A DNA stretch of 64,000 nucleotides, taken from the NCBI GenBank assembly GCA_017543285.1, contig JAFYGK010000027.1, positions 1 to 64,000 on the forward strand, in the 5' to 3' direction. Source of the stretch: Clostridia bacterium. Lineage in GTDB: Bacteria; Bacillota; Clostridia; Oscillospirales; Acutalibacteraceae. The stretch's first letter is position 1. Every line of letters begins with the position of its first letter. The notes under the pieces were generated by a model that did not search any database, was not told the DNA's origin, and saw nothing but the letters and a program-made list of their open reading frames with translations. Below are positions 1-64,000 of this stretch, in pieces. A program made the position numbers and the translations under genes.

Positions 1-23
1 AATTACGCTCTACTGACCCATAT

Positions 24-115
24 TGGCGGCGACAGCAGGATTTGAATCTGCGCACGGGTCAAGCCCGTCTACCGGTTTTCCAAACCGGCCCCTTCAGCCT
101 ATTGGGTATGTCACC
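24..115 (-). tRNA. tRNA-Ser (anticodon GGA)
   Basis: On the minus strand this folds as a class II tRNA. The acceptor GGTGACA (109-115) pairs with TGTCGCC, and a CCA end is encoded at 24-26. The anticodon stem-loop contains TTTGGAAAA, giving anticodon GGA. A long variable arm and a T-loop of the TTCAAAT type are present. The gene starts directly against the truncated IS21 transposase: the stop codon of that remnant lies inside the first bases of the tRNA, so any promoter must lie within IS21 DNA or be lost. Confidence 0.93.
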
Positions 116-833
116 GTATGGAGGTTCCGAAATGCTCGGCAAGCTCCTGGTAACTCCTGTTCAGCACAGTTTCGTACCGGGTGTTGGCCGTCGTTGCTGT
201 CTTGCAGTTATCCGGAATGAGCAGCCGGGGAACGCCGCCGAAATACGAAAAAGCATGTACGTGGCACAGAAGCCAGCGCTCCTGCTTCATGTCGCAGCAG
301 GCTTCCGCATAGGTGTACCAACTGCAGGGCAGGACGGCCACGAAGATGGGAACTGCCTCAAGCTCGCCGGTAACAGAATCCGTAATGAACAGCGGATCTC
401 CGGCCCAGTCCACCTGCATGGCGTCTCCCGGCTTGTGAGAGATGCGCATGGTGGCCTTCGTCACGCGAGCCCAGCGGCGGTACTTCTCACAGAACTGCGT
501 GTACATGTACGGAACGCCGCCGGTAGCACGTACCCTCTGGCAGTACTCTTCCCACAGCAGCGTGAGCGTTACGTCCTTCTTGGCAAGCTCCTCATGGATG
601 TACTGAAAGTCCGGCACGGTATACGGAGAAGCAAACGCATACCTCCCGGGGAACAAAATCTCCCGGATGTCCTTGTTGGTGACATCGTCATCCAACGGCC
701 AGGCGATTCCGGCTTTGGCAGCAGCCTTGAGAACCTCAGCGACCGTATCACGCGAGCATTTTGCTTCCCTTGCAATACTTCGCTGGCTGTGTTCGAGGCT
801 GAGCAGCCTCAGAATTTCTCGGTAGTCAGTCAT
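111..833 (-). pseudogene. istA: Truncated IS21-family transposase IstA
   Basis: This is the N-terminal 240 residues of an IS21-type IstA. It has an HTH near residues 5-35 (SIAREAKCSRDTVAEVL) and the start of the DDE integrase core, with MQVDWAG holding the first catalytic Asp and LIPDNCK the second. IstA is normally about 390-520 residues. Here it stops at FGTSIR, where family members continue into the last catalytic Glu region, and istB is absent. The start is supported by AGGAGGTGGTCAC upstream. The break coincides exactly with the 5' end of tRNA-Ser, so the element is dead and its other half has been lost by deletion or recombination. Confidence 0.85.
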
Positions 834-913
834 GTGACCACCTCCTGTTTCATAGTCACGTTGTCTGAACCAGTCGAATATGCTCAGAAACGTGCCGTGA
901 CTATTATACAGGA

Positions 914-989
914 TGGGTGGCCTTCTACCCCGTGAAGGTGGCCCTAAAACTCCGTGACGGTGGCCTTATTTCTCCGTGCAGATGGCCTT
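914..989 (-). repeat. IS21 subterminal tandem repeats (22-bp period)
   Basis: Three near-identical 16-mers of the form CCGTGnnGGTGGCCTT occur at 930-945, 952-967 and 974-989 with a 22-bp period. A partial copy GGGTGGCCTT lies at 915-924. They sit just upstream of istA. IS21-family ends are known to carry such repeated transposase-binding sites. This marks the surviving end of the element. Positions 840-1085 contain no gene. Confidence 0.6.
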
Positions 990-1085
990 GTTGAAGCGAA
1001 ATTTACAAAAAGGAATGTGGGAGAGTCAGCGGTAAAGTCGCTGTGCTGCTGGATCTGCTATTCTTATTGTCTGGTAAAATTCCTA

Positions 1086-1116
1086 TTGACTCTGACGCTG
1101 CGTCATAGTGTATAAT
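1086..1116 (+). promoter_or_regulatory. MerR-type promoter with 19-bp spacer and dyad operator
   Basis: The -35 TTGACT is at 1086-1091 and the -10 TATAAT at 1111-1116, giving a 19-bp spacer that is too long for normal sigma-A use. The spacer contains a perfect dyad, TGACG-CTG-CGTCA (1093-1105). This is the known architecture of MerR-family targets, where the regulator untwists the DNA. The promoter lies 24 bp before the MerR/TipAS gene, so autoregulation is likely. Confidence 0.8.
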
Positions 1117-1139
1117 ATCCCCGAAAGGGGTTGTTCTGA

Positions 1140-1871
1140 ATGAAAACAGTACATGAGGTCAGCGAGCTGACAGGTATCAGCGTGCGCGCTCTGCACCATT
1201 ACGACGCAATAGGCTTGCTCAAACCGACGCAGATAACGCCGGCGGGATACCGGCTGTATGACGACGCGGCGCTGTCCCGTCTGCAAGCAATAATGCTTTT
1301 TCGGGAGTTGGAATTTCCTCTTGCCGACATAAAGGCTATACTGGACAATCCCGACTATGACGAAAAAGAGGCACTGAAACAGCAAATACATCTGCTGCAG
1401 CTGCGACGCGAACACATAGACGGGCTTATTTCGCTCGTCAGCAAAATGATAGGAGAAAATGATAAAATGAGTTTTAAAGCATTCGATAAAACGGAGATAG
1501 AGCAATACACCGAGGAGGCAAAACAACGCTGGGGTAATACAAAGGCTTGGCACGAATATGAAGAAAGATTGCCGTCTGACACTACGGAGGAACGGAAGTC
1601 TTCGGCAGACGGAATGATGCGGATATTTGCTGAAATAGGCAAACTAAAGCATTTGCCGCCGTATGATAAAGCCGTGCAGGACGAGATCGCCAAGCTGCAA
1701 AAATATATCACAGAGCATTATTACAAGTGCACCGATGAGATTTTTGCAGGACTCGGTAAAATGTATTGCGCCGATGAGAGATTTAAGGAGAATATCGATA
1801 AGGCCGGAGGCGACGGTACGGCGGAGTTTGTGTCGAAGGGGATTGAGGTGTATTGCGGGGAGAAAAAGTGA
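1140..1871 (+). CDS. MerR-family regulator with TipAS drug-binding domain
   Basis: The protein has 243 residues. Residues 1-70 are a MerR winged HTH (VHEVSELTGISVRALHHYD, then GYRLYDDAALSRLQ). A coiled-coil linker spans about 75-110. The C-terminal half (about 120-240) matches the TipAS antibiotic-recognition fold, with AKQRWGNTKAWHEY as the typical entry motif. TipA-type proteins bind thiopeptides or other amphipathic compounds and activate their own promoter and that of neighbours. The upstream promoter has the expected 19-bp spacer with a dyad. No efflux gene follows directly; the next genes are the AT-rich Hxs operon, which has its own promoter. Whether the regulator controls that operon is unknown. 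Confidence 0.9.
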   Translation: MKTVHEVSELTGISVRALHHYDAIGLLKPTQITPAGYRLYDDAALSRLQAIMLFRELEFPLADIKAILDNPDYDEKEALKQQIHLLQLRREHIDGLISLVSKMIGENDKMSFKAFDKTEIEQYTEEAKQRWGNTKAWHEYEERLPSDTTEERKSSADGMMRIFAEIGKLKHLPPYDKAVQDEIAKLQKYITEHYYKCTDEIFAGLGKMYCADERFKENIDKAGGDGTAEFVSKGIEVYCGEKK

Positions 1872-2000
1872 TTAAAACTGGAAACTGATTTGGATTTGGG
1901 ATTGTTCAGTTTGTTATTTTATACTAAAAACCATTTTTTAAAACATATTGGTCCGTTTTTTAGTATTCCTTGAAAAGCTGTTTATAATAATAGAAATTAA

Positions 2001-2028
2001 TTGATTTTTATTCCAAATTTAGTATAAT
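2001..2028 (+). promoter_or_regulatory. Predicted promoter of the Hxs operon
   Basis: TTGATT (2001-2006) and TATAAT (2023-2028) are separated by 16 bp and lie 34 bp before the likely hxsD start. The surroundings (1872-2040) are strongly AT-rich, so chance matches are possible. Confidence 0.45.
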
Positions 2029-2061
2029 TATATTGATTATATGTTTACATTGGAGGTAGGC

Positions 2062-2427
2062 ATGAAATATCGGTTTTCAAAAGAGATTTATCAAAAAGAA
2101 GCTTTAATTAAAGCAGCATACAGATATACCGATAAAGCATATATACATCTTGACGCTGATGAAAACAACTTTTATGTCGATATTGAGGCCAAAAGCCAAG
2201 AAAACCATATAACCGAAAAGGAGTTTAAAAATGCGATTCTTGCCGAAATGGTTCGATTATATATATCCGACCGAACAAAAAATGTCAGAGAGTTGATTTT
2301 GGCGCGTGCTTTTTCATCAACAATCATTGAAAAAGACGACCTTGAACCTCCTCCCGAAAACGACTATAATATCGCAAACATATTGACAGATTGGTTTGAT
2401 GAATATGATGACACTGAAGCTATGTAA
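2062..2427 (+). CDS. hxsD: His-Xaa-Ser system protein HxsD
   Basis: The protein has 121 residues from the ATG at 2062. That start is chosen because GGAGG (2052-2056) sits five bases before it, whereas an upstream in-frame ATG at 2041 has no ribosome site. The family hallmark is the C-terminal block VRELILARAFS preceded by an EF-type helix (EKEFKNAILAEMVRLYISD). HxsD is a small protein of unknown biochemical role that always accompanies the HxsB/HxsC radical SAM pair. A role in presenting the target peptide to the enzymes is an inference only. It is the first gene of a tight operon, and a second shorter HxsD-like gene overlaps its end. Confidence 0.8.
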   Translation: MKYRFSKEIYQKEALIKAAYRYTDKAYIHLDADENNFYVDIEAKSQENHITEKEFKNAILAEMVRLYISDRTKNVRELILARAFSSTIIEKDDLEPPPENDYNIANILTDWFDEYDDTEAM

Positions 2428-2623
2428 AGAATTGTACTCAAGAGAAGATATCGAAAAAAGCATTCATGATTTCTCGAGCCTCGCAATATTTGATATCCTT
2501 GATAAAGCAGATTCGTATTATATTAAAATGTCTGAACCTAAATTTGATGAGAAGCAAACTGCAGGCGAATTTGAGAATTATTTGATTGATTTGACCTTTA
2601 GGAGCATGAAGTCATGCTTGTAG
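2405..2623 (+). CDS. Second, short HxsD-like protein
   Basis: The protein has about 72 residues. ATG codons occur at 2399, 2405 and 2408 with no clear ribosome site; all lie inside the end of hxsD, so translation is probably coupled. The layout repeats that of HxsD: an aromatic/Lys-Glu start (ELYSREDIEKSIHDF), an alternating beta segment (DSYYIKMSEP) and an EF-type helix (GEFENYLIDLTFRSM). The C-terminal LILARAFS block of HxsD is missing. I read it as a diverged, truncated duplicate of HxsD, or a partner subunit. The similarity was judged by eye and needs a profile comparison. Confidence 0.6.
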   Translation: MMTLKLCKELYSREDIEKSIHDFSSLAIFDILDKADSYYIKMSEPKFDEKQTAGEFENYLIDLTFRSMKSCL

Positions 2624-3573
2624 TGGATTTAGCCTTATCGGTTATCACCTTATCGGTCTGTTTTTATGCTATGATATCCGATATAAAAACCGGAAAAGTA
2701 GCGAATAAAGCGCTTACATTTTCCGGGGTATTTTCATTGTTTATTTTGCTAATAAAGATACTGATCTTTAATCATGATGACTTATTTTTGTATCTTGAGA
2801 CCGCAGGTATTATGTTGCTGTTTAGTGTAGCGGGGTATCTTGTCAAATTTTGGGCAGGCGGAGATTGCAAATTGATTGCTTTAATAGCAATTACCTATCC
2901 AACGCTATTCTATGTTAATTACAATCAAAATAGGGTGACTCTTTGGTCCATTCTAATAATAGCTTTTATAATCGGATTTATTTATTTAATAATAGACTCT
3001 GTCATTGAAACAATAAGCAAAAAGAGCCTCTTTGATAAAAAGCAGATATTTCAGCATTTTAAAAGATCTTTGATTATGTATCTGAGATCGCTTGTTTATT
3101 TAGTTGCGCTAAATCAGATATACACGTATTTTATAAGTCCGTATTTCCGGCTTAATAACATAGCATATTTTTTCGTGAGTTTCATTCTGGTTTATGGGGT
3201 AAACAGAATAAAAATCCTCGGGAATATATGGGTTATTATCGCATGCGTCGCCTTTGATTTAGTAATGATAATATTCACCCGTAATCTTACCATGTTCAAT
3301 TATTGGGGCGTCTATATATTGATTCTATTTTTAATGTTATTAAGAGCTTTCATGCATTTGCACAACTATAAAGCAATTAATACATCCGATGTTTCAGAAG
3401 GTATGGTGTTGTCAAAAATCGATACGATTATAATGAATAATTCTCGGATTCATGGTTTGCCGAATATTTCCGATGAAACATTAAGCTCACGACTCACTGC
3501 TGAAGAAGCTAAGAATGTAAAAAAATGGGGAAACTCAAAATATGGCAAAACACAGGTTTTAATCGTAAGATAA
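2614..3573 (+). CDS. A24 prepilin-peptidase-like membrane protease (C-terminus cut by in-frame TAA)
   Basis: The protein has 319 residues; ATG 2614 is preceded by AGGAG at 2600-2604. It is polytopic, with about seven predicted hydrophobic helices. The two catalytic aspartates of A24 aspartyl peptidases are visible: D23 in SDIKTGKVANKAL after helix 1, and D84 in WAGGDCKLIAL, a GxGD-type motif with Ala at its first position. These enzymes cut prepilins after a conserved Gly. A TAA at 3571-3573 ends the gene. The same frame then continues for 26 codons (IPFAAFISAG and a hydrophobic stretch) to a TAA at 3652-3654, which looks like the usual last helix. The gene is therefore a truncated or recently damaged member, unless readthrough occurs. 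It overlaps the preceding gene by 10 bp. Confidence 0.75.
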   Translation: MLVVDLALSVITLSVCFYAMISDIKTGKVANKALTFSGVFSLFILLIKILIFNHDDLFLYLETAGIMLLFSVAGYLVKFWAGGDCKLIALIAITYPTLFYVNYNQNRVTLWSILIIAFIIGFIYLIIDSVIETISKKSLFDKKQIFQHFKRSLIMYLRSLVYLVALNQIYTYFISPYFRLNNIAYFFVSFILVYGVNRIKILGNIWVIIACVAFDLVMIIFTRNLTMFNYWGVYILILFLMLLRAFMHLHNYKAINTSDVSEGMVLSKIDTIIMNNSRIHGLPNISDETLSSRLTAEEAKNVKKWGNSKYGKTQVLIVR

Positions 3574-3638
3574 ATACCATTTGCCGCTTTTATTTCAGCT
3601 GGCACGATTATGTACTATTTTATAGGGGTGTTACAGTT

Positions 3639-4745
3639 TTGCAATTTAATATAAAGAATTATAGCCTTGGAAGCAAATTATTTTCCATAGCACATAATCA
3701 AGATGCACTCGAAAAGCTGAGAGGCAAAGGATTGAATACGGCACATCTTTTTGGTCCTTCATTAATGTTTTACCCTGAAAAAGAGTCCTTTCCTCTTACA
3801 TGCAAAAACTTAGAAAAACTTTCTATCTGTGAAAACTATGATGTTTTATATGTTAATGAGCAAGGAGACGGTTGGGTACAGTTCGCAAACGAAAAAGATG
3901 ATAACCCATTAATTCTAACTCAGCGATGCAATTCAAATTGTTTAATGTGCCCTACTTCTGTATCGGTGCGTAAAAAAGAGAACGCTCTCTGTATTGATTA
4001 TAATATTGAACTTATTAAATATATTCCTAGTGATGCAAAACATCTGACAATTACCGGAGGAGAGCCGTTTCTTGTCGGAGATAGAATATTTGATTTGTTT
4101 AATGAAATCAAAAATCGGTTGCCAGACACAGACTGTCTTTTACTTACCAACGGACGAGCCTTAGGATATATTCCTTATGCCGACCGACTTTTACTCTGCG
4201 CACCCAAAAGATTAATAGTTGGCGTTCCGCTTCATGGCTACAATAGTGATACTCATAACAGAATTACGCAGACCGCAGGGAGCTTTGATCAAACCGTTTC
4301 AGGCATTAAAAATTTATTATTCAGAGGTTTTAATGTTGAAATCCGTATTGTCGTCAGCAAGCTCAACTGCCAGTTTATCAGCAGAATTGCCGATTTAATC
4401 ATCAATGAATTCCCTCATGTGGGCAGTGTGAAGATTATGGGGTTGGAAATGCTTGGGAGTGCTGCAAAATATGCAGAGGACATATGGATCCCTTATGATG
4501 TTGCATTTGAATACTCAAAAATAGGAATCATAAATCTAATCAATCGAGGCATTGATGTTGGCTTGTATAATTTTCCGTTGTGCGCGGTTGATAATAATTT
4601 CCATCTTCTCTGCCAAAAGAGTATCACTGACTATAAAATCAGATTTACTGAAAAATGCGATGACTGTAAGAAAAAACAAAATTGCGGAGGCATTTTTGCA
4701 GGAACCATTAGATTTGCAAAAAACAATGTGATGCCTTGGAGATAG
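3639..4745 (+). CDS. hxsC: His-Xaa-Ser system radical SAM maturase HxsC
   Basis: The protein has 368 residues from TTG 3639, chosen because AGGGG (3624-3628) lies ten bases upstream and homology-like sequence begins there. The frame is open upstream to an ATG at 3525 inside the protease gene, which would give 406 residues. The radical SAM cluster is CNSNCLMC (C97, C101, C104), the CX3CX2C motif in the HxsC-typical context, followed by the GGEP motif (LTITGGEPFL). A C-terminal Cys group (CDDCKKKQNC) suggests an auxiliary iron-sulfur site. HxsC always pairs with HxsB, and both are thought to modify a His-Xaa-Ser repeat protein. The chemistry is not known to me. Confidence 0.9.
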   Translation: MQFNIKNYSLGSKLFSIAHNQDALEKLRGKGLNTAHLFGPSLMFYPEKESFPLTCKNLEKLSICENYDVLYVNEQGDGWVQFANEKDDNPLILTQRCNSNCLMCPTSVSVRKKENALCIDYNIELIKYIPSDAKHLTITGGEPFLVGDRIFDLFNEIKNRLPDTDCLLLTNGRALGYIPYADRLLLCAPKRLIVGVPLHGYNSDTHNRITQTAGSFDQTVSGIKNLLFRGFNVEIRIVVSKLNCQFISRIADLIINEFPHVGSVKIMGLEMLGSAAKYAEDIWIPYDVAFEYSKIGIINLINRGIDVGLYNFPLCAVDNNFHLLCQKSITDYKIRFTEKCDDCKKKQNCGGIFAGTIRFAKNNVMPWR

Positions 4746-4746
4746 T

Positions 4747-6135
4747 ATGTTTAACTATTTTAATTTTAAGAAGTATAGAGATAAATACTTGATAACCAAT
4801 GATTTTGGTAGATATAGTTTTTTAACTCCTTTTCAGCTTAAAGATTTATTGTTGAATAATAAGAGGCTTGACGACAAAACAGACAAATACTTATGTGAGA
4901 GGTACTTTACATACAGCGGCGATATTGTGGATTTTTCGAGCGGCAGCTCCTTTGAAATGCTCAGTATTAAGAGCTACCTTTATAAAAGCACCAGTCTTCA
5001 TATTTTTGTGCTAACATCTGCCTGCAATCAAAAATGCGTATACTGTCAAGCGCACAGTGACACTAATCGTCCCAAAGGGTTTATGAGCAAAGAAACCGCA
5101 AAAAAGGCAGTTGACATCGCAATACAATCACCCACGGAATATCTTGATTTTGAATTCCAAGGCGGGGAACCGTTATTGAATTTTGAAGTATTAAAGTATA
5201 TCGTTGATTACGCAACATCAGTTTGCAATAAACATATAAATTTTTCACTCGTAACAAACCTAACTCTTTTAACTGATGAAATTATCAATTTTATCGTTTC
5301 ACATAATATTAGCGTATCAACGTCGCTTGATGGCAATCCTTCTGTGCACAATACCAATAGACCTTATCAGGACGGCGGAGATACATATTCCTGTGTCGCA
5401 GAATCTATAAAGAGATTAAGAGAAAACAATATTTATGTCAGCGCAATTCAAACCACTACAAGAGCTTCGTTGCCATACTACAAAGAGGTAGTCGACGCTT
5501 ATATTGATCTAGGATTTCATTCTATTTTCATAAGACCGTTGACTCCATTGGGCTGCGCCAAAGAGCATTGGAAAGATATTGGATACTCCGCCTTGGAGTT
5601 TACAGCCTTTTATAGAAATATTCTTTCTTATATTGTTTCAAAAAACTGCGATGGTTATTATCTCGATGAAGGCCATGCAAAAATCTTCCTTACCAAGCTG
5701 CTTTCTGGTTCATCACCCAACTATATGGAATTGCGATCGCCCTGTGGAGCAGCACTCGGTCAACTTGCCTATTACTATGATGGCAATGTTTTCACTTGTG
5801 ATGAAGCACGGATGCTTTTTGAGATGGGTGATGGTTCTTTTTGCGTGGGAAATGTAAATTGTTCGGATTATAATTCTATTATTGATTCAAAAATCAGCGC
5901 ACTCGTTTCAAAATCAAGTGTATTAGAATCCCTGCCATCATGCAGCGACTGCGTATATCAGCCATACTGTGGTGTATGTCCTGTGATTAATTATGCAGTA
6001 AATAACAGCGTTTACGAAAACGCTCCGCATGAGTATAGATGCAGAATTTACAGCGGCATGCTTGATAGCATTTTTGACTATTTTTATTATAATGATAAAG
6101 CGATCACAGATGTATTCTGGAGTTGGATAGAATGA
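4747..6135 (+). CDS. hxsB: His-Xaa-Ser system radical SAM maturase HxsB
   Basis: The protein has 462 residues. GGAG lies five bases before ATG 4747, one base after the hxsC stop. An N-terminal region of about 85 residues is followed by CNQKCVYC (C93, C97, C100), the 4Fe-4S/SAM motif, and FEFQGGEPLLNF as the GGEP motif. A SPASM-type C-terminus with many cysteines (FTCDEARML, CSDCVYQPYC, GVCP, YRC) should hold auxiliary clusters, as in peptide-modifying radical SAM enzymes. The context GFMSKETAKKA after the Cys motif is characteristic of HxsB. The stop overlaps the next start (ATGA), so the operon is tightly coupled. Confidence 0.92.
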   Translation: MFNYFNFKKYRDKYLITNDFGRYSFLTPFQLKDLLLNNKRLDDKTDKYLCERYFTYSGDIVDFSSGSSFEMLSIKSYLYKSTSLHIFVLTSACNQKCVYCQAHSDTNRPKGFMSKETAKKAVDIAIQSPTEYLDFEFQGGEPLLNFEVLKYIVDYATSVCNKHINFSLVTNLTLLTDEIINFIVSHNISVSTSLDGNPSVHNTNRPYQDGGDTYSCVAESIKRLRENNIYVSAIQTTTRASLPYYKEVVDAYIDLGFHSIFIRPLTPLGCAKEHWKDIGYSALEFTAFYRNILSYIVSKNCDGYYLDEGHAKIFLTKLLSGSSPNYMELRSPCGAALGQLAYYYDGNVFTCDEARMLFEMGDGSFCVGNVNCSDYNSIIDSKISALVSKSSVLESLPSCSDCVYQPYCGVCPVINYAVNNSVYENAPHEYRCRIYSGMLDSIFDYFYYNDKAITDVFWSWIE

Positions 6136-7424
6136 AAGTAAAAAATAATAAAAATATAGCGAAATCTAAACGGTTAAAGAATAAAAAACCCAAAGAGACG
6201 GTGGATTTAGTTTTTGATATGCCGTTGGATAGTAGCGAGAAAGCTTTGAGCACAAAAAGCAATAAATGGAAAAAAGCGTTAGGCATATTATTGTTTATTG
6301 CAGGTCTTAGCGGTATTTTATATTTTTCTGATATTGGAGAAAGGTCAATAAAAGAACTTGAACATCAATTCTCAGGGCGAATCAGCACTACCGACGGTTA
6401 CTATGTGGGAGATACTGATTTTGGCGTATTTAGCGGTCGGGGTGTGTTGGAACTTGATTCTGGAAAATCGCTTTCGGGAATATGGAATAATGGAGTATTG
6501 TCAGGAAAAGTAATATTGGAATTTGAGGGACTCGGAAAATACGAAGGCGATTGCATAGATTCTGTACGCTCAGGCAGAGGAACCTTTGTCTGGGAAAACG
6601 GTGATTTTTATGAAGGCGAATGGTCTCGAGATAAGATCAATGGCACTGGAGTTATGACTTGGGCTGACGGCTCGGTTTATACCGGTGAATTTAAAAATAA
6701 CAAGCTGTCCGGCGAAGGTATACTAACCTTTAACGACAAACATAAGTATTCAGGTTCGTTTGTTGACGGAAAATTTGAAGGCATTGGCTTATTGGAATTT
6801 GCAAATGGGGATAAATACGAAGGAGAATGGTCATCGAATCAGTTTTCAGGAGACGGCGTCTTCAAATGGAATAATGGAGGCTCTTATACCGGCAGCTTTT
6901 CCAATAACCATTTCTATGGTGAAGGAGATCTGCAGATTCCAAACGGAGCTTATCTTAAAGGAACTTTTAACAATAATGTCCTAATTGAAGGTATCGGCTT
7001 TATTAAAAACGAAAACGCCTCCTATACTTTTACATATAAAGAAGGCGACGTTGTTAACGCAGAAATTGAGTTTGCAGACAAATCAAAGTATGACGGCTCA
7101 TATTCAGATAATACATTCAACGGAAATGGCGTTTTTACTTATAAAAACGGAGATTCATATACAGGCAATTTTAAAAACGGGTTGCGCAATGGAGAAGGAA
7201 TATATACCTGGAAAGAATCAGGGGCTAAATATGAGGGAAACTGGTTGAATGATAATATGAATGGTCACGGAGTATATTATTATACGCTGATACCCGGCGC
7301 ATATAAACTTGACGGGAATTTTAAGGATAATAAGCCCGAAGGGAAATGCACTTTTTACCAAACGAAAACAAAATCTTATATCACGTATTGGACGGACGGC
7401 AAGTGTACTAAGCTGGAGGAGTAG
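6132..7424 (+). CDS. Membrane-anchored MORN-repeat protein
   Basis: The protein has 430 residues from ATG 6132, which overlaps the hxsB stop as ATGA. The N-terminal about 50 residues are Lys-rich and probably cytoplasmic. One hydrophobic helix (GILLFIAGLSGILYF, about 54-69) is followed by more than a dozen MORN units of about 23 residues (for example YEGEWSRDKINGTGVMTW, then YTGEFKNNKLSGEG). MORN repeats form extended beta hairpins and in bacteria are found in surface or scaffold proteins. By topology the repeats face outwards. Its place between the radical SAM pair and the His-x-Ser protein suggests it is a partner or scaffold of the modified product. That is inference. Confidence 0.85.
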   Translation: MKVKNNKNIAKSKRLKNKKPKETVDLVFDMPLDSSEKALSTKSNKWKKALGILLFIAGLSGILYFSDIGERSIKELEHQFSGRISTTDGYYVGDTDFGVFSGRGVLELDSGKSLSGIWNNGVLSGKVILEFEGLGKYEGDCIDSVRSGRGTFVWENGDFYEGEWSRDKINGTGVMTWADGSVYTGEFKNNKLSGEGILTFNDKHKYSGSFVDGKFEGIGLLEFANGDKYEGEWSSNQFSGDGVFKWNNGGSYTGSFSNNHFYGEGDLQIPNGAYLKGTFNNNVLIEGIGFIKNENASYTFTYKEGDVVNAEIEFADKSKYDGSYSDNTFNGNGVFTYKNGDSYTGNFKNGLRNGEGIYTWKESGAKYEGNWLNDNMNGHGVYYYTLIPGAYKLDGNFKDNKPEGKCTFYQTKTKSYITYWTDGKCTKLEE

Positions 7425-7427
7425 TCT

Positions 7428-7976
7428 ATGATTAGCAAAGAGAATCAATTCCCAAAGATCAAAAAGGCGATAGATGATTTCATTAATGATGAGGACGGCA
7501 GCATTTTGCGAAGTAGATTAATCAGTATTGGTTCGATGGTTTTGCTAATGACTATTTTTGCCGGCATTGAAGCCTATGCTGCCCATAGCTCGCATAAAAG
7601 CCATTCTTCGCATTCGTCAACTTCTTATTATCGAGGGCATGTTAGCCATACTTCGCACTCCAGCCATGTATCTGGTTCAAATTCCAGACATGGTTCACAC
7701 TCAAATCATAGCGACCATGCCAGCCATGCCAGCCATACATCCCATGCAAATACATCTGCCCACTCAAATTCGATATATTCCAGAGAAGGAGATGTGACCT
7801 ATGGTCCTGATGTTTCAGATATTCCTGGAATCGAAACCCCGCAGAGCACTGTTGATTATGCAAACATTACTATGAGTGACAAGGTTTCTATTGTTGCTCC
7901 GATTCTATCAGATTCTATTGATTCTGTATATCCGAATGATATACAGGAGGTGGACATTCCGGATTCAGTAGAATGA
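7428..7976 (+). CDS. His-x-Ser repeat protein, predicted radical SAM substrate (HxsA-like)
   Basis: The protein has 182 residues with GGAGGA upstream of ATG 7428. The N-terminus is short and charged (residues 1-24), then comes one hydrophobic helix (about 31-48). The helix ends in AYA-AHS, a possible signal peptidase I site at 51/52. Residues 53-115 are a low-complexity tract with about twelve H-x-S triplets (HSS, HKS, HVS, HTS, HAS) plus HSN, HSD and HAN variants. The acidic C-terminal about 65 residues are non-repetitive. This is the composition that defines the target of the HxsB/HxsC pair, so it is the expected modified product. FINDEDG before the helix resembles a prepilin leader, of interest because an A24 peptidase is encoded in the same operon. 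Arginines at 28 and 30 speak against a normal pilin. Confidence 0.85.
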   Translation: MISKENQFPKIKKAIDDFINDEDGSILRSRLISIGSMVLLMTIFAGIEAYAAHSSHKSHSSHSSTSYYRGHVSHTSHSSHVSGSNSRHGSHSNHSDHASHASHTSHANTSAHSNSIYSREGDVTYGPDVSDIPGIETPQSTVDYANITMSDKVSIVAPILSDSIDSVYPNDIQEVDIPDSVE

Positions 7977-8077
7977 TTGTTTATATCACCCCAAGAACAA
8001 CATCTGTACGAGATGACAATCTTAATGAGAACTACTTAATCGTTTCGTTGCAGCAACTATTGAATGTCGCGCACTAA
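7973..8077 (+). CDS. Short ORF coupled to the Hxs operon (uncertain)
   Basis: This is a 34-codon frame whose ATG overlaps the stop of the His-x-Ser gene as ATGA. The product (MIVYITPRTTSVRDDN...) has no recognisable domain. The tight overlap argues for translation. It could be the start of a further operon gene whose rest has decayed, since the DNA after the stop looks degenerate. Confidence 0.3.
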   Translation: MIVYITPRTTSVRDDNLNENYLIVSLQQLLNVAH

Positions 8078-8213
8078 ACCGAACACCTGAGCCTGCGGAC
8101 GGAAGAAAGGCATAAGATTGCGTTGGAGAATATGGTATTGGAGATGTAAGAGCTGGTTAAAAATAAAAAGCGGCGTATGCAATAAACAGGACAGATAATA
8201 GAATTAATTATTA
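8078..8213 (+). other. Degenerate sequence between the Hxs operon and IS256
   Basis: No intact gene is present. One frame at 8081-8149 reads EHLSLRTEERHKIALENM..., with the look of an old protein-coding remnant, but I cannot assign it. The stretch ends in AT-rich DNA at the target duplication of the IS256-family element. Confidence 0.35.
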
Positions 8214-8221
8214 CAATAACT

Positions 8222-9744
8222 GGCTCTATCCCGTATTCTGTGTAAACTCCAAATCATGGCGTAAAACAGAGCGATAATAATATGCAAGGGAGGGCGGCCT
8301 GTCCGGCCTCCCTTGTTTACAGTATAAGCGGAAAACGGAATGCATGTCAAGGGCGGCGGCTTTTGCCGCCGTTCATCGGAGCAGCGCGTAAGCGGTGCGC
8401 AGACCCTTGACCTGCAGGCCGGTTTCTGCTACTCAGTGATTCTGTCTCCGAAGAAGATAGACAGCTGAGCATAGATGATACTCCAGTCCTGCCTTCTGCC
8501 AGTCCACTTCTTTGTAATATCCATCATGGCCAGATAAAGCATCTTGAAAAGGCTGTCGTCGGTGGGAAAGACAGATTTGGATCTGGTTACCTTCCTGAGC
8601 TGACGGTTGAAGCCCTCGATGGTGTTGGTGGTATAGATCAGCCTGCGTACCTCCTGCGGATACTTGAAATAGGTACTCAGATTCGGCCAGTTATCCCTCC
8701 ATGACTGCGAGATCTTGGGATATTTCTTATCCCAGCGCTCCGAGAAGGATTCCAGAGCGTCCAATGCTGCAGCTTCATCCACAGCAGCGTATACTGCCTT
8801 TAAATCCGCCATAAGTGCCTTTATGTCCTTGTAGGATACATATTTACCGGAATTACGAAGCTGGTGTATGATGCAGTTCTGAATCTCTGTTTTGGGAAAT
8901 ACCGCTTCGATTGCGGAAGACAATCCGGTCAGATTGTCCGTACAGACAATCAAAATATCCTCTGCTCCACAGTTTTTCAAGCCATTGAGAACCGTTGCCC
9001 AGAACTTGGCGCTTTCATTTTCTCCGACCCACATTCCGAGAACATCCTTCCTGCCGTCTAAATCAATGCCTATGGCGATATATACCGCCTTCTTAACGAT
9101 CTGTCCCTCGCTGCGCACATGATAGTGGATGGCGTCAAGAAATACAACGGCATATACGGACTCAAGCGGCCGCTGCTGCCATTCCTTTGCAATAGGAAGT
9201 ATCTTATCTCTGACACGGCTTACTGTCGTGTCAGAGACCTCTATACCGTAGATATCCCTGATATGTGTTTCGATATCACCGGTAGTCATGCCCTTGGCAT
9301 ACATGGACAGTATCTTCTCCTCGATATCCTGACTGATGCTGGTCTGGTTCTTCTTCAGAAGCTGAGGCTCAAATTCGCCCTTTCTGTCCCTGGGAACGGA
9401 AACCTCCACATCGCCGAAGCTGGTGCGCAACGTTTTGCTGCTGTGACCGTTTCTGCTGTTGTCCGTGTCTTTGTTCTTGTAGTCATACCTGCTGTAACCC
9501 AGTTCGTCATCCAGCTCGGCATCCAGACCGTTCTCCATGAATTCCGCGATGGTATCCTTGAAGAGATTCTGAATGTCCTCCATGCTGCTGACTCCGCTGT
9601 CCTGCAATAGTTCCCGAATCTTTTCCCGACGGGCCTGTTCTTCGGGACTGCGCTTTCTTCTGCTGCTGCTCATAATAAAACCTCCAATATGATGCTTCTA
9701 TTCTACACCATATCAGAGGTTTACACAAATTATGGGATGGACTC
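8222..9744 (-). mobile_element. Complete IS256-family insertion sequence with 8-bp target duplication
   Basis: Imperfect 26-bp terminal inverted repeats lie at 8222-8247 and 9719-9744, sharing an ATCCC block and the inner GTGTAAAC. They are flanked by the identical octamer CAATAACT at 8214-8221 and 9745-9752. IS256-family elements are known to make 8-9 bp duplications. The element is 1523 bp and holds one full transposase, so it may still be active and its insertion is probably recent. Confidence 0.9.
8429..9673 (-). CDS. IS256-family transposase
   Basis: The protein has 414 residues, full length for the family. The Mutator-type DDE core is intact: D180 (VVFLDAIHYHV), D246 (LIVCTDNLTGL) and E353 (TTNTIEGFNRQLR). 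The N-terminal region carries the usual Lys/Arg-rich start and a GNG-like segment (RNGHSSKTLRTSFG) before the core. It lies inside clear terminal repeats with a target duplication, and no frameshift is seen. Confidence 0.96.
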   Translation of the reverse strand: MSSSRRKRSPEEQARREKIRELLQDSGVSSMEDIQNLFKDTIAEFMENGLDAELDDELGYSRYDYKNKDTDNSRNGHSSKTLRTSFGDVEVSVPRDRKGEFEPQLLKKNQTSISQDIEEKILSMYAKGMTTGDIETHIRDIYGIEVSDTTVSRVRDKILPIAKEWQQRPLESVYAVVFLDAIHYHVRSEGQIVKKAVYIAIGIDLDGRKDVLGMWVGENESAKFWATVLNGLKNCGAEDILIVCTDNLTGLSSAIEAVFPKTEIQNCIIHQLRNSGKYVSYKDIKALMADLKAVYAAVDEAAALDALESFSERWDKKYPKISQSWRDNWPNLSTYFKYPQEVRRLIYTTNTIEGFNRQLRKVTRSKSVFPTDDSLFKMLYLAMMDITKKWTGRRQDWSIIYAQLSIFFGDRITE

Positions 9745-9745
9745 C

Positions 9746-9782
9746 AATAACTCGGTGAAAACAAGGACGCCGAGTTATTTTT
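9746..9782 (+). terminator. Rho-independent terminator adjoining the IS256 insertion
   Basis: A 10-bp stem (AATAACTCGG, 9746-9755, pairing with CCGAGTTATT, 9770-9779) is followed by T residues. The first eight bases of its left arm overlap the right target duplication. The IS therefore inserted at the edge of this terminator, and the duplication rebuilt the stem. It probably ended the plus-strand Hxs operon. A second small hairpin (GAAGC...GCTTC, 9784-9799, then TGTTTT) follows. Confidence 0.75.
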
Positions 9783-9822
9783 GAAGCTATTTTGCTTCTG
9801 TTTTATGTCCTTTTAAACACTT

Positions 9823-11625
9823 TTATAACAATACGTCTCCAAATGCGGCCACTACATCTTCACTATCCCTGCCAGCAATTGTTCTGCCAGTCGCAATCTG
9901 GATTGCATCAAGGAGCTTCTTGGCCCTGTCAATGATGAACTTGTCAAAGTCATCTGTTCTTGCAAGCGCAGGATCAATCCAGTGGGTTTCGAGGTAACCA
10001 TCAAGTGTAGACGGGAAAACCTGTCCTTTTTCCTCTATCTTCTTCAAATACCTGCTCGGAGCCACACCGCCTATTTCTCTGTTTGAACTGTAGGAAATCG
10101 GCGTCTTGTTTACAACGCTGTTCCACTTTGCTCTTGGCAGATTATTAGTTTCACAATAAGCTCTCGGGAAAATATGATGAATATCAATATTCTCTGATTT
10201 ATAGACTGTGAAATCCATATCTCTGCCGCTTATAAAGTCCTGACTATGATTTTTTAAGATAAGTGCTATAATGCCTTTGTACGCTGCAGATTGTCTGGTC
10301 TGAAGGCCAAGCAGACGTGTAGGATTGAAGTAAGAATCCTGAGCTGTTTTCGGAACATAAGTATCATCTCTAAGCCAATCAATGACCTGCACGATATCAT
10401 TTGCATAGCGAGTTTCGTTTGCAGAGCCATACAGTTCGCCGAAAACACCGCTCCAGTACCATTGCTTGATTTTATTCCTATTATTCGTAACCTTAATCTG
10501 GTTTCCCTCCGACAGTACTGTGCAGATTGCTGCAAGCGGGATAATCTGTGTAGTGTACGGAAGGTCTCTGCTCGTAAAAATGCGCTCTTCTTGAAGAATC
10601 TTTTCGGCTTCAACAAATCCCTTTGTTAAGTCATCTGCATATTTTTTATATTCTGAGAGCGGGAGATTAAGAACATCTTTTTTCTTGCAGGACACGGCAA
10701 CTTTATCATCAGCCAGCTTCCGCTTGTAGGTTGAAAGCAAAGTAATTGCTGTTAAGAAATCAGTAGCCGTTACAACATCGAGGACATCACCATCAAAATA
10801 CTTCTCCTTACGTATATCCCAGTCCTTACGCAGCTCAAAATCATCAGCGCTGTAAGAAGCAACGACAAGCTCAAATACTGTCAGCGGCACACCGCCAGTA
10901 TTAACATTTTCAAAGACGCGGCACACTGCCTCTTTGGGAGTTTCTTTATCAAGAGAGATAACAGGAATTTGATAGCCAATCAACTTTGTCACGATTTCTT
11001 GAACAAATTTGTTGAACAGCATAGAGGCGGAAGCATCAAAGTTATAATATGCCTGATAACCATTCTGCCAGCTCATGACTTTACTCAAATCAAAGATGCT
11101 ATTTAACGGAAATACCTTGTTCTCAAATTCTTTTTCTCGTGTGCTTAAGTCAAGGTCGATGCTTCTACCAAAATCATTGGTTTTTTGTTTTGTTTCAGGA
11201 ATGGAGATTATTATGTCTTCGTCATCGGCATCAGGGTCAAGAGACTTTTCGATATCAATATAGTAGTACCTGTATATTGTCTTATTACGGTCAGTCCTTG
11301 TACAAGTCTTCACTGGATTCTGTGAATATAAAGCAGAATACAAAGAAGTAAGTCTCTGCTGTCCATCAAGAATCAGATCCGTTGGCACAATGCCTTTTCC
11401 TTCTGATGCAGAGCCTTCAATTGTCCTGTATTTGAATCGGATGTTCTCATTTCCATAGGTCAGGAACATAGCAGCACCAACAGGATAATTATGTACCACG
11501 GAGGCAATCAGAGCCTTAATCCTATCATCATCCCACACCCAGCTTCTTTGGAAATCAGGAAGCTGGGCTTTTCCTTCGTCAACCGCTTTTAGCAAATCTG
11601 TTATTGCCCTATCATTTGTTTTCAT
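9823..11625 (-). CDS. DUF262/DUF1524 protein, GmrSD-like, fourth gene of the hsd operon
   Basis: The protein has 600 residues. The N-terminal DUF262 domain shows the ParB-like nucleotidase motifs QLPDFQRSWVW (21-31) and LILDGQQRLTSL (84-95). The C-terminal DUF1524/HNH region contains IDIHHIFPRAYC and an NKTPIS...NREIGG segment. This single-chain layout matches GmrSD-type modification-dependent nucleases. The gene lies 26 bp after hsdR on the same strand, so it is probably transcribed with the type I system. Co-location with restriction genes supports an antiphage role, perhaps against modified DNA. Its specificity cannot be read from sequence. Confidence 0.85.
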   Translation of the reverse strand: MKTNDRAITDLLKAVDEGKAQLPDFQRSWVWDDDRIKALIASVVHNYPVGAAMFLTYGNENIRFKYRTIEGSASEGKGIVPTDLILDGQQRLTSLYSALYSQNPVKTCTRTDRNKTIYRYYYIDIEKSLDPDADDEDIIISIPETKQKTNDFGRSIDLDLSTREKEFENKVFPLNSIFDLSKVMSWQNGYQAYYNFDASASMLFNKFVQEIVTKLIGYQIPVISLDKETPKEAVCRVFENVNTGGVPLTVFELVVASYSADDFELRKDWDIRKEKYFDGDVLDVVTATDFLTAITLLSTYKRKLADDKVAVSCKKKDVLNLPLSEYKKYADDLTKGFVEAEKILQEERIFTSRDLPYTTQIIPLAAICTVLSEGNQIKVTNNRNKIKQWYWSGVFGELYGSANETRYANDIVQVIDWLRDDTYVPKTAQDSYFNPTRLLGLQTRQSAAYKGIIALILKNHSQDFISGRDMDFTVYKSENIDIHHIFPRAYCETNNLPRAKWNSVVNKTPISYSSNREIGGVAPSRYLKKIEEKGQVFPSTLDGYLETHWIDPALARTDDFDKFIIDRAKKLLDAIQIATGRTIAGRDSEDVVAAFGDVLL

Positions 11626-11651
11626 AATTCTTGCTCCTTACCTTTTCAAAT

Positions 11652-14600
11652 TCAAGCATTCATCCGCATTTCACGATAAATGATGCTGCCAAGCGCGTGC
11701 ATGATGGCGTTGTATTTGGCCTGGTCTTCAAACAGCGTAGTATAGGTATCTTGCGATTCCATATAACTGTCCTGCGCTGCCGTTCCAAACGCTTTCGGGA
11801 AAATGCTCTCTGCGAAAATCTGTGGATCGCTGGTCTTTGCCATGGTCTGCAGCTTGGTGTCGCTCATGAGCTTTGCCCTCAGTGCCGTCAACAGTACTTT
11901 GTCGGCATCGGTAAACTGGCCTTTATACTGCTCGTTTATCTTCTCGATGATTTCATCCAGCGGCTGCTTCTCTTCGGGCTTCACCGCACCTTTGGCGCTG
12001 GCAGGCGTATAGACGCCAGTTTCTTCTTTCAGCGTGATTGCCCCTTCAAAGGTCTTTTGCAGCTTATAGTATTCAAGCTGGAGCTTTCCTTCAAGGTCAA
12101 TCATCTGTGTTGTTTCGGGCGGGATAAGTCCCAGCAGATAGCTTAGGAACACATATTCCTTGTGCAAGTCCGTATCGAACATACGCACCACCTGGGAGAT
12201 ATAGCCGTACCACTTAATCATATTGCGGCACAGGCGACGGAACTGGTAACGCTCGTCAGGGGTCAGCTTGTTATAACGGTCAGCAACAGGTTTCAAGATG
12301 CTGGTCATGCGTCCCATAGAACGTGAATCCTGCCTGCCGTAGCTGAAATACTCTCCAGCGAATGCTTCTATATCAGCATCGGAATAGATGGAGTAGCCCC
12401 GCAGCTCCTTCTGCACCTGATACAGCAGGTCGGTATTGACCTCGCGCTCCAGCATGGTTTCCTGATAGAACGGCTGGAATGCATCCTGAATATCCTCCTG
12501 CTTATTGATGAAGTCCAGAACAAAGGTGTCGGTCTTGCCTTGACAGGTACGGTTCAGGCGGGAAAGCGTCTGAACAGCCTTTACACCACGGAGCTTCTTA
12601 TCAACAATCATTGTGTGCAGCAGCGGTTCATCAAAGCCCGTCTGGTATTTCTCAGCCACGATAAGCACATTGAAATTCTCATGGAATTCTGCCTTGGTCT
12701 GGGATTCACCGATATGGCTGCCGTCTTTGCGGACGTTCAGCTTCGGTTCGGTGTATTCCTCGCCGCCGTCATTGACTGAGCCAGAGAACGCAACCAGAAC
12801 GCCGATATCGTTATAGCCCTTTTCTTCGATATACCGCTTGCACTCATGGTAATAGCGCACGGCTGCCAGGCGGGAAGAAGTAATGACCATCATCTTACCG
12901 CGCCCACCGATTTTGTGCCGTGTCGTTCCCAGATAAGTTTCCACGATAATCTGCGCTTTCTGGCTGATATTGTACGGGTGCAGCTCTTCAAACTTACGGA
13001 TTGTCTTGGCAGCACGAGAGCCAGGCACATCGGGATTGTCCTCAATGGTCTTGGCAATCTTGAAGCAGGTGTCGTAGGTCATGTAATTCTGGAGAACATC
13101 CAGAATAAATCCTTCTTCAATGGCCTGCCGCATGGAATAGATATGGAACGGATGGAAGCTGCCGTCCTCATACTCCGTGCCGAACATCTCCAGCGTTGTT
13201 CCCTTCGGGGTAGCGGTAAAGGCAAAGAAGGAAAGATTCTTGTGCCTGCCGTGGACAATCATTTCCTGAACGAGCTTATCAGTCGGGTCAATATCTTCCT
13301 CGGCCTTGCCCTCGATTTCTGCATACTCCCGCAGAGCATCTTCGGTATCGGCCAGAGCTGCTTTCAGCTTCAAAGCGGAAGCGCCAGTCTGGGAGGAATG
13401 CGCTTCATCCACGATGACGGCATAATTTCTGCCTTTTGCGCTGTCCACTTCCTGATAGATGACGGGGAACTTCTGCAATGTGGTCACGATGATACGAACA
13501 CCAGCGTTGATAGCATCCCGCAGGTCACGGCTGTTTTTATCTTCACCGATAGTCTCCACCGCGCCCAGCGTATGGTCAAAGCCAGAAATGGTTTCCTGCA
13601 GCTGTGCATCCAGTACCGTTCTGTCGGTCACGACAACGACACTGGAGAAGATTGCATTATTATCCTTGTCATGCAGAGAGGCCAGACGATAGGCCGTCCA
13701 TGCTATGGAATTCGATTTACCAGAGCCAGCGGAGTGCTGGATAAGGTAGTTATGGCCTGCGCCGTTCTCGGAAACGTGAGCAATCAGCTTCCGCACAACG
13801 TCAAGCTGGTGGTAGCGCGGGAATATCAGGCGTTTCTTCCTGATAACCTTTTCCGTGCCGTCAGGTTGCAGCTTCTTTTCCTCTGTAACTTGCAGATGGA
13901 TGAACTTCTGCAAAATATCCATCATGCTGTCCTTCTGGAATACCTCTTCCCAGAGATAGGCAGTAGGATAACCGTTCGGGTTCGGAGGATTGCCCTTGCC
14001 GCCGTCACGGCCTGCGCCGCTGCTGCCTTGGTTGAACGGCAGGAAGTAGGTATCTTTACCTGCAAGCTGCGTGGTCATCCAGACTTCCGTATGGTCAACG
14101 GCAAAGTAGCCCAGAATACGCTTATTGAACTGGAAGCAGACTTCGCGCGGGTCACGGTCATACATCCACTGTGTTTTGGCATTATCAACCGTCTGACCTG
14201 TGTACTGATTTTTCAGCTCAAAAGCAAAGACGGGGATGCCGTTCAGGACGAGCACCATATCCACGCTTTTATTGGTGTCGGCGCTGTAATACCACTGACG
14301 ATAACATGCGGTATGGTTTTGCGCGTACTGTTCCACCGCCGTCTGGTTCAGAGAGGATTCAGGCTTGAAGTAGCAGACACGGAAGGTGATGCCACGATGC
14401 TTGAAGCCATGCCGAAGCACAGAGACAAGGCCGCTCATGTCGCAGGCATTGTTGAACGCCACGCAGAACTTCCGCACGGTATCAATCTTGTTGGCATTCT
14501 CAAACCGTGCCCACTCCTTGGGCTGGGTTTTCTGAATGAAGGTAACCAGCGTATCTGCATACAATCCCAGATTCGGGTCATATGTATCTGTGCCCTTGAC

Positions 14601-14678
14601 GTAACCGCCGGCGGGAGACAGGAACGACGCTTCGATATCGGATTCAAAGCGTTTTTCGTTCGTTGTATCAATACTCAT
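11652..14678 (-). CDS. hsdR: Type I restriction endonuclease, motor/nuclease subunit HsdR
   Basis: The protein has 1008 residues. The N-terminal PD-(D/E)xK nuclease shows D140 and ELK at 154-156 (FAFELKNQ). The SF2 translocase follows, with Walker A HSAGSGKS (315-322), DEAH in [10 protein letters not shown], the TATPKG motif III and the QTGFDEP and LSRLNRT motifs. The C-terminal helical region contacts the methylase core. It cleaves unmethylated DNA after ATP-driven translocation. The start overlaps the hsdS stop by 4 bp (ATGA). No frameshift is seen and it should be functional. Confidence 0.96.
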
Positions 14679-16039
14679 GCTGGCACCTCCTTCTTTCCAG
14701 TGACATACTCAAAGATTAAAGCTCTTTTATATATGTCCATCTCGGAAATCAACTGCTCTTTTTTGGCAATCAAAGCATCGATTCCTGCACATTTTTCATC
14801 AAGAAATGCAACTATTTCTTGATGTTCTTCTTCGCTGGGAAGCAAAACTGTGGCATCGTTAAGTATTTTACGTGAAATGCTAAATAGTTTTACTCCCGAC
14901 ACCTTTGAACGGATTTGGCTTCTCCAAGCGTCAGTCTTGAATAAATAAGCAAGGTATTTCTTGTCGGCTCTATCTAACGACTGGAATATAATGGTATGAT
15001 ACCCTGCGAATAATTCCATATCGGAATCTACATATACACAGTTTCCGCATCCTTCTAAATCTTCGGATGTATCTGCAAAAATGAAATCGGATTGCTTTAC
15101 AAGTGATGACGGATTTGATATCAGATACTGTTCTGAAACAAATCTAAATAAATCTTCTTGAAGCTTTACCCCAGTGTTTGTTTTTGAATGGATTTGGCCA
15201 TAACTAATAACGGCAATCCCTTCCGCTAATAAATTGTCCTTCGTTATAGGCAATCCTTTACCAAAATTGAATAGTGCTTTTATCCGAGAAATATTCCAGT
15301 CTGCAGGTATATCCTCAACCCACAAAAGGCCACTGTCCTTTAGTGGACGGTTCTTTTTAATTCCCTTTGTGACTGCCTCTGTAATTACAGCCTGTTTCAA
15401 CTTCTTGTATTCTTCGATAGATGCTCGAGTTTCTTCGATAACAGCATCGATTTGGTCACACTCAGAATCAAGGAAATCAACTATCTTGTTTTGCTCTTCA
15501 GTAGACGGCACAGGAATACGTTCACACGCAAGCATAGAGGTTAAATCTAAATTCTGAATACCCGTTGTTTGTTTGATATAGTTTTTAGAGTATCCATTCT
15601 TGTAAAAAGTGACAAATACATATTGCATCCAATCACTCGTCACAAGGTCAGAGCATCTAATTCTGTCCATAAAATTTGCATAAAGAGCAGGATAATCTTT
15701 ATCAAATATGACAGTTCTTCCTACAGGTGTTTTTTCACCTCCGCCAGATTTTTCAATAAGAATATCTCCCTTTTTAAGTAAGAGTTTCCTTATAGTTTCA
15801 CCGTCATAATTTCTTATAGTAAGTTCATCGATAGGAGTATCCTTAAATCTAAATTTAGAATAATCAAAATCTGCAATTCTTAGACAGATTGTATCGCCAT
15901 CATCATCTGCTGCTTCATTTCCCCATGCTCCAGATGTTCGGTCTTCCACACAGCTTTTCATTCTATGAAGTTCCCATTTAGCAGGCATTATCCCAATCCA
16001 TGGAATACCTGAATCTTTCATCATACGTCCCATTGTCAT
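14675..16039 (-). CDS. hsdS: Type I restriction-modification specificity subunit HsdS
   Basis: The protein has 454 residues in the usual two-fold layout. TRD1 (about 1-170) is followed by a conserved helical repeat ([20 protein letters not shown], about 185-225). TRD2 (about 240-390) is followed by the second helical repeat ([20 protein letters not shown]). The two TRDs recognise the two halves of a bipartite DNA site, and the helices act as a spacer ruler. The gene overlaps both neighbours by 4 bp. The methylated sequence cannot be predicted by eye. Confidence 0.95.
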
Positions 16040-17796
16040 GCCTCCTTGTGGAATAGCGCCTGTAAGCTGGATGATATATCTGATTCTAAGCCAGTTATAC
16101 GCGCCATAATATCCTCAACTGGTTCAGGCATCTGGTACTCATAGAAATAGCGTGTCAGCGGAATTTCATACCCAACCTTGGTCTTCTTGGTATCAATCCA
16201 AGCGTCAGGAACATAAGGCAACACTTCCCGCTGGAAGTATTCTTCTATGTCTTGTGTCATCGGTACATTTTCTGTATCACGTAAACTGGAATCTGCTACG
16301 GGCTTGCCCTTTTTCAAAACAGGATTTCCCTGCTCATCCAGCGTCGGACGTTCGACCACGATTTTGTAATAGCCGAATTCCTCGGTGTCAAAAATCTTGC
16401 TCTGGCAGTATATGCCGCCTTTATCGCCATAAACAGCGTTTTGTTGGAATTCACCGTATGCTTTTACTATCAGATTGCGGCACAGATCGGTAATGTCGTT
16501 TCGCTTGGTGCCAATGCTCTTGCGACGCGGCTCATAGCAGTGGCTGGCATCAATGAGCTGCACTTTTCCAGCTCGGTGAGTTGGTTTGTCTTTAGAGCAT
16601 ATCCAAATATAAGTCGAAATGCCTGTGTTCATAAACTGGTCGGTGCTGAGCTGCACGATGGCATCCAGCCAGTCATTTTCGAGGATGTAGCGCCGAATCT
16701 CACTGGGTCCGCTTCCGGCGTCGCCGGAGAAAAGTGGCGAGCCGTTCTGTATGATAGCCATTCTCCCTCCGGAAGCCAGTTTAGATAAACCGTTCAGCAC
16801 AAAAAGCTGCTGTCCGTCAGATATTTTCGGCAGACCGGGTGCAAAGCGGCCCTGCTCACCTTTTTTGTTTTCTGCCTCAACCGCCTTTTGCTCCCGCTTC
16901 CAGTCAATGCCAAAGGGCGGATTGCTGATACAATACTGGAAGGTATATCCCTTGAACTGGTCGTCTGAAAGCGTATCACCGAACCGCATATTGTTCGGGT
17001 CGCCGCCGCGAATCATCATGTCAGCCTTGGCAATGGCGAATGTTGAGGGATTGAACTCCTGCCCGAAGCAGGTGACCTCGATATCGCTGTTCAGGTCGTG
17101 AATGCGCTCTTCCATGCAGGAAAGCATCTGGCTCGTTCCCATGGTCATGTCATAAACGGTGACATTTCCAGCATGGGTCAGGTCAGCGTCGGAAAGCAGC
17201 AGGTCGGTCATCAGATAGATAATGTCACGGCTGGTGAAATGCGCTCCTGCTTCCTCACCGAACGATTCTGAGAAACGGCGTACCAAGTCCTCAAAGATAT
17301 AGCCGCAGTCCACTGCGCTTATCTTGTCAGGACCGAGGTAGCCTTTCGGGCTGTTGAATTCCTTGACGGTCAGATACAGGGTGTTGCTCTCAACCATGCG
17401 CTTGATGACGTTATCGAAATCGAACTTGGAAAGAACGTCCTGCACATTGGGAGAGAAACCGGCCAGATAGTCACGGAAGTTGGGCTCTATGTTCTCAGGG
17501 TCGGCCAACAGCTTGTCAAAGGTGAATTTGCTGGTGTTGTAAAACTGATAGCCAGAGGCTTTCGTCAGGAAGCCTTCGATGACGGCAAGGTGCTTCACCT
17601 TGTCATAGGTATCTTGAACGGGCTGCCATGTGGGAAGCAGGCAATCGTGGAATCTCTTAACAACGGTCATCGGCAGGATGACAAGTCCGTACTCATGGGG
17701 CTTGAACGGGCCGCGCAGCATATCGGCCACGTTCCAGATCATGGTGGCCTTTTCTGCTATATTCGTTCCGACAGCATTGATTCTATCGTTCGGCAT
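16036..17796 (-). CDS. hsdM: Type I DNA adenine methyltransferase subunit HsdM
   Basis: The protein has 586 residues. An N-terminal helical domain is followed by the N6-adenine methyltransferase fold. The SAM-binding motif I is at 216-222 (DMTMGTS, a variant of the usual DPxxGTG/S) and the catalytic NPPF motif at 292-296 (NPPFG). AGGAG stands upstream of the ATG. It is the first gene of the hsdM-hsdS-hsdR-DUF262 operon and forms the M2S methylase with HsdS. Confidence 0.95.
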   Translation of the reverse strand: MPNDRINAVGTNIAEKATMIWNVADMLRGPFKPHEYGLVILPMTVVKRFHDCLLPTWQPVQDTYDKVKHLAVIEGFLTKASGYQFYNTSKFTFDKLLADPENIEPNFRDYLAGFSPNVQDVLSKFDFDNVIKRMVESNTLYLTVKEFNSPKGYLGPDKISAVDCGYIFEDLVRRFSESFGEEAGAHFTSRDIIYLMTDLLLSDADLTHAGNVTVYDMTMGTSQMLSCMEERIHDLNSDIEVTCFGQEFNPSTFAIAKADMMIRGGDPNNMRFGDTLSDDQFKGYTFQYCISNPPFGIDWKREQKAVEAENKKGEQGRFAPGLPKISDGQQLFVLNGLSKLASGGRMAIIQNGSPLFSGDAGSGPSEIRRYILENDWLDAIVQLSTDQFMNTGISTYIWICSKDKPTHRAGKVQLIDASHCYEPRRKSIGTKRNDITDLCRNLIVKAYGEFQQNAVYGDKGGIYCQSKIFDTEEFGYYKIVVERPTLDEQGNPVLKKGKPVADSSLRDTENVPMTQDIEEYFQREVLPYVPDAWIDTKKTKVGYEIPLTRYFYEYQMPEPVEDIMARITGLESDISSSLQALFHKEA

Positions 17797-17915
17797 ATCA
17801 ATAAATCTCCTTTATTAAGCGACTGACTTGCTCAGGACAAGGTCCTCAGTAACAGCGGTTTTGCGGTTAATCCGTTTATAGTAATTGTCAATTTATCAAA
17901 AGCATTACAAACATA

Positions 17916-17924
17916 ATTATACCA
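17916..17924 (-). promoter_or_regulatory. Extended -10 promoter of the hsd operon
   Basis: On the minus strand TGG-TATAAT is an extended -10 element about 120 bp before hsdM. The -35 region is weak (TGGAAA at 17 bp). The leader contains AT-rich DNA without further obvious signals. Confidence 0.45.
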
Positions 17925-18042
17925 GAACAATCGCCACATTTCCACATATTTGTGCAGGTTTCCTTCTCCCTTCTCTCGCACCTTTGCCGATTCCCTCTCC
18001 TTCCCTTACAATAGTCTCAAATAACTCTCGGAGGTACTTATT

Positions 18043-18393
18043 ATGGACATAACCTACACCAGACACGGCGATTATCTCTTACCCGATCTTGACATTGCCG
18101 AAGAGGAAAAAGTCTCTATTAATCTCTACGGTCAGTTACATGCAAGATATCTTAAATCTCACAGCAAAGCAACATATGACAGCCTGTTCCTTTCCGGAAA
18201 GTTAAACAGATATCTCCATGACATAGGAGAACAAGCAGAGGAAATGTTAGAAACCCTTATCAATCAGATGAAAAAAGCAGAAGGCATAACCGAACAGCTA
18301 AAAGCGCAAGACCAGATGGCATGGGTACAATCCGTGAATTCCATCCATAACCGAGCACAGGAGATTGTATTTCATGATTTGATATATAACTGA
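18043..18393 (+). CDS. tnpV: Transposon-encoded protein TnpV
   Basis: The protein has 116 residues with GGAGG upstream of the ATG. It shows the family signature from the start (ITYTRHGDYLLPDL), then YGQLHARYLKSH, SGKLNRYLHDIGEQAEEML and GITEQLKAQDQMAWVQSVN to the C-terminus. TnpV is a small protein of unknown function commonly carried by Tn4451-like and other clostridial mobile elements. Here it stands alone between the hsd operon and the mobilizable element, followed by its own terminator. Confidence 0.9.
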   Translation: MDITYTRHGDYLLPDLDIAEEEKVSINLYGQLHARYLKSHSKATYDSLFLSGKLNRYLHDIGEQAEEMLETLINQMKKAEGITEQLKAQDQMAWVQSVNSIHNRAQEIVFHDLIYN

Positions 18394-18427
18394 GAATCGC
18401 CAAACAAACTAAAATACACAGAGCACC

Positions 18428-18468
18428 AAGACAGCGCCTGCTTCCGATTAAGGAGGCAGGTGCTGTCT
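18428..18468 (+). terminator. Terminator of tnpV
   Basis: A long stem (AAGACAGC, then CCTGCTTCC, pairing with GGAGGCAGG and GCTGTCTT) with a small loop around 18446-18451 is followed by TTTCTTTT. It lies 35 bp after the tnpV stop. Confidence 0.85.
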
Positions 18469-18545
18469 TTCTTTTATCCTGTTCTACTATACTGTTAAAC
18501 CTAAGCTCTAATCCACAACCCCATCCTATTCACATTCTCTTAACA

Positions 18546-18608
18546 ATTTGGCTCCGTTTTGGCGCCACGCTGAAATTCATTCTCTGATTTGGCTCCGTTT
18601 TGGCGCCA
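18546..18608. repeat. Two 22-bp direct repeats ending in a TGGCGCCA palindrome
   Basis: Identical copies lie at 18546-18567 and 18587-18608, 41 bp apart (about four helical turns). Each ends in the perfect palindrome TGGCGCCA. The regular spacing on one DNA face suggests a protein-binding site, perhaps for replication or transcription control of the element. Confidence 0.7.
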
Positions 18609-18651
18609 GATGTCCCCACAAAACAAATCTTAATCTGTATTAACTCTAAGG

Positions 18652-18684
18652 CCCGGTTACCGTTCACGGCAACCGGGTTTTTTA
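18652..18684 (+). terminator. Strong rho-independent terminator
   Basis: The stem CCCGGTTaCCG pairs with CGGcAACCGGG (18652-18677) and is followed by seven T. No gene lies directly upstream except repeats, so it may end a short untranslated RNA or insulate the element. Confidence 0.8.
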
Positions 18685-18747
18685 TTTTCAGCGCTCTTTG
18701 AAGTACAGCAATATATAAAAATATGAATTAGCCGTGCAAACGCATTT

Positions 18748-19152
18748 TTTTGAAAATCTTTCTCACAAGCCTTAATTTTTTGCCTTTCTCGTGATCTACC
18801 ACTTGAGGACAGATTTTCTCATTAACCGCTTAAACAAAATATTTTTGAGAATCTTTCTCACAGGGGTTAATTTTTGACCATTCTCGCTGCCTACCAAGTG
18901 AGAGGAACTTTTTTCTTATAGACTATTCGTCTATATGGTCAATACAGTAAAGAGCCTATATGCAAGAGAGCATTCCTATTGCCGGCACAGACAAGAAGCA
19001 TTTTATTGCCGTGTTGGGCTTAACTTCCTGTAACTGCAACGCAGAGTTTGCATTTGCCAATTCCAAAGCAAATGTAAATCTTTTGAGAATCTTCTTCACA
19101 GGGGTTAATTTTCAGCCATTCTCGCTGCCTACTTATTGAGAGGAACTTTTTT
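18748..19152. repeat. Three dispersed 72-bp repeats in a gene-free region
   Basis: Copies lie at about 18748-18818 (diverged), 18843-18914 and 19081-19152 (the last two nearly identical). Each starts with TTTTGAGAATCTTTCTCAC, which can form a small TGAGAA/TTCTCA hairpin. Each continues with GGGGTTAATTTT, then CATTCTCGCTGCCTAC and ends in GAGAGGAACTTTTTT. Between copies 2 and 3 is a TATAGAC/GTCTATA hairpin (about 18918-18936). I found no protein-coding gene from 18394 to 20009. This could be an origin or a partition site of the mobile element. Confidence 0.7.
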
Positions 19153-19449
19153 CTGAGGCTCTCTCACCTACAACTGAATAACCGTTACCGAAAAGGATAT
19201 GACCGTGCGATGAGGGTCTGGCACACAGAAGGCTTAACAAAAAGACAAGCCTTCTCAGTGTTAGACAAGAGCACAGCGACGCCGCAAGTTCAGATATGAG
19301 CGACTGCATGAAGTGCGCGACGACAAGGGGCAGGGATACAGAAACAATATCGGGAGAACGGTGCGGAAACAAAAGAGCAAGTACGCAAGAGAAAACAGGT
19401 AACCGAGTTACCGGCTCAGAAAAGAAAAAGGCAGGAGCAAAATGCTCTA

Positions 19450-19513
19450 TGGCATCAAAATTGATGCCGGTTTTCATTTGCCGATTCTGCAATGGCATCA
19501 GAATTGATGCCAT
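19450..19513. promoter_or_regulatory. Tandem dyad operators (GGCATCA-n4-TGATGCC)
   Basis: Two palindromes occur: GGCATCA-AAAT-TGATGCC at 19451-19468 and ATGGCATCA-GAAT-TGATGCCAT at 19492-19513. Their centres are 43 bp apart, about four helical turns. The symmetry and phasing suggest binding of a dimeric regulator. No confident gene follows directly; the next clear gene is the ATPase at 20010. Confidence 0.65.
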
Positions 19514-19709
19514 GTGTCTATACAAATATGGGGGTGATACTGTGAGCAGTAAGAAAGTGCTGAAAGCAACAAGGCGGCGCTGTAAGGGACAAGGCAATGT
19601 CATAAGAGATGCCGCAGCGACGTGAGCAATAAAGCAGCACTGTAAGCAATAAGTCAGCGCCAAAGAGATAACGCAACAGCGTGACAGAATAGCCGACATT
19701 GCCCATTGA

Positions 19710-19906
19710 TGACGGTTGTGACGGTAATGACGGTTACTCGGGGAGCGACAGGCAACCGTCATCGTATGACAGAGATGATAATTCTTTTGGAGATGAGGGA
19801 AATGCCAAGAGAATGACAACGCCCTTTGCCGGCAGTCAGTTACGGATGACGATTACGCCTTGCTCCCCTGTTTATCGTCACAATCGTCATTACCGTCATC
19901 GGAGAG
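19710..19906. repeat. Iteron-like block, copy A (upstream of the ATPase gene)
   Basis: The left end has three consecutive 9-mers of the form TGACGGTnn from 19710. The right end (19840-19906) has the inverted counterparts (CGTCACAAT, CGTCATTAC, CGTCAT). The outer 60 and 67 bp are almost identical to those at 21008-21181, inside the 3' end of the ATPase gene. Translated, the left part encodes the same DGCDGNDGYSGSDRQPSSY as the ATPase C-terminus, but the frame is lost further on. It is therefore likely the 3' remnant of a former second gene copy. Confidence 0.75.
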
Positions 19907-20009
19907 AAATACAAACCGAATATCGCTTCGTTTTTCCAATAGATTATCGGGATCGGACCAAGCGACAGACACAACCAAATATACCAACTCAAAAGGAGAC
20001 AACACCCGC

Positions 20010-21296
20010 ATGAACAAGATAAACCTTATCGACGCAGAGACGCTCTACTACAAGCCTCTTATCCATCCCAAGATGCTGATAGAGGGCATTCTTTCGGACG
20101 GTCTTGCCGTTATGGCAGGAGACTCCAAGATAGGCAAGAGCTGGATGGTGCTGTGGTTCTGTTTGCAGATAAGCAAAGGACAGCCGATATGGGGCTTTCC
20201 CGTCAAAAAGACAGACGTTGTATATCTTGCATTGGAGGACAGGGAATGGAGAATACAGCAGAGAATGCAGGAATTAACCGATATGCCTCCGGACAACCTT
20301 CACTTCGGTTTCTCCTGCGGACAGATAGGAGCGGAGCTGGAGAGCCAGATAGAAGAGGTGCTGAGAGATCGCCCTGCAACAGGCCTTATCTTCATAGATA
20401 CCCTTCAGATGGTAAGAGACAATGTTTCCTCTAAGGTTAATACCTATGCTCAGGACTACAGAGACTTATCATCGCTGAAAAGAATAGCAGATAATCACGG
20501 TATATGCATCTATCTTGTACATCACACGAGAAAGGAAAGAGACAGCGGAAACATCTTCAATGATATTACCGGCTCTACCGCAATAATGGGCGTATCGGAT
20601 ACCGTAATGATACTGCGCAGGGATGAGCGCTTCGGCGACAATGCCACATTGAGTATCACCGGAAGAGACGTAGAGGAAAGAAAGCTCAGAATGCAGATGC
20701 AGGGAGTCAGATGGGAGATAACAGAGGAGCTTAACGCAGATGATCTTCGTAAGGAGAGAGTACCCGATTTCGTGTTTGAGATTGCGGAATATGTCTTTAA
20801 GAACAAACAGTTTAAGGGCACGATATCCGAATTGCTCTCTGCTGTAGGCAATACGGAGTTAAAGCCCAACATAGCCAGCAAGTATCTTACAAGATACTAC
20901 GGCGACTTCTTGGCCCCGATAGGCATCAGCTACGAATACCGCAAAACAGCATCGGCAAGGACAATAATCCTTGAGCTGCATGATGACGGCGAGGGCATCA
21001 ACATCAGTGACGGTTGTGACGGTAATGACGGTTACTCGGGGAGCGACAGGCAACCTTCATCGTATGAAAAGCAAAGCATACCTTTCAAAGAAGAGGGAAA
21101 TCCTCTGCCGTATATTACGGATGACGATTACGCCTTGCTCCCCTATTTATCGTCACAATCGTCATTACCGTCATCGGAGAGGGCGAACGAGGATGAGAAG
21201 AAGATGAGTGAAGAGGAAATGGGCGAAAAGAATACGTCTGGGAACATACCGGAGGATTTCTCGGAGGACTTGCCGGAAGACCTGCCGTTTGATTAG
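20010..21296 (+). CDS. RepA-like AAA/RecA-fold ATPase of the mobile element
   Basis: The protein has 428 residues from ATG 20010 with AGGAG at 19994-19998; the frame is open upstream but not conserved-looking. Walker A is GDSKIGKS (37-44) and Walker B lies in LIFIDTLQMVRD. VHHTRK and TGSTAIMGVSD follow as in hexameric RepA/DnaB-type helicases. A winged-helix-like region lies around 240-310. The acidic, Ser-rich tail is encoded by the iteron-like block copy B and is probably disordered. Such ATPases drive replication of plasmids and of excised integrative elements. The gene is followed by mobilization genes. Confidence 0.85.
   Translation: MNKINLIDAETLYYKPLIHPKMLIEGILSDGLAVMAGDSKIGKSWMVLWFCLQISKGQPIWGFPVKKTDVVYLALEDREWRIQQRMQELTDMPPDNLHFGFSCGQIGAELESQIEEVLRDRPATGLIFIDTLQMVRDNVSSKVNTYAQDYRDLSSLKRIADNHGICIYLVHHTRKERDSGNIFNDITGSTAIMGVSDTVMILRRDERFGDNATLSITGRDVEERKLRMQMQGVRWEITEELNADDLRKERVPDFVFEIAEYVFKNKQFKGTISELLSAVGNTELKPNIASKYLTRYYGDFLAPIGISYEYRKTASARTIILELHDDGEGINISDGCDGNDGYSGSDRQPSSYEKQSIPFKEEGNPLPYITDDDYALLPYLSSQSSLPSSERANEDEKKMSEEEMGEKNTSGNIPEDFSEDLPEDLPFD
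21008..21181. repeat. Iteron-like block, copy B (inside the ATPase gene)
   Basis: This is the second copy of the block at 19710-19906. The left 60 bp (21008-21067) and right 67 bp (21115-21181) match almost base for base, while the middle differs. It again carries three TGACGGTnn 9-mers and their inverted set. It is in frame with the ATPase and encodes its acidic C-terminal tail, so it can serve as coding sequence and DNA site at once. Confidence 0.75.
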
Positions 21297-21994
21297 CGCA
21301 AAGGAGTATGCAGGCAGCTTCAGCGGAGAACTGACCGAATACCTGCCGTTTGATTAGCGCGGAGGAATGTGTGGATTCTCAACCGGAGGAGCAAATCCAC
21401 GCAGCAGTTTCCCTTTTTCGGTCGGTATGACTTTTGCCGGCAATGCTGGCAGGCTGTACGCAGATTGTTTATCCTAAATGCTGACAGGCTGCACGCAGAT
21501 TACTTGTCCGTAGGATTGAAGCTGCATACAGGCTGCTATTCGTGGCGGTAAGCTGTGCCGAAGATTTCTCTTTTCGGCCGGCATATCTTCATCCAAAAGC
21601 TTCAAAAGTCTATACACGCCTTTATCCGCCAAATCAAAAGGCTATACGCCCTATTCAATATCCGCAGGTGTAACGAGCATGGGATTTGTAAAGCCGTCCG
21701 GCTTTCAATCCCAACGTATCCACAGATACGAAAGGGGAGGCTTCCCCTGTAACCCCTTTGAGACGGTGATGGTCTGTATTATGGATATTTGTAGTTTGCA
21801 GATATCGGGGCTTATCGAAACCCAAAGCATTAATGCAGTCAATCTAATTAATATCTAAACCCACAGATGTTTAAAGCTGATTATCCATATCCTAACCCAT
21901 CAAAATCTCAGACTCCATCAATCCAGCTTGTATCACAAGCAGAATCGCAACCCGATTAACCAACCTAAACATACTCACAAGGAGGCAAAACACA
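21297..21994. other. Gene-free stretch with small repeats
   Basis: No supported gene is seen. A 20-bp repeat (ACCTGCCGTTTGATTAGCGC) occurs at the ATPase stop (21280-21299) and again at 21341-21360, as if the gene end were duplicated. About 25-bp repeats (AATGCTGrCAGGCTGyACGCAGATT) occur at 21442-21466 and 21477-21501. The 3' part holds the candidate oriT described separately. Confidence 0.6.
21680..21760 (+). other. Candidate oriT (nested inverted repeats upstream of mobC)
   Basis: A long hairpin lies at about 21681-21713: GGGATT...AAAGCCG-TC-CGGCTTT...AATCCC. It is followed by GTATC-CACA-GATAC and by AAAGGGG (21731-21737) facing CCCCTTT (21753-21759). Inverted repeats directly before a mobC-relaxase pair are the usual setting of a transfer origin. 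The nick site cannot be fixed without the relaxase family alignment. Confidence 0.45.
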
Positions 21995-22318
21995 ATGCGC
22001 AAGCGAACGGAAGAAATCAATGTAAGGGTCTTTAAGACCGAGAAGAACATCATAAGAAAGAAAGCAAGAAAATGCGGCATGAATATATCTGAGTATCTCC
22101 GCACTCTCGGAACAGGTCATACAGTCAAGGAAGCTCCGAAGAAGGAGCTTATGCTCGCCTATCAGAAGCTTATAAAGCTGCATGACAGCATCAGATATGA
22201 GGTTTCCATGTCAGAGCTCAGCAAAGCGCTGTCCGAAACAGAAGACCTTCTTCTGAAAGCATACCACGGAGAGGAGGATGATACAGATGGCGGTGACAAA
22301 GATATGGGCGATCCATGA
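21995..22318 (+). CDS. mobC: Mobilization accessory protein MobC
   Basis: The protein has 107 residues with AAGGAGG upstream. The N-terminal ribbon-helix-helix (VRVFKTEKNIIRKKARKCGM) and the ISEYLRTLG motif are typical for MobC. A helical middle is followed by an acidic tail. MobC binds oriT and helps the relaxase open the strands. The gene overlaps the relaxase start by about 30 bp, indicating coupling. Confidence 0.85.
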   Translation: MRKRTEEINVRVFKTEKNIIRKKARKCGMNISEYLRTLGTGHTVKEAPKKELMLAYQKLIKLHDSIRYEVSMSELSKALSETEDLLLKAYHGEEDDTDGGDKDMGDP

Positions 22319-23798
22319 CAGCATATCCCGCGTGGTGGAGTATTGCAGCAATCCCGATAAGACAAGACAGAAGGATTTGGAGCAGATCATCCTCTATGCT
22401 TCCGATAAGAAAAAGACAACACAGAAAGAAGAAGGAGAAGAAGGAGGAAAATCAGAAGAGTTCTGCGCAGTCACCGGAATAAACTGCAATGCGGATACAG
22501 CTGCAAGGGAAATGGAGAATGTACTCAGAAGATTCGGCAAGACAAGCGGCAATATTCTGTACCATGCCTACCAGAGCTTCAGGCCGGGAGAAGTATCCGC
22601 AGAGGAATGTCATCTCTTAGGAGTGGAAACGGCAAGAAGATTATGGGGAGAAAACCATCAGGTGCTTGTAGCTACCCACTTCAATACGGGAACATATCAT
22701 AATCATCTGGTACTATGTCCCGTAAACATGTGGAACGGCAAAAAGCTTGAAGCCAGATACAGCTTGTATTACAGTCTCAGATCCATGTCCGACCGTATAT
22801 GTAAAGAACACGGTCTTTCTGTGGTAAATAACCCACAAAGACACAAAACGGCGCGCTCTGTCTACTTTGCGGAAAAGAGAGGTGAGCCTACTCGGTTTAA
22901 TCTTATGAGAGAAGCATTGGATAAGGCGTTGTCTTTGTCCTCCTCATGGTATGAGATGACAATAGTGCTCAGAAAGCTGGGGTATATCTTCGATTGTGAC
23001 GTCTACAGGAAATATCCTACCATAAGACCGTTGCACTCTAAGAAATGTACCAGAACCTTCAGATTAGGTCCAAAGTATGATAAGGAGGCTATGACAGAAA
23101 GAATACTGGATAACCAGAGAGACTTCAGAGTTACGGAAAGCTACTTTGCTTTTCTGAGGCCGTATACGAGAGAATACGCAAGAAAGAATCCTCCTTCGCA
23201 GATGTATTACCGAAGGAGGGATTTTTACTTTAACGCTATTCATGTTACGGGATATCTCAGCCTCTTTCGATGTATCGCCATAATACTGGGCATAGCTCCC
23301 TTATACGAAAGACAGTATCAGAAGCCTCTTTCTCCCGAATGCCGCGAGGCTTGCAGGAGACTGGACAGGTATTCCGATGAAGTAGCCCTGGTATGCAGGG
23401 AAGGATTTGAAACGGTCGAGGATATTCAGGCTTTTATCGCAAGGATGAATACCGAGATAGATGAAGCAACAGCTGCCAGAAACAAGATACGAAACAAGCA
23501 GAGAAACTGTACTGACGCAGTAAAAAAGGAGGAGCTGAAAAAGCAGTGTTCTGCATGTACGACCGTACTGGCTGATTTGAGGAAAAGAAAGAAAACGGCC
23601 TGCAACATCATCGAAGACAGTCCGAGACTGAGAGAGCTTGCGGAGAGTGAGTTTGAAGCAAGGCTGGAGAATGACCCTTATTTGACCGAGAGGGAGAAAA
23701 GAGTAATAAGGCAGGAGGCCTTTGCAGAAAAAGAAAAACAGGACGCAGGGCAAAGGCATATCTTTGCCGAACGTAAAGAAACACAATATGAACGCTGA
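22287..23798 (+). CDS. Relaxase/mobilization nuclease (MobP-like)
   Basis: The protein has 503 residues from ATG 22287. GAGGAGG ends nine bases earlier; an ATG at 22278 abuts the ribosome site and is unlikely. The N-terminus MAVTKIWAIHDSISRVVEYC holds the usual start motif with the presumed nicking region. The metal-binding His triad is visible in ATHFNTGTYHNHLV. The C-terminal half is charged and coiled-coil rich. It nicks oriT and leads the strand to the recipient. The element has no mating-pair genes here, so it must use a helper conjugation system. Confidence 0.9.
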   Translation: MAVTKIWAIHDSISRVVEYCSNPDKTRQKDLEQIILYASDKKKTTQKEEGEEGGKSEEFCAVTGINCNADTAAREMENVLRRFGKTSGNILYHAYQSFRPGEVSAEECHLLGVETARRLWGENHQVLVATHFNTGTYHNHLVLCPVNMWNGKKLEARYSLYYSLRSMSDRICKEHGLSVVNNPQRHKTARSVYFAEKRGEPTRFNLMREALDKALSLSSSWYEMTIVLRKLGYIFDCDVYRKYPTIRPLHSKKCTRTFRLGPKYDKEAMTERILDNQRDFRVTESYFAFLRPYTREYARKNPPSQMYYRRRDFYFNAIHVTGYLSLFRCIAIILGIAPLYERQYQKPLSPECREACRRLDRYSDEVALVCREGFETVEDIQAFIARMNTEIDEATAARNKIRNKQRNCTDAVKKEELKKQCSACTTVLADLRKRKKTACNIIEDSPRLRELAESEFEARLENDPYLTEREKRVIRQEAFAEKEKQDAGQRHIFAERKETQYER

Positions 23799-23824
23799 TA
23801 TCAGCAGAAAGGATTAAAAAGCAC

Positions 23825-24784
23825 ATGAGCAAAAACGAACACATCGATTTAGGCATAACCGGCTATGACGAGCTGTTCATGACCGGTCAGGAGCGGGCGG
23901 ATATCCGAAAGCCTAAAGTAGAGGACATTTCGCTCACACAGCTCGCTCCCTTTTCAAACCATCCCTTCAAGGTAAAGGACGATGAGGAAATGGACAACCT
24001 CAAGAGAAGCATAGCAGAGACAGGCGTGTTAGTACCTGCATTGGCAAGACCGAAAAAAGACGGCGAAGGTTATGAGCTTATCTCAGGCCATCGGCGTCTT
24101 GCCGCATGCAAGGCATTGGGATTGGAGACCATGCCTGTTATAGTCCGCAAGCTCACCGATGAAGAAGCCGTCATCACGATGGTGGACAGTAACCTGCAAA
24201 GAGAACATATCCTGCCGAGTGAGAAAGCTTTCGCCTACAAGATGAAAATGGAGGCTATGGATAGAAAACTGGGACGTCCGAAAAATCGGGACCAAGTTGG
24301 TCCCAATTTTAAGGGACTGCGATCTGCGGAGATCGTAGGTGAAAAAACTGGCGACAGCGCAACACAGGTCAAACGCTATATCCGCCTGACCAATCTTATC
24401 CCATCTATTCTCCAGATGGTAGACGACGGAAAGATTGCCCTGACTCCGGCGGTAGAGCTGTCATATCTGCAAGAGTCGGAGCAGCAAGCTCTCTTCTCCA
24501 TAATGGAATGCGATGAAGTAACACCGTCATTATCTCAGGCTCAGCGTTTGCGCCGCATGAGCGAAAAGGGAGAGCTTACAGAAGAAAACGCTATGCAAAT
24601 ACTTTCCGAAGTCAAGGGCAATCAGAAGGAATATGTGAAGGTTCCGGTGGACAGACTGAAAGGATATTTCAAACCGGATGCTTCCATTAAACATATGGCA
24701 GAGACCATTGTCAAGGCTGTGGAGTTTTACAACAGACATATGGAGAGACAACGTAGGCAAAGGGAAGACGACCGGGAAAGATAA
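23825..24784 (+). CDS. ParB/RepB/Spo0J-family partition-like protein
   Basis: The protein has 319 residues. The ParB N-terminal domain (about 33-125) shows the ISGHRRLAACKALG box and the SNLQREH box. A central HTH region follows (KTGDSATQVKRYIRLTNLI), then an ALTPAVELSYL segment. The C-terminal about 70 residues are basic. There is no parA next to it, so it may act as a DNA-binding regulator or replication helper of the element rather than in classical segregation. Same strand as, and 26 bp after, the relaxase. Confidence 0.88.
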   Translation: MSKNEHIDLGITGYDELFMTGQERADIRKPKVEDISLTQLAPFSNHPFKVKDDEEMDNLKRSIAETGVLVPALARPKKDGEGYELISGHRRLAACKALGLETMPVIVRKLTDEEAVITMVDSNLQREHILPSEKAFAYKMKMEAMDRKLGRPKNRDQVGPNFKGLRSAEIVGEKTGDSATQVKRYIRLTNLIPSILQMVDDGKIALTPAVELSYLQESEQQALFSIMECDEVTPSLSQAQRLRRMSEKGELTEENAMQILSEVKGNQKEYVKVPVDRLKGYFKPDASIKHMAETIVKAVEFYNRHMERQRRQREDDRER

Positions 24785-24796
24785 GGAGGACGCAAA

Positions 24797-25024
24797 ATGA
24801 CAAAAGCAGAAATAAACGCCCTGTACAGGGTTATGTTCACGGATTATCCGGACGTTGTCGGCGCGGAGCAGCTCGGCGAAATGCTCGGCGGCGTCAGCAC
24901 AAAGACGGTCTATCGCCTGCTGAAAAGCGGAAAAATCAAGAGTCTGTATTTCGGCAAGCGATATAGAATACCCAAGCTTTTCGTCGTCGAATATCTGACC
25001 GACCTCGAAAAAACCGGTGCGTAA
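24797..25024 (+). CDS. xis: Excisionase-type helix-turn-helix protein
   Basis: The protein has 75 residues with AAGGAGG upstream. It has the MerR-like HTH of the excisionase family: AEQLGEMLGGVSTKTVYRLL, then a wing with KIKSLYFGKRYRIPK. It lies directly before the integrase, as Xis genes do, and should bend attachment-site DNA and bias recombination towards excision. Confidence 0.85.
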   Translation: MTKAEINALYRVMFTDYPDVVGAEQLGEMLGGVSTKTVYRLLKSGKIKSLYFGKRYRIPKLFVVEYLTDLEKTGA

Positions 25025-25037
25025 CACGCAGCATAAT

Positions 25038-25081
25038 TGCCATCGATGCGGACAAATGCTATACTGTCCGCGTCGATGGCA
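25038..25081. promoter_or_regulatory. 17-bp inverted repeat between xis and int
   Basis: The arms 25038-25054 and 25065-25081 match at 16 of 17 positions (TGCCATCGA-TGCGGACA and its complement) around a 10-base loop. No T-run follows, so it is not a plain terminator. It sits 36 bp before the int start. It may be an operator, a stem that tunes int expression, or an arm-type recombinase site. Confidence 0.7.
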
Positions 25082-25116
25082 GATGAATACAAGCTGCACG
25101 AAAGGAGTTTTTAGTT

Positions 25117-26319
25117 ATGGTAGCAGGACATCTGCGAGAAAAAGACGGTTATTATCATATCATTTTAAGCTATATTGATGAGAACGGAAAACGGCATACG
25201 CCGTCCAAATCAACGAAGCTGCCCGTGAAGGGCAATAAAAAGCGGGCAGAGGCGATGCTCATTAGGGCCCGCGAAGAAATGGAGGAAAAGCTGAGATACC
25301 GCGCTCGCTGTAAAAAGAGCGGTATGACGATCCTGCCGGACAAGGTGCGGTTCACCGATTTTCTTTACGACTGGCTCGATATGATGAAAGCGAGCGTTGA
25401 AACAACGACGTATTCAGCATATGAAATGGCGGTCAAAAACAAGATCATTCCGTATTTTAACGGCAGATTTCCGAAGCTGCTCCTTCAGGATGTGACACCC
25501 AAGCACATTCAGGACTATTACACCTACGAAATGAAGATACGCGGCGTTTCCGCAAACACGGTGATCCATCGCCACGCCAACATCCGCAAGGCGTTTCAGT
25601 ACGCCTACAAGACCGGACTGATCGACAGTAACCCCGCCGATAAGATCCAGCGCCCGAAGAAGATCAAGTATGAGTCCAAGCCGTATAATCAGGCGGAGCT
25701 TGACGAACTGTTCAGGGCGGTCAAGGGTACGGAACTGGAGCTTGGCGTAATCCTCGCGGCGTTCTACGGACTTCGCAGGAGTGAGGTGGTAGGACTTCGG
25801 TGGGATGCGATCGATTTCGAGAGCAAGACGATCTCGATTCGTCATACGGTCACGCAGGCGACGGTGGACGGCAAAAGCACGGTCATTGAAAAGGATCGCA
25901 CAAAGACGCAGTCTTCAAACCGCAGTCTGCCGCTGGTGCCTCCGTTTGAAAAGCTCCTGTGTATTATAAAGAAACAGCAGGAATTGAACAAGATGCTTTG
26001 CGGCGATTGCTACAACTACGACTACAAGGATTATATCTACGTCAACGCCATGGGCGAACGTATAAAGCCGGGCTATCTGACGCAGGCGTTTCCGGAATTT
26101 CTCGAAAAACGCGGGATGCGCCGTATCCGCTTCCACGATCTGCGCCATTCCTGCGCGACTCTGCTTTATGCAAACGGAGTGGCGCTGAAGGATATTCAGG
26201 AGTGGCTCGGTCACAGCGACATTTCCACAACGAGCAACATATACACGCATCTTGACTTCAATTCCAAGGTGGCGTCCGCGCAGGCGATCATGGGACTTTT
26301 TCCGCCGGATATGACCTGA
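25117..26319 (+). CDS. int: Tyrosine site-specific integrase
   Basis: The protein has 400 residues with AAAGGAG upstream. Domains in order: AP2-like arm-binding N-terminus (1-50), SAM-like core-binding domain (about 75-170) and catalytic domain. The active site is complete: R220 (GLRRSE), H340 and R343 (FHDLRHS), H366 (WLGHS) and the nucleophile Y376 (SNIYTHL). It resembles Tn916-like phage integrases. It faces tRNA-Leu 217 bp away, which is the likely attachment site. Confidence 0.94.
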   Translation: MVAGHLREKDGYYHIILSYIDENGKRHTPSKSTKLPVKGNKKRAEAMLIRAREEMEEKLRYRARCKKSGMTILPDKVRFTDFLYDWLDMMKASVETTTYSAYEMAVKNKIIPYFNGRFPKLLLQDVTPKHIQDYYTYEMKIRGVSANTVIHRHANIRKAFQYAYKTGLIDSNPADKIQRPKKIKYESKPYNQAELDELFRAVKGTELELGVILAAFYGLRRSEVVGLRWDAIDFESKTISIRHTVTQATVDGKSTVIEKDRTKTQSSNRSLPLVPPFEKLLCIIKKQQELNKMLCGDCYNYDYKDYIYVNAMGERIKPGYLTQAFPEFLEKRGMRRIRFHDLRHSCATLLYANGVALKDIQEWLGHSDISTTSNIYTHLDFNSKVASAQAIMGLFPPDMT

Positions 26320-26492
26320 AAATGTGATCCGGTGCGCTCACCGATGCGCAAAACGACCTCGAGCGACCTCGCAAGGTTCGGAAAAGCCGGTGCTTACAGG
26401 GGCTTTCGGCACATCAATAATCCGGATGAAATGCTGAAAATCAGTCGTCGAACAGTGGCGGACGCAACTGCAAACGACCTCCGAAGAAGCAC

Positions 26493-26531
26493 AAAAAAAG
26501 CCCGGAAGCCTTGTAAATCAAGGCTTCCGGG
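26493..26531 (-). terminator. Terminator of tRNA-Leu
   Basis: A 13-bp perfect stem (26501-26513 with 26519-26531, loop TAAAT) is followed on the minus strand by seven T. It begins 5 bp after the tRNA 3' end. Confidence 0.9.
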
Positions 26532-26535
26532 GTGA

Positions 26536-26619
26536 TGCCGGAAGCGGGGGTCGAACCCGCACGGTATCGCTACCACTGGATTTTGAGTCCAGCACGTCTG
26601 CCAATTCCATCATTCCGGC
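26536..26619 (-). tRNA. tRNA-Leu (anticodon CAA), probable attachment site
   Basis: On the minus strand the acceptor GCCGGAA pairs with TTCCGGC. The D-arm contains GGAATTGGCAGAC. The anticodon arm CTGGA-CTCAAAA-TCCAG gives CAA, and there is a long variable arm and GGGTTCGACCC in the T-arm. CCA is not encoded. The integrase gene lies on its 3' side, the common layout for tRNA-targeting integrative elements. Confidence 0.92.
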
Positions 26620-26769
26620 AAGTATATTTCCGAAAAACAGACCCAAAAAATGCTCTTTGGAAATCGGAGGTCGATTTGGAGGTCGATTTCGAAAAAACCG
26701 TGTTTTTCGATTTTCAGAAACCCAGTAAAATCAAGGGTTTCCGGCTCCGGACGCGGGAAACGGCGAATA

Positions 26770-26811
26770 GGATTTTGAGTCCCGGGCGTCTGCCAATTCC
26801 ACCACACCGGC
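26770..26811 (-). pseudogene. Truncated second tRNA-Leu copy
   Basis: The 5' half of a tRNA-Leu(CAA) (acceptor GCCGGTG, GGAATTGGCAGAC, CCGGGACTCAAAATCC) is followed by unrelated sequence with no matching T-arm or acceptor 3' strand. It could be the original gene disrupted by integration, a remnant att site, or a decayed paralogue. 26320-27052 contains no protein gene. Confidence 0.65.
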
Positions 26812-26954
26812 AAATATATTACACGATATTTTACCATATACACAGCTTTAATTCAAGCGATTATCATTTATGTTAATTTTTTTCACAAGAATCTTTCTCT
26901 GCTCTCTGGAGTGACCTGTTATCTCAATAAAAATATGTAATATCTTCCTGCGGT

Positions 26955-26988
26955 TTGACATATTATCAATCAGGCGGAGAGTTATACT
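26955..26988 (+). promoter_or_regulatory. spoIIG promoter with 22-bp spacer
   Basis: TTGACA (26955-26960) and TATACT (26983-26988) are separated by 22 bp. The B. subtilis spoIIG promoter is known for exactly this overlong spacer, which makes it depend on phosphorylated Spo0A. No clear 0A box was found upstream. Confidence 0.7.
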
Positions 26989-27052
26989 GAGGACGGATCC
27001 AAAAACAGCGGGAGATAACCGCGCTAGTATTCTCTGTGAAAGGAAACGCGCT

Positions 27053-27964
27053 TTGACAGTATATGTCGATATCCTCATCATAACAAACCTTTTTATCAGC
27101 TTTCTTATCCTGCAGATCACCAACGGTATAATGTCCGGAGGCGCGGGATTCGTCCGGCTGCTGCTCGGCGCTTTTATCGGAGCGCTGTCCTCGCTCATTA
27201 TATTTCTGCCGGAAATGGGCCTTGTGATCTCTCTGCTGCTGAAGGGCGTGTGCGCTGTTTTGATTATTCTGTCTTCATTCGGCTTTTGCGGCATTGCCCG
27301 CTTTATGCGAATGCTTCTTATATTCTTCACCGCCAGTTTTATTTTTGCAGGAGTTTTTTCCGCGCTGTGGCTTTTTGTGCTTCCGGTAGGGCTGCAATAC
27401 CGCAACAGCATTGTCTATCTCGACATCTCCCCTGTCCTTCTTACTGTGTCTGCTGCGGTCTGCTACGGATTGATTTCGCTCGCAGAGCGGCTTTTTTCCA
27501 AAAAACTCTCCGGAGACAGACAGACTGAAATGGTCGTCACCGTCGGCGGAGCTTCCGTCAGACTTAACGGTCTTGTCGACTCGGGCAACCGCCTTCGCGA
27601 CGCTGTAACCGGTCTGCCCTGCGCGGTCGCTGAATATGACAGCATAAAAAGACTTTTTGATGATGACGCCGCCGGGTTTATGAAAAGCGGAGATCTTTCT
27701 CGCGCAGATTTGCTGAACAGATCCTGGGCGAAACGAATACGCCTGATCTCATATGACTCGGTAGGAGGTGAAGGTCTTCTCCCTGCCTTTCGTCCCGATG
27801 AAGTTATGATCGGTGGCAAAAAGGTCAGCTGCATCGTCGCGGTAAAAAACAAATCGCTGTCAAAGGACGGCTGCTGCGCATTGATACCGCCTGAGCTGCT
27901 TTGCGGCGGCGATTTACCGGACAGAGTACATAAAATCAGAAAAAGAAAAGGTGGACAAACATGA
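27053..27964 (+). CDS. spoIIGA: Sporulation sigma-E processing peptidase SpoIIGA
   Basis: The protein has 303 residues from TTG 27053 (GAAAGG upstream). The N-terminal half (about 1-145) is five hydrophobic helices. The C-terminal half is an aspartic-protease-like domain with the key motif LVDSGNRL (catalytic D176), then AVAEYDS and the [13 protein letters not shown] segment. It sits in the septal membrane and removes the pro-sequence of sigma-E in the mother cell. Its stop overlaps the sigE start (ATGA), as in other spore formers. Confidence 0.95.
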
Positions 27965-28683
27965 AAAACCTCTTAATGATCAGCAGTTTTTTTAATCTTC
28001 GTCTGCCGCGGCTTCTTGACAGGCTGCTGAAAAACCCCGTTCACTACATCAACGGATCCCAGTCGCTTCCTTCTCCTCTGACGCCGGAACAGGAAAAGGA
28101 GATATTTCTGCGCATAGAAAGCGGGGATGAAAGTGCGCGCCGGCCGCTTATTACCCACAATTTGCGTCTGGTTGTCTACATAGCGAGAAAATTCGAATCG
28201 GGCACAACAAACATAGAAGATCTTATCTCCATCGGTACGATCGGTCTAATAAAGGCAGTCAACACATTCTGTCCTTCGCGCAATATAAAGCTCGCAACAT
28301 ATGCCTCGCGCTGCATAGAGAACGAAATCCTTATGCATCTGCGAAAGGCCTCTCAGCTTCACAATGAAATATCCATTGATGAGCCGCTCAACGTCGATTG
28401 GGACGGCAACGAGCTGCTTTTTTCGGATATTCTGGGCAGCGACAGCGATATGGTGGACAGACGACTCGAACAGCAGGCTGAACTTGATATTCTGATGAAG
28501 GCAGTAACCTCTCTGCCGGAACGCGAGCGCGAGATAATGGCGCTTAGATTCGGGCTTTTGGGTAATCGCGAACATACGCAAAAACAGGTTGCCGATCGGC
28601 TCGGCATTTCGCAGAGTTATATATCGCGTCTGGAAAAGCGCATAATAGGCAAACTGAAAACCGAAATAGAAAAGGCCGGCTGA
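27961..28683 (+). CDS. sigE: Sporulation sigma factor SigE
   Basis: The protein has 240 residues. The N-terminal pro-region (about 1-30) ends at the conserved [14 protein letters not shown] segment cut by SpoIIGA. Region 2 contains [13 protein letters not shown] and [14 protein letters not shown]. Region 3 and region 4 (ERERE...[21 protein letters not shown]) give the -35-binding HTH. It directs early mother-cell transcription. The pair spoIIGA-sigE shows that the host belongs to an endospore-forming lineage. Confidence 0.96.
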
Positions 28684-28756
28684 ACCGGATACATCCCGAC
28701 CGCCTGCAGGCAGGGAATCAGGCCGATAGGCTGATATGGCTTTTTATTCACGACGT

Positions 28757-28788
28757 AAAAAGACCCCGAAGGCAATCCTTCGGGGTCT
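28757..28788 (-). terminator. Terminator between sigE and ppdK (serves ppdK)
   Basis: A perfect 12-bp stem (28761-28772 with 28777-28788, loop CAAT) with five T on the minus strand. It may also stop sigE transcription weakly, because the T-run on the plus side is poor. Confidence 0.85.
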
Positions 28789-28836
28789 GGTTTATGAATT
28801 TATTCCGATGGACGATAAACCTGAATCAGATTCAGA

Positions 28837-31470
28837 TCAGTCCTGCTTTGCCTTAATAGCGGCCTGTGCTGCAGCCAGTCTTGCGATCGGTACTCTGAAC
28901 GGCGAGCATGATACATAGTTGAGACCTGCATTGTGGCAGAACTCTACAGAAGAGGGGTCGCCGCCGTGTTCGCCGCAAATACCCAGCTTGATGTCGGGTC
29001 TTGTCTCACGACCGAGCTTGGCAGCCAGTTTAACGAGCTTGCCAACGCCGTCCTGATCGAGCTTTGCGAAGGGATCGGATTCGAAGATCTTCTTCTCATA
29101 GTAGTCGTCGAGGAAGGAGCCTGCATCGTCTCTGGAGAAGCCGAAGGTCATCTGGGTGAGGTCGTTTGTACCGAAGGAGAAGAACTCTGCTTCCTTGGCG
29201 ATCTCGTCGGCTGTGATTGCAGCTCTCGGGATCTCGATCATTGTTCCGACCTTGTAATGCATGTCAAGACCGCTCTGAGCGATGAGCTCGTCAGCTACGC
29301 GAACAACAATATCCTTGACATACTTGAGTTCCTTGACGTCGCCCACGAGCGGGATCATGATCTCGGGAACGATGTTGTACTCGGGATGCTCCTTGGTAAC
29401 TTCAATAGCGGCGTTGATAACTGCTGTTGTCTGCATCTCTGCGATTTCCGGATAGGAAACAGCCAGACGGCAGCCGCGATGACCCATCATCGGGTTGAAC
29501 TCGTGGAGAGAATCAACTACCTGACGGAGTTTCTGAGCTGTCATGCCGAGTTCTTCGGCCAGCTCGGCGATATCCTCTTCCTTATTCGGGAGGAACTCAT
29601 GGAGAGGCGGATCCAGGTAACGGATGGTTACCGGGCGATCCTGCATAACTTCATAGAGAGCCTTAAAGTCGCCCTGCTGATAGGGAAGGATCTTTGCCAG
29701 CGCCTTCTTGCGGGATTCGACATCCTCAGCGACGATCATTTCACGGACAGCCTTTATTCTGTCGCCCTCGAAGAACATATGCTCTGTGCGGCACAGACCG
29801 ATGCCCTCGGCGCCGAAATCGACAGCCTGCTGAGCGTCACGCGGTGTGTCGGCGTTTGTACGGACCTTGAGGGTACGGGCAGCGTCAGCCCATCCCATGA
29901 AGCGGCCGAAATCGCCGGAAATGGAAGCGGAAACCGTCGGGATGGCTTCGCCGTAGATGTTGCCGGTGGAGCCGTCGATGGAGATGTAGTCGCCTTCCTT
30001 GATGGTCTGACCGCCGAGAGTGAAGTACTTGTCTTCCTCAAATACGGTTATATCGCCGCAGCCGGAAACGCAGCATGTACCCATACCGCGGGCAACAACG
30101 GCAGCGTGAGATGTCATACCGCCGCGGACTGTCAGGATACCCTGAGCGGCCGCCATGCCTTCGATATCCTCGGGAGAGGTCTCAAGACGGACAAGAACGA
30201 CCTTTTCGCCGTTTGCTGCCCATGCCTTGGCGTCGTCGGCTGTGAATACGACCTTACCTGTTGCTGCGCCGGGAGAAGCTGCGAGGCCCTTGCCGATGGG
30301 CTTTGCTGCCTTGAGAGCCTTGGCGTCGAACTGCGGATGAAGAACGGCGTCAAGCTGCTTGGGTTCAACTCTGAGAACCGCTTCGTCAGTTGTGATCATT
30401 CCCTCGTCAACGAGGTCGACGGCGATCTTGAGAGCAGCGGCAGCTGTACGCTTGCCGTTTCTTGTCTGGAGCATATAGAGCTTACCGTTTTCGATGGTGA
30501 ACTCCATGTCCTGCATATCTCTGTAGTGGTTTTCGAGACGCTGAGCTGTCTCTGCAAACTGCTTGTAAACATCAGGCATAACATCGGCCAGCTGGTCGAT
30601 TGTCTGCGGTGTGCGAATACCGGCGACAACATCTTCGCCCTGAGCGTTCATAAGGAACTCACCGAAGAGCTTCTTTTCGCCTGTGGCCGGGTCGCGTGTA
30701 AAGGCAACACCCGTGCCGGAGGTATCGCCCATATTGCCGAATACCATGGGCTGTACGTTGACAGCTGTACCCCAGGAGTACGGAATATCGTTCATGCGGC
30801 GATATACGTTTGCGCGGGGGTTATCCCAGGAACGGAAAACAGCTCTGACAGCTTCCATGAGCTGTACCTGAGGATCGGTCGGGAAATCGACGCCTTTTCT
30901 TTCCTTGTAGAAGGCCTTGAAAAGAACTACAAGGTTCTTCATATCGTCGGCGTCCAGCTCGTTGTCGTACTTGACGCCCTTTTCTTCCTTGACCTTGTCG
31001 ATGATCTTCTCAAACTCGGACTTGGGCAGCTCCATAACGACATCGGAGAACATCTGGATGAAGCGGCGATAGCTGTCATATGCAAAACGGGGATTATTTG
31101 ATTTTGCGGAAAGACCTTCAACGACCTCATCGTTAAGACCGAGGTTGAGGATGGTATCCATCATGCCGGGCATAGAAGCTCTCGCGCCGGAACGAACGGA
31201 AACGAGCAGCGGGTTTTGGACGTCGCCGAACTTCTTCTCGTTGATCTTTTCGATCTTGGCGATGTACTCGTTGATCTCTGCCTTGATATCGTCGGCGATC
31301 TGTCTGCCGTCTTCGTAGTAACGCGTGCAGGCTTCGGTTGTAACCGTGAAGCCCTGCGGTACGGGCATGCCGAGATTTGTCATCTCAGCAAGGTTTGCAC
31401 CCTTGCCGCCGAGCAGCTCTCTCATGGAGCCGTTACCCTCTGAAAACAGGTATACGTACTTTTTGCTCAT
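28837..31470 (-). CDS. ppdK: Pyruvate, phosphate dikinase
   Basis: The protein has 877 residues, full length, with GGAGGT upstream. The N-terminal ATP-grasp domain contains GGKGANLAEM and FGNMGDTSGTGVAFTRDP. The swivelling phosphohistidine domain has GGMTSHAAVVARGMG with the catalytic His. The C-terminal PEP/pyruvate barrel includes ...LCRTEHMFF, GHRGCRL and GTNDLTQMTFGFSRDD. It interconverts pyruvate, ATP and phosphate with PEP, AMP and PPi. In Clostridia it often replaces or supplements pyruvate kinase. Codon use is strongly biased, as for a highly expressed gene, which also explains a 722-codon open frame on the opposite strand. Confidence 0.98.
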   Translation of the reverse strand: MSKKYVYLFSEGNGSMRELLGGKGANLAEMTNLGMPVPQGFTVTTEACTRYYEDGRQIADDIKAEINEYIAKIEKINEKKFGDVQNPLLVSVRSGARASMPGMMDTILNLGLNDEVVEGLSAKSNNPRFAYDSYRRFIQMFSDVVMELPKSEFEKIIDKVKEEKGVKYDNELDADDMKNLVVLFKAFYKERKGVDFPTDPQVQLMEAVRAVFRSWDNPRANVYRRMNDIPYSWGTAVNVQPMVFGNMGDTSGTGVAFTRDPATGEKKLFGEFLMNAQGEDVVAGIRTPQTIDQLADVMPDVYKQFAETAQRLENHYRDMQDMEFTIENGKLYMLQTRNGKRTAAAALKIAVDLVDEGMITTDEAVLRVEPKQLDAVLHPQFDAKALKAAKPIGKGLAASPGAATGKVVFTADDAKAWAANGEKVVLVRLETSPEDIEGMAAAQGILTVRGGMTSHAAVVARGMGTCCVSGCGDITVFEEDKYFTLGGQTIKEGDYISIDGSTGNIYGEAIPTVSASISGDFGRFMGWADAARTLKVRTNADTPRDAQQAVDFGAEGIGLCRTEHMFFEGDRIKAVREMIVAEDVESRKKALAKILPYQQGDFKALYEVMQDRPVTIRYLDPPLHEFLPNKEEDIAELAEELGMTAQKLRQVVDSLHEFNPMMGHRGCRLAVSYPEIAEMQTTAVINAAIEVTKEHPEYNIVPEIMIPLVGDVKELKYVKDIVVRVADELIAQSGLDMHYKVGTMIEIPRAAITADEIAKEAEFFSFGTNDLTQMTFGFSRDDAGSFLDDYYEKKIFESDPFAKLDQDGVGKLVKLAAKLGRETRPDIKLGICGEHGGDPSSVEFCHNAGLNYVSCSPFRVPIARLAAAQAAIKAKQD

Positions 31471-31781
31471 ATTTTTACCTCCAAATTTTTTGATTGGATT
31501 GATTGACGTAATACTAACATACGCTTTTAGACCAATATATTATTTATATTATATCAAAAGCGACGGTTTTTTTCCATATTTAAGTGAAAAAAACTTGCAG
31601 AACTTATGCTGTATTTTAATGGTATCAGCAATTCTATTTTAGATAAAATGACAAAACCTTCACAGCAGGCAGACGCGGTGATGCGACATTCCTGCAATTC
31701 ACGCAGAATAATGCGGCAAGGCAGCAATCTTTAATGCGGCGCAGGCAAGACCAACGCCGCATTTCCGCCGGTTGTCAGATT
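31471..31781. other. Intergenic region upstream of ppdK
   Basis: No gene is seen. The minus strand shows GATATAATATAAAT about 80 bp before ppdK, a plausible -10, without a good -35. The part next to 31782 is GC-rich and featureless. Confidence 0.5.
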
Positions 31782-32315
31782 TTATTGTTCGATAAAAGTG
31801 TCCGCGGCTTCTTCTGTCTTTTCAACCGCTTCGGCAGCCTGATCGGCAGCCTGATCGGCAGCCTGGCCGGTATACTCGGCTGCGTCGTAGGCCGTCTGTT
31901 CAACCGCTTCAGCCGTCTGCGCGGCGGCATCCTGAACAGGCTCCTCAACTGCGCCGTAATCGGCGTCGGGATCGTAATAGGGAGAATAGTCGTATGTCTG
32001 CGCCGCAGTTGTCTGGGCATTGTTATCCTGTTCCCTCATGGCTCTGAGAACCGGAACAACTGCATTCGTGATCTTCTGGATGGCAATGCCGATTCCGATA
32101 AGACCGAGGCCGGCGGCATAGTAAATTCCGCTGCCGGAGATCATATAGTTTGCAATTTCGTATTCGTAGCCTTTGACAGGCATTCCAGCGTCAAGAGCAT
32201 TCTTGACATAATCATAGTTTTTAATTGTCGTCCAGACGGCAAACGCGAGAAGGAGCAGTCCGAAGATATAGAGGATTATGCTGTAAAGTGATACTTTTTT
32301 TCTGACCTTTTTCAT
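31782..32315 (-). CDS. Small membrane protein with Ala/Gln/Glu-rich tail
   Basis: The protein has 177 residues from the ATG at 32315 (GAAGGG upstream; the open frame extends to 32417 but lacks a ribosome site there). A basic start (KKVRKKVSL) is followed by two hydrophobic helices (about 8-30 and 62-82). The hydrophilic C-terminal half is rich in Ala, Gln, Glu and Asp, with repeats such as AADQAADQAAEAVEK. It matches no family I know. The tail resembles low-complexity linkers of cell-envelope proteins. Confidence 0.6.
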   Translation of the reverse strand: MKKVRKKVSLYSIILYIFGLLLLAFAVWTTIKNYDYVKNALDAGMPVKGYEYEIANYMISGSGIYYAAGLGLIGIGIAIQKITNAVVPVLRAMREQDNNAQTTAAQTYDYSPYYDPDADYGAVEEPVQDAAAQTAEAVEQTAYDAAEYTGQAADQAADQAAEAVEKTEEAADTFIEQ

Positions 32316-32770
32316 AGCGATCAAATTCCCTTCCGCCCGGTTTTTACGCCGGGATTGATTATTATATACGTGTCCCGAGAAAAAAGACGCAACGTATCCA
32401 TTAGATTTTAAACCCATAAGCGATTAAATACAAGTTAAAAGCAGTGAATTATTTCCACTTTTTCCTCTATGCCGCGGTTTTTTTCTTTAGTTTTACATTT
32501 TATTAATAAACGGCAAACGTCACAATAAAATAATATATTTCAGCACAAATTCGAAGGCGTCCCTCTTCCGGGACGCCTGTCCGGTTTGTAAAGCAGCTTT
32601 GCCTTTATGCCTCCGGATATTTTCCTGGCGCCGGCAGCCTCAGTCGTAACATATTTCCTGATCTGCGCCCCTCTATGTCGGGAAGGACCGCGCAGGGTAC
32701 ATCGAGAGAGGCCTCCCTCCCGTAAAAAATGTGCGCATCCGCCTGGGTCTGCCCGTTAGCCGACCTGCGT
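32316..32770. other. Intergenic region with a hairpin at 32555-32578
   Basis: No gene is seen. AGGCGTCCC (32555-32563) pairs with GGGACGCCT (32570-32578) around TCTTCC, a terminator-like hairpin with a weak T-run. The rest is AT-rich next to 32316-32540 and GC-rich after. Confidence 0.55.
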
Positions 32771-33739
32771 TTATGTCATTCCGTAGGCTATGTACCATCC
32801 GTTTTGCAGATCTTTGACAAACATGGGCGCAATGCCGCCCGGATACCATTTGCTCAAAACGACCGGGTGGTATGTCTCAAGGTCGAAATCCTCCTGATAA
32901 TAGAAATCGACCCTTACGCCGTCGGAAATATCCCCGTCAGCCGTACATTCAACATACCACGGCTTTACCGCGGCGGAATCGTAATAATCGTCAAAGGCCT
33001 TTTTCAGCGTTTGATCGGAAATCGGCTGCGGGTTATCCGTATCTGAATCGTCCGAAATAACGCTGTCTCCTGCGAGCCTTGACAGTCTGAAGCCGCCGCT
33101 TTTCTTTCCCTGAGCGCCCGCAGCCTCGACCAGAGCCTCCATTTTGTCCTCGTTGTTGAGATAATATCCCTTGGGGTCTGCGATATGCAGCAGATATTCT
33201 TCCCCGAGCCTGTCCATGGTGCCGTAAAAATCCCCGTCGAGCGGCTCATAGGGCAGAAATCCGGTCATCTGCAAAAATTCTATCGAGCCGTCCGGGCAGT
33301 AGTAAATACAGCATTCGTCTATGCCGCCGTCGACCGGCTGCTGAAAGCGAAAACGGATAAAAACCTCCTCTATGTTTGCCTCTCCGTTTTCTTCTGTGTA
33401 AAACGGATAAAAACAGACGTCCTTCAGGAAATCGGCAACTCCCCTCTCGCCGCATTTTTTCACAAAGTCCTCATAGGCCCTGTCCAGCGAATCCGATTGC
33501 GGGCAAACGGAGCAGCCGGCGTCTTCGTTGTCGTTGAAGCATACCTGCGAGCTGCGCGTATCGTAAAAAACATAGCAGCAGTTTATGTCGCACTCATGCT
33601 TAAGAAGCTCCTCTGAGAGCTTCAGCATTGTTCCTTTGTCAAAAAAACGCGCAAATTCATCCGGCACGGGATCCGGCGCGCAGGAAACGCACATGACTGA
33701 CAGCATCAGCGCCAGAATAACGTAGGTTATCCTTTTCAT
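32771..33739 (-). CDS. Putative lipoprotein of unknown function
   Basis: The protein has 322 residues from ATG 33739 (GAAAGAGG upstream; a longer frame starts at 33841 without support). The signal peptide MKRITYVILALMLSVMC ends in a lipobox-like VSC with the modified Cys at residue 20. The mature part is rich in Cys (CDINCC, CSVCPQ, CCIYYC), Asp and Tyr, with no domain I recognise. It is probably anchored to the outer face of the membrane. The DUF523 gene lies 14 bp upstream on the same strand. Confidence 0.7.
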   Translation of the reverse strand: MKRITYVILALMLSVMCVSCAPDPVPDEFARFFDKGTMLKLSEELLKHECDINCCYVFYDTRSSQVCFNDNEDAGCSVCPQSDSLDRAYEDFVKKCGERGVADFLKDVCFYPFYTEENGEANIEEVFIRFRFQQPVDGGIDECCIYYCPDGSIEFLQMTGFLPYEPLDGDFYGTMDRLGEEYLLHIADPKGYYLNNEDKMEALVEAAGAQGKKSGGFRLSRLAGDSVISDDSDTDNPQPISDQTLKKAFDDYYDSAAVKPWYVECTADGDISDGVRVDFYYQEDFDLETYHPVVLSKWYPGGIAPMFVKDLQNGWYIAYGMT

Positions 33740-33753
33740 TGTTTTCGCCTCTT

Positions 33754-34242
33754 TCAGTGATCTTTTTTGAGTTTGGAGATACTGCTTTCCCCTATCACCC
33801 ATATTCCGCTGCTCCTCAAGAGGGCCGCGGCAACTCCCCATCCTTCGGTAAGGCCTCCGTCAAATCTGCCGTTGTGGATGATTCCGCTGCCGCAGGAGGG
33901 GCTTCTTTCCTTCATGACGGCAACCAGACAGCCCCTTTTCAGCGCGATTTTCAAAGTCTCATTCGCGCCGTTTACAAATTGTTCGGTTCTGTCCTCGCCG
34001 TCGGAGGTAATCGCTCTGCCGTCTTTCAGCTCGCTCGGGCTTCTCGGAGTCGGCAGTCCTCCGAGACATTCTGGGCAGACGGGCACAAGCTCATATTTTT
34101 CCGACATCGCCGCAACCTCTTCGTTGAGCTTTGATTTTCCGTCGTATCGGCATGGAAATCCGAGCAGACATGCGCTGACGAGGACTGCGGGTTTATCCTT
34201 CTGCCGATTCATGCAGACGCCGGAATCGCCGGTCATTCTCAT
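33754..34242 (-). CDS. DUF523 family protein
   Basis: The protein has 162 residues; the start overlaps the upstream stop (TGATG), and ATGs at 34236 or 34212 are alternatives. Family motifs: VLVSACLLGFPCRYDG, VPVCPECLGGLPTPR and KERSPSCGSG, with several conserved Cys suggesting metal or thiol chemistry. The reaction is not established. In some bacteria DUF523 proteins relate to 2-thiouracil desulfidase. Whether that applies here is open. Confidence 0.85.
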   Translation of the reverse strand: MRMTGDSGVCMNRQKDKPAVLVSACLLGFPCRYDGKSKLNEEVAAMSEKYELVPVCPECLGGLPTPRSPSELKDGRAITSDGEDRTEQFVNGANETLKIALKRGCLVAVMKERSPSCGSGIIHNGRFDGGLTEGWGVAAALLRSSGIWVIGESSISKLKKDH

Positions 34243-35132
34243 CAGCTCCTTTTCGGCGCGGCGGCATCGCGCGCGATTGCCTTCGGTACGGGCAGCAGCA
34301 TTCTCGTGCGGCTCTTGTATTCGGCAAAGCCGGGCTTTTCGCCCTGACGTCTTTCAGCCATGGGTATGCTGACAAACAGGAACATAAGCGTGTTTGCGAG
34401 CGCGCCGGCGCATAGAAACCAATAGGACGGCATAACCGAAACGGCAGACAGCGCAACGCCCCACCACATGAGTATTTCTCCCAGATAGTTGGGGTGGCGC
34501 GAATTTTTCCAAAGGCCGTCGTTTATAAGACCGCCGGTCTTTTGCCTTCTGAACCTGTGCATCTGAGTATCGGATATTGTTTGCAGAACGACCGACCCGA
34601 CCGACATCAGAAAGAAAACGACGCTTCCGATGTTGGAGACGGTTTCATGTCTGAAGACGACGACAGCGGGCAGCACGCAGGCGTAAACTATCAGCGTGGG
34701 GAAAAGATGAATACCGAAAAAGTTTACCGCAAAATAGAACTTCCCTGTTTTTTCGCGCAGCATGGTGTAGCGCCAGTCCTGATGGTTCAAGCCCCCGAAG
34801 GTGTACGCCCAGTTTGCCGTTAGCCTTACTCCCCAGAACCATATCGCGACGATCAGCAGCGCCCGCGCGGACGTCAGTCTTGCGGAAAGCGCAAACGCCG
34901 TCACGATAACTATGGGCTGCACGCTCCAGTAGGGATCGTAGACCGAAGCGTTGCCGAAAATAACGCTGAAGGCAAATACAACGACGGTGGCGGCGATATC
35001 GGCGATGAGAAGATTCAGCCAGTATTCGAAAGGCAGCTTCAGGAAGAAGGCTGTTCCGGCGGCGGCCGCCGCAACGTAAACCATCGTCACAACTAAAAAG
35101 CTTAAGCTGCGGCTTTCCTTTATTCTTTGCAT
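34242..35132 (-). CDS. DUF1295 membrane protein (steroid 5-alpha-reductase-like fold)
   Basis: The protein has 296 residues from ATG 35132 (AGAGG upstream). It has about seven hydrophobic helices. The family core is near the C-terminus: GLWKNSRHPNYLGEILMWWG, followed by an ERR...FAEYKSRT tail. This is the NADPH-binding region shared with 5-alpha-reductases and isoprenylcysteine methyltransferases. The substrate is unknown, probably a lipid. It is transcribed with the DUF523 gene. Confidence 0.85.
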   Translation of the reverse strand: MQRIKESRSLSFLVVTMVYVAAAAAGTAFFLKLPFEYWLNLLIADIAATVVVFAFSVIFGNASVYDPYWSVQPIVIVTAFALSARLTSARALLIVAIWFWGVRLTANWAYTFGGLNHQDWRYTMLREKTGKFYFAVNFFGIHLFPTLIVYACVLPAVVVFRHETVSNIGSVVFFLMSVGSVVLQTISDTQMHRFRRQKTGGLINDGLWKNSRHPNYLGEILMWWGVALSAVSVMPSYWFLCAGALANTLMFLFVSIPMAERRQGEKPGFAEYKSRTRMLLPVPKAIARDAAAPKRS

Positions 35133-35167
35133 GTGTTGTCCTCTTTTCCCCGGCAAAGCCGGCGGGC

Positions 35168-36043
35168 CTATCCTTTTATGATATAAAGCTCGCTCTTCAT
35201 GCCGTTTAATTCTATTATGTTTTGAGCATCCTCTTTGTCAAAGGGTTCGCATGTACTGCCGTTGCGCTCGAAAAAAACAGCGTTGCCTATGCCCTTTTTG
35301 ACGGCGGAGAATTCAATAACCTCCGGCAGAATAATTTTTGAGACGGAATTTATCTGATTTATTCCGACGGCGCCTTTAAACGACCTGCAGTCGATGCTTA
35401 AATCCGTATTGCAGTTGAGCTCCAGTTCTCCGCTGAAGCCGTCTATGATGACGGCGTCCGCCTTGCCGTCAAATTCAAGGTTTTCGCATTCCAAAGAGCC
35501 GATCTTCAGCTCGCCGCAGTTTGCGGCAAGCTCGATATCGCTGACATATTTCCGAGGTATCCCTATGAATACCGACAGGTCCTCTTTGCACCGGGTCTTT
35601 GTCATGTCGCCGGAGAGCAGCAGATTCACGTCCAGCCTGCCTCTGATATCGTCAATTCTGATTTTCAGATCTCTTTGCAGATCGTAAATGAGATCTGACG
35701 CCAGCCGCACGGTCAGTTTTTCGCCGTCATGCGCCGATATTCCGATCTGCTTTGCCGAACCGATTTTGATATCGTAGCGCTTTTTTCCGCTTATATCGTA
35801 TTCGGTGCGGCTTTCATAGATAAAGTCATTGCTGTTCTGTACGGTTTTTTCACCCGTCACAAGCCTGTCGAGAGTCACGCCGAAAAGCCTGGCTATCGCG
35901 GTCAGATTTTCTATATCAGGCATGCCCCTGTCCGTTTCCCATTTTGTGATAGCCTGTCTGGAAACGCCTATTTTCTCGGCCAGTTTCTCCTGTGAAATGC
36001 CCGACTGTGTTCTGTATGTCTTTAATCTTTCTGCAAATGTCAT
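35168..36043 (-). CDS. XRE-family regulator with C-terminal beta-helix (DUF4097-like) domain
   Basis: The protein has 291 residues with GGAGGT upstream. Residues 5-60 are an HTH_3 domain (SGISQEKLAEKIGVSRQAIT, DRGMPDIENLTAIARLFGV). The remaining about 220 residues form short repeating beta segments with Asp/Asn turns (for example ELKIGSLECENLEFDG), like DUF4097 adhesin-type domains. This could be an envelope-stress sensor fused to a repressor, but the protein lacks a membrane helix. Promoter with 17-bp spacing lies at 36098-36126. Confidence 0.8.
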   Translation of the reverse strand: MTFAERLKTYRTQSGISQEKLAEKIGVSRQAITKWETDRGMPDIENLTAIARLFGVTLDRLVTGEKTVQNSNDFIYESRTEYDISGKKRYDIKIGSAKQIGISAHDGEKLTVRLASDLIYDLQRDLKIRIDDIRGRLDVNLLLSGDMTKTRCKEDLSVFIGIPRKYVSDIELAANCGELKIGSLECENLEFDGKADAVIIDGFSGELELNCNTDLSIDCRSFKGAVGINQINSVSKIILPEVIEFSAVKKGIGNAVFFERNGSTCEPFDKEDAQNIIELNGMKSELYIIKG

Positions 36044-36097
36044 GATTTCTTACCTCCGTTTTGCGCCGGCATCAGAAGCCGCCTTTGTTATGCCGCG

Positions 36098-36126
36098 ATT
36101 ATAGGGTATAACTGTTCGCAAAACAA
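36098..36126 (-). promoter_or_regulatory. Promoter of the XRE regulator gene
   Basis: On the minus strand TTGTTT (36121-36126) and TATAAT (36098-36103) are 17 bp apart, about 55 bp before the gene. Confidence 0.65.
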
Positions 36127-36155
36127 GCAATCATCATTGCCAAAAGGCGGATTTT

Positions 36156-36174
36156 ATGCTACTTATCGTAGCAT
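36156..36174 (-). terminator. Hairpin after the GyrI-like gene
   Basis: ATGCTAC-TTATC-GTAGCAT is a 7-bp stem 15 bp after the GyrI-like stop. It has no real T-run, so it is either a weak terminator or an operator for the next promoter. Confidence 0.45.
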
Positions 36175-36188
36175 CTGGGCGAAAAGCA

Positions 36189-36824
36189 TCATTTTGTCCT
36201 TCTGATCGGGTGCCTTATGACGGTTTTGAGCTTTTCGGGCGCTGTTCTTCCCGGATCGCTCAGATATATTTCATGGTGTAATCTTTTGCCGGAAATATCC
36301 GTTTCATAGCCCTGCTCCCTGACAAATTCGTTCATCCGTGCGACCGTCGCCGGTTCGTCGTCGTATGGACCGATATGCATACACTGAACGCAAAGGCCCT
36401 CGTCATAAGCAAAAAACTCCGCCCTTGAAAAATCCGATTTCTTTTTTAGCGCCGCTTGCCGGATCGCCCAGTCAAAGTCGGCTTCGGTTACAAATCCGGG
36501 CAGACGGATGAGGGATATCCAGCCGAAGTCATCCTTGCGCGAGAAGTCTATCCCGTCACTGCCGTCCTGCCGCCAAAGCCCTTCGAGCGGAGGCACGACA
36601 TAGTCGAAATACCCTTCAATCCTGTGATCGCCCTTTTTGCTCATTTTTATCGTGTAGGCCACTCCGTACAGCATTTCCAGCGCCCTTTTGTAGTCGCCGT
36701 CCTCAGCGTTTGGGTCGCCCTTTCCGCGCACGGCAATAAAGTTCATCGGAGGAATATTTATAATAGACGGCTTTGTTTTTGGAACGTAAAACTCCCTGTA
36801 TTCCTTTTTAAAGTCGAATGCCAT
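36189..36824 (-). CDS. GyrI-like small-molecule-binding domain protein
   Basis: The protein has 211 residues with GGAGGT upstream. The family start (KKEYREFYVPKTKPSIINIP) leads into the SHS2 beta fold (NFIAVRGKGDPN), and later CVQCMHIGPYDDEPATVARM is the signature of the stand-alone GyrI-like family. Such proteins bind or hydrolyse small hydrophobic compounds and are often found near regulators. No DNA-binding part is present. Confidence 0.88.
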   Translation of the reverse strand: MAFDFKKEYREFYVPKTKPSIINIPPMNFIAVRGKGDPNAEDGDYKRALEMLYGVAYTIKMSKKGDHRIEGYFDYVVPPLEGLWRQDGSDGIDFSRKDDFGWISLIRLPGFVTEADFDWAIRQAALKKKSDFSRAEFFAYDEGLCVQCMHIGPYDDEPATVARMNEFVREQGYETDISGKRLHHEIYLSDPGRTAPEKLKTVIRHPIRRTK

Positions 36825-36846
36825 TCCGACAACCTCCTTTATCGTC

Positions 36847-37446
36847 TCATTTTTTGGGCATATACCAATATGAATGGGTTCCGCTCATATAGCATACGCT
36901 GCCCTTGGGCATCTGGGTAAGCGCGTTGAACACGTTTATATAGTCGCCCGCTCCCGCTCCGAGGCTGACGGCGCCGAAAAAACCCAGCCAGAGATGCGTC
37001 GGAAAAATAAAGAACAGCACGTAAGGCACAAGCCCGAAAACGATATTGGGAAGAAGACACATAAATATAAATCTTGCTTTGGTCATGTCCTCGGTGCCGA
37101 TGACAAAGAGCAGGCCCTTTTTAAGATAAGTGTAAAAATCCACCTGCTCTCTGAAGCATATGGCATGAAGCAGCTCGTGCACCGGCATGGAGACAAGCAA
37201 AAGAACCGCTCCTATTACCATCTGAAACAGATTGTTTGAAAAGTTATCCCCCAAAAAATCGTTTGCTCCCTGTATCACAAATACAGGAATGAGCGCGGCA
37301 ATCATCAGGACGCCGCCGATTATATTGGCGATAATGCTCAGCGAGGTCAGGCTTTTCGGCTCTTTGAACGGTGTTGAACCCTCAACCTCGCGTTTAGGCA
37401 GTTTGTTTAAATCTCCGTCAAATTCTTTTTTGAATGAAAGCTTCAT
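36847..37446 (-). CDS. DUF3267 membrane metalloprotease-like protein
   Basis: The protein has 199 residues. Four to five hydrophobic helices surround a zinc-binding HELLH motif (MPVHELLHAICF, about 88-99), which defines DUF3267. The second part (KKGLLFVIGTEDMTKARFIF) matches the family. It is probably an intramembrane or membrane-bound zinc peptidase; its substrate is unknown. Confidence 0.85.
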   Translation of the reverse strand: MKLSFKKEFDGDLNKLPKREVEGSTPFKEPKSLTSLSIIANIIGGVLMIAALIPVFVIQGANDFLGDNFSNNLFQMVIGAVLLLVSMPVHELLHAICFREQVDFYTYLKKGLLFVIGTEDMTKARFIFMCLLPNIVFGLVPYVLFFIFPTHLWLGFFGAVSLGAGAGDYINVFNALTQMPKGSVCYMSGTHSYWYMPKK

Positions 37447-37470
37447 TTCTTCCTCTTTCTGCGGGCTGTT

Positions 37471-39435
37471 CTATTTTGCGGCGGCCGCGGCGGCTTCCTG
37501 CTCTTGTCTGCGCTGCTCGTCGGCCGCTTTTGCCCGGGTAAATCTTTCTTTCTGCTTTTTCGCCTTTTTGTCCACCATATCCCGAAGCTGTTCGGCTTCC
37601 TTCTCGGCGGCCTTCTCCATAGCCTTGCTGAACTGGGTCTCATAAAGCTCGGTGTATGTGCCGCCGGCCTTGACAAGCTCTGCATGAATGCCGCGCTCAA
37701 CGATGGTTCCGTCCCTGACGACAAGTATTTCATCCGCCGCCAGGATCGTGGACAGTCTGTGAGCTATCAGGATGCTCGTACGGGATTCGATGATAGGCTC
37801 GATCGCCTCCTGGATCTTGCTCTCTGATATTGAATCGAGCGACGCCGTGGCCTCGTCGAATATGAGCAGCGCAGGATTTTTCAGAAGCACGCGCGCTATG
37901 GATATCCTCTGTTTTTCGCCGCCGGACAGCTTCAGTCCGCGATTGCCCACCATTGCGTCAAGTCCCTTTTCCTGCTTTTCGATGAAATCTCTGATGTTTG
38001 CCTTTTCGCAGGCTTCAAGCAGCTCCTCGTCGGTGGCGTCCGGCTTGGCGTACAGGAGATTTTCCCTGATCGTGCCGTTGAAAAGATACGTTTCCTGGCT
38101 GACTATGCCGACGCTGCTTCTCAGGAAATGAAGATCGAGCCTGCGCACATCGATCCCGTCAAACAGCACCTTTCCGCCTGTCACGTCATACAGACGCGGT
38201 ATCAGGTTTATAAGGGTGGATTTGCCCGATCCCGACGGGCCGACTATGGCGATGCTGCGTCCGCTTTTGAGCCTGAAATTGACGTCCTTAAGTATCTGTC
38301 TTTCGCCGTCGTAGGAAAAATCCACATGAGAAAACTCCACGTTGCCCCTGGCTCCTTTGGGGATAACGGCGTTTTTGTGGTTTTGTATGTCCAAGGGCAT
38401 ATCGAAATATTCGAATATTCTTGTAAACAGCGCCATGGAGCGGATCCATTCCACCTGAATATTCAAAAGCTGGTTGACCGGACCGTACATCCTTCCCAGC
38501 AACGCGACCAGAACGGTGATGTCTCCGACGGTGAGCGAGGAATCGTACTTCATCATGAGTATGCCGCCGACAAGATAGAGCAGCATGGGTCCGACGCTGG
38601 AAAAGGTATTGATTATGACAAAAAACCATCTGCCTGCCATGCTCTCGCGAATGTTGAGCTTTATCATGCGGCCGTTTACATCCTTGTAGCGTCCGTATTC
38701 GTAATCCTCGCGTCCGAACAGTTTGACAAGAAGCTGACCGCTGACCGAAAGCGTTTCGTTGAGAATGCCGTTTATCTCGTCGTTGCACTCCTGCGCCTCG
38801 CGCGTCAGCGTCCACCGGGTCTTGCCTGCCCAGCGAGTCGGTATTGTGAAAAGCGGTATAATAAGTATGCCGACTGTCGCCAGGATCCAGTTCTGGCGGT
38901 ACATGATGACGATTGCGGCTGCAAGGGTTATCGTATTGGACAGTATGGAAGCGAAGGTGCTTGAAACAACGCGCTCAACACCCGAGATGTCGCTTGTCAT
39001 GCGGGTGATTATATCTCCCTGATTATTGGTGGTAAAAAAGCTCTGCGACATGCTCTGCAGGTGTCTGTACATGCTGTTTCTCATGTCGAAGGTAATGTGC
39101 TGCGCTATCCAGTTGTTCAGATAATTCTGCCCTACGCCGATGAGATTCGAGCCGAGCGTCACCGCCAGCGACACGACGATAAGGATGATGAGCATCCTCA
39201 TGTCTCTGCCGATGAGGCCCTCGTCGATAATGCGTCCCGTCAGGACCGACGGCAGAAGCCCCAATACCGACGAAAGTATGATGCAGAAAAGTACAAATAT
39301 CATCTGCTTCCAGTAGGGCGTGAGATAGGAAAAAATGCGCTTTAGTAATTTTAATGTGACCTTGGGTCGGTTTGCCTTTTCTTCTTCGGTGAGGTATCCG
39401 CGTCCGGGCCCTCCCATTCCTCTTCCTCCCTGCAT
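37471..39435 (-). CDS. ABC transporter, fused permease and ATPase
   Basis: The protein has 654 residues. A Gly-rich start (QGGRGMGGPGRG) typical of clostridial multidrug half-transporters is followed by a six-helix transmembrane domain (about 40-340). The ATPase has Walker A GPSGSGKST, ABC signature LSGGEKQR and Walker B ALLIFDEATASLD. An unusual basic, Ala-rich C-terminal coiled coil (about 600-654) ends in an Ala run. It is a homodimer, or pairs with another half-exporter, and pumps drugs or lipids. It stands alone without a partner gene. Confidence 0.93.
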   Translation of the reverse strand: MQGGRGMGGPGRGYLTEEEKANRPKVTLKLLKRIFSYLTPYWKQMIFVLFCIILSSVLGLLPSVLTGRIIDEGLIGRDMRMLIILIVVSLAVTLGSNLIGVGQNYLNNWIAQHITFDMRNSMYRHLQSMSQSFFTTNNQGDIITRMTSDISGVERVVSSTFASILSNTITLAAAIVIMYRQNWILATVGILIIPLFTIPTRWAGKTRWTLTREAQECNDEINGILNETLSVSGQLLVKLFGREDYEYGRYKDVNGRMIKLNIRESMAGRWFFVIINTFSSVGPMLLYLVGGILMMKYDSSLTVGDITVLVALLGRMYGPVNQLLNIQVEWIRSMALFTRIFEYFDMPLDIQNHKNAVIPKGARGNVEFSHVDFSYDGERQILKDVNFRLKSGRSIAIVGPSGSGKSTLINLIPRLYDVTGGKVLFDGIDVRRLDLHFLRSSVGIVSQETYLFNGTIRENLLYAKPDATDEELLEACEKANIRDFIEKQEKGLDAMVGNRGLKLSGGEKQRISIARVLLKNPALLIFDEATASLDSISESKIQEAIEPIIESRTSILIAHRLSTILAADEILVVRDGTIVERGIHAELVKAGGTYTELYETQFSKAMEKAAEKEAEQLRDMVDKKAKKQKERFTRAKAADEQRRQEQEAAAAAAK

Positions 39436-39535
39436 AGAGGCTCTTTCTCCTTTCGGTTTTGTTTGTTCGGTTTACCGCCGCAGACGCGCTGAATAACCCG
39501 TGCGCCGGTGTGTTTTTCCGCCGCGTCAGACGGTG

Positions 39536-39799
39536 TTATTTCCTGCATATAACTATTTCTCGATCGCTTTCATCGCTCAGCAAATTATACCCGTCTAAGT
39601 GCCAGTGCTGACCGGCATTTTCTCCCGACAGGGCAAGCGATACGAGCAGATCGGCAAGCTCGATAAGATCGTCCGCCGTAGCAGACATAACAACTTCGTC
39701 TCCCGACGCTCTGATGATAATGCCGTCCTCCGCCTTGTCCGGCACGGGATATTTGCCCAGACCGCTCAGAAGTTCCGACACAATGTGCAGATTTTCCAT
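39536..39799 (-). CDS. Small protein resembling immunity protein Imm32
   Basis: The protein has 87 residues from ATG 39799, supported by GGAGGT. It has short beta strands, a helix with LIELADLLVSLALSG, then the GQHWHLDGYNLLSDESDREIVI block. This block resembles the end of Imm32-like immunity proteins. No toxin gene is visible nearby, so it could be an orphan immunity gene against a neighbour's polymorphic toxin. The family call is by eye and uncertain. Confidence 0.5.
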   Translation of the reverse strand: MENLHIVSELLSGLGKYPVPDKAEDGIIIRASGDEVVMSATADDLIELADLLVSLALSGENAGQHWHLDGYNLLSDESDREIVICRK

Positions 39800-39854
39800 G
39801 TGTACCTCCGTTTTGAACGTGTCGATGTTCCGGAAAGAAAAATATTCTTTTCGC

Positions 39855-40505
39855 CTACGCTTTTTTCTCCCTGACGACATGATTGTAAAAGGTCAGAATG
39901 ATCAGTATGTAGCATACCGTCTTTGGCAGCATGAGCATGCCAAGTATCGGAAGCAGTCCTGCCGCGACCGCCACGGGGATATAGAAGATAAACGACAGCG
40001 CGACATAAAGCCAGATAAATCTGAACCGTCCTGTCTCGTTTCGCTTTTTGAAATAGAGCGCAACTATAATAGTTCCCAGCGCAACAAACGGAAGATTGCG
40101 GATTATGCCCCATGTTACCGAACTCTCATTTTGCAGCCAGTTGTTCTGCGCGAGGGCACACAAGACAAAGCGCAGAACGGTCAGCGCGTAAACAGCGGCT
40201 GACAGCCCTCCGTTTTCCTTCACTCCATAGTGCCCGACATAGATTCTGTACATCATCACATAGAAAACCGTCATGGTCAGCGACGTTACGAGCTTTCCTG
40301 TGCCGAGAGCCGGGGTAAGATCCGAATCTGTAAAATAATTGAGTACGCGCGGAATAAGATGAAAGGCGTCGCCGAGTCCCAGAATGAGCACGGCGAGACC
40401 CATATATTTTTCCGTGCGGTTCTGCGCCTTCAGCAATACCCTTATGCCGCAGAATACCGCCAGCGCCAGGTATATTATGTCAAACGCACTTTCTCCGTAA
40501 GCCAT
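39855..40505 (-). CDS. Seven-helix membrane protein of unknown function
   Basis: The protein has 216 residues from ATG 40505 (GAAGGG upstream; the frame is open to 40535). Seven predicted helices are present, with a conserved-looking GLGDAFHLIPRVL loop after helix 2 and polar residues in helices. I do not recognise a named family. The loop and size recall small clostridial membrane proteins of unknown role. Confidence 0.7.
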   Translation of the reverse strand: MAYGESAFDIIYLALAVFCGIRVLLKAQNRTEKYMGLAVLILGLGDAFHLIPRVLNYFTDSDLTPALGTGKLVTSLTMTVFYVMMYRIYVGHYGVKENGGLSAAVYALTVLRFVLCALAQNNWLQNESSVTWGIIRNLPFVALGTIIVALYFKKRNETGRFRFIWLYVALSFIFYIPVAVAAGLLPILGMLMLPKTVCYILIILTFYNHVVREKKA

Positions 40506-40541
40506 TCTTTTCCCTTCCTTCCGTTTGTATATCAATATGCT

Positions 40542-40955
40542 CTATGTCCAAAGCTCGGTAATAAACATCGGGGCTGCGCCCTGCGCCCTTTTGAATCCGC
40601 AGGACTCATAGAATCCAACCTCGCTGTCATAGGCGATCAGTACGACGCGGAGATAATCGCTGTATTTTTCCTTTGCCATTTCCACCAGCCGCCGTCCTAT
40701 TCCAGTATGCTGGTATTCCGGCCTGACCAGAAGATAATGAATATATGCCGTCATTATGCCGTCGTCCATTGCGCAAATCAGGCCGACGAGCCTGTTTTTG
40801 TCCCATGCAGAAAACACGCTTTCAAAATTCCGCATGGCGAGGACCAGCTTTTCGGGAAAATGGCCGGACGACCATTCCACCGATAAGAAAAGTTCCTGTA
40901 ACTCTTCGGCGGTAAAATCGTGCCTGTCGCTGTAGATGATGCTTTCGTTTCCCAT
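40542..40955 (-). CDS. GNAT-family N-acetyltransferase
   Basis: The protein has 137 residues. The acetyl-CoA motif A is clear: IHYLLVRPEYQHTGIGRRLV, with the Q/R-x-x-G-x-G/A loop. The end YDSEVGFYESCGFKRAQGAAPMF shows the usual Tyr and FYES segment. The acceptor is unknown. Confidence 0.9.
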   Translation of the reverse strand: MGNESIIYSDRHDFTAEELQELFLSVEWSSGHFPEKLVLAMRNFESVFSAWDKNRLVGLICAMDDGIMTAYIHYLLVRPEYQHTGIGRRLVEMAKEKYSDYLRVVLIAYDSEVGFYESCGFKRAQGAAPMFITELWT

Positions 40956-40993
40956 TTTTTCATTGCTTCCTTCGTATATTCAGAGTATCGGTC

Positions 40994-41698
40994 TTATCTC
41001 TGTTTTATCCTGCTTATCAGCTTTTGCATAAGCTCCTGGGAGCGTTTGGGGTATCTGAAGCCCTTGACCCGTCTCAGCACCTGTTTGTGCAGCGCTCCGG
41101 TAGTCTGATATATACTTTCGACCGCGTCGGTCATGCGTTCGTTGAACGCTTTGTCAAATGACAATACCTTTTTGTCAAAGCCGGACAGCGCGGATACCGT
41201 CAGCGTCAGATCGGCCGCCAGCAGCGCAGTAAATATCAGCGCGAGCAGTTCCATCACCGCGGGCTCGACCGCAGCGGTCACTCTGGCGCAAAAGGGCTCC
41301 AGAACATATACGACCAGCAGACCCGCCAGCGCAAAGCCGCACGACGCGGGAAAACAAACCCGCCCCTTTATGTTGAGCGGCATGCGGCTGTAGTCCCACC
41401 AATAGGCGTGGAACAGCTTTTCAAGCGCCCATGAGGTAAAATATTCCAGAACGATGCTGCCGAAAAAGCCTATCAGGAGCACCTGCCACCATGAAAGCGC
41501 AGGGCAGCCGCTTTCTCTGAGAAGCTCGACCAGCCCGACTCCGGCGGTCGCGCCGACTCCGTAAATCGGGCAGACGGGACCGAACAAAAATCCTCTGCTC
41601 TCCCATTTTCCGCCCTTTAAAGTGCAGAAGACAGTTTCCCATGTCCAGCCCAGAAAGCTGAAAAATATAAACTCAACAAGGTATCTGCTTATCCACAT
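40994..41698 (-). CDS. CmpB-like putative ABC permease family membrane protein
   Basis: The protein has 234 residues with five to six helices. The N-terminal motif FFSFLGWTWETVFCTLKGGK and SRGFLFGPVCPIYGVGA are the hallmarks of the family often labelled putative ABC transporter permease (CmpB). WDYSRMPLNIKGRVCFPAS follows. No ATPase lies nearby. The transport role is doubtful. The start overlaps the HD-domain gene stop by 10 bp. Confidence 0.85.
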   Translation of the reverse strand: MWISRYLVEFIFFSFLGWTWETVFCTLKGGKWESRGFLFGPVCPIYGVGATAGVGLVELLRESGCPALSWWQVLLIGFFGSIVLEYFTSWALEKLFHAYWWDYSRMPLNIKGRVCFPASCGFALAGLLVVYVLEPFCARVTAAVEPAVMELLALIFTALLAADLTLTVSALSGFDKKVLSFDKAFNERMTDAVESIYQTTGALHKQVLRRVKGFRYPKRSQELMQKLISRIKQR

Positions 41699-42201
41699 CG
41701 GTCATTTTTCCCCGCAGTCTTAAACATTTCGGAAACGGCGCAGCATTTGTCGGCAAGACAGATTATCCACGCCGTTCTGCTCATGGGTATCTTTGTTATG
41801 TTAAGCGGCCACATATGGCTTTCTATGGCCCTGCACTCGGTGTCGCCCAGATTCAAAATCTCTTTTGCGTTGACTGCCGCCGTGTGCGCGTGGTGAAAGC
41901 CGTGCCACTTATGCCACGCCGCCTTCTCATGCCAGTCATAAAGATAGAAGTCGTGAAGCATAGCGGCGGAAACGAGCGCTTTTTCGTCGGCGCCGAGCGA
42001 AAGCCTTTCGTTTAAGGCAAGGCAGGTCTGCGCCACGCTGACGCAATGATCGAATGTGGAGGTATCGCCGTGCTGCACAAAGTTTTTCATGGACTGTACG
42101 GTCGGATCGGAAATGTATTTTTGCGCGAGCGCGTCAAACCGCGCCTGCTCGTCCTTTTTCAGTCTCACTTGAATCAGATCCTTTTTTGCCCGCCTGGGCA
42201 T
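41689..42201 (-). CDS. HD-domain phosphohydrolase-like protein
   Basis: The protein has 170 residues. Metal ligands of the HD fold are visible: H in FDHCVSVA, the HD pair in AAMLHDFYLYDW, then further His in the HHAH region and D in LADKCCA. Probably acts on nucleotides or phosphate esters. It overlaps the following CmpB-like gene and is followed there by no regulator. Confidence 0.85.
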   Translation of the reverse strand: MPRRAKKDLIQVRLKKDEQARFDALAQKYISDPTVQSMKNFVQHGDTSTFDHCVSVAQTCLALNERLSLGADEKALVSAAMLHDFYLYDWHEKAAWHKWHGFHHAHTAAVNAKEILNLGDTECRAIESHMWPLNITKIPMSRTAWIICLADKCCAVSEMFKTAGKNDRCG

Positions 42202-42205
42202 ATTT

Positions 42206-42661
42206 TCACATCAATGATTTTATATATTCGAGCGGCACATCCATGCGTTTTGCGGTCTGTTCCGGCGTCATGCCGCCATCCAGAAAGCGGCCGCACACCG
42301 CCTTCATGCTTTCGCCGACCTCGACTATGTGCCTGTCCGGATCGTAAAATCGTACCGCCCTTTGTCCCCACGAATGTTCCTTCACACCGTGGACATAGTT
42401 TATATCAAACCTCTTCAGCCTTTCAACAAAGCCGTCAAAATCATATTCCTCAAAATAAACCTCGCTGTCATTTCCGCCGAACACAATATTCTCCGTACCG
42501 ATAAAACCCGTATATGTTTCCAGCGTCTGCAGACAAAGGCCGCCGGTCAGTATTTTATTCGCGCCGAAATCGGCGGCGACCTGAAGTCCCAACACGTTTT
42601 TATAAAACTCCACCGATTTATCCATATCAGATGTGACGAACAGCAGGTTTTTCAGCTCCAT
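42206..42661 (-). CDS. VOC-family (glyoxalase-like) protein
   Basis: The protein has 151 residues with GGAG upstream. Two beta-alpha-beta-beta-beta modules: KNLLFVTSDMDKSVEFYKNV...LGLQV and, in the second half, AVRFYDPDRHIVEVGESM. The C-terminal about 30 residues (GMTPEQTAKRMDVPLEYI) add a small helical tail. Possibly a dioxygenase- or resistance-type metalloenzyme. Confidence 0.88.
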   Translation of the reverse strand: MELKNLLFVTSDMDKSVEFYKNVLGLQVAADFGANKILTGGLCLQTLETYTGFIGTENIVFGGNDSEVYFEEYDFDGFVERLKRFDINYVHGVKEHSWGQRAVRFYDPDRHIVEVGESMKAVCGRFLDGGMTPEQTAKRMDVPLEYIKSLM

Positions 42662-42767
42662 AAAAAATCATCTCCTTTTGTTTTGCCGGAGGCGTATGGT
42701 ATAGCGCGGATATACCGTTGCGCGGATATTTGGCCGGATCAAAAACGTGTTTGCCGCGCAGTGCAGA

Positions 42768-43568
42768 TCATCGGCACGATTTGAAGAAATCATACGCCCT
42801 TTTAAGATAGTCGGGAGCCTCGTCATATACGGCATGGCCGTATCCCTCGTACAGATACGCTTCGCAGCCGAGCTTTTGCGCCAGCCGGCGGATTTCGTCC
42901 TCATCGAATATTTTGTCCTTTTTTCCGCCCAAAACCAGCGCCGGACATTTTATCCCGCTGAGCCTGCCGGAAAAATCGAATCCCTCCGCAGCCTTTGCAA
43001 AAATCACAAATCTTCGCAGATCGTCCTTTGTTGTTCCCTGCGATGAGGCCGAGATCACATCCATGAACCGTTTCAGCGTCTGCTCGCTGTATACATCCTC
43101 GGCAAAGGCCGTCGTGAGCGCTTCGAGGTCGCCCTTTTCCGCCAGGTCGATCCATGCCCTTATGCGGTCTGCCGATCGCTCCGTGACCCGCGACACGGTC
43201 GAGCCGAGCACAACGGCCCGCGCAAGCTCCGGGTATTCCGCGGCAAGTATCTGCGCTATCATTCCGCCCTGCGACACGCTTATTATACTTGCGCCGTAGA
43301 TGCCGAGGGCTTTCATCGCGGCGGCTGTGTCGCGCGCCATATCGGGCACGGTATATCCTTCGGGCGGATCCGAGCGTCTGTCCAGCAGATACACGTCATA
43401 ATCGTCGTCAAATATCCGGTAGGCATCTACAATAGCGTCGGCCGATTGGCAGACGCTTTTGACGCTCAGGCCCGGGATTATGACTATAGGCGGCTTGCCC
43501 GAAGCGCCGAAGCGGAAATACTGCATTTTAAAGGCATCGGTCTGTATGAGGTGTATTTTTGTGTTCAT
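42768..43568 (-). CDS. Alpha/beta hydrolase
   Basis: The protein has 266 residues from ATG 43568 (GGAG upstream; the frame is open to 43802 but that part reads as non-coding). The hydrolase core: VIIPGLSVKS oxyanion region, nucleophile S in ISVSQGGMIAQ (G-x-S-x-G variant SVSQG), acid D in GGKKDKIFDE and H in EGYGHAVYDE. Substrate unknown. The preceding 240 bp (43569-43808) hold no supported gene. Confidence 0.88.
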   Translation of the reverse strand: MNTKIHLIQTDAFKMQYFRFGASGKPPIVIIPGLSVKSVCQSADAIVDAYRIFDDDYDVYLLDRRSDPPEGYTVPDMARDTAAAMKALGIYGASIISVSQGGMIAQILAAEYPELARAVVLGSTVSRVTERSADRIRAWIDLAEKGDLEALTTAFAEDVYSEQTLKRFMDVISASSQGTTKDDLRRFVIFAKAAEGFDFSGRLSGIKCPALVLGGKKDKIFDEDEIRRLAQKLGCEAYLYEGYGHAVYDEAPDYLKRAYDFFKSCR

Positions 43569-43808
43569 TGAGTTCTCCGTGGCGGTGTTGAGTGATGTTT
43601 TCGTCATGTCAGCGTTATACAGCAAATGCTCAGGCAGTTTGATATATATGATCGCTTGCATCGCGCATTCGCCAGAAATATGCGCTGCTTCGTAGCAGCC
43701 TAAATGCTCATTCTCGATGCCTTGAGACAATCGCGTGAATAAAAATGCCGTTATCTGCGCTGCCCACACGACCATCGGCGTCAGGAATATGCCGTTGTTC
43801 ACAACAGG

Positions 43809-44180
43809 TCATTTCTCGTTGAGCAGCCGATTTATCCGTTCAACCGGAAAAGAATCCTCTATGTCTTCGATGATAAAGCCGGAGGTTGGAAGCGAAGGCA
43901 TGGAAACGACGGAAAGATACTCATCAATGCATTTTCTATCAATAGTCACCTTCCCGCTGCCTGCCCAATGCCGGTCTTGCCCGTTTCGTTTCACCCCGGA
44001 AATCCAATACTCTTCACCGGTTTCTACGTCATAATAGTTTCCTTCTATGCCATTGCACTTTTGAAAAGCATGGTTGTTGAAGTAAACCGTTTTTCCCGAT
44101 TTTGATTCTTTGACATTACCGATCCATGCGGGACCGTCATTGCTATAACCGGTTTTCAGTTCAATGTATTTAATATTCAT
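43809..44180 (-). CDS. Conserved small protein of unknown function
   Basis: The protein has 123 residues. Beta-rich N-terminal half with GPAWIGNVKESKSGKTVYFN and the GNYYDVETGEEYWISGVKR block, then GQDRHWAGSGKV. The sequence looks well conserved, but I know no function; labels found for such proteins in databases are unreliable. Not enzymatic by any visible motif. Confidence 0.7.
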   Translation of the reverse strand: MNIKYIELKTGYSNDGPAWIGNVKESKSGKTVYFNNHAFQKCNGIEGNYYDVETGEEYWISGVKRNGQDRHWAGSGKVTIDRKCIDEYLSVVSMPSLPTSGFIIEDIEDSFPVERINRLLNEK

Positions 44181-44235
44181 AAAGTTTCTCCTTTCGGTAT
44201 TAAGCCGGAATTATCATTCAACCTGTAGCCTCAAC

Positions 44236-45588
44236 TCAGGCTCGTGTCATCAATACCACGCATTCGCAATGCGCCGTCCTCGGGAACATGTCCACCGCAG
44301 CGAACCTTTCCAGCCTGTATCCCTTCCCGCAAATCAGCTTACAGTCTCTTGCGGCGGTGGCCGGATTGCAGGATATCATCACAACCTTTTTCGGCGCCAT
44401 CGCTGCAACGCTCTCTATAACCTGACCGTCGCAGCCCTTTCTCGGCGGATCGAGGATTGCCACGTCGGGCGAAAGACCCTCGCTTTCAAACCTCTTCGCG
44501 GCATCAGAACAGTCGCCGCAGAAAAATTCCGAGTTTTCTATACCGTTTATCCGAGCGTTTATCCTCGCGTTCTCCACCGCTTGAGGCACTATCTCGACTC
44601 CGATGAGTTTTCTCACACTTTTAGCCATTGACAGCCCGATCGTGCCGATGCCGCAATAGAGATCGAGCAGTGTTTCCCCTCCGGCCAGTCCGGCGTACTG
44701 TTCGGCCTTTCTGTAAAGCCGCTGCGCCTGACGGAGATTCACCTGATAAAAGGACTGCGGCGAAATGCGGACTTTATTGCCGCACATGGTGTCGGTAATA
44801 TACCCCTCACCGCAGAGGGTAATGCTTCTGCCGCCCAGAATAACATTTGTGCGTCTGGAGTTTACGTTAATAACCACGGTTTTTATCTCGGGGAATTTTT
44901 CTGTAATGCACGCCGCAAATTTTTCTTTTTCCGGCAGCCTTTCGCTCGTGCATACAAGACAGAGCATGATGCTCTTCAAATCGCCGCTTGTACGCAGATA
45001 AATGTGCCGCACCAGTCCCTTGCCCGATTGCTCGTCGTATGGCTTTATTTTGTGTTCATTTAAAAAGCGCAGAACTTCTTTTGTTATTTCACCGAAAATT
45101 TTCGGGGTAAGCGCACAGTCGGCACACTCAATGAGTCTGTGGCTGCGCTTTGCAAAAAATCCCGCTGCTGCGCCCATTTCGCCCGCAGAAACCGGAAGCT
45201 GAGCCTTGTTGCGATAACCGTATATGCTTTCCGCCGCCAAAATTCCCTCTGCCTCTATATCAAAGCCGCCGATCCGCCTGAACGCGTCCTTGACCTGCTT
45301 CAACTTTACGCGGCATTCTTCTTCGTACGTCATATGACGGTAACAGCAGCCTCCGCATTTTTTGTAAACCCCGCAGTCGTTTTCCGCCCTATACGGCGAC
45401 GGCACAATGAGATTTTCAATAATACCGTAGCCGTAGCTTTTGAGCGCCTTAACTATACGCACGTCTGCAATATCTCCGACAGCGGTATCGGGTACAAATA
45501 CCGTGAAGCCGTCTATGCGGCAAACTCCGCTGCCCTCGTTGGATATATCCAATATTTCGGTTTTATATATTTCGTTCTTTTTCAGCAT
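44236..45588 (-). CDS. rlmD: 23S rRNA (uracil-C5) methyltransferase, RlmD/RumA type
   Basis: The protein has 450 residues. TRAM domain (1-58, EILDISNEGSGVCRIDGFTV), then the iron-sulfur Cys set CGVYKKCGGCCYRH and a later C in IECADCALTPK. The SAM domain shows LLDLYCGIGTIGL, LDPPRKGC and SCNPATAARD with the nucleophilic Cys. It makes 5-methyluridine in 23S rRNA. The exact position (1939 or 747) is not predictable from sequence by eye. Confidence 0.93.
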   Translation of the reverse strand: MLKKNEIYKTEILDISNEGSGVCRIDGFTVFVPDTAVGDIADVRIVKALKSYGYGIIENLIVPSPYRAENDCGVYKKCGGCCYRHMTYEEECRVKLKQVKDAFRRIGGFDIEAEGILAAESIYGYRNKAQLPVSAGEMGAAAGFFAKRSHRLIECADCALTPKIFGEITKEVLRFLNEHKIKPYDEQSGKGLVRHIYLRTSGDLKSIMLCLVCTSERLPEKEKFAACITEKFPEIKTVVINVNSRRTNVILGGRSITLCGEGYITDTMCGNKVRISPQSFYQVNLRQAQRLYRKAEQYAGLAGGETLLDLYCGIGTIGLSMAKSVRKLIGVEIVPQAVENARINARINGIENSEFFCGDCSDAAKRFESEGLSPDVAILDPPRKGCDGQVIESVAAMAPKKVVMISCNPATAARDCKLICGKGYRLERFAAVDMFPRTAHCECVVLMTRA

Positions 45589-45682
45589 GGGCTTTTCCCC
45601 GATTGACGGTTATGATAGAATATTAGTAAGTCAAAATAAAAATCCAACTTAAATTATAGCATATTTTTTCGGAGAATTATAT

Positions 45683-46183
45683 ATGAAAAATGAATATGAG
45701 CATATTGTTCATACATTCAGGCCGGTTTTTGACGCAAACAGCCGTGTTCTGATATTGGGCACAATGCCGTCGCCAAAGTCACGCGAAAACGGTTTTTACT
45801 ACGGCCATCCGCAAAACAGGTTCTGGCCGGTGCTGTGCAGAGTGCTGAACGAGCCGCTCTGCGGGGATAACGCCGGCAAGACCGCCATGCTGCTTCGGCG
45901 GCGGATCGCGCTCTGGGATGTGCTTCAGGGCTGCGATATAGTCGGCGGGAGCGACGCGAGCATAAAAAATCCCGTAGCCAACGATATTCTGCCCATACTG
46001 CAGCGTGCGGACATCCGCGCAATATTCACGACCGGAAGGCGCGCTTTTGAGCTTTACAACCGGCTGATCCTTCCGCAGACGCGGCGGGAAGCCATATGCC
46101 TGCCGTCGCCCAGTCCTGCAAACTGCGCCGTCAAAACCAAAACTCTTGTCGAGGAATACGGGAAAATAGCCAAATACCTTTGA
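45683..46183 (+). CDS. Hypoxanthine-DNA glycosylase (UDG superfamily family 6)
   Basis: The protein has 166 residues with GGAG upstream. UDG fold motif 1 is VLILGTMPSPKSRENGFYYG, followed by HPQNRFWPVL and the IALWDVLQGCDI segment. The motif 2-like end is LPSPSPANC. This matches DNA-deoxyinosine glycosylases, which remove deaminated adenine. Single gene, divergent from rlmD. Confidence 0.9.
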   Translation: MKNEYEHIVHTFRPVFDANSRVLILGTMPSPKSRENGFYYGHPQNRFWPVLCRVLNEPLCGDNAGKTAMLLRRRIALWDVLQGCDIVGGSDASIKNPVANDILPILQRADIRAIFTTGRRAFELYNRLILPQTRREAICLPSPSPANCAVKTKTLVEEYGKIAKYL

Positions 46184-46209
46184 CGGCGGCGCAATTTGAA
46201 CATAAAAAA

Positions 46210-46236
46210 GCCCGGACAAAATGCCGGGCATATTTT
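46210..46236 (+). terminator. Bidirectional terminator
   Basis: GCCCGG (46210-46215) pairs with CCGGGC (46224-46229), then ATATTTTTA. On the other strand the stem is followed by CTTTTTTATG, so it can serve both converging genes. Confidence 0.8.
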
Positions 46237-46244
46237 TATCAAAA

Positions 46245-47135
46245 CTAATCCGTATCTGGCTGCTCTTCGGGAAGCTCGGCAATGGCCGATTCTTCATCTT
46301 CGATCTTCCCGATTCTTCCGAGGTCGATTCCGATCCTTTCAAAATACGGTTTGGCGCTGTCCTTGTCAGAGTAGGCAACGCAGTATGTCATCTCTTTTCT
46401 GGAGTCGTTCACCCCATAGAAAATATAGTAATACTCGCCGTTGTCGTCGTCGCCTCTCACAATATAGTACTCGGTTTCCGGATCGTTCTTCTTTGATTCT
46501 TCGGAAAAGACCTTCGCCAGGGGATACTGTTTTTTCAGTCTGTCCTTTTCGGCTGAAAATGATCCTTCATCAAGCTGCCATCTAGCGAAAACGTCAAAGT
46601 TCCCGCCCAAAACAGGAAGATTCTTGAAATAATAGTAGTAGTGAACACCTCCAGCGTTTTCCGGAATACTCTCGGGCATGAGTTTTTTAACCGTTTCCTC
46701 AAAGGTTATTTCCGGCTCGATATCGCTGTCGGGATCCAGCATGGGAGCGTCGGTATCCTTGAAATGGCCGTCAAGAACGAGATAATTGTTTTTGTCGGTC
46801 GTTTCCGAATGCATTCCGGTGAAAACTCCGACGACCGCCGAAATAACAAGCAGCGCTGCCATTACAATGGCAAGCTGCCAGACGATCCTCAGCCAGCGCT
46901 CATTGACGGCAAGCACGGCAAACGCGAATGCCGCGACTGCCGGTATCAGCATTATCCAGTGGAACAGTGTGAACGGATGGGGAGGAAACGCATATCCCCC
47001 GAAAGAGATGTCCTTGGCCTTCACGAAGATCAGAATATAGACTATCCCCATCGCTATAAACGCCAGCTTGAGCAATATAAGCGAAATGTTGAGCTTTCCG
47101 TCTTTTTTAAAAAACGACTGTTTAAAAGCATTCAT
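46245..47135 (-). CDS. Membrane protein with soluble C-terminal domain
   Basis: The protein has 296 residues. Three hydrophobic helices (about 17-38, 60-78 and 85-105) are followed by an acidic outer domain of about 185 residues rich in Tyr and Asp (GGVHYYYYFKNLPVLGG, EYYIVRGDDDNGEYYYIF). No family recognised. Precedes the exporter gene on the same strand. Confidence 0.65.
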   Translation of the reverse strand: MNAFKQSFFKKDGKLNISLILLKLAFIAMGIVYILIFVKAKDISFGGYAFPPHPFTLFHWIMLIPAVAAFAFAVLAVNERWLRIVWQLAIVMAALLVISAVVGVFTGMHSETTDKNNYLVLDGHFKDTDAPMLDPDSDIEPEITFEETVKKLMPESIPENAGGVHYYYYFKNLPVLGGNFDVFARWQLDEGSFSAEKDRLKKQYPLAKVFSEESKKNDPETEYYIVRGDDDNGEYYYIFYGVNDSRKEMTYCVAYSDKDSAKPYFERIGIDLGRIGKIEDEESAIAELPEEQPDTD

Positions 47136-47178
47136 AAGCTTCTCCTGTATATATAGATATAATAACCGTTTGCTGCGC

Positions 47179-47781
47179 TTATCCTATTCCGAGTGAGCCG
47201 AGAAGACCGTAGGTCAGAAGCGCCATTATGAATCCGGCCGTCACTATTCCGATCGTAATGACCGGCAGAGCGTGTTTTATTCTGAGGTCGGCAAGCGCCG
47301 CGATTATCGAGCCGGTCCATGCCCCTGTGCCCGGAATCGGTATTGCCACAAACAAAAACAACGCGAACAGTTTGCAGCGAAGCAGTATCTTTGAGCGGTA
47401 TTTTTCATCTTCTTTGAGCCTTTCGCCCATTCTTCTGAAGCCCTTGGTATGCAGCATTACTCTGAGCACCCATGGATCCTCGATGGAGCCGCTCTTTTTT
47501 TTCGCCCTTTTCTCGAGTTTGACGGCCAGGGCGCTGAAGAGCTTCGTATTTTTCATCCACCTGAGCAGCTTTTTCGTAAAAAGCAGTATAAAAACCACCG
47601 GCAGTATGTTTGCCGTCAGGCATATAAAAAACGCGTTGAGCCACGGTATATCAAGAAAATGAGCGGCTATAAGGCCGCCCCGTATCTCCAGAACGGGGAA
47701 AAGCGAAATAATGAATACAGCCCATTCCTTCGACAGAAAGCGCGAGAAAAAACGTGCCGCGGATACAAAAAAATCAGTCAT
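47179..47781 (-). CDS. Small multidrug-export-like membrane protein (COG2426)
   Basis: The protein has 200 residues from ATG 47781 (weak CAGGT site; the frame extends to 47877). The family motif SLFPVLEIRGGLIAAHF is near residue 30. FVAIPIPGTGAWTGSIIAAL is the second hallmark, near 150. Four helices. The family is called small multidrug export protein, but the substrate is not established. Confidence 0.85.
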   Translation of the reverse strand: MTDFFVSAARFFSRFLSKEWAVFIISLFPVLEIRGGLIAAHFLDIPWLNAFFICLTANILPVVFILLFTKKLLRWMKNTKLFSALAVKLEKRAKKKSGSIEDPWVLRVMLHTKGFRRMGERLKEDEKYRSKILLRCKLFALFLFVAIPIPGTGAWTGSIIAALADLRIKHALPVITIGIVTAGFIMALLTYGLLGSLGIG

Positions 47782-48119
47782 ATATAACCTGCCGTGTACC
47801 GCCGGCGCATAGCAGGAAGCCTGAAGCAGGTTTGAATCAGGCCGGATCAGATCATCCGAAGCCGCATCCGACAGCAAAAATATTTTACTATAAAACGCAC
47901 ATGATTTGCAACACTTATTTTCTGCGGACGGCGCTTTTTATTCCCGGACCGGGCCGGAATGCAGGGATCGGCTCCGGCAGTTCAGTGCGCATTGACGGCT
48001 TTCCGTCCGCTTGTTAGTGTAAATGCAGATTTAATTATACATAACGGAAGCGAAAGAGTAAATAAAAAGACCGGATAATTAATAAAATTCTCACAAAACC
48101 GCCGAAAGCGGGCGGTAAA
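47782..48119. other. Intergenic region with a possible minus-strand promoter
   Basis: No gene is seen. On the minus strand TTGCAA (47906-47911) and TAAAAT (47882-47887) with an 18-bp spacer lie about 100 bp before the COG2426 gene. Near 48000-48060 the DNA is AT-rich. Confidence 0.4.
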
Positions 48120-48725
48120 CTATCTCAGCACGTTTTCCAGCGTTTTAAGACCGGTAACTCCGCTTTTTTCCGGATGAAACTGGCTCGCAAAAATATTGTC
48201 CCTTTGCACGGCGCAGTCGAATTCTATTCCGTAGACGGCCCTTGCCGCGACGGCACTCCTGTCCTCGGTATCGCAGTAATAGGAATGAACAAAATAGTAA
48301 AACGGGTCGGCCCCCAGGCCGTCGAAAGCCGTGCAGCCCTCTGTCGGCATGATGGAATTGAATCCTATGTGCGGTATTTTGAGTCCCGTCTCGGGAAATC
48401 TTTTTACGCTGCCTTTAAGCAGCCCCAGACCCTTTACGCCGGGCGACTCCTCGCTCGATTCATAAAGCAGCTGCATTCCGAGACATATGCCGACAAATGG
48501 TCTCCCCTTGTTCACAAGCTCGCATATAAGCTCGTCCAGCCTTCTGGCGCGCAGCTTTTCCATGCAGTCTCCGAAGTTGCCGACTCCCGGCAGGACAATT
48601 TTATCTGCGGCTGAGATGATCCCGGCATCGTCAGTCAGCGAGCATTCGAAGCCGAGGTACTCAAGAGCCTTCTGAACATTTTTCACGTTTCCGGCGTCGT
48701 AATCTATAATGGCGATCATATACAT
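48120..48725 (-). CDS. hisH: Imidazole glycerol phosphate synthase glutaminase subunit HisH
   Basis: The protein has 201 residues; a second Met two codons in is an equally likely start. Class I glutamine amidotransferase triad: Cys in FVGICLGMQLL, His and Glu in SQFHPEKSG. The oxyanion loop is LPGVGNFGDCM. It supplies ammonia to HisF in histidine synthesis. No other his gene is in the window, so this is a stand-alone hisH, or its HisF partner lies elsewhere. Confidence 0.95.
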   Translation of the reverse strand: MYMIAIIDYDAGNVKNVQKALEYLGFECSLTDDAGIISAADKIVLPGVGNFGDCMEKLRARRLDELICELVNKGRPFVGICLGMQLLYESSEESPGVKGLGLLKGSVKRFPETGLKIPHIGFNSIMPTEGCTAFDGLGADPFYYFVHSYYCDTEDRSAVAARAVYGIEFDCAVQRDNIFASQFHPEKSGVTGLKTLENVLR

Positions 48726-49051
48726 ACTTCCCTTATTCCAGGTTTTGTTCCGCTCTTATAAAATAATACCATCTTCCGGTTATAAATTCCACCCTTTTGC
48801 AAAATAAAGCCGGTTTTCCGTTTTCCGCTCTGAAATTAATCGTTTTAATCTCTCAATAAGCGCAGGCAGATCCATACGGACAATATTTTTTTGATTTTTT
48901 CTGTACATTCGGTTTTTAATGATGTATAATAAATAAAAATGTAAAACTGTGCGGTTTTTCCGGATACTGCACATAGAAGCCAGGGAAACGAGGGCCGTTC
49001 CGGTCCGGAATTAAATACGCGTATTAGCCCAAAGGGCAGATCGGAGATAAT
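48726..49051. other. Leader region of the alpha-oxoamine synthase gene
   Basis: No gene is seen. TATAAT at about 48923-48928 is a plausible -10 without a clear -35. It is followed by a long, GC-richer leader (about 48960-49050) that can form hairpins. I see no known riboswitch class. Confidence 0.4.
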
Positions 49052-50251
49052 ATGGATCTTTTTGATAAGTGCAAAAACTATAAAACAGCGAATGACGCGA
49101 GAAAAATGGGCATCTATCCCTATTTCCATAAGCTCGAGTCCAAGCAGGACATCGCCGTAACGATGGAAGGAAAACGCCGCATCATGCTCGGCTCCAACAA
49201 CTATCTCGGCCTTACCGCCAACGATGAAATAATCGAAGCGGGCAAAAAGGCCGTCGAGCAGTACGGCACCGGCTGCTCCGGGTCGCGTTTTCTCAACGGC
49301 ACCCTCCGGATGCATGTCGAACTGGAAAAACAGCTTGCTGAATTTGTCGGCTACGAGGATTGTGTAACATTCTCCACCGGTTTCCAGACCAATCTCGGCA
49401 TAATCAGCGCCGTGGTCGGCCGCAACGACTACATGATATGCGACAGGGAAAACCACGCCAGCATTTACGACGGCTGCAAGCTCAGCTTCGGTAAAATGCT
49501 TCGCTACAAGCACAACGATATGGAGGATCTCGAGCGCGTCCTCAAAACCGTTCCCGAAGACGCAGGCAAGCTGATAATCACAGACGGCGTTTTCAGTATG
49601 GGCGGCGATATCGCCAAGCTCCCCGAAATAGTCGAGCTCGCCAAAAAGTACGGCGCGCGCACCATGGTCGACGACGCTCACGGCCTGGGCGTTCTGGGAG
49701 AAGGCGGCAGAGGCACCGCGAGCTACTTCGGTCTGACCGATCAGGTCGACATAACGATGGGCACCTTCTCAAAGTCGCTGGCAAGCCTCGGCGGATACAT
49801 GGTCGCGAATCACGTCGTCGCAGACTATGTCCGTCACAACTCTCGCCCGTTCATCTTCTCGGCATCCATCACTCCCGCCTCCTGTGCGACGGCCCTGGCC
49901 GCACTCGATTATCTCAGGCGCAATCCGCAGATAGTGCAGAGGCTCAACGACATCTCCAGATATGTGCGCGAGGGCATGCACAAGCGTCGCATCCGCATCC
50001 GTCCTCAGGACGGCGGCTGGGCGACGCCTATCGTCCCCATCTACACCTCCGATCTGGTCACCACCCTTACTATAGGCAAGGAGCTTTATGACGAGGGCGT
50101 CTTCGTCAATCCCGTTCTGCCTCCCGCCGTGGCTCCGAGCGACTGCCTGCTCAGAACAAGCTATATGGCGACGCATACCGAGGAAATCCTCGACGAGGCT
50201 ATGGATATAATCGCAAGGATCCTCGACAAACACGGACTTCTTGGCGAATAG
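49052..50251 (+). CDS. PLP-dependent alpha-oxoamine synthase (SPT/KBL/BioF family)
   Basis: The protein has 399 residues with GGAG upstream. PLP-binding Lys in MGTFSKSLASLGGYM (K244 or near) and Asp/His in VDDAHGLGVLGEGGRG. The N-terminus has MGIYPYFHKLES and MLGSNNYLGLT. The family makes 3-ketosphinganine, 2-amino-3-ketobutyrate, 8-amino-7-oxononanoate or aminolevulinate. The GIYPYF motif is most like bacterial serine palmitoyltransferases, but Clostridia usually lack sphingolipids, so glycine C-acetyltransferase is possible. Confidence 0.85.
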   Translation: MDLFDKCKNYKTANDARKMGIYPYFHKLESKQDIAVTMEGKRRIMLGSNNYLGLTANDEIIEAGKKAVEQYGTGCSGSRFLNGTLRMHVELEKQLAEFVGYEDCVTFSTGFQTNLGIISAVVGRNDYMICDRENHASIYDGCKLSFGKMLRYKHNDMEDLERVLKTVPEDAGKLIITDGVFSMGGDIAKLPEIVELAKKYGARTMVDDAHGLGVLGEGGRGTASYFGLTDQVDITMGTFSKSLASLGGYMVANHVVADYVRHNSRPFIFSASITPASCATALAALDYLRRNPQIVQRLNDISRYVREGMHKRRIRIRPQDGGWATPIVPIYTSDLVTTLTIGKELYDEGVFVNPVLPPAVAPSDCLLRTSYMATHTEEILDEAMDIIARILDKHGLLGE

Positions 50252-50293
50252 CAGCCCGAACAGGCTGACAATGCAACGATTGGAAGCGGCATT

Positions 50294-50827
50294 ATGCAGG
50301 TAAAAGCAAGCTCGGTTTATGATCTGAAGGCGTGCAAGGCTTTGAATCATGCCATCATGTTCGGAAAATCCGATCCCAAAACGCAGCTGATAACCATTTC
50401 CGTTCTCGCGGCCGCGGCCGTCTTGGGCGCTGCCGCGGCGATGATCGTCTTCGGGAGCGATCTTGTGCTTTGGGCCTGCATAACCGTTCTGGTTGTATTG
50501 TACTCTCTTTTCCTGTGTATATATTTTATGGCTCCGAGGATATCCTATAAAAATATCAGCCGCATGGGCGGCGCGCAGAACAGATTTGTATTTACCGACG
50601 ACTGCCTTTGCGTTTCATCCGGCTCGGATAGTTTCCAGAGCTCCTCAAGGATGAATTATTCCGTATTTTTAAAAGCAATGGAAACCTCGGACTATCTTTT
50701 CATTTTTCAGGACAAAATGCGCGCGATTATCGTCGATAAGTCCACCGTAACCGACGGCGCGCCGGATGATATACGCCGCGCGCTGTCAAACACCGCGGGA
50801 CTCAGATACATCGTTTGCAATTATTAA
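50294..50827 (+). CDS. YcxB-like membrane protein
   Basis: The protein has 177 residues. Two adjacent hydrophobic helices (about 33-55 and 58-80) are followed by a C-terminal domain with FTDDCLCVSSG, SRMNYSVFLKAMETSDYLFI and the RAIIVDK block, typical of YcxB-like proteins. Function unknown. It follows the oxoamine synthase by 42 bp, possibly in the same transcript, and is closed by a terminator. Confidence 0.75.
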   Translation: MQVKASSVYDLKACKALNHAIMFGKSDPKTQLITISVLAAAAVLGAAAAMIVFGSDLVLWACITVLVVLYSLFLCIYFMAPRISYKNISRMGGAQNRFVFTDDCLCVSSGSDSFQSSSRMNYSVFLKAMETSDYLFIFQDKMRAIIVDKSTVTDGAPDDIRRALSNTAGLRYIVCNY

Positions 50828-50841
50828 GCGCATCTTTTTTC

Positions 50842-50870
50842 CGGGAGCCGATCCGCTCCCGGATTTTTAT
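50842..50870 (+). terminator. Terminator after the YcxB-like gene
   Basis: CCGGGAGC (50842-50849) pairs with GCTCCCGG (50856-50863), loop CGATCC, then ATTTTTATT. Confidence 0.88.
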
Positions 50871-51012
50871 TATCCCGTTTCCTGCCACGCCGCAATTTTA
50901 ATAAAATATGTATTGTGTATTTGCCTTAAAAATGATAAAATGATAAAATAGCGAATTTGTGATTGAGCGCAGACTTTTTACATATAAACGTATTTGAGAG
51001 GAATGTTTTGCA

Positions 51013-53061
51013 TTGAGCTTTAAAAAGTGGGTGATAAAGAGCTACGACAGGGACATCGCCAACGCTCTTTGCTCGCAGGCAGGCTTTTCCGGCGCGCTGT
51101 CGGTGCTGCTTTCCGGCAGGGGAATCGGCAGCTTTGATGAGGCGCGGGATTTCCTGGCGTGCGACGCGCCGCTTATAGACCCGTTCACCTTTGCCGGAAT
51201 GGAAAAGGCCGCCGAAAGAATCAACCGCGCCATTGAACGCGGCGAGCATATAACGGTCTACGGCGACTACGACGCGGACGGAGTCACCGCGACGGCGCTG
51301 CTCTTTTCCTATCTGGAAGCCAGAGGCGCTCTGGCGGATTACTATATCCCCGAGCGCGAGGGCGAAGGCTACGGTCTGCATGTCAGCTCCGCAGACACCC
51401 TTCTGCAAAGGGGTACGCAGCTCATTATAACCGTGGACAACGGCATATCCTCAATAGAAGAGGTAAAATACATCAACTCCCTCGGAATCGAGGTAATTGT
51501 CACCGACCATCACACTCCCGAAAAGACGCTGCCCGACGCCGTCAGCGTGGTGAATCCTCACAGAAGCGATTGCCCGTCGGGGTTCAAACACTATGCCGGA
51601 GTGGGCGTCGCCTTCAAGCTGATACAGGCTCTTGAGGGCGATATCGACGAACAGATGCTGCTGGAGGAATATTCCGACCTGTTCACGCTGGGAACAATAG
51701 GCGACGTTGTATCCCTTACAGGCGAAAACAGAAATATAATAAAAAGAGGACTCGACGAGCTTGTCAACACAAGCAGAATAGGTATTCGCGCCCTTATAGA
51801 CGTTTCCGGCATGACGGGCAAAAAAATGACCGGCATGAACGTGGCGTTCTCTCTTGTTCCGCGGATAAATGCCGCCGGACGCATGGGCAGCCCCGAGCGG
51901 GCAGTACGTCTGCTGCTGACCAACGACGAGGACGAAGCCGTCGAGCTTGCCAACGAGCTGGAAAACGACAACCGCCGCAGGCAGGAGGTTGAGCACGACA
52001 TCTTCGAACAGGCGCAGGAGCAGATAGAAAACGATCCCTCGCTGCTGCGCGACAGGGTTCTTGTACTCAGCGGCGAAGGCTGGCACAGGGGCGTAACCGG
52101 CATAGTCGCCACACGCATGTGTGAAAAATACGGCAGGCCATGCATAATGATATCCTCGGACGGAGAGGACGCAAAGGGCAGCGGACGCAGCATAGAGGGC
52201 TTCTCGCTGTATGAAGCAATAAAGTATTGCTCGGATATCCTGATACGCTTCGGCGGACATACTCTCGCAGCGGGACTAAACATCAAAACCGCTCAGATCC
52301 CTGTCCTGCGGAAAATGATAAACGAGTACGCCATGACGGTCGGGCACATGCCAGTGCCCCAGCTGAACCTTGATTTCAAACTTAACCCGATGGCCGTCAA
52401 CATGAACATACTGGAGGATATAAACCTGCTCGAGCCATTCGGCAGCGGCAATCCGACTCCGGTTTTCGGATTGTATAAAATGCAGCTTCAGTCTGTGCAG
52501 CCCCTTTCCGGCGGCAAGCACCTAAAGCTCACGGCAAAGCGCCGTGAAGCCGTTTTGCAGATGGTGCGCTTTAACTATCCTGCCCAGTGCTTCCCGTACA
52601 AGCCGGGCGATCTTGTGGATTTTGCCGTTGTTCTCAGCCAGAGCGAATTCAGAGGCGAAAAAAATCTTTCTGTGATCGTCAAGGATATGCGCCCCAGCGG
52701 TTTCGATGAAGAGGGCTTTTTAGAGGGCAGGAGCAGATACGAGGACATGCTCCGCGGCGAGCCGGTGGACGGCGGCGCAGGATTCGTTCCCGACAGGCGT
52801 TGCATCGCGGCAGTTTACAGGTATCTCAGGCAGAATAATCCCGTAAATACCGAAATGAGCGTTCTGTTTCACAGACTCAGGGGACAGACCGACATGACGA
52901 GGCTGTGTCTTTCCCTTGATATTCTCAGCGAGCTGGGCCTTATCTCATATAAACGCGAAGACGACATGGTATGTGCTGAAATAATAGACGTAAAAGCAAA
53001 GACCGATCTGGAAAAGTCAGCGGTTCTCGGTCATGTAAAAGCCGTTTACGGCAGGACATAA
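51013..53061 (+). CDS. recJ: Single-stranded-DNA-specific exonuclease RecJ
   Basis: The protein has 682 residues from TTG 51013 (GAGAGG upstream). DHH phosphoesterase motifs: VYGDYDADGVTATALL, TVDNGISS and VTDHHTPEKTLPDA. The DHHA1 domain contains GSGRSIEGFSLYEA and RFGGHTLAAGL. The OB-fold and a C-terminal extension follow. It degrades 5' ssDNA ends in recombination and mismatch repair. First gene of a run with relA and dtd. Confidence 0.95.
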   Translation: MSFKKWVIKSYDRDIANALCSQAGFSGALSVLLSGRGIGSFDEARDFLACDAPLIDPFTFAGMEKAAERINRAIERGEHITVYGDYDADGVTATALLFSYLEARGALADYYIPEREGEGYGLHVSSADTLLQRGTQLIITVDNGISSIEEVKYINSLGIEVIVTDHHTPEKTLPDAVSVVNPHRSDCPSGFKHYAGVGVAFKLIQALEGDIDEQMLLEEYSDLFTLGTIGDVVSLTGENRNIIKRGLDELVNTSRIGIRALIDVSGMTGKKMTGMNVAFSLVPRINAAGRMGSPERAVRLLLTNDEDEAVELANELENDNRRRQEVEHDIFEQAQEQIENDPSLLRDRVLVLSGEGWHRGVTGIVATRMCEKYGRPCIMISSDGEDAKGSGRSIEGFSLYEAIKYCSDILIRFGGHTLAAGLNIKTAQIPVLRKMINEYAMTVGHMPVPQLNLDFKLNPMAVNMNILEDINLLEPFGSGNPTPVFGLYKMQLQSVQPLSGGKHLKLTAKRREAVLQMVRFNYPAQCFPYKPGDLVDFAVVLSQSEFRGEKNLSVIVKDMRPSGFDEEGFLEGRSRYEDMLRGEPVDGGAGFVPDRRCIAAVYRYLRQNNPVNTEMSVLFHRLRGQTDMTRLCLSLDILSELGLISYKREDDMVCAEIIDVKAKTDLEKSAVLGHVKAVYGRT

Positions 53062-53094
53062 GCGTAATAAATAAAGGAAAGGCGGTGAAGCAAA

Positions 53095-55257
53095 ATGGAT
53101 ATAAGCTTTGAGCACCTCAAAAACAAGCTCGAAAGCACAGGCAGAAACTACAACTATGAAACGATCAAAAAAGCATACGATCTGGCAAGCCGTGCTCATG
53201 AGGGGCAAAAGCGCAGATCGGGCGAGCCCTATTTGCTTCATCCTGTGGAAGTCGCGGTCATTCTCATCGATCTCGGAATGGACACCGAATCAATAGCGGC
53301 GGCTCTGCTTCACGATGTTGTTGAAGACACTCCGGTTACCCTCGAGGAGGTCGCCAAAGAATTCGGCCGAACCATAGCAAACCTTGTGGACGGAGTCACA
53401 AAGCTGGGCAAGATACCCTACAGCTCGCGCGAGGAGCAGCAGGCGGAAAACGTCCGCAAAATGCTGCTTGCCATGAGCGAAGATATCAGGGTCATCATTA
53501 TAAAACTGGCCGACCGGCTCCACAACATGCGCACGCTGGAATTTATGGACGAACAAAAGCGGCGCGACAAGGCGAAGGAAACCATGGACGTTTACGCACC
53601 GATAGCGCACAGACTCGGTATCCGCGCCGTGAAGGAAGAATTGGAGGATCTGTCCATCCACTATCTCGACCCTGTAGCCGTCAAGGAAATAGAAAGCCTC
53701 CTCGCGGGCAACAAGGACGAACGCGAAAAAACAATAACCGAAATAGTCGCCCATATAAAGGAGCGTCTCGGCGACCAGTTCAAGCACTGCTACATTTCCG
53801 GCAGGGTAAAAAGCGTCGCCGGGATTTACCGCAAGATGTATATTCAGGGCAAGGCGTTTGAGGAAATATACGACATCTACGCCGTCAGAATAATAGTGGA
53901 CACGGTCAACGACTGCTACAACATCTTCGGCATAATCCACGATATGTACCGACCCATACCGGGACGCTTCAAGGATTATATTTCCACACCAAAGGCAAAT
54001 ATGTACCAGTCGCTGCACACTACCGTTCTCGGCCGCCGCGGCACGCCCTTTGAGGTGCAGATAAGAACATGGGAAATGCACTATACCGCCGAATACGGCA
54101 TCGCGGCCCACTGGAAATATAAGCTGGGCCTCAAGGGCAAAAGCAATCTGGAAGAGCGTCTTGCATGGATAAGACAGATGATAGAAAACCAGAAGGACAG
54201 CGAGGACGTTGAGGATATCGTCGATACCATCAAAAACGACCTCGGTCCGGAGGAGGTTTTTATCTTTACGCCCAAGGGCGACGTTAAGACGCTGCCCAAC
54301 GGATCAACCGTAATAGATTTTGCCTACGCAATACACAGCGCCGTCGGCAACCGCATGACCGGCGCAAAGGTCGACGGAAAGATAGCTCCGCTCGACTACA
54401 AGCTCAGAACCGGACAGATAGTCGAGATAATCACGACCGGCGCGAACAAGGGACCCAACAGAGCCTGGCTTGGAATAGTCAAGACCAGCGAAGCCAGAAA
54501 CAAGATAAGAGCGTGGTTCAAGAGCGAAAAACGCGAGGAAAACATTGAGGTCGGAAAATCAGAGCTGGAAAAGGAATTTGTCCGCTGCCAGATCCGTCTG
54601 CCCGAGGAGCAGATGAAGGAATTTTTGCAGTCCATTGCCGAAAAGGTCCATTTTGACAATACCGATGATCTTTACGCGGCCATCGGCTACGGCGGCGTGC
54701 TGCTGTCAAAGCTCATGCCCAGGGTGCGCGACGCCTATGCGCGGCTTGTAAAATCAAACAGCTTTGATCTCGAAAAAACCATCAAGGACGAAAAAAATAT
54801 AAAATCCAACGGCGGAATAATAGTCGAGGGGCTGGAAAACTGCCTCATCAAATTTTCGCGCTGCTGCAATCCCCTGCCCGGCGACGATATTATCGGTTTC
54901 ATCACGCGCGGCTTCGGCGTTTCCATACACAAGCGCGGCTGCACCAACGTGCCTGAGGATATAGAAAAATGTGAGGATCCAGAAAGATGGGTCAGATGTC
55001 ACTGGGACGCCCACGTCAATTCGGAATTTAAGGCCGGCATATGCATAACAGCCGTCGACCGTGACGGAATAATAGTTGATGTTTCGACCCAGCTTTCGGC
55101 AATGCACATTATGATGACCTCCTTCAACGCAAGGGTGCCCAGTCCAAACGAGGTCAGAATAAACATAACCGTAGTAGTAAGCGGGCTCGACCATCTCAAC
55201 AGCGTAATGCAGAGACTGAGCAAGGTTAAGGGCGTTACCAGAATCGAGAGGGAATAA
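53095..55257 (+). CDS. relA: Bifunctional (p)ppGpp synthetase/hydrolase (RelA/SpoT, Rel)
   Basis: The protein has 720 residues, the length of a long RSH enzyme. Hydrolase HD domain (about 30-180): YLLHPVEVAVIL, ALLHDVVEDTP and KLADRLHNMRTL are intact. Synthetase domain (about 240-350): GRVKSVAGIYRKM, DIYAVRIIVD and PKANMYQSLHTTV. TGS domain (about 390-450), a helical/zinc-finger region with CCNPLPGDDI, and an ACT domain at the C-terminus. Single RSH expected in Firmicutes; controls the stringent response. Confidence 0.97.
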   Translation: MDISFEHLKNKLESTGRNYNYETIKKAYDLASRAHEGQKRRSGEPYLLHPVEVAVILIDLGMDTESIAAALLHDVVEDTPVTLEEVAKEFGRTIANLVDGVTKLGKIPYSSREEQQAENVRKMLLAMSEDIRVIIIKLADRLHNMRTLEFMDEQKRRDKAKETMDVYAPIAHRLGIRAVKEELEDLSIHYLDPVAVKEIESLLAGNKDEREKTITEIVAHIKERLGDQFKHCYISGRVKSVAGIYRKMYIQGKAFEEIYDIYAVRIIVDTVNDCYNIFGIIHDMYRPIPGRFKDYISTPKANMYQSLHTTVLGRRGTPFEVQIRTWEMHYTAEYGIAAHWKYKLGLKGKSNLEERLAWIRQMIENQKDSEDVEDIVDTIKNDLGPEEVFIFTPKGDVKTLPNGSTVIDFAYAIHSAVGNRMTGAKVDGKIAPLDYKLRTGQIVEIITTGANKGPNRAWLGIVKTSEARNKIRAWFKSEKREENIEVGKSELEKEFVRCQIRLPEEQMKEFLQSIAEKVHFDNTDDLYAAIGYGGVLLSKLMPRVRDAYARLVKSNSFDLEKTIKDEKNIKSNGGIIVEGLENCLIKFSRCCNPLPGDDIIGFITRGFGVSIHKRGCTNVPEDIEKCEDPERWVRCHWDAHVNSEFKAGICITAVDRDGIIVDVSTQLSAMHIMMTSFNARVPSPNEVRINITVVVSGLDHLNSVMQRLSKVKGVTRIERE

Positions 55258-55424
55258 AAGCTCGGCACGCGGATTCGGCCGCCGCAGGATAAAATCGCGC
55301 GGAAGCCCGCAGCAATGCTCCGGCAGCGTTGAGATTCCGTCAGGGCCCGACTGAAAGCGGTTTTCCGCCGAAGTTAGCTTTTGCAGGCTTTTAAGCCTCC
55401 ATTCCCGCCAAAAAAGGAGCAGAC

Positions 55425-55895
55425 ATGAGAGCAATTCTTCAAAGGTCCGCGTCCTCGGCAGTTACCGTGGACGGCAAAATAACCGGAAAAATCGAAAAAG
55501 GGCTGAACATCCTTCTGGGTGTGACCCATGACGATACAAAACGCGAAGCGGAATTATTAGCCAGAAAAACCGCCGAACTGCGCATATTCGAGGACGAAAA
55601 CGGCAAGATGAATCTGTCGGTAAACGACGTCGGCGGTTCTGCTCTCGTCATATCACAGTTTACGCTCTACGCCGACGCATCGCACGGAAGACGGCCCTCC
55701 TTCATAAAAGCCGCAAAACCGGATACAGCAAACGAATTATATGAATACTACTGCAAATGTCTCGGAGCCAACGGCATCGGGAATGTGCAGAAGGGCGTTT
55801 TCGGCGCGGACATGCAGGTGGAGATACATAACGACGGTCCTGTCACGATAATACTGGACACCGACGAACTTAAGCCAAAGTCGCAGAAAGGCTGA
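55425..55895 (+). CDS. dtd: D-aminoacyl-tRNA deacylase
   Basis: The protein has 156 residues. Motifs: RAILQRSASSAVTVDGK start, the SQFTLYADASHGRRPSF active-site box and the cross-subunit HNDGPVTIILD motif. Removes D-amino acids from mischarged tRNAs. AAAAAGGAG upstream. The next gene starts 3 bp after the stop. Confidence 0.96.
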   Translation: MRAILQRSASSAVTVDGKITGKIEKGLNILLGVTHDDTKREAELLARKTAELRIFEDENGKMNLSVNDVGGSALVISQFTLYADASHGRRPSFIKAAKPDTANELYEYYCKCLGANGIGNVQKGVFGADMQVEIHNDGPVTIILDTDELKPKSQKG

Positions 55896-55898
55896 AAA

Positions 55899-56543
55899 AT
55901 GACGGTACAGGTAATATACGTCGGCTTTATGCCGACCAACTGTTATATAATATACGACGAGCAGACAAGGCAGGCGGCGGTAATCGACCCGGGTTTTGAC
56001 TCCGGCAAAATAGCCGCCTCGATAATGGGCGGCTACACGGTAAAAATGATACTCCTCACCCATCCGCACTATGACCATTTCACCGCCTGCGAGGAGCTGC
56101 GCCAATTGCTCGGCGCCGACGTTTACTGCTATGGAACGGCCGTAAGGTTCATCGACGGCTCGGACAACACGATAAACGAAATCATCCGCAGACCGACTCC
56201 GCCGGTAAAGAATCCGATACCGCTCACCGACGGTCAGATAATCAGGGTCGGATCATTGGAAGTGCGCGTCATGTATACGCCGGGTCACTGCGAAGGCTCC
56301 TGCTGCTTTGTCGCGGGCAACGCTGTCTTCACCGGCGACTGCCTTTTCAAAGACAGCATCGGCCGCTGCGACCTGCCGACCGGAAACTACGGAATCATGC
56401 TCAAATCGCTCGCGAAGCTGAAGAAACTGTACAAAGCCGAGGGCGACAAGGAGGTGTTTCCCGGACATGGGGACAGCAGCAGGCTATCGTATGAAGTAAG
56501 ATTCAACCCTTACATCCGCGAATCGGACGCATTTATCGAATAA
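55899..56543 (+). CDS. MBL-fold metallo-hydrolase (glyoxalase II-like)
   Basis: The protein has 214 residues. The metal site is intact: LTHPHYDHFTAC (HxHxDH), H in TPGHCEGSCCF, D in VFTGDCLFKDSIGR and H in VFPGHGDSS. Dinuclear zinc hydrolase of the YcbL/glyoxalase II-like type, likely acting on thioesters. Coupled to dtd (3 bp). Confidence 0.92.
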   Translation: MTVQVIYVGFMPTNCYIIYDEQTRQAAVIDPGFDSGKIAASIMGGYTVKMILLTHPHYDHFTACEELRQLLGADVYCYGTAVRFIDGSDNTINEIIRRPTPPVKNPIPLTDGQIIRVGSLEVRVMYTPGHCEGSCCFVAGNAVFTGDCLFKDSIGRCDLPTGNYGIMLKSLAKLKKLYKAEGDKEVFPGHGDSSRLSYEVRFNPYIRESDAFIE

Positions 56544-56675
56544 AAACACGCGTCATTTTATTAAGCGGGTTGCCGCGGGCGACAAATCCGGGTTTCAGGC
56601 GTCGCCTCCTTCCGCTCTTCATTATTCATTTGCAAATCGAAATAAACCTGCAAACCGCAGCAAAGAAAAAAGATC

Positions 56676-58265
56676 ATGCTTTTAATCACAGACAATCATC
56701 CGTTCAGATATGAGACAGAGAATCTTTGCAGGGCGTTTTATCCGTATGAGAACATAAAAACGGTAAAATCCCTCAAGGAGATCGACAATAATAATACAAA
56801 CAGTAATATTCCTTCGGATTATGACAAAATCACCTGCTTTACCTCAATAAAAAAGCGGGATGACAGCATTTTCCTGCAGGCAAAACTGATAACTCCGCAG
56901 GGAGAGTATTGCAGCGAAAAGCGTCTTGCCGCGCCGGAAAAGTGTGATTTCCTGTCCGACGAATCGGGCGCAGACGCGCCAAAGCCGCGCGGCTTTCACA
57001 ACAAGGCAAAGGACACCTTTCGCGACAAATGCGAGCTTGTTCTGGCTCAGGCAATGTTTGACGTGCTGACTCGTGCGGTCGGCAAAAGACCCAAATGGGG
57101 CATTTCCACCGGCGTTCGTCCCGTCAAGCTGTTTTTTACTCTGCTCGACACCGAAAACGGCGAAGAGGGCGCTGTAAGGTATTTTCAGAATGAACTGCTT
57201 GTGAGCCGGGAGAAAACCGAGCTGACACGCAAGACCGCCGAAAAGCAAAAGCCCGTCCTCGCGCTCAGCCGACCCGATTCGTTCAGCCTGTACATTTCCG
57301 TTCCCTTTTGCCCCACACGCTGCGCCTATTGCTCCTTTGTGTCCCAGTCGATAGAAAAGGCGGCGCGGCTGATACCGAAATATGTCGAGCTGCTTTGCCG
57401 GGAGATCGAGATAACCGGAAGCATTGCGGAAAAGCTTGGACTGCGGCTGGAAACGGTATACTTCGGCGGAGGGACCCCGACTAGCCTGACGGCGCACCAG
57501 CTTGATGAAATAATGCTCGCCGTCGAGCGCAGCTTTGATATGTCCCGTCTGCGCGAATACACCGTAGAGGCGGGACGGCCGGACACCATCACCGGCGACA
57601 AACTGCAAACTCTCAAGGATCACAGCGTCGGGAGGATAAGCGTTAATCCGCAAACACTCAGCGACGAGGTGCTGCAGGCGATCGGCCGCCGTCATACCGC
57701 GCAGCAGGCGGTAGACGCATTTATTCTGGCGAAAAAATATGGTTTTGACATTAATATGGATATTATCGCCGGCCTGCCGCTCGATACCCTCGGCAGCTTC
57801 CGAAACACCGTTGATACCCTTTTGTCCATGCAGCCGCACAATCTCACCGTGCATACGCTGAGCATGAAGCGGTCCTCCGCGCTCACCAAATCGGGCGCCC
57901 ATCCCTCCGATGAGCAGATTAGCCAAATGCTCGACAGCGCGGCGGACAGGCTCGACGCCGCCGGATTCTATCCGTACTATCTCTACCGTCAGAGCAGGAT
58001 CCTGGGCAATCAGGAAAACACAGGATGGACCGTTCCCGGAAAGGAATGTCTTTACAACATCTACATCATGGATGAAACCCATACTATATTGGCCTGCGGC
58101 GCGTCGGCCGTCACCAAACTGCGACAGCCTCACGCAAACCGCATCGAGCGCATATTCAATTACAAGTTTCCATATGAATATAACGATAAATTCGACATTC
58201 TTATGCAGCGAAAGGAACAGATAACCGGGTTTTATGAAGGATTCAGCAATATCGAAAATAAATGA
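56676..58265 (+). CDS. hemZ: Coproporphyrinogen dehydrogenase HemZ
   Basis: The protein has 529 residues. An N-terminal extension of about 160 residues (WGISTGVRPVKLFF) is typical for HemZ. Radical SAM CPTRCAYCSF with the ISVPFCPTRC entry, YFGGGTPTSL, VNPQTLSDEVL and MDIIAGLPLDT follow. The C-terminal YLYRQSRI...NTGWT and ILACGASAVTKL match the HemN-type end. It acts in anaerobic haem-related porphyrin oxidation, although many Clostridia with hemZ lack complete haem synthesis, so its real role may differ. Confidence 0.95.
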   Translation: MLLITDNHPFRYETENLCRAFYPYENIKTVKSLKEIDNNNTNSNIPSDYDKITCFTSIKKRDDSIFLQAKLITPQGEYCSEKRLAAPEKCDFLSDESGADAPKPRGFHNKAKDTFRDKCELVLAQAMFDVLTRAVGKRPKWGISTGVRPVKLFFTLLDTENGEEGAVRYFQNELLVSREKTELTRKTAEKQKPVLALSRPDSFSLYISVPFCPTRCAYCSFVSQSIEKAARLIPKYVELLCREIEITGSIAEKLGLRLETVYFGGGTPTSLTAHQLDEIMLAVERSFDMSRLREYTVEAGRPDTITGDKLQTLKDHSVGRISVNPQTLSDEVLQAIGRRHTAQQAVDAFILAKKYGFDINMDIIAGLPLDTLGSFRNTVDTLLSMQPHNLTVHTLSMKRSSALTKSGAHPSDEQISQMLDSAADRLDAAGFYPYYLYRQSRILGNQENTGWTVPGKECLYNIYIMDETHTILACGASAVTKLRQPHANRIERIFNYKFPYEYNDKFDILMQRKEQITGFYEGFSNIENK

Positions 58266-59157
58266 AGTAAATCTTATTAATGAAATGCTGCTGCGCGATC
58301 CGTTTTCTCTCGCGGCGGCGGCGCGTGATTATTATTTTTCTCAGGTCACCGCTGCGGCCGATTCAATCGCAGGCAGCTTTCCCGAAAGGCGCGTTGTTCT
58401 GTGCGGCGGCGCCTCCGGCTCGGGCAAGACAACTACTGCGCACAACATCGCAAAGAGTCTGGAGCGACACGGGCTCCACGGGGAAATAATCTCGCTGGAC
58501 AATTTCTATTTCGGCATTGACAAGGCTCCCAGACTGCCTGACGGCAGCTATGACTATGAGTCGGTCGATGCTCTCGACCTGGCCGGACTTGATAACTGCA
58601 TCGGCACGCTTCTGCGCGACGGTACGGCCATGCTTCCCGTATTTGATTTTATTGCCGATATGCCGTCGGAAGAGGGGCGGCAAATGGATATAGATCCGAA
58701 TGACGTTATTATTTTAGAGGGTATACACGCGCAGAATCCCAGGCTGAAAAACGCCGTTGCCGGAGTGAATACGCTCAATCTGTTCATATCGGTTGAAAGG
58801 GGCTTTTTCGACAACGGCCGGCAGATACTTTCCCCAAAGGATATCCGTCTCATCCGCCGCCTTGTGCGCGATCTTAAATTCCGCGGCTCATCTTTTTCCA
58901 ATACTCACGAAATGTGGAGGCAGGTTTCCGTCTCAGAGGATGTCGGCATATTTCCGTTTAAGGGGGAAGCCGATATTATTATAGACACATTTCACTGCTT
59001 CGAGCCGTGCCTGATGAAAAACTTCGTCATGAAAGGCGCCGCGAAGGAACCGGAAAACCCGTCGACCCGCAGGCTGCTGGACGCCCTCGGCCGTTTTGCC
59101 TGCGTCGGAAGCGATGTGCTTTCGCAAGACTGCCTTTTGCACGAATTCGTCGGATAG
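58234..59157 (+). CDS. Uridine-kinase-like P-loop nucleoside kinase
   Basis: The protein has 307 residues. It overlaps the end of hemZ by 32 bp, so translation is coupled. P-loop GGASGSGKTTT (about 58-68), substrate region SLDNFYFG, Walker B IILEGIHAQNP and the lid RLVRDLKFRG. Clostridial genomes often carry this long form, sometimes annotated as nucleoside kinase. It lacks the TGS domain seen in the larger variants. Substrate probably uridine/cytidine; not proven. Confidence 0.88.
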   Translation: MKDSAISKINEVNLINEMLLRDPFSLAAAARDYYFSQVTAAADSIAGSFPERRVVLCGGASGSGKTTTAHNIAKSLERHGLHGEIISLDNFYFGIDKAPRLPDGSYDYESVDALDLAGLDNCIGTLLRDGTAMLPVFDFIADMPSEEGRQMDIDPNDVIILEGIHAQNPRLKNAVAGVNTLNLFISVERGFFDNGRQILSPKDIRLIRRLVRDLKFRGSSFSNTHEMWRQVSVSEDVGIFPFKGEADIIIDTFHCFEPCLMKNFVMKGAAKEPENPSTRRLLDALGRFACVGSDVLSQDCLLHEFVG

Positions 59158-59254
59158 GCCTTATATTTATCTTAATTTTTGCCTGTTTTACTTGCATTAT
59201 ATATCCTGTTACTATATAATTATTTATTGAATTACAGAAAAAATGGAGAATGAT

Positions 59255-60013
59255 ATGACTGACGAGCTTGTTATCGGACTTATCATAGCCGATGAAATGG
59301 AATTTGAGCCGTTTTGCGAGACCGCCAAAAAAAGAGCGGCTGTCGAAAAGGGGTATCTCTTCGATACTCTGAGCGACTACTTTGATGACAACAGGATCTG
59401 CGAATGTTCCTTTGAGGGGGAGAGTTCTCCCGAGGGCGACGGCTGCGTTTTCAGGATCGCCGCCGTGCGCTGCGGAATAGGAAAGGTCAACGCCGCGTTC
59501 GCGGCGTCCGTTCTCGGAGCCGTCTGCGGAGTTGACATCATTCTCAATGTCGGTCTGTCGGGCGCCGTCAAGGGCGTCAGACGCGGCGATATAGTCGTCG
59601 GTACAAGCTACACCGAGGCCGATATGGATCTTACTCCCCTCGGTCTTGAGGTCGGAATCAAGCCCGGAGAAAAAACCAACATCTACGGCACGGATGAAAA
59701 CGCGCTTATCATGTTCAGGGATACTGTTGAAAACGCCGTCTGCGCCCCCATCGGCTGCGGAGATTTTTTCCTCGCCGGAGACAGAAAACAGTTTTATATC
59801 GACAATTTTGATATTGCCGCATTCGATATGGAGACAGGCGCCATTGCCTGCGTATGCCACAAGCTTGGCATACCCTTTCAGTCGGTCAGAAAGGTCAGCG
59901 ACGACAGCGACGACTGCAGGGATCAGTACCGCGAAATGAACGAAAGGCGTGAACAGCACCTTTCCAATATCCTCTTTGACGCTCTTTGTAAAAAGGGCTG
60001 TATCCTGCTTTGA
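59255..60013 (+). CDS. 5'-methylthioadenosine/S-adenosylhomocysteine nucleosidase-like protein
   Basis: The protein has 252 residues from ATG 59255; GGAG at 59245-59248 favours this start over an ATG at 59243. Phosphorylase/nucleosidase fold: RCGIGKVNAAFAASVL, NVGLSGAVKG, FDMETGAIACVCH with the catalytic Glu and the SDDSDD active-site end. It probably recycles MTA/SAH or a related nucleoside. An insert of about 20 residues near 35-60 is longer than in classic MTAN. Confidence 0.88.
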   Translation: MTDELVIGLIIADEMEFEPFCETAKKRAAVEKGYLFDTLSDYFDDNRICECSFEGESSPEGDGCVFRIAAVRCGIGKVNAAFAASVLGAVCGVDIILNVGLSGAVKGVRRGDIVVGTSYTEADMDLTPLGLEVGIKPGEKTNIYGTDENALIMFRDTVENAVCAPIGCGDFFLAGDRKQFYIDNFDIAAFDMETGAIACVCHKLGIPFQSVRKVSDDSDDCRDQYREMNERREQHLSNILFDALCKKGCILL

Positions 60014-60095
60014 ACGCCCGCCTTCAGTCGGAAGGCGCAATGCGGTCAGACGGTCGCGGTCGTGGCCGACAGTACGAAAGGAATGACTGACATAT

Positions 60096-61877
60096 ATGGC
60101 AAAAAAGAACAAACAGACCAGCCAGAATTTTTTACAGGGCTCATTAGTGCTTCTCATAGCCATGGGCATCGGAAAGGTCATAGGCGCGCTGTTCAAGCTC
60201 CCTCTGACCAATATGCTCGGAGAAATAGGCATAGGATATTTTACGTTAGCCTATAATTTCTTTGTAATATTCCAAACCATAGCTGTCGCGGGTTTTCCTT
60301 CGGCCATTGCGCGAATGGTGGCAAGCTCTGTCGCGCAGAAGCGTTACAGGGATGTAAACCGGATCTATAACGTCGCGCTGAAGATTTTCCTTGTTACCGG
60401 CACGGTATGTACCGTCGCCATGTTCATCGGATCGTTTATCTACGCCAACGTATTCCTCAAAAACGTAAACTATCTTCCCGCACTGCTCGTCATGTGTCCC
60501 TGCGTCTTCTTCTGCTGTATGATGAGCGTAAACAGGGGCTATTTCCAGGGCCTGAGAAATATGAAGCCGACAGCCTATTCGCAGGTCATCGAGGCTCTGT
60601 GCAAGCTGCTGCTCGGTCTGTTCTTCGCAAGCTCGATCATAAAGATCGGCATGAACCAGTACGCCGAAACCGGCGTCGTTTTCGGAACCCCCGTCACCAA
60701 TCCCGAGGACGCCAATATCGCGACCCTTCCCTACGCCTCCGCTGCCGCCATTCTTGCAGTCACCATCGGTACGATGGTCGGAACGGCGTTTCTCATGTTC
60801 AGAAAGCGCAGATCAAGAAACGAGATCACCCACGAGATGATAACGGCTTCTCCTCTGCCCGCTCCCGACAGAATGATTTTCAAGGGGCTTCTGGCCCTCG
60901 CCATCCCGGTTGCTCTGGCGGCGCTGGCAAACAATCTTTCCACTCTGATAGACACCTTTACAATACAGGGCAGCCTTAAATCGCTCATAGAAAACAGCCC
61001 TGACAAAATGCAGCAGTATTACGGAAAGTATGTCGAACTTGGCGGCGATATGCTCACCTTTATCTGGGGCGCGTATTCCGGTCTGGCGATGACCATGTTC
61101 AACCTTGTACCGACCCTGACCTCCAGCTTCGGCGTTTCGGCCCTGCCGGCGGACACTTCTTCATGGGCGGTCGGAGATACGAAAGAAACAAAAAAGAGCA
61201 TCGAATCCATCCTCAGAATAACAACCCTTGTCGGCGTGCCCTGCGGTCTGGGACTCACCGTGCTTGCAAATGAGATTCTCTCGCTGCTGTTCAGCAGAAC
61301 GCCCGGCGGCGTCGAGGTGGCGACCCCCATACTGCAAATGCTCGGCATAACCGTCATCGTTGTCGCTCTGGCGACTCCGATACACGCCATTTTGCAGGCA
61401 ATAGGCAAGGCGTCCTTTATTGTAAAGGCGCTGCTCATAACCGCCGTGATAAAATTCCTGTTCAATTATTTCCTTGTTTCGGTTCCCGAGTTCAATATAA
61501 ACGCCGCTCCGATAGGCACCTTTGTAAGCTATGTTTTCCTCATTGGCGCCGATCTTATGTGTCTAAGATCCACTACAGGAATAAAGATAAACAAGTTCTC
61601 TGTTTCTGTCAAACCGCTCATCGCCGGCATTATCTGCGCTGCGTCGGCGTGGGTCGTCAATTTCGGTTTAAAGCGCGTCATCGGCGACAGGGTCATCGAG
61701 ATTGCCGGACGCAACGTGACCGGCATCATCTGCGTCGCAGGAGCAATCATTGCAGCGGTCATCGTATATATTATTGCCGTGCTGCTCATCAGAGCCATAA
61801 CAAAGGATGATGTGGTAATGCTGCCCAAGGGTGAAAAGCTGGCGGCATTCCTGGAGAAGAGGCATCTGCTCGGATAA
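60096..61877 (+). CDS. MOP-superfamily flippase (SpoVB/MurJ-like)
   Basis: The protein has 593 residues with about 14 hydrophobic helices. Family entry FLQGSLVLLIAMGIGKVIGALFKLP split over the first helix, then MSVNRGYFQGLRNMKPTAYSQ, the motif of the SpoVB/YtgP group. Two long loops (about 205-225 and 315-345) are atypical in size. It may move lipid-linked cell-wall precursors, or act in spore cortex synthesis, consistent with a spore former. Confidence 0.9.
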   Translation: MAKKNKQTSQNFLQGSLVLLIAMGIGKVIGALFKLPLTNMLGEIGIGYFTLAYNFFVIFQTIAVAGFPSAIARMVASSVAQKRYRDVNRIYNVALKIFLVTGTVCTVAMFIGSFIYANVFLKNVNYLPALLVMCPCVFFCCMMSVNRGYFQGLRNMKPTAYSQVIEALCKLLLGLFFASSIIKIGMNQYAETGVVFGTPVTNPEDANIATLPYASAAAILAVTIGTMVGTAFLMFRKRRSRNEITHEMITASPLPAPDRMIFKGLLALAIPVALAALANNLSTLIDTFTIQGSLKSLIENSPDKMQQYYGKYVELGGDMLTFIWGAYSGLAMTMFNLVPTLTSSFGVSALPADTSSWAVGDTKETKKSIESILRITTLVGVPCGLGLTVLANEILSLLFSRTPGGVEVATPILQMLGITVIVVALATPIHAILQAIGKASFIVKALLITAVIKFLFNYFLVSVPEFNINAAPIGTFVSYVFLIGADLMCLRSTTGIKINKFSVSVKPLIAGIICAASAWVVNFGLKRVIGDRVIEIAGRNVTGIICVAGAIIAAVIVYIIAVLLIRAITKDDVVMLPKGEKLAAFLEKRHLLG

Positions 61878-62016
61878 AATCAGGGTTGAACTCTGTATTT
61901 GTCCGTATTTATTCAGCGCTTAATACCAAAACGCATTTCGGTCATCGGGAAACCGGCGTTTTCGCTGCTCCGGATGACCGTTGGCATAAATAATCGTTAA
62001 ACAGCCGGAGAAACAT

Positions 62017-62832
62017 ATGATTAAGGATTTTACATTCAAAGACAGGTACGATATAAACGACCTTCTGGAGATTATGACGGCGCTGCGCTCTCCCGGAGGA
62101 TGTCCGTGGGACGCCGAACAGGATCACAAAAGCATCAGAAAGGATTTCATCGAGGAAACCTATGAAGCCATAGAGGCCATAGACAACGACGATCCGGTGC
62201 TTCTTCAGGAGGAACTGGGCGACGTTCTTTTGCAGGTGGTTTTTCACAGCGAAATCGAGCGCGAAAAGGGAGTTTTTGATTTTTCCGACGTTGCCGACGG
62301 CATATGCAAAAAACTGATCGAGCGCCATCCCCATGTTTTCGGTGACGTCAGAGTAAACGGCAGCGACGAGGTACTCGTCAACTGGGACAGAATAAAGCAG
62401 CGCACCAAGGGGCAAAAAAAGCAGAGCGACTCCATGCTGAGCGTTCCCAAACAGTTTCCCGCTCTCATGCGTGCGCAGAAAATACAGCACAAAGCGGCAA
62501 AGGTCGGCTTTGACTGGGACGATGTTTCGGGTGCGCTTGAGCGTCTTGAATCGGAAATATCCGAATTAAAGCAGGCAATAAAAAACGGCGGCGCGCAGGA
62601 GCAAAGTGACGAGCTTGGAGACGTTCTTTTTTCCGCCGTCAATGTCGCCCGGTTTATCGGCGCCGAAAGCGAAAAGGCTCTGAGCGATTCCACCGATAAA
62701 TTTCTCAACAGATTTATCATTGTGGAAAGGCTGGCAAGGGAAGCGGGGCGCGATATGACTGACATGACCCTCGCGGAGCTTGACGAGTTGTGGGACAGGG
62801 CAAAGCTCGAAGCGGGGACGCCGCAGAGGTAA
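62017..62832 (+). CDS. mazG: Nucleoside triphosphate pyrophosphohydrolase MazG
   Basis: The protein has 271 residues in the double MazG layout. First domain: LRSPGGCPWDAEQDHKSIRK, EETYEAIEAID and EELGDVLLQVVFH (metal-binding Glu/Asp). Second domain: AAKVGFDWDD and SDELGDVLFSAVNVARF. The enzyme cleans up non-canonical NTPs. A strong terminator follows 120 bp later. Confidence 0.96.
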   Translation: MIKDFTFKDRYDINDLLEIMTALRSPGGCPWDAEQDHKSIRKDFIEETYEAIEAIDNDDPVLLQEELGDVLLQVVFHSEIEREKGVFDFSDVADGICKKLIERHPHVFGDVRVNGSDEVLVNWDRIKQRTKGQKKQSDSMLSVPKQFPALMRAQKIQHKAAKVGFDWDDVSGALERLESEISELKQAIKNGGAQEQSDELGDVLFSAVNVARFIGAESEKALSDSTDKFLNRFIIVERLAREAGRDMTDMTLAELDELWDRAKLEAGTPQR

Positions 62833-62952
62833 TCCCTGCGCGGCGTTTTCCTTTGGTCCCGGGACTTGCAGGCATTTTCTTCATGGATCAAAGATCATCG
62901 ACGCAGGCTTTTGTCCCGTAAGACACAAAAAACATATTTCAAAGCAAACTTT

Positions 62953-62995
62953 AAGACCATGCTCCGCTTCAATCAGAGCATGGTCTTTCTTTGTG
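62953..62995 (+). terminator. Terminator after mazG, shared with the deacetylase
   Basis: AAGACCATGCTC (62953-62964) pairs with GAGCATGGTCTT (62976-62987), then TCTTTG. The two converging genes end on either side. Confidence 0.88.
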
Positions 62996-63011
62996 TTATT
63001 GGTTTTTCCGG

Positions 63012-64000
63012 TTATTCCTCGTTCCGGGAGGACTCCTGCTGTTCCTGCTGCGCCTGCTGTTCCTGCTGCGCCTGCTGTTCCTGCTGCTCCTCAAGCAATC
63101 TGTAGTATTCTCTTATCTGGAGCATTTCATCAACAGTGACAAACTGATATCCCTTGTCCTTCAGTCTGGGAATAACTATTGCGGCGGCGTCAACCGAGGT
63201 CTCGTAAAGGTCGTGCAGCAGAATTATCTTGCGGTTGCCGTATTTGTTCATTATGTTTCTTACCACCGTGTCGGTGTCGCGGTATTTCCAGTCTTCGGGA
63301 TCAACATCCCAGTAAACGACGTTCATATCATGGAACTGCCTGACCGACTTGATCCAGATTCCTCCGGGCGGTCTGAAGGTGGTCGGGGTGACGCCGATGA
63401 TCTCCCTGATGGCCTCGTTGCATTTGTTGATGTTTTCCCACTTCTCATCATCGGACCACGCAACCCTCATGTAGGAATGATCCCATGAATGGTTGGCTAC
63501 CTCGTGACCTCTTTCGTATTCGTCCTTGAGTATGTCAGAATAGGTATTCAGACGCTCTCCGACGACGAAGAAGGTCGCCTTTATTTCGTTTTTGTCGAGA
63601 ATATCGAGCAGCTTTCTGGTATGTCTGCTGGGTCCGTCGTCAAAGGTTATGGCAAGGAACTTGTCGTTGCCCTTTTCGATCTCCTTCATCCACCACGGCG
63701 TGTCGTCGATCTTCGTTACGGCAATGGTGTACTGCTTGGAATAGAGCTTGCTCGGAGACGTGACCGAAACCGTGACGGTATTTTCGCCCAATTCGAGACC
63801 GTCCGCGCCCTCTATCTTTATCTCAGCGTCCGGCTCAACGGCCGTCGCGTCGATATCGAGGCTTTCCACGCTGTTGCCGACCTCAAGGGTATACTCGAGA
63901 TTGTCCGCGGAAAATTCCGGCGTAAGCTCGATATCGCCAATAGAAAGTCCGGAAAGCTCGCAGTTGTCGCTGGCAAGCCTCCTGGCGTTGATATGATATG
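63012..64000 (-). CDS. Polysaccharide deacetylase with cadherin-like beta-sandwich domain (5' end outside the window)
   Basis: The frame is open to the window edge, so the N-terminus lies outside; a GTG at 63869 is only internal. Visible first is a cadherin-like beta-sandwich (LSGLSIGDIELTPEFSADN, then LEVGNSVESL...YTIAVTK). The NodB deacetylase core follows: AITFDDGPS, HEVANHSWDH, RPPGG, VYWDVDPEDW and ILLHD, all metal and catalytic residues present. The last about 25 residues are QQEQQAQQ-type repeats. It should deacetylate peptidoglycan or another surface glycan outside the cell. Confidence 0.92.
   Translation of the reverse strand, partial: YHINARRLASDNCELSGLSIGDIELTPEFSADNLEYTLEVGNSVESLDIDATAVEPDAEIKIEGADGLELGENTVTVSVTSPSKLYSKQYTIAVTKIDDTPWWMKEIEKGNDKFLAITFDDGPSRHTRKLLDILDKNEIKATFFVVGERLNTYSDILKDEYERGHEVANHSWDHSYMRVAWSDDEKWENINKCNEAIREIIGVTPTTFRPPGGIWIKSVRQFHDMNVVYWDVDPEDWKYRDTDTVVRNIMNKYGNRKIILLHDLYETSVDAAAIVIPRLKDKGYQFVTVDEMLQIREYYRLLEEQQEQQAQQEQQAQQEQQESSRNEE

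Follow-up and report, generated by a model that had tools for sequence, protein, structure and literature searches.

A conserved HxsA3 leader and an A24 peptidase gene in clostridial His-Xaa-Ser operons

His-Xaa-Ser (HxS) repeat proteins of the HxsA3 type begin with a conserved leader of ~21 residues that ends in (E/D)E(E/D)G, and this leader, with its near-invariant glycine, is new here. All 72 surveyed loci with HxsA3 also encode an A24 membrane peptidase, which is probably the dedicated leader peptidase of HxsA3, predicted to cut after the conserved glycine once HxsB and HxsC would have modified the HxS tract. The operon analyzed lies in a 64,000-nucleotide stretch (the window) of a Clostridia bacterium genome (GenBank assembly GCA_017543285.1, contig JAFYGK010000027.1, positions 1 to 64,000).

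A seven-gene Hxs operon

Seven tightly packed genes on the plus strand span positions 2062–7976 of the window in the order hxsD, HxsD-like gene, A24, hxsC, hxsB, MORN, hxsA3:

2062..2427, plus strand: hxsD, 121 aa (TIGR03976, 72.5 bits, cut-off 50)
2405..2623, plus strand: second HxsD-like gene, 72 aa, ATG at 2405 or 2408 (NF038315 HxsD_rel, 55.8 bits, cut-off 41)
2614..3573, plus strand: A24 (prepilin/preflagellin-type GxGD) membrane peptidase, 319 aa, truncated (PF01478)
3639..4745, plus strand: hxsC, radical SAM (TIGR03977, 293.7 bits, cut-off 267.9)
4747..6135, plus strand: hxsB, radical SAM/SPASM (TIGR03978, 501.9 bits, cut-off 370)
6132..7424, plus strand: MORN-repeat protein, 430 aa (PF02493, nine stretches, E 5.7e-44)
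7428..7976, plus strand: hxsA3, His-Xaa-Ser repeat protein, 182 aa, 12 HxS (NF038309, 94.4 bits, cut-off 65)
7428..7499, plus strand: HxsA3 leader, residues 1–24, ending ...NDEDG (gap-free profile, 74 sequences)
7500..7580, plus strand: HxsA3 hydrophobic stretch, residues 25–51, ending AYA (signal-peptidase-I-like site)
7581..7770, plus strand: His-Xaa-Ser tract, limits approximate (read from sequence)

The operon is confirmed as real, with the seven genes that a preliminary description of the window had listed. HxsD, the HxsD-like protein, HxsC, HxsB and HxsA3 all scored above the curated NCBIfam cut-offs, which bears out the core genes named there and shows the radical SAM pair to be members of the HxsB and HxsC families. 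For the A24 and MORN proteins, no NCBIfam model gave a match above cut-off. The membrane MORN protein, whose residues suggest one N-terminal membrane anchor, was recovered by PF02493, and the A24 peptidase by PF01478 (cut-off 26.5), against which it scored just under as a protein (25.6 bits) and over in a six-frame genome search (28.8 bits). The reported spacing likewise agreed with the coordinates, with a 10 bp overlap between the HxsD-like and A24 genes, an ATGA overlap between hxsB and the MORN gene, and further gaps of 1 and 3 bp.

The outer limits previously given, 2041 and 8077, need narrowing: hxsD most likely starts at the ATG at 2062, behind GGAGG, rather than at 2041, and the 34-aa ORF at 7973–8077, included at the other end, has no convincing relative in the loci compared (best E 0.77). 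The hxsC frame is open from 3525, the part before the likely start being an upstream extension; we place this start at TTG 3639, since nearly all of 25 relatives compared have a candidate start near the A24 stop. A promoter-like site at 2001–2028 is one of 23 such sites, compared with 25.3 in shuffled sequence, and is therefore not significant on its own. On its right flank the operon adjoins a Mutator-family transposase; this flank also carries GmrSD, type I restriction genes, an AAA protein, a relaxase and ParB, as well as an integrase beside a tRNA-Leu.

Haft and Basu 2011 is said to be the founding paper of Hxs systems. Alignment of 27 HxsB sequences placed C93, C97 and C100 among the invariant columns, and the structure model of HxsD (pLDDT 87) has a beta-alpha-beta-beta-alpha arrangement, which we compared with the winged-helix fold of the PqqD-like RiPP recognition element. 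In one article, HxS peptides are described as those that ‘putatively rely on’ HxsB and HxsC (PMC9062424).

The GC content of the operon is 36.7%, compared with 49.6% across positions 10001–64000, and searches for HxsB gave matches in 2 of 198 genomes of relatives and 3 of 394 genomes of the order, with the host counted in both. Base composition and rarity in the order together support the horizontal gain that had been proposed.

Recurrence of the gene set

A one-genome-per-species scan with the 27-sequence HxsB alignment was used to survey the best 80 of 473 loci, all from named genomes, so that the counts below describe the neighborhood of this HxsB rather than all Hxs systems. HxsB relatives are abundant, with 6649 proteins at E 1e-60 among 7997 candidates scored. 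Local profiles detected the A24 gene in 76, HxsA3 in 72 and the MORN gene in 60 of the 80 loci, while two HxsD genes were present in 58, one in 18 and none in four. The full order of the window, D-D-A24-C-B-MORN-A, was seen in 33 loci and the block D-D-A24-C-B in 56; three loci end at contig ends before A24. In each of the 60 MORN-bearing loci, the MORN gene directly precedes hxsA, and the pair is located after hxsB or before hxsD. It is doubled in L059, on the opposite strand in L026, and on another contig in the genome of L052. Hosts include Butyrivibrio, Blautia, Anaerostipes, Faecalibacterium, Clostridium and Mitsuokella, among others, plus two metagenome-assembled genomes named Eggerthellaceae. 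An apparent ‘1282-aa HxsC’ in L047 proved to be a scaffold gap and was discarded.

In clostridia the HxsA3-type Hxs operon usually has this seven-gene make-up, a common gene set. The earlier characterization of this set as unusual thus does not hold for the surveyed loci, and the HxsD-like protein is already covered by an NCBIfam model. The suggested neighborhood count shows the extra genes to recur across the sampled loci instead of being confined to the host genome. Pairwise distances of A24 and HxsB correlated across 71 loci and the window (r = 0.81, a value reached in none of 1000 permutations), as expected of one inherited unit; the corresponding correlation of HxsB and HxsC was 0.83.

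The HxsA3 leader and the A24 peptidase

The leader profile was ungapped, anchored on the glycine, and comprised 73 HxsA3 sequences from 72 loci plus the window's own (74 in total). Glycine occupies the anchor position in 73 of these, the exception being an alanine in L085. An acidic residue (E/D) precedes it at −1 in all 74 and Glu stands at −2 in 71; further upstream follow Phe at −6 (58/74), Ile at −9 (60/74) and Pro at −15 (67/74), itself preceded by Phe. The resulting pattern reads F-P-x-I-x-K/R-x-I-x-D-F-L/I-Y-E/D-E-E/D-G up to the glycine and N/S-I-S/P/T-R-x-K-hydrophobic-G-S/T-hydrophobic beyond it. Just behind the putative cut site lie Arg at +4 (64/74) and Lys at +6 (67/74), and Gly at +11 (72/74) is about as conserved as the leader glycine, so that conservation alone cannot single out the cut site. 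A strict form of the leader motif matched 72 times in 14,845 ORFs of 87 loci, every time in an ORF labeled HxsA, covering 72 of the 78 ORFs that bear this label.

Between leader and HxS tract stand a hydrophobic stretch and an AxA-like site. This second site, scored on 72 of the 74 HxsA, sits shortly before the first His, its −3 position being Ala/Val in 66 and its −1 position Ala/Gly in 70; the leader glycine is 29 residues from the first HxS in 61 of the 72. The N-terminus of the window's HxsA3 divides accordingly into MISKENQFPKIKKAIDDFINDEDG / SILRSRLISIGSMVLLMTIFAGIEAYA / AH.... Going by consensus rules, we take the leader to resemble class III (prepilin) signals and the second site to resemble signal peptidase I sites. 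Type IV prepilins have Glu at +5 and a hydrophobic residue at +1, and Tad pilins have acidic residues before the glycine. A prepilin-style Gly −1 after a short leader, followed by a hydrophobic helix, is present in HxsA3 (73/74). Among the 72 HxsA scored, position +1 is Asn, Ser, Thr, Gly, Glu, Arg or Asp and never hydrophobic, and Glu never occurs at +5.

Twelve Hxs loci on plasmids of proteobacteria, cyanobacteria and bacteroidetes served as controls. HxsB precedes HxsC in all 12, and 11 each have an HxsD match and an HxS protein with at least four repeats. Neither A24 (by profile and GxGD motif screen) nor MORN was found in any of the 12, and the leader motif was absent from all 11 HxS proteins, a comparison confounded by phylogeny as the controls come from distant phyla; inspection by eye suggested an ordinary signal peptide at the start of most of these proteins. 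Because the Hxs A24 profile misses general PilD proteins, giving no match to the PilD-like gene of L113, we added a screen for GxGDx(K/R), which recovers that gene; across the 12 control loci, L087 and L114, it returned only ORFs that are non-hydrophobic around the motif.

Four loci have an A24 gene and no hxsA nearby (L024, L029, L052 and L086). Whole-genome searches located HxsA3 or HxsA4 elsewhere in the genomes of L024, L052 and L086, in each case with the leader (DEEG, DEDG and SEEG), and neither protein in that of L029. In the genome of L086, a PilD-like peptidase (PF06750, E 8.3e-27) is encoded one gene away from the HxsA4 (78 bits, cut-off 55). The deltaproteobacterial genome of L087 encodes a leader-bearing HxsA4; the surroundings screened, those of its Hxs genes and of hxsA, showed no A24 gene. 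As for the A24-less loci L069, L072 and L077, their genomes gave no HxsA3 match, and L077 has a short HxS protein that lacks the leader. The previously suggested link between modification and processing is thus backed by the conserved leader together with the co-occurrence of A24.

Inspecting the A24 proteins revealed Asp23 and Asp84 of the window copy, presumably the catalytic pair by analogy with FlaK, to be conserved in all 72 relatives that cover both positions (a count that omits L047, and the frames of L017, L065 and L080, which are cut by contig ends and miss these positions). Both residues lie before an in-frame TAA at 3571–3573, beyond which the frame stays open for 26 codons up to a TAA at 3652–3654. 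These codons match the last helix of the relatives' A24, which is kept in all 75 readable relatives among the 76 locus frames (52 by motif, 23 by eye), the helix region of L047 being masked by the scaffold gap; in a protein alignment of 16 relatives, the tail differs in one, P0018. Only the window copy among the three A24 matches in the order has an internal stop, and a TAG in the A24 gene of L061's genome, in one of 50 genomes, is that gene's own terminal stop. The stop may be a real mutation or an assembly error. As assembled, it removes the last helix, leaving the window copy short of a complete membrane core, and the enzyme may therefore be impaired, inactive or weak. This truncation, which the preliminary description had overlooked, lowers the likelihood of activity in the host while leaving the family assignment, which rests on sequence, unaffected. 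The structure model of an intact relative is FlaK-like, with the FlaK match reaching model residue 340 and including the last helix; Foldseek alone places FlaK eighth, at E 5. Likening the Hxs A24 to a FlaK-like leader peptidase is likely the best reading, with cleavage as its prediction.

Proposed maturation and comparison with known systems

In the maturation route we propose, HxsB and HxsC, with the HxsD proteins as their partners, would act on the HxS tract while it is still in the cytosol. The leader would serve as a docking site for the precursor, and A24 would then detach it at the inner face of the membrane, the predicted cut falling after the conserved glycine of (E/D)E(E/D)G, which is Gly24 in the window's HxsA3. 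A later cut at AxA by signal peptidase I may release a His-rich protein outside the cell, and the membrane-anchored MORN protein could hold, chaperone or anchor the product outside. With its A24 lacking the last helix, the final steps may fail or run poorly in the host. Several observations count against a cut by A24: the site has neither a hydrophobic +1 nor Glu at +5 and is followed by R+4 and K+6, Gly +11 is about as conserved as the leader glycine, a leader without a nearby A24 gene exists in the genome of L087, the controls are phylogenetically distant, Foldseek ranks FlaK low, and the window's own A24 is truncated. We see about equal chances for and against a wider proposal, in which an intramembrane aspartyl protease of the pilin type would have been taken over as the dedicated leader peptidase of a radical-SAM-modified repeat protein. 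HxsA3 would then be a two-site precursor (leader, EEEG cut by A24, membrane segment, AxA site) and would define a new way of maturing and exporting RiPP-like proteins, distinct both from pili and from the RiPP leader peptidases already known.

The EEEG leader might instead do no more than dock HxsB, HxsC or HxsD, with signal peptidase I cutting at AxA and A24 acting elsewhere, for instance in clearing the cut signal peptide. The good AxA-like site ahead of the HxS tract fits this reading, as do conservation far upstream of the glycine (P−15, I−9, F−6), which docking would need, and again the genome of L087; yet we consider it unlikely, given that the 11 HxS proteins of A24-less controls lack the leader and mostly start with what looks by eye like an ordinary signal peptide, that the three Hxs genomes are the only ones of the order to have the A24 subfamily, and that the host has no N_methyl prepilin (PF07963; nothing found in its genome, 99.74% complete) as another substrate. 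That last result also speaks against A24 being a general prepilin peptidase of a type IV pilus or Tad system that sits in the operon by chance or co-regulation. Among 50 relatives' genomes, picked by eye from those of the 80 loci, 38 have a T2SSE-type ATPase at E 1e-10 and 37 more than one A24 match, as a general peptidase would allow; the host, however, has only two T2SSE (PF00437) matches, both under cut-off (22.2 and 18.8 bits), and its one A24 match is the Hxs gene itself. Moreover, the Hxs A24 is the only A24 in seven of the 12 ATPase-less relatives (a second is present in five), and its profile (55 rows) defines a separate subfamily with one match per genome in all 50 and, across the 394 order genomes, with matches in the three that also have HxsB. 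We therefore hold the general-peptidase reading to be very improbable.

A different kind of explanation is that the window's operon rides as a passenger on a mobile island, decaying and now without function. Its in-frame stop in A24, its AT-richness, the adjoining Mutator-family transposase with integrase, relaxase and ParB further right, and the presence of HxsB in just 3 of 394 order genomes would all suit such a fate. We nevertheless find decay quite unlikely, as the other six frames are open, five of the proteins score over curated cut-offs, the MORN repeats are clear, and the catalytic Asp pair precedes the A24 stop.

If A24 is the leader peptidase of HxsA3, this would be a new way to process radical-SAM-modified products, and a bacterial case of a pilin-type protease at work beyond pili, flagella and secretion systems. 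It would also predict the exact start of mature HxsA3, turning the hunt for the product into targeted mass spectrometry. In the literature searched, which left subscription journals mostly outside its scope, no paper gives a prepilin-type protease a RiPP leader-peptidase role, none joins a prepilin peptidase with radical SAM enzymes and RiPPs or a class III signal peptide with radical SAM enzymes, and the matches listed for Hxs include no study testing an Hxs product.

With respect to described Hxs systems (NCBIfam TIGR03976–TIGR03979, NF038309, NF038315), the window has the same five proteins over cut-offs; whereas the 12 loci of other phyla lack A24 and MORN, the window and 76 of the 80 loci have A24 in the cluster. 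Compared with FlaK, PibD and PilD (Peptidase_A24, PF01478), the Hxs A24 forms a subfamily that accompanies Hxs genes, and its length of about 345 aa exceeds that of the FlaK chains (186 and 225 residues). In type IV and Tad prepilins, as in HxsA3, a short leader on the cytosolic side ends in Gly and is followed by a hydrophobic helix, and the acidic residues before the Gly of HxsA3 resemble those of Tad pilins, but HxsA3 lacks Glu +5 and a hydrophobic +1 (72 scored), has R+4 and K+6, and adds an AxA-like second site and a His-Ser-rich tract. Like Hxs, the radical SAM RiPP systems SCIFF, ranthipeptides and nif11-like peptides pair a SPASM radical SAM maturase with a small leader-bearing substrate; their known leader peptidases are of other kinds than A24.

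Pilin-type components in the genome of an A24-bearing locus

The genome of L086 (0.8 Mb), a locus with an A24 peptidase gene and no nearby hxsA, provides a second link between HxS proteins and pilin-type peptidases. On another stretch of this genome (L113), a gene for a PilD-like prepilin peptidase precedes that for the HxS repeat protein HxsA4, with one gene between them, and two radical SAM genes follow. Behind the hxsC-hxsD-hxsD-hxsB-A24 block of L086 itself, separated from it by two long ORFs, lies a classical type IV prepilin-like ORF.

L113 609-4655, minus strand: HxsA4 gene region, partly also present in stretch L110
L086 7943-8632, plus strand: type IV prepilin-like ORF with QGFTMIELVVS

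Partner genes at other loci

In L024's genome, a solitary hxsA3 sits on a different stretch (L115) from the A24-C-B genes, about 1 kb downstream of three ORFs that resemble serine recombinases. Loci L069 and L072 have an HxsB gene and neither HxsC nor an HxS repeat protein; near HxsB, each carries a secreted-looking ORF with four HxS triplets and a likeness to TPM-domain proteins. A membrane-like protein family is encoded on the plus strand at the cluster end or shortly behind it in 15 of the 80 HxsB loci, offset by up to 1.1 kb among the 12 members listed.

L115 2385-9045, plus strand: solitary hxsA3 and upstream ORFs
L055 7006-8184, plus strand: example member of the membrane-like family

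Surroundings of the operon in the window

The Hxs operon is immediately preceded by a MerR regulator gene. At the window's left edge, a transposase-like ORF adjoins tRNA-Ser (within 24-833); its only Pfam hit was a weak HTH match, and it resembles part of an IS21-type transposase. Right of the operon, type I restriction and GmrSD genes adjoin a row of genes that looks like an integrative mobilizable element.

24-115: tRNA-Ser
1140-1868: MerR regulator with TipAS antibiotic-recognition domain
9823-17796: type I restriction and GmrSD genes
22278-26620: relaxase (PF03432), ParB, phage-type integrase and tRNA-Leu, consecutive
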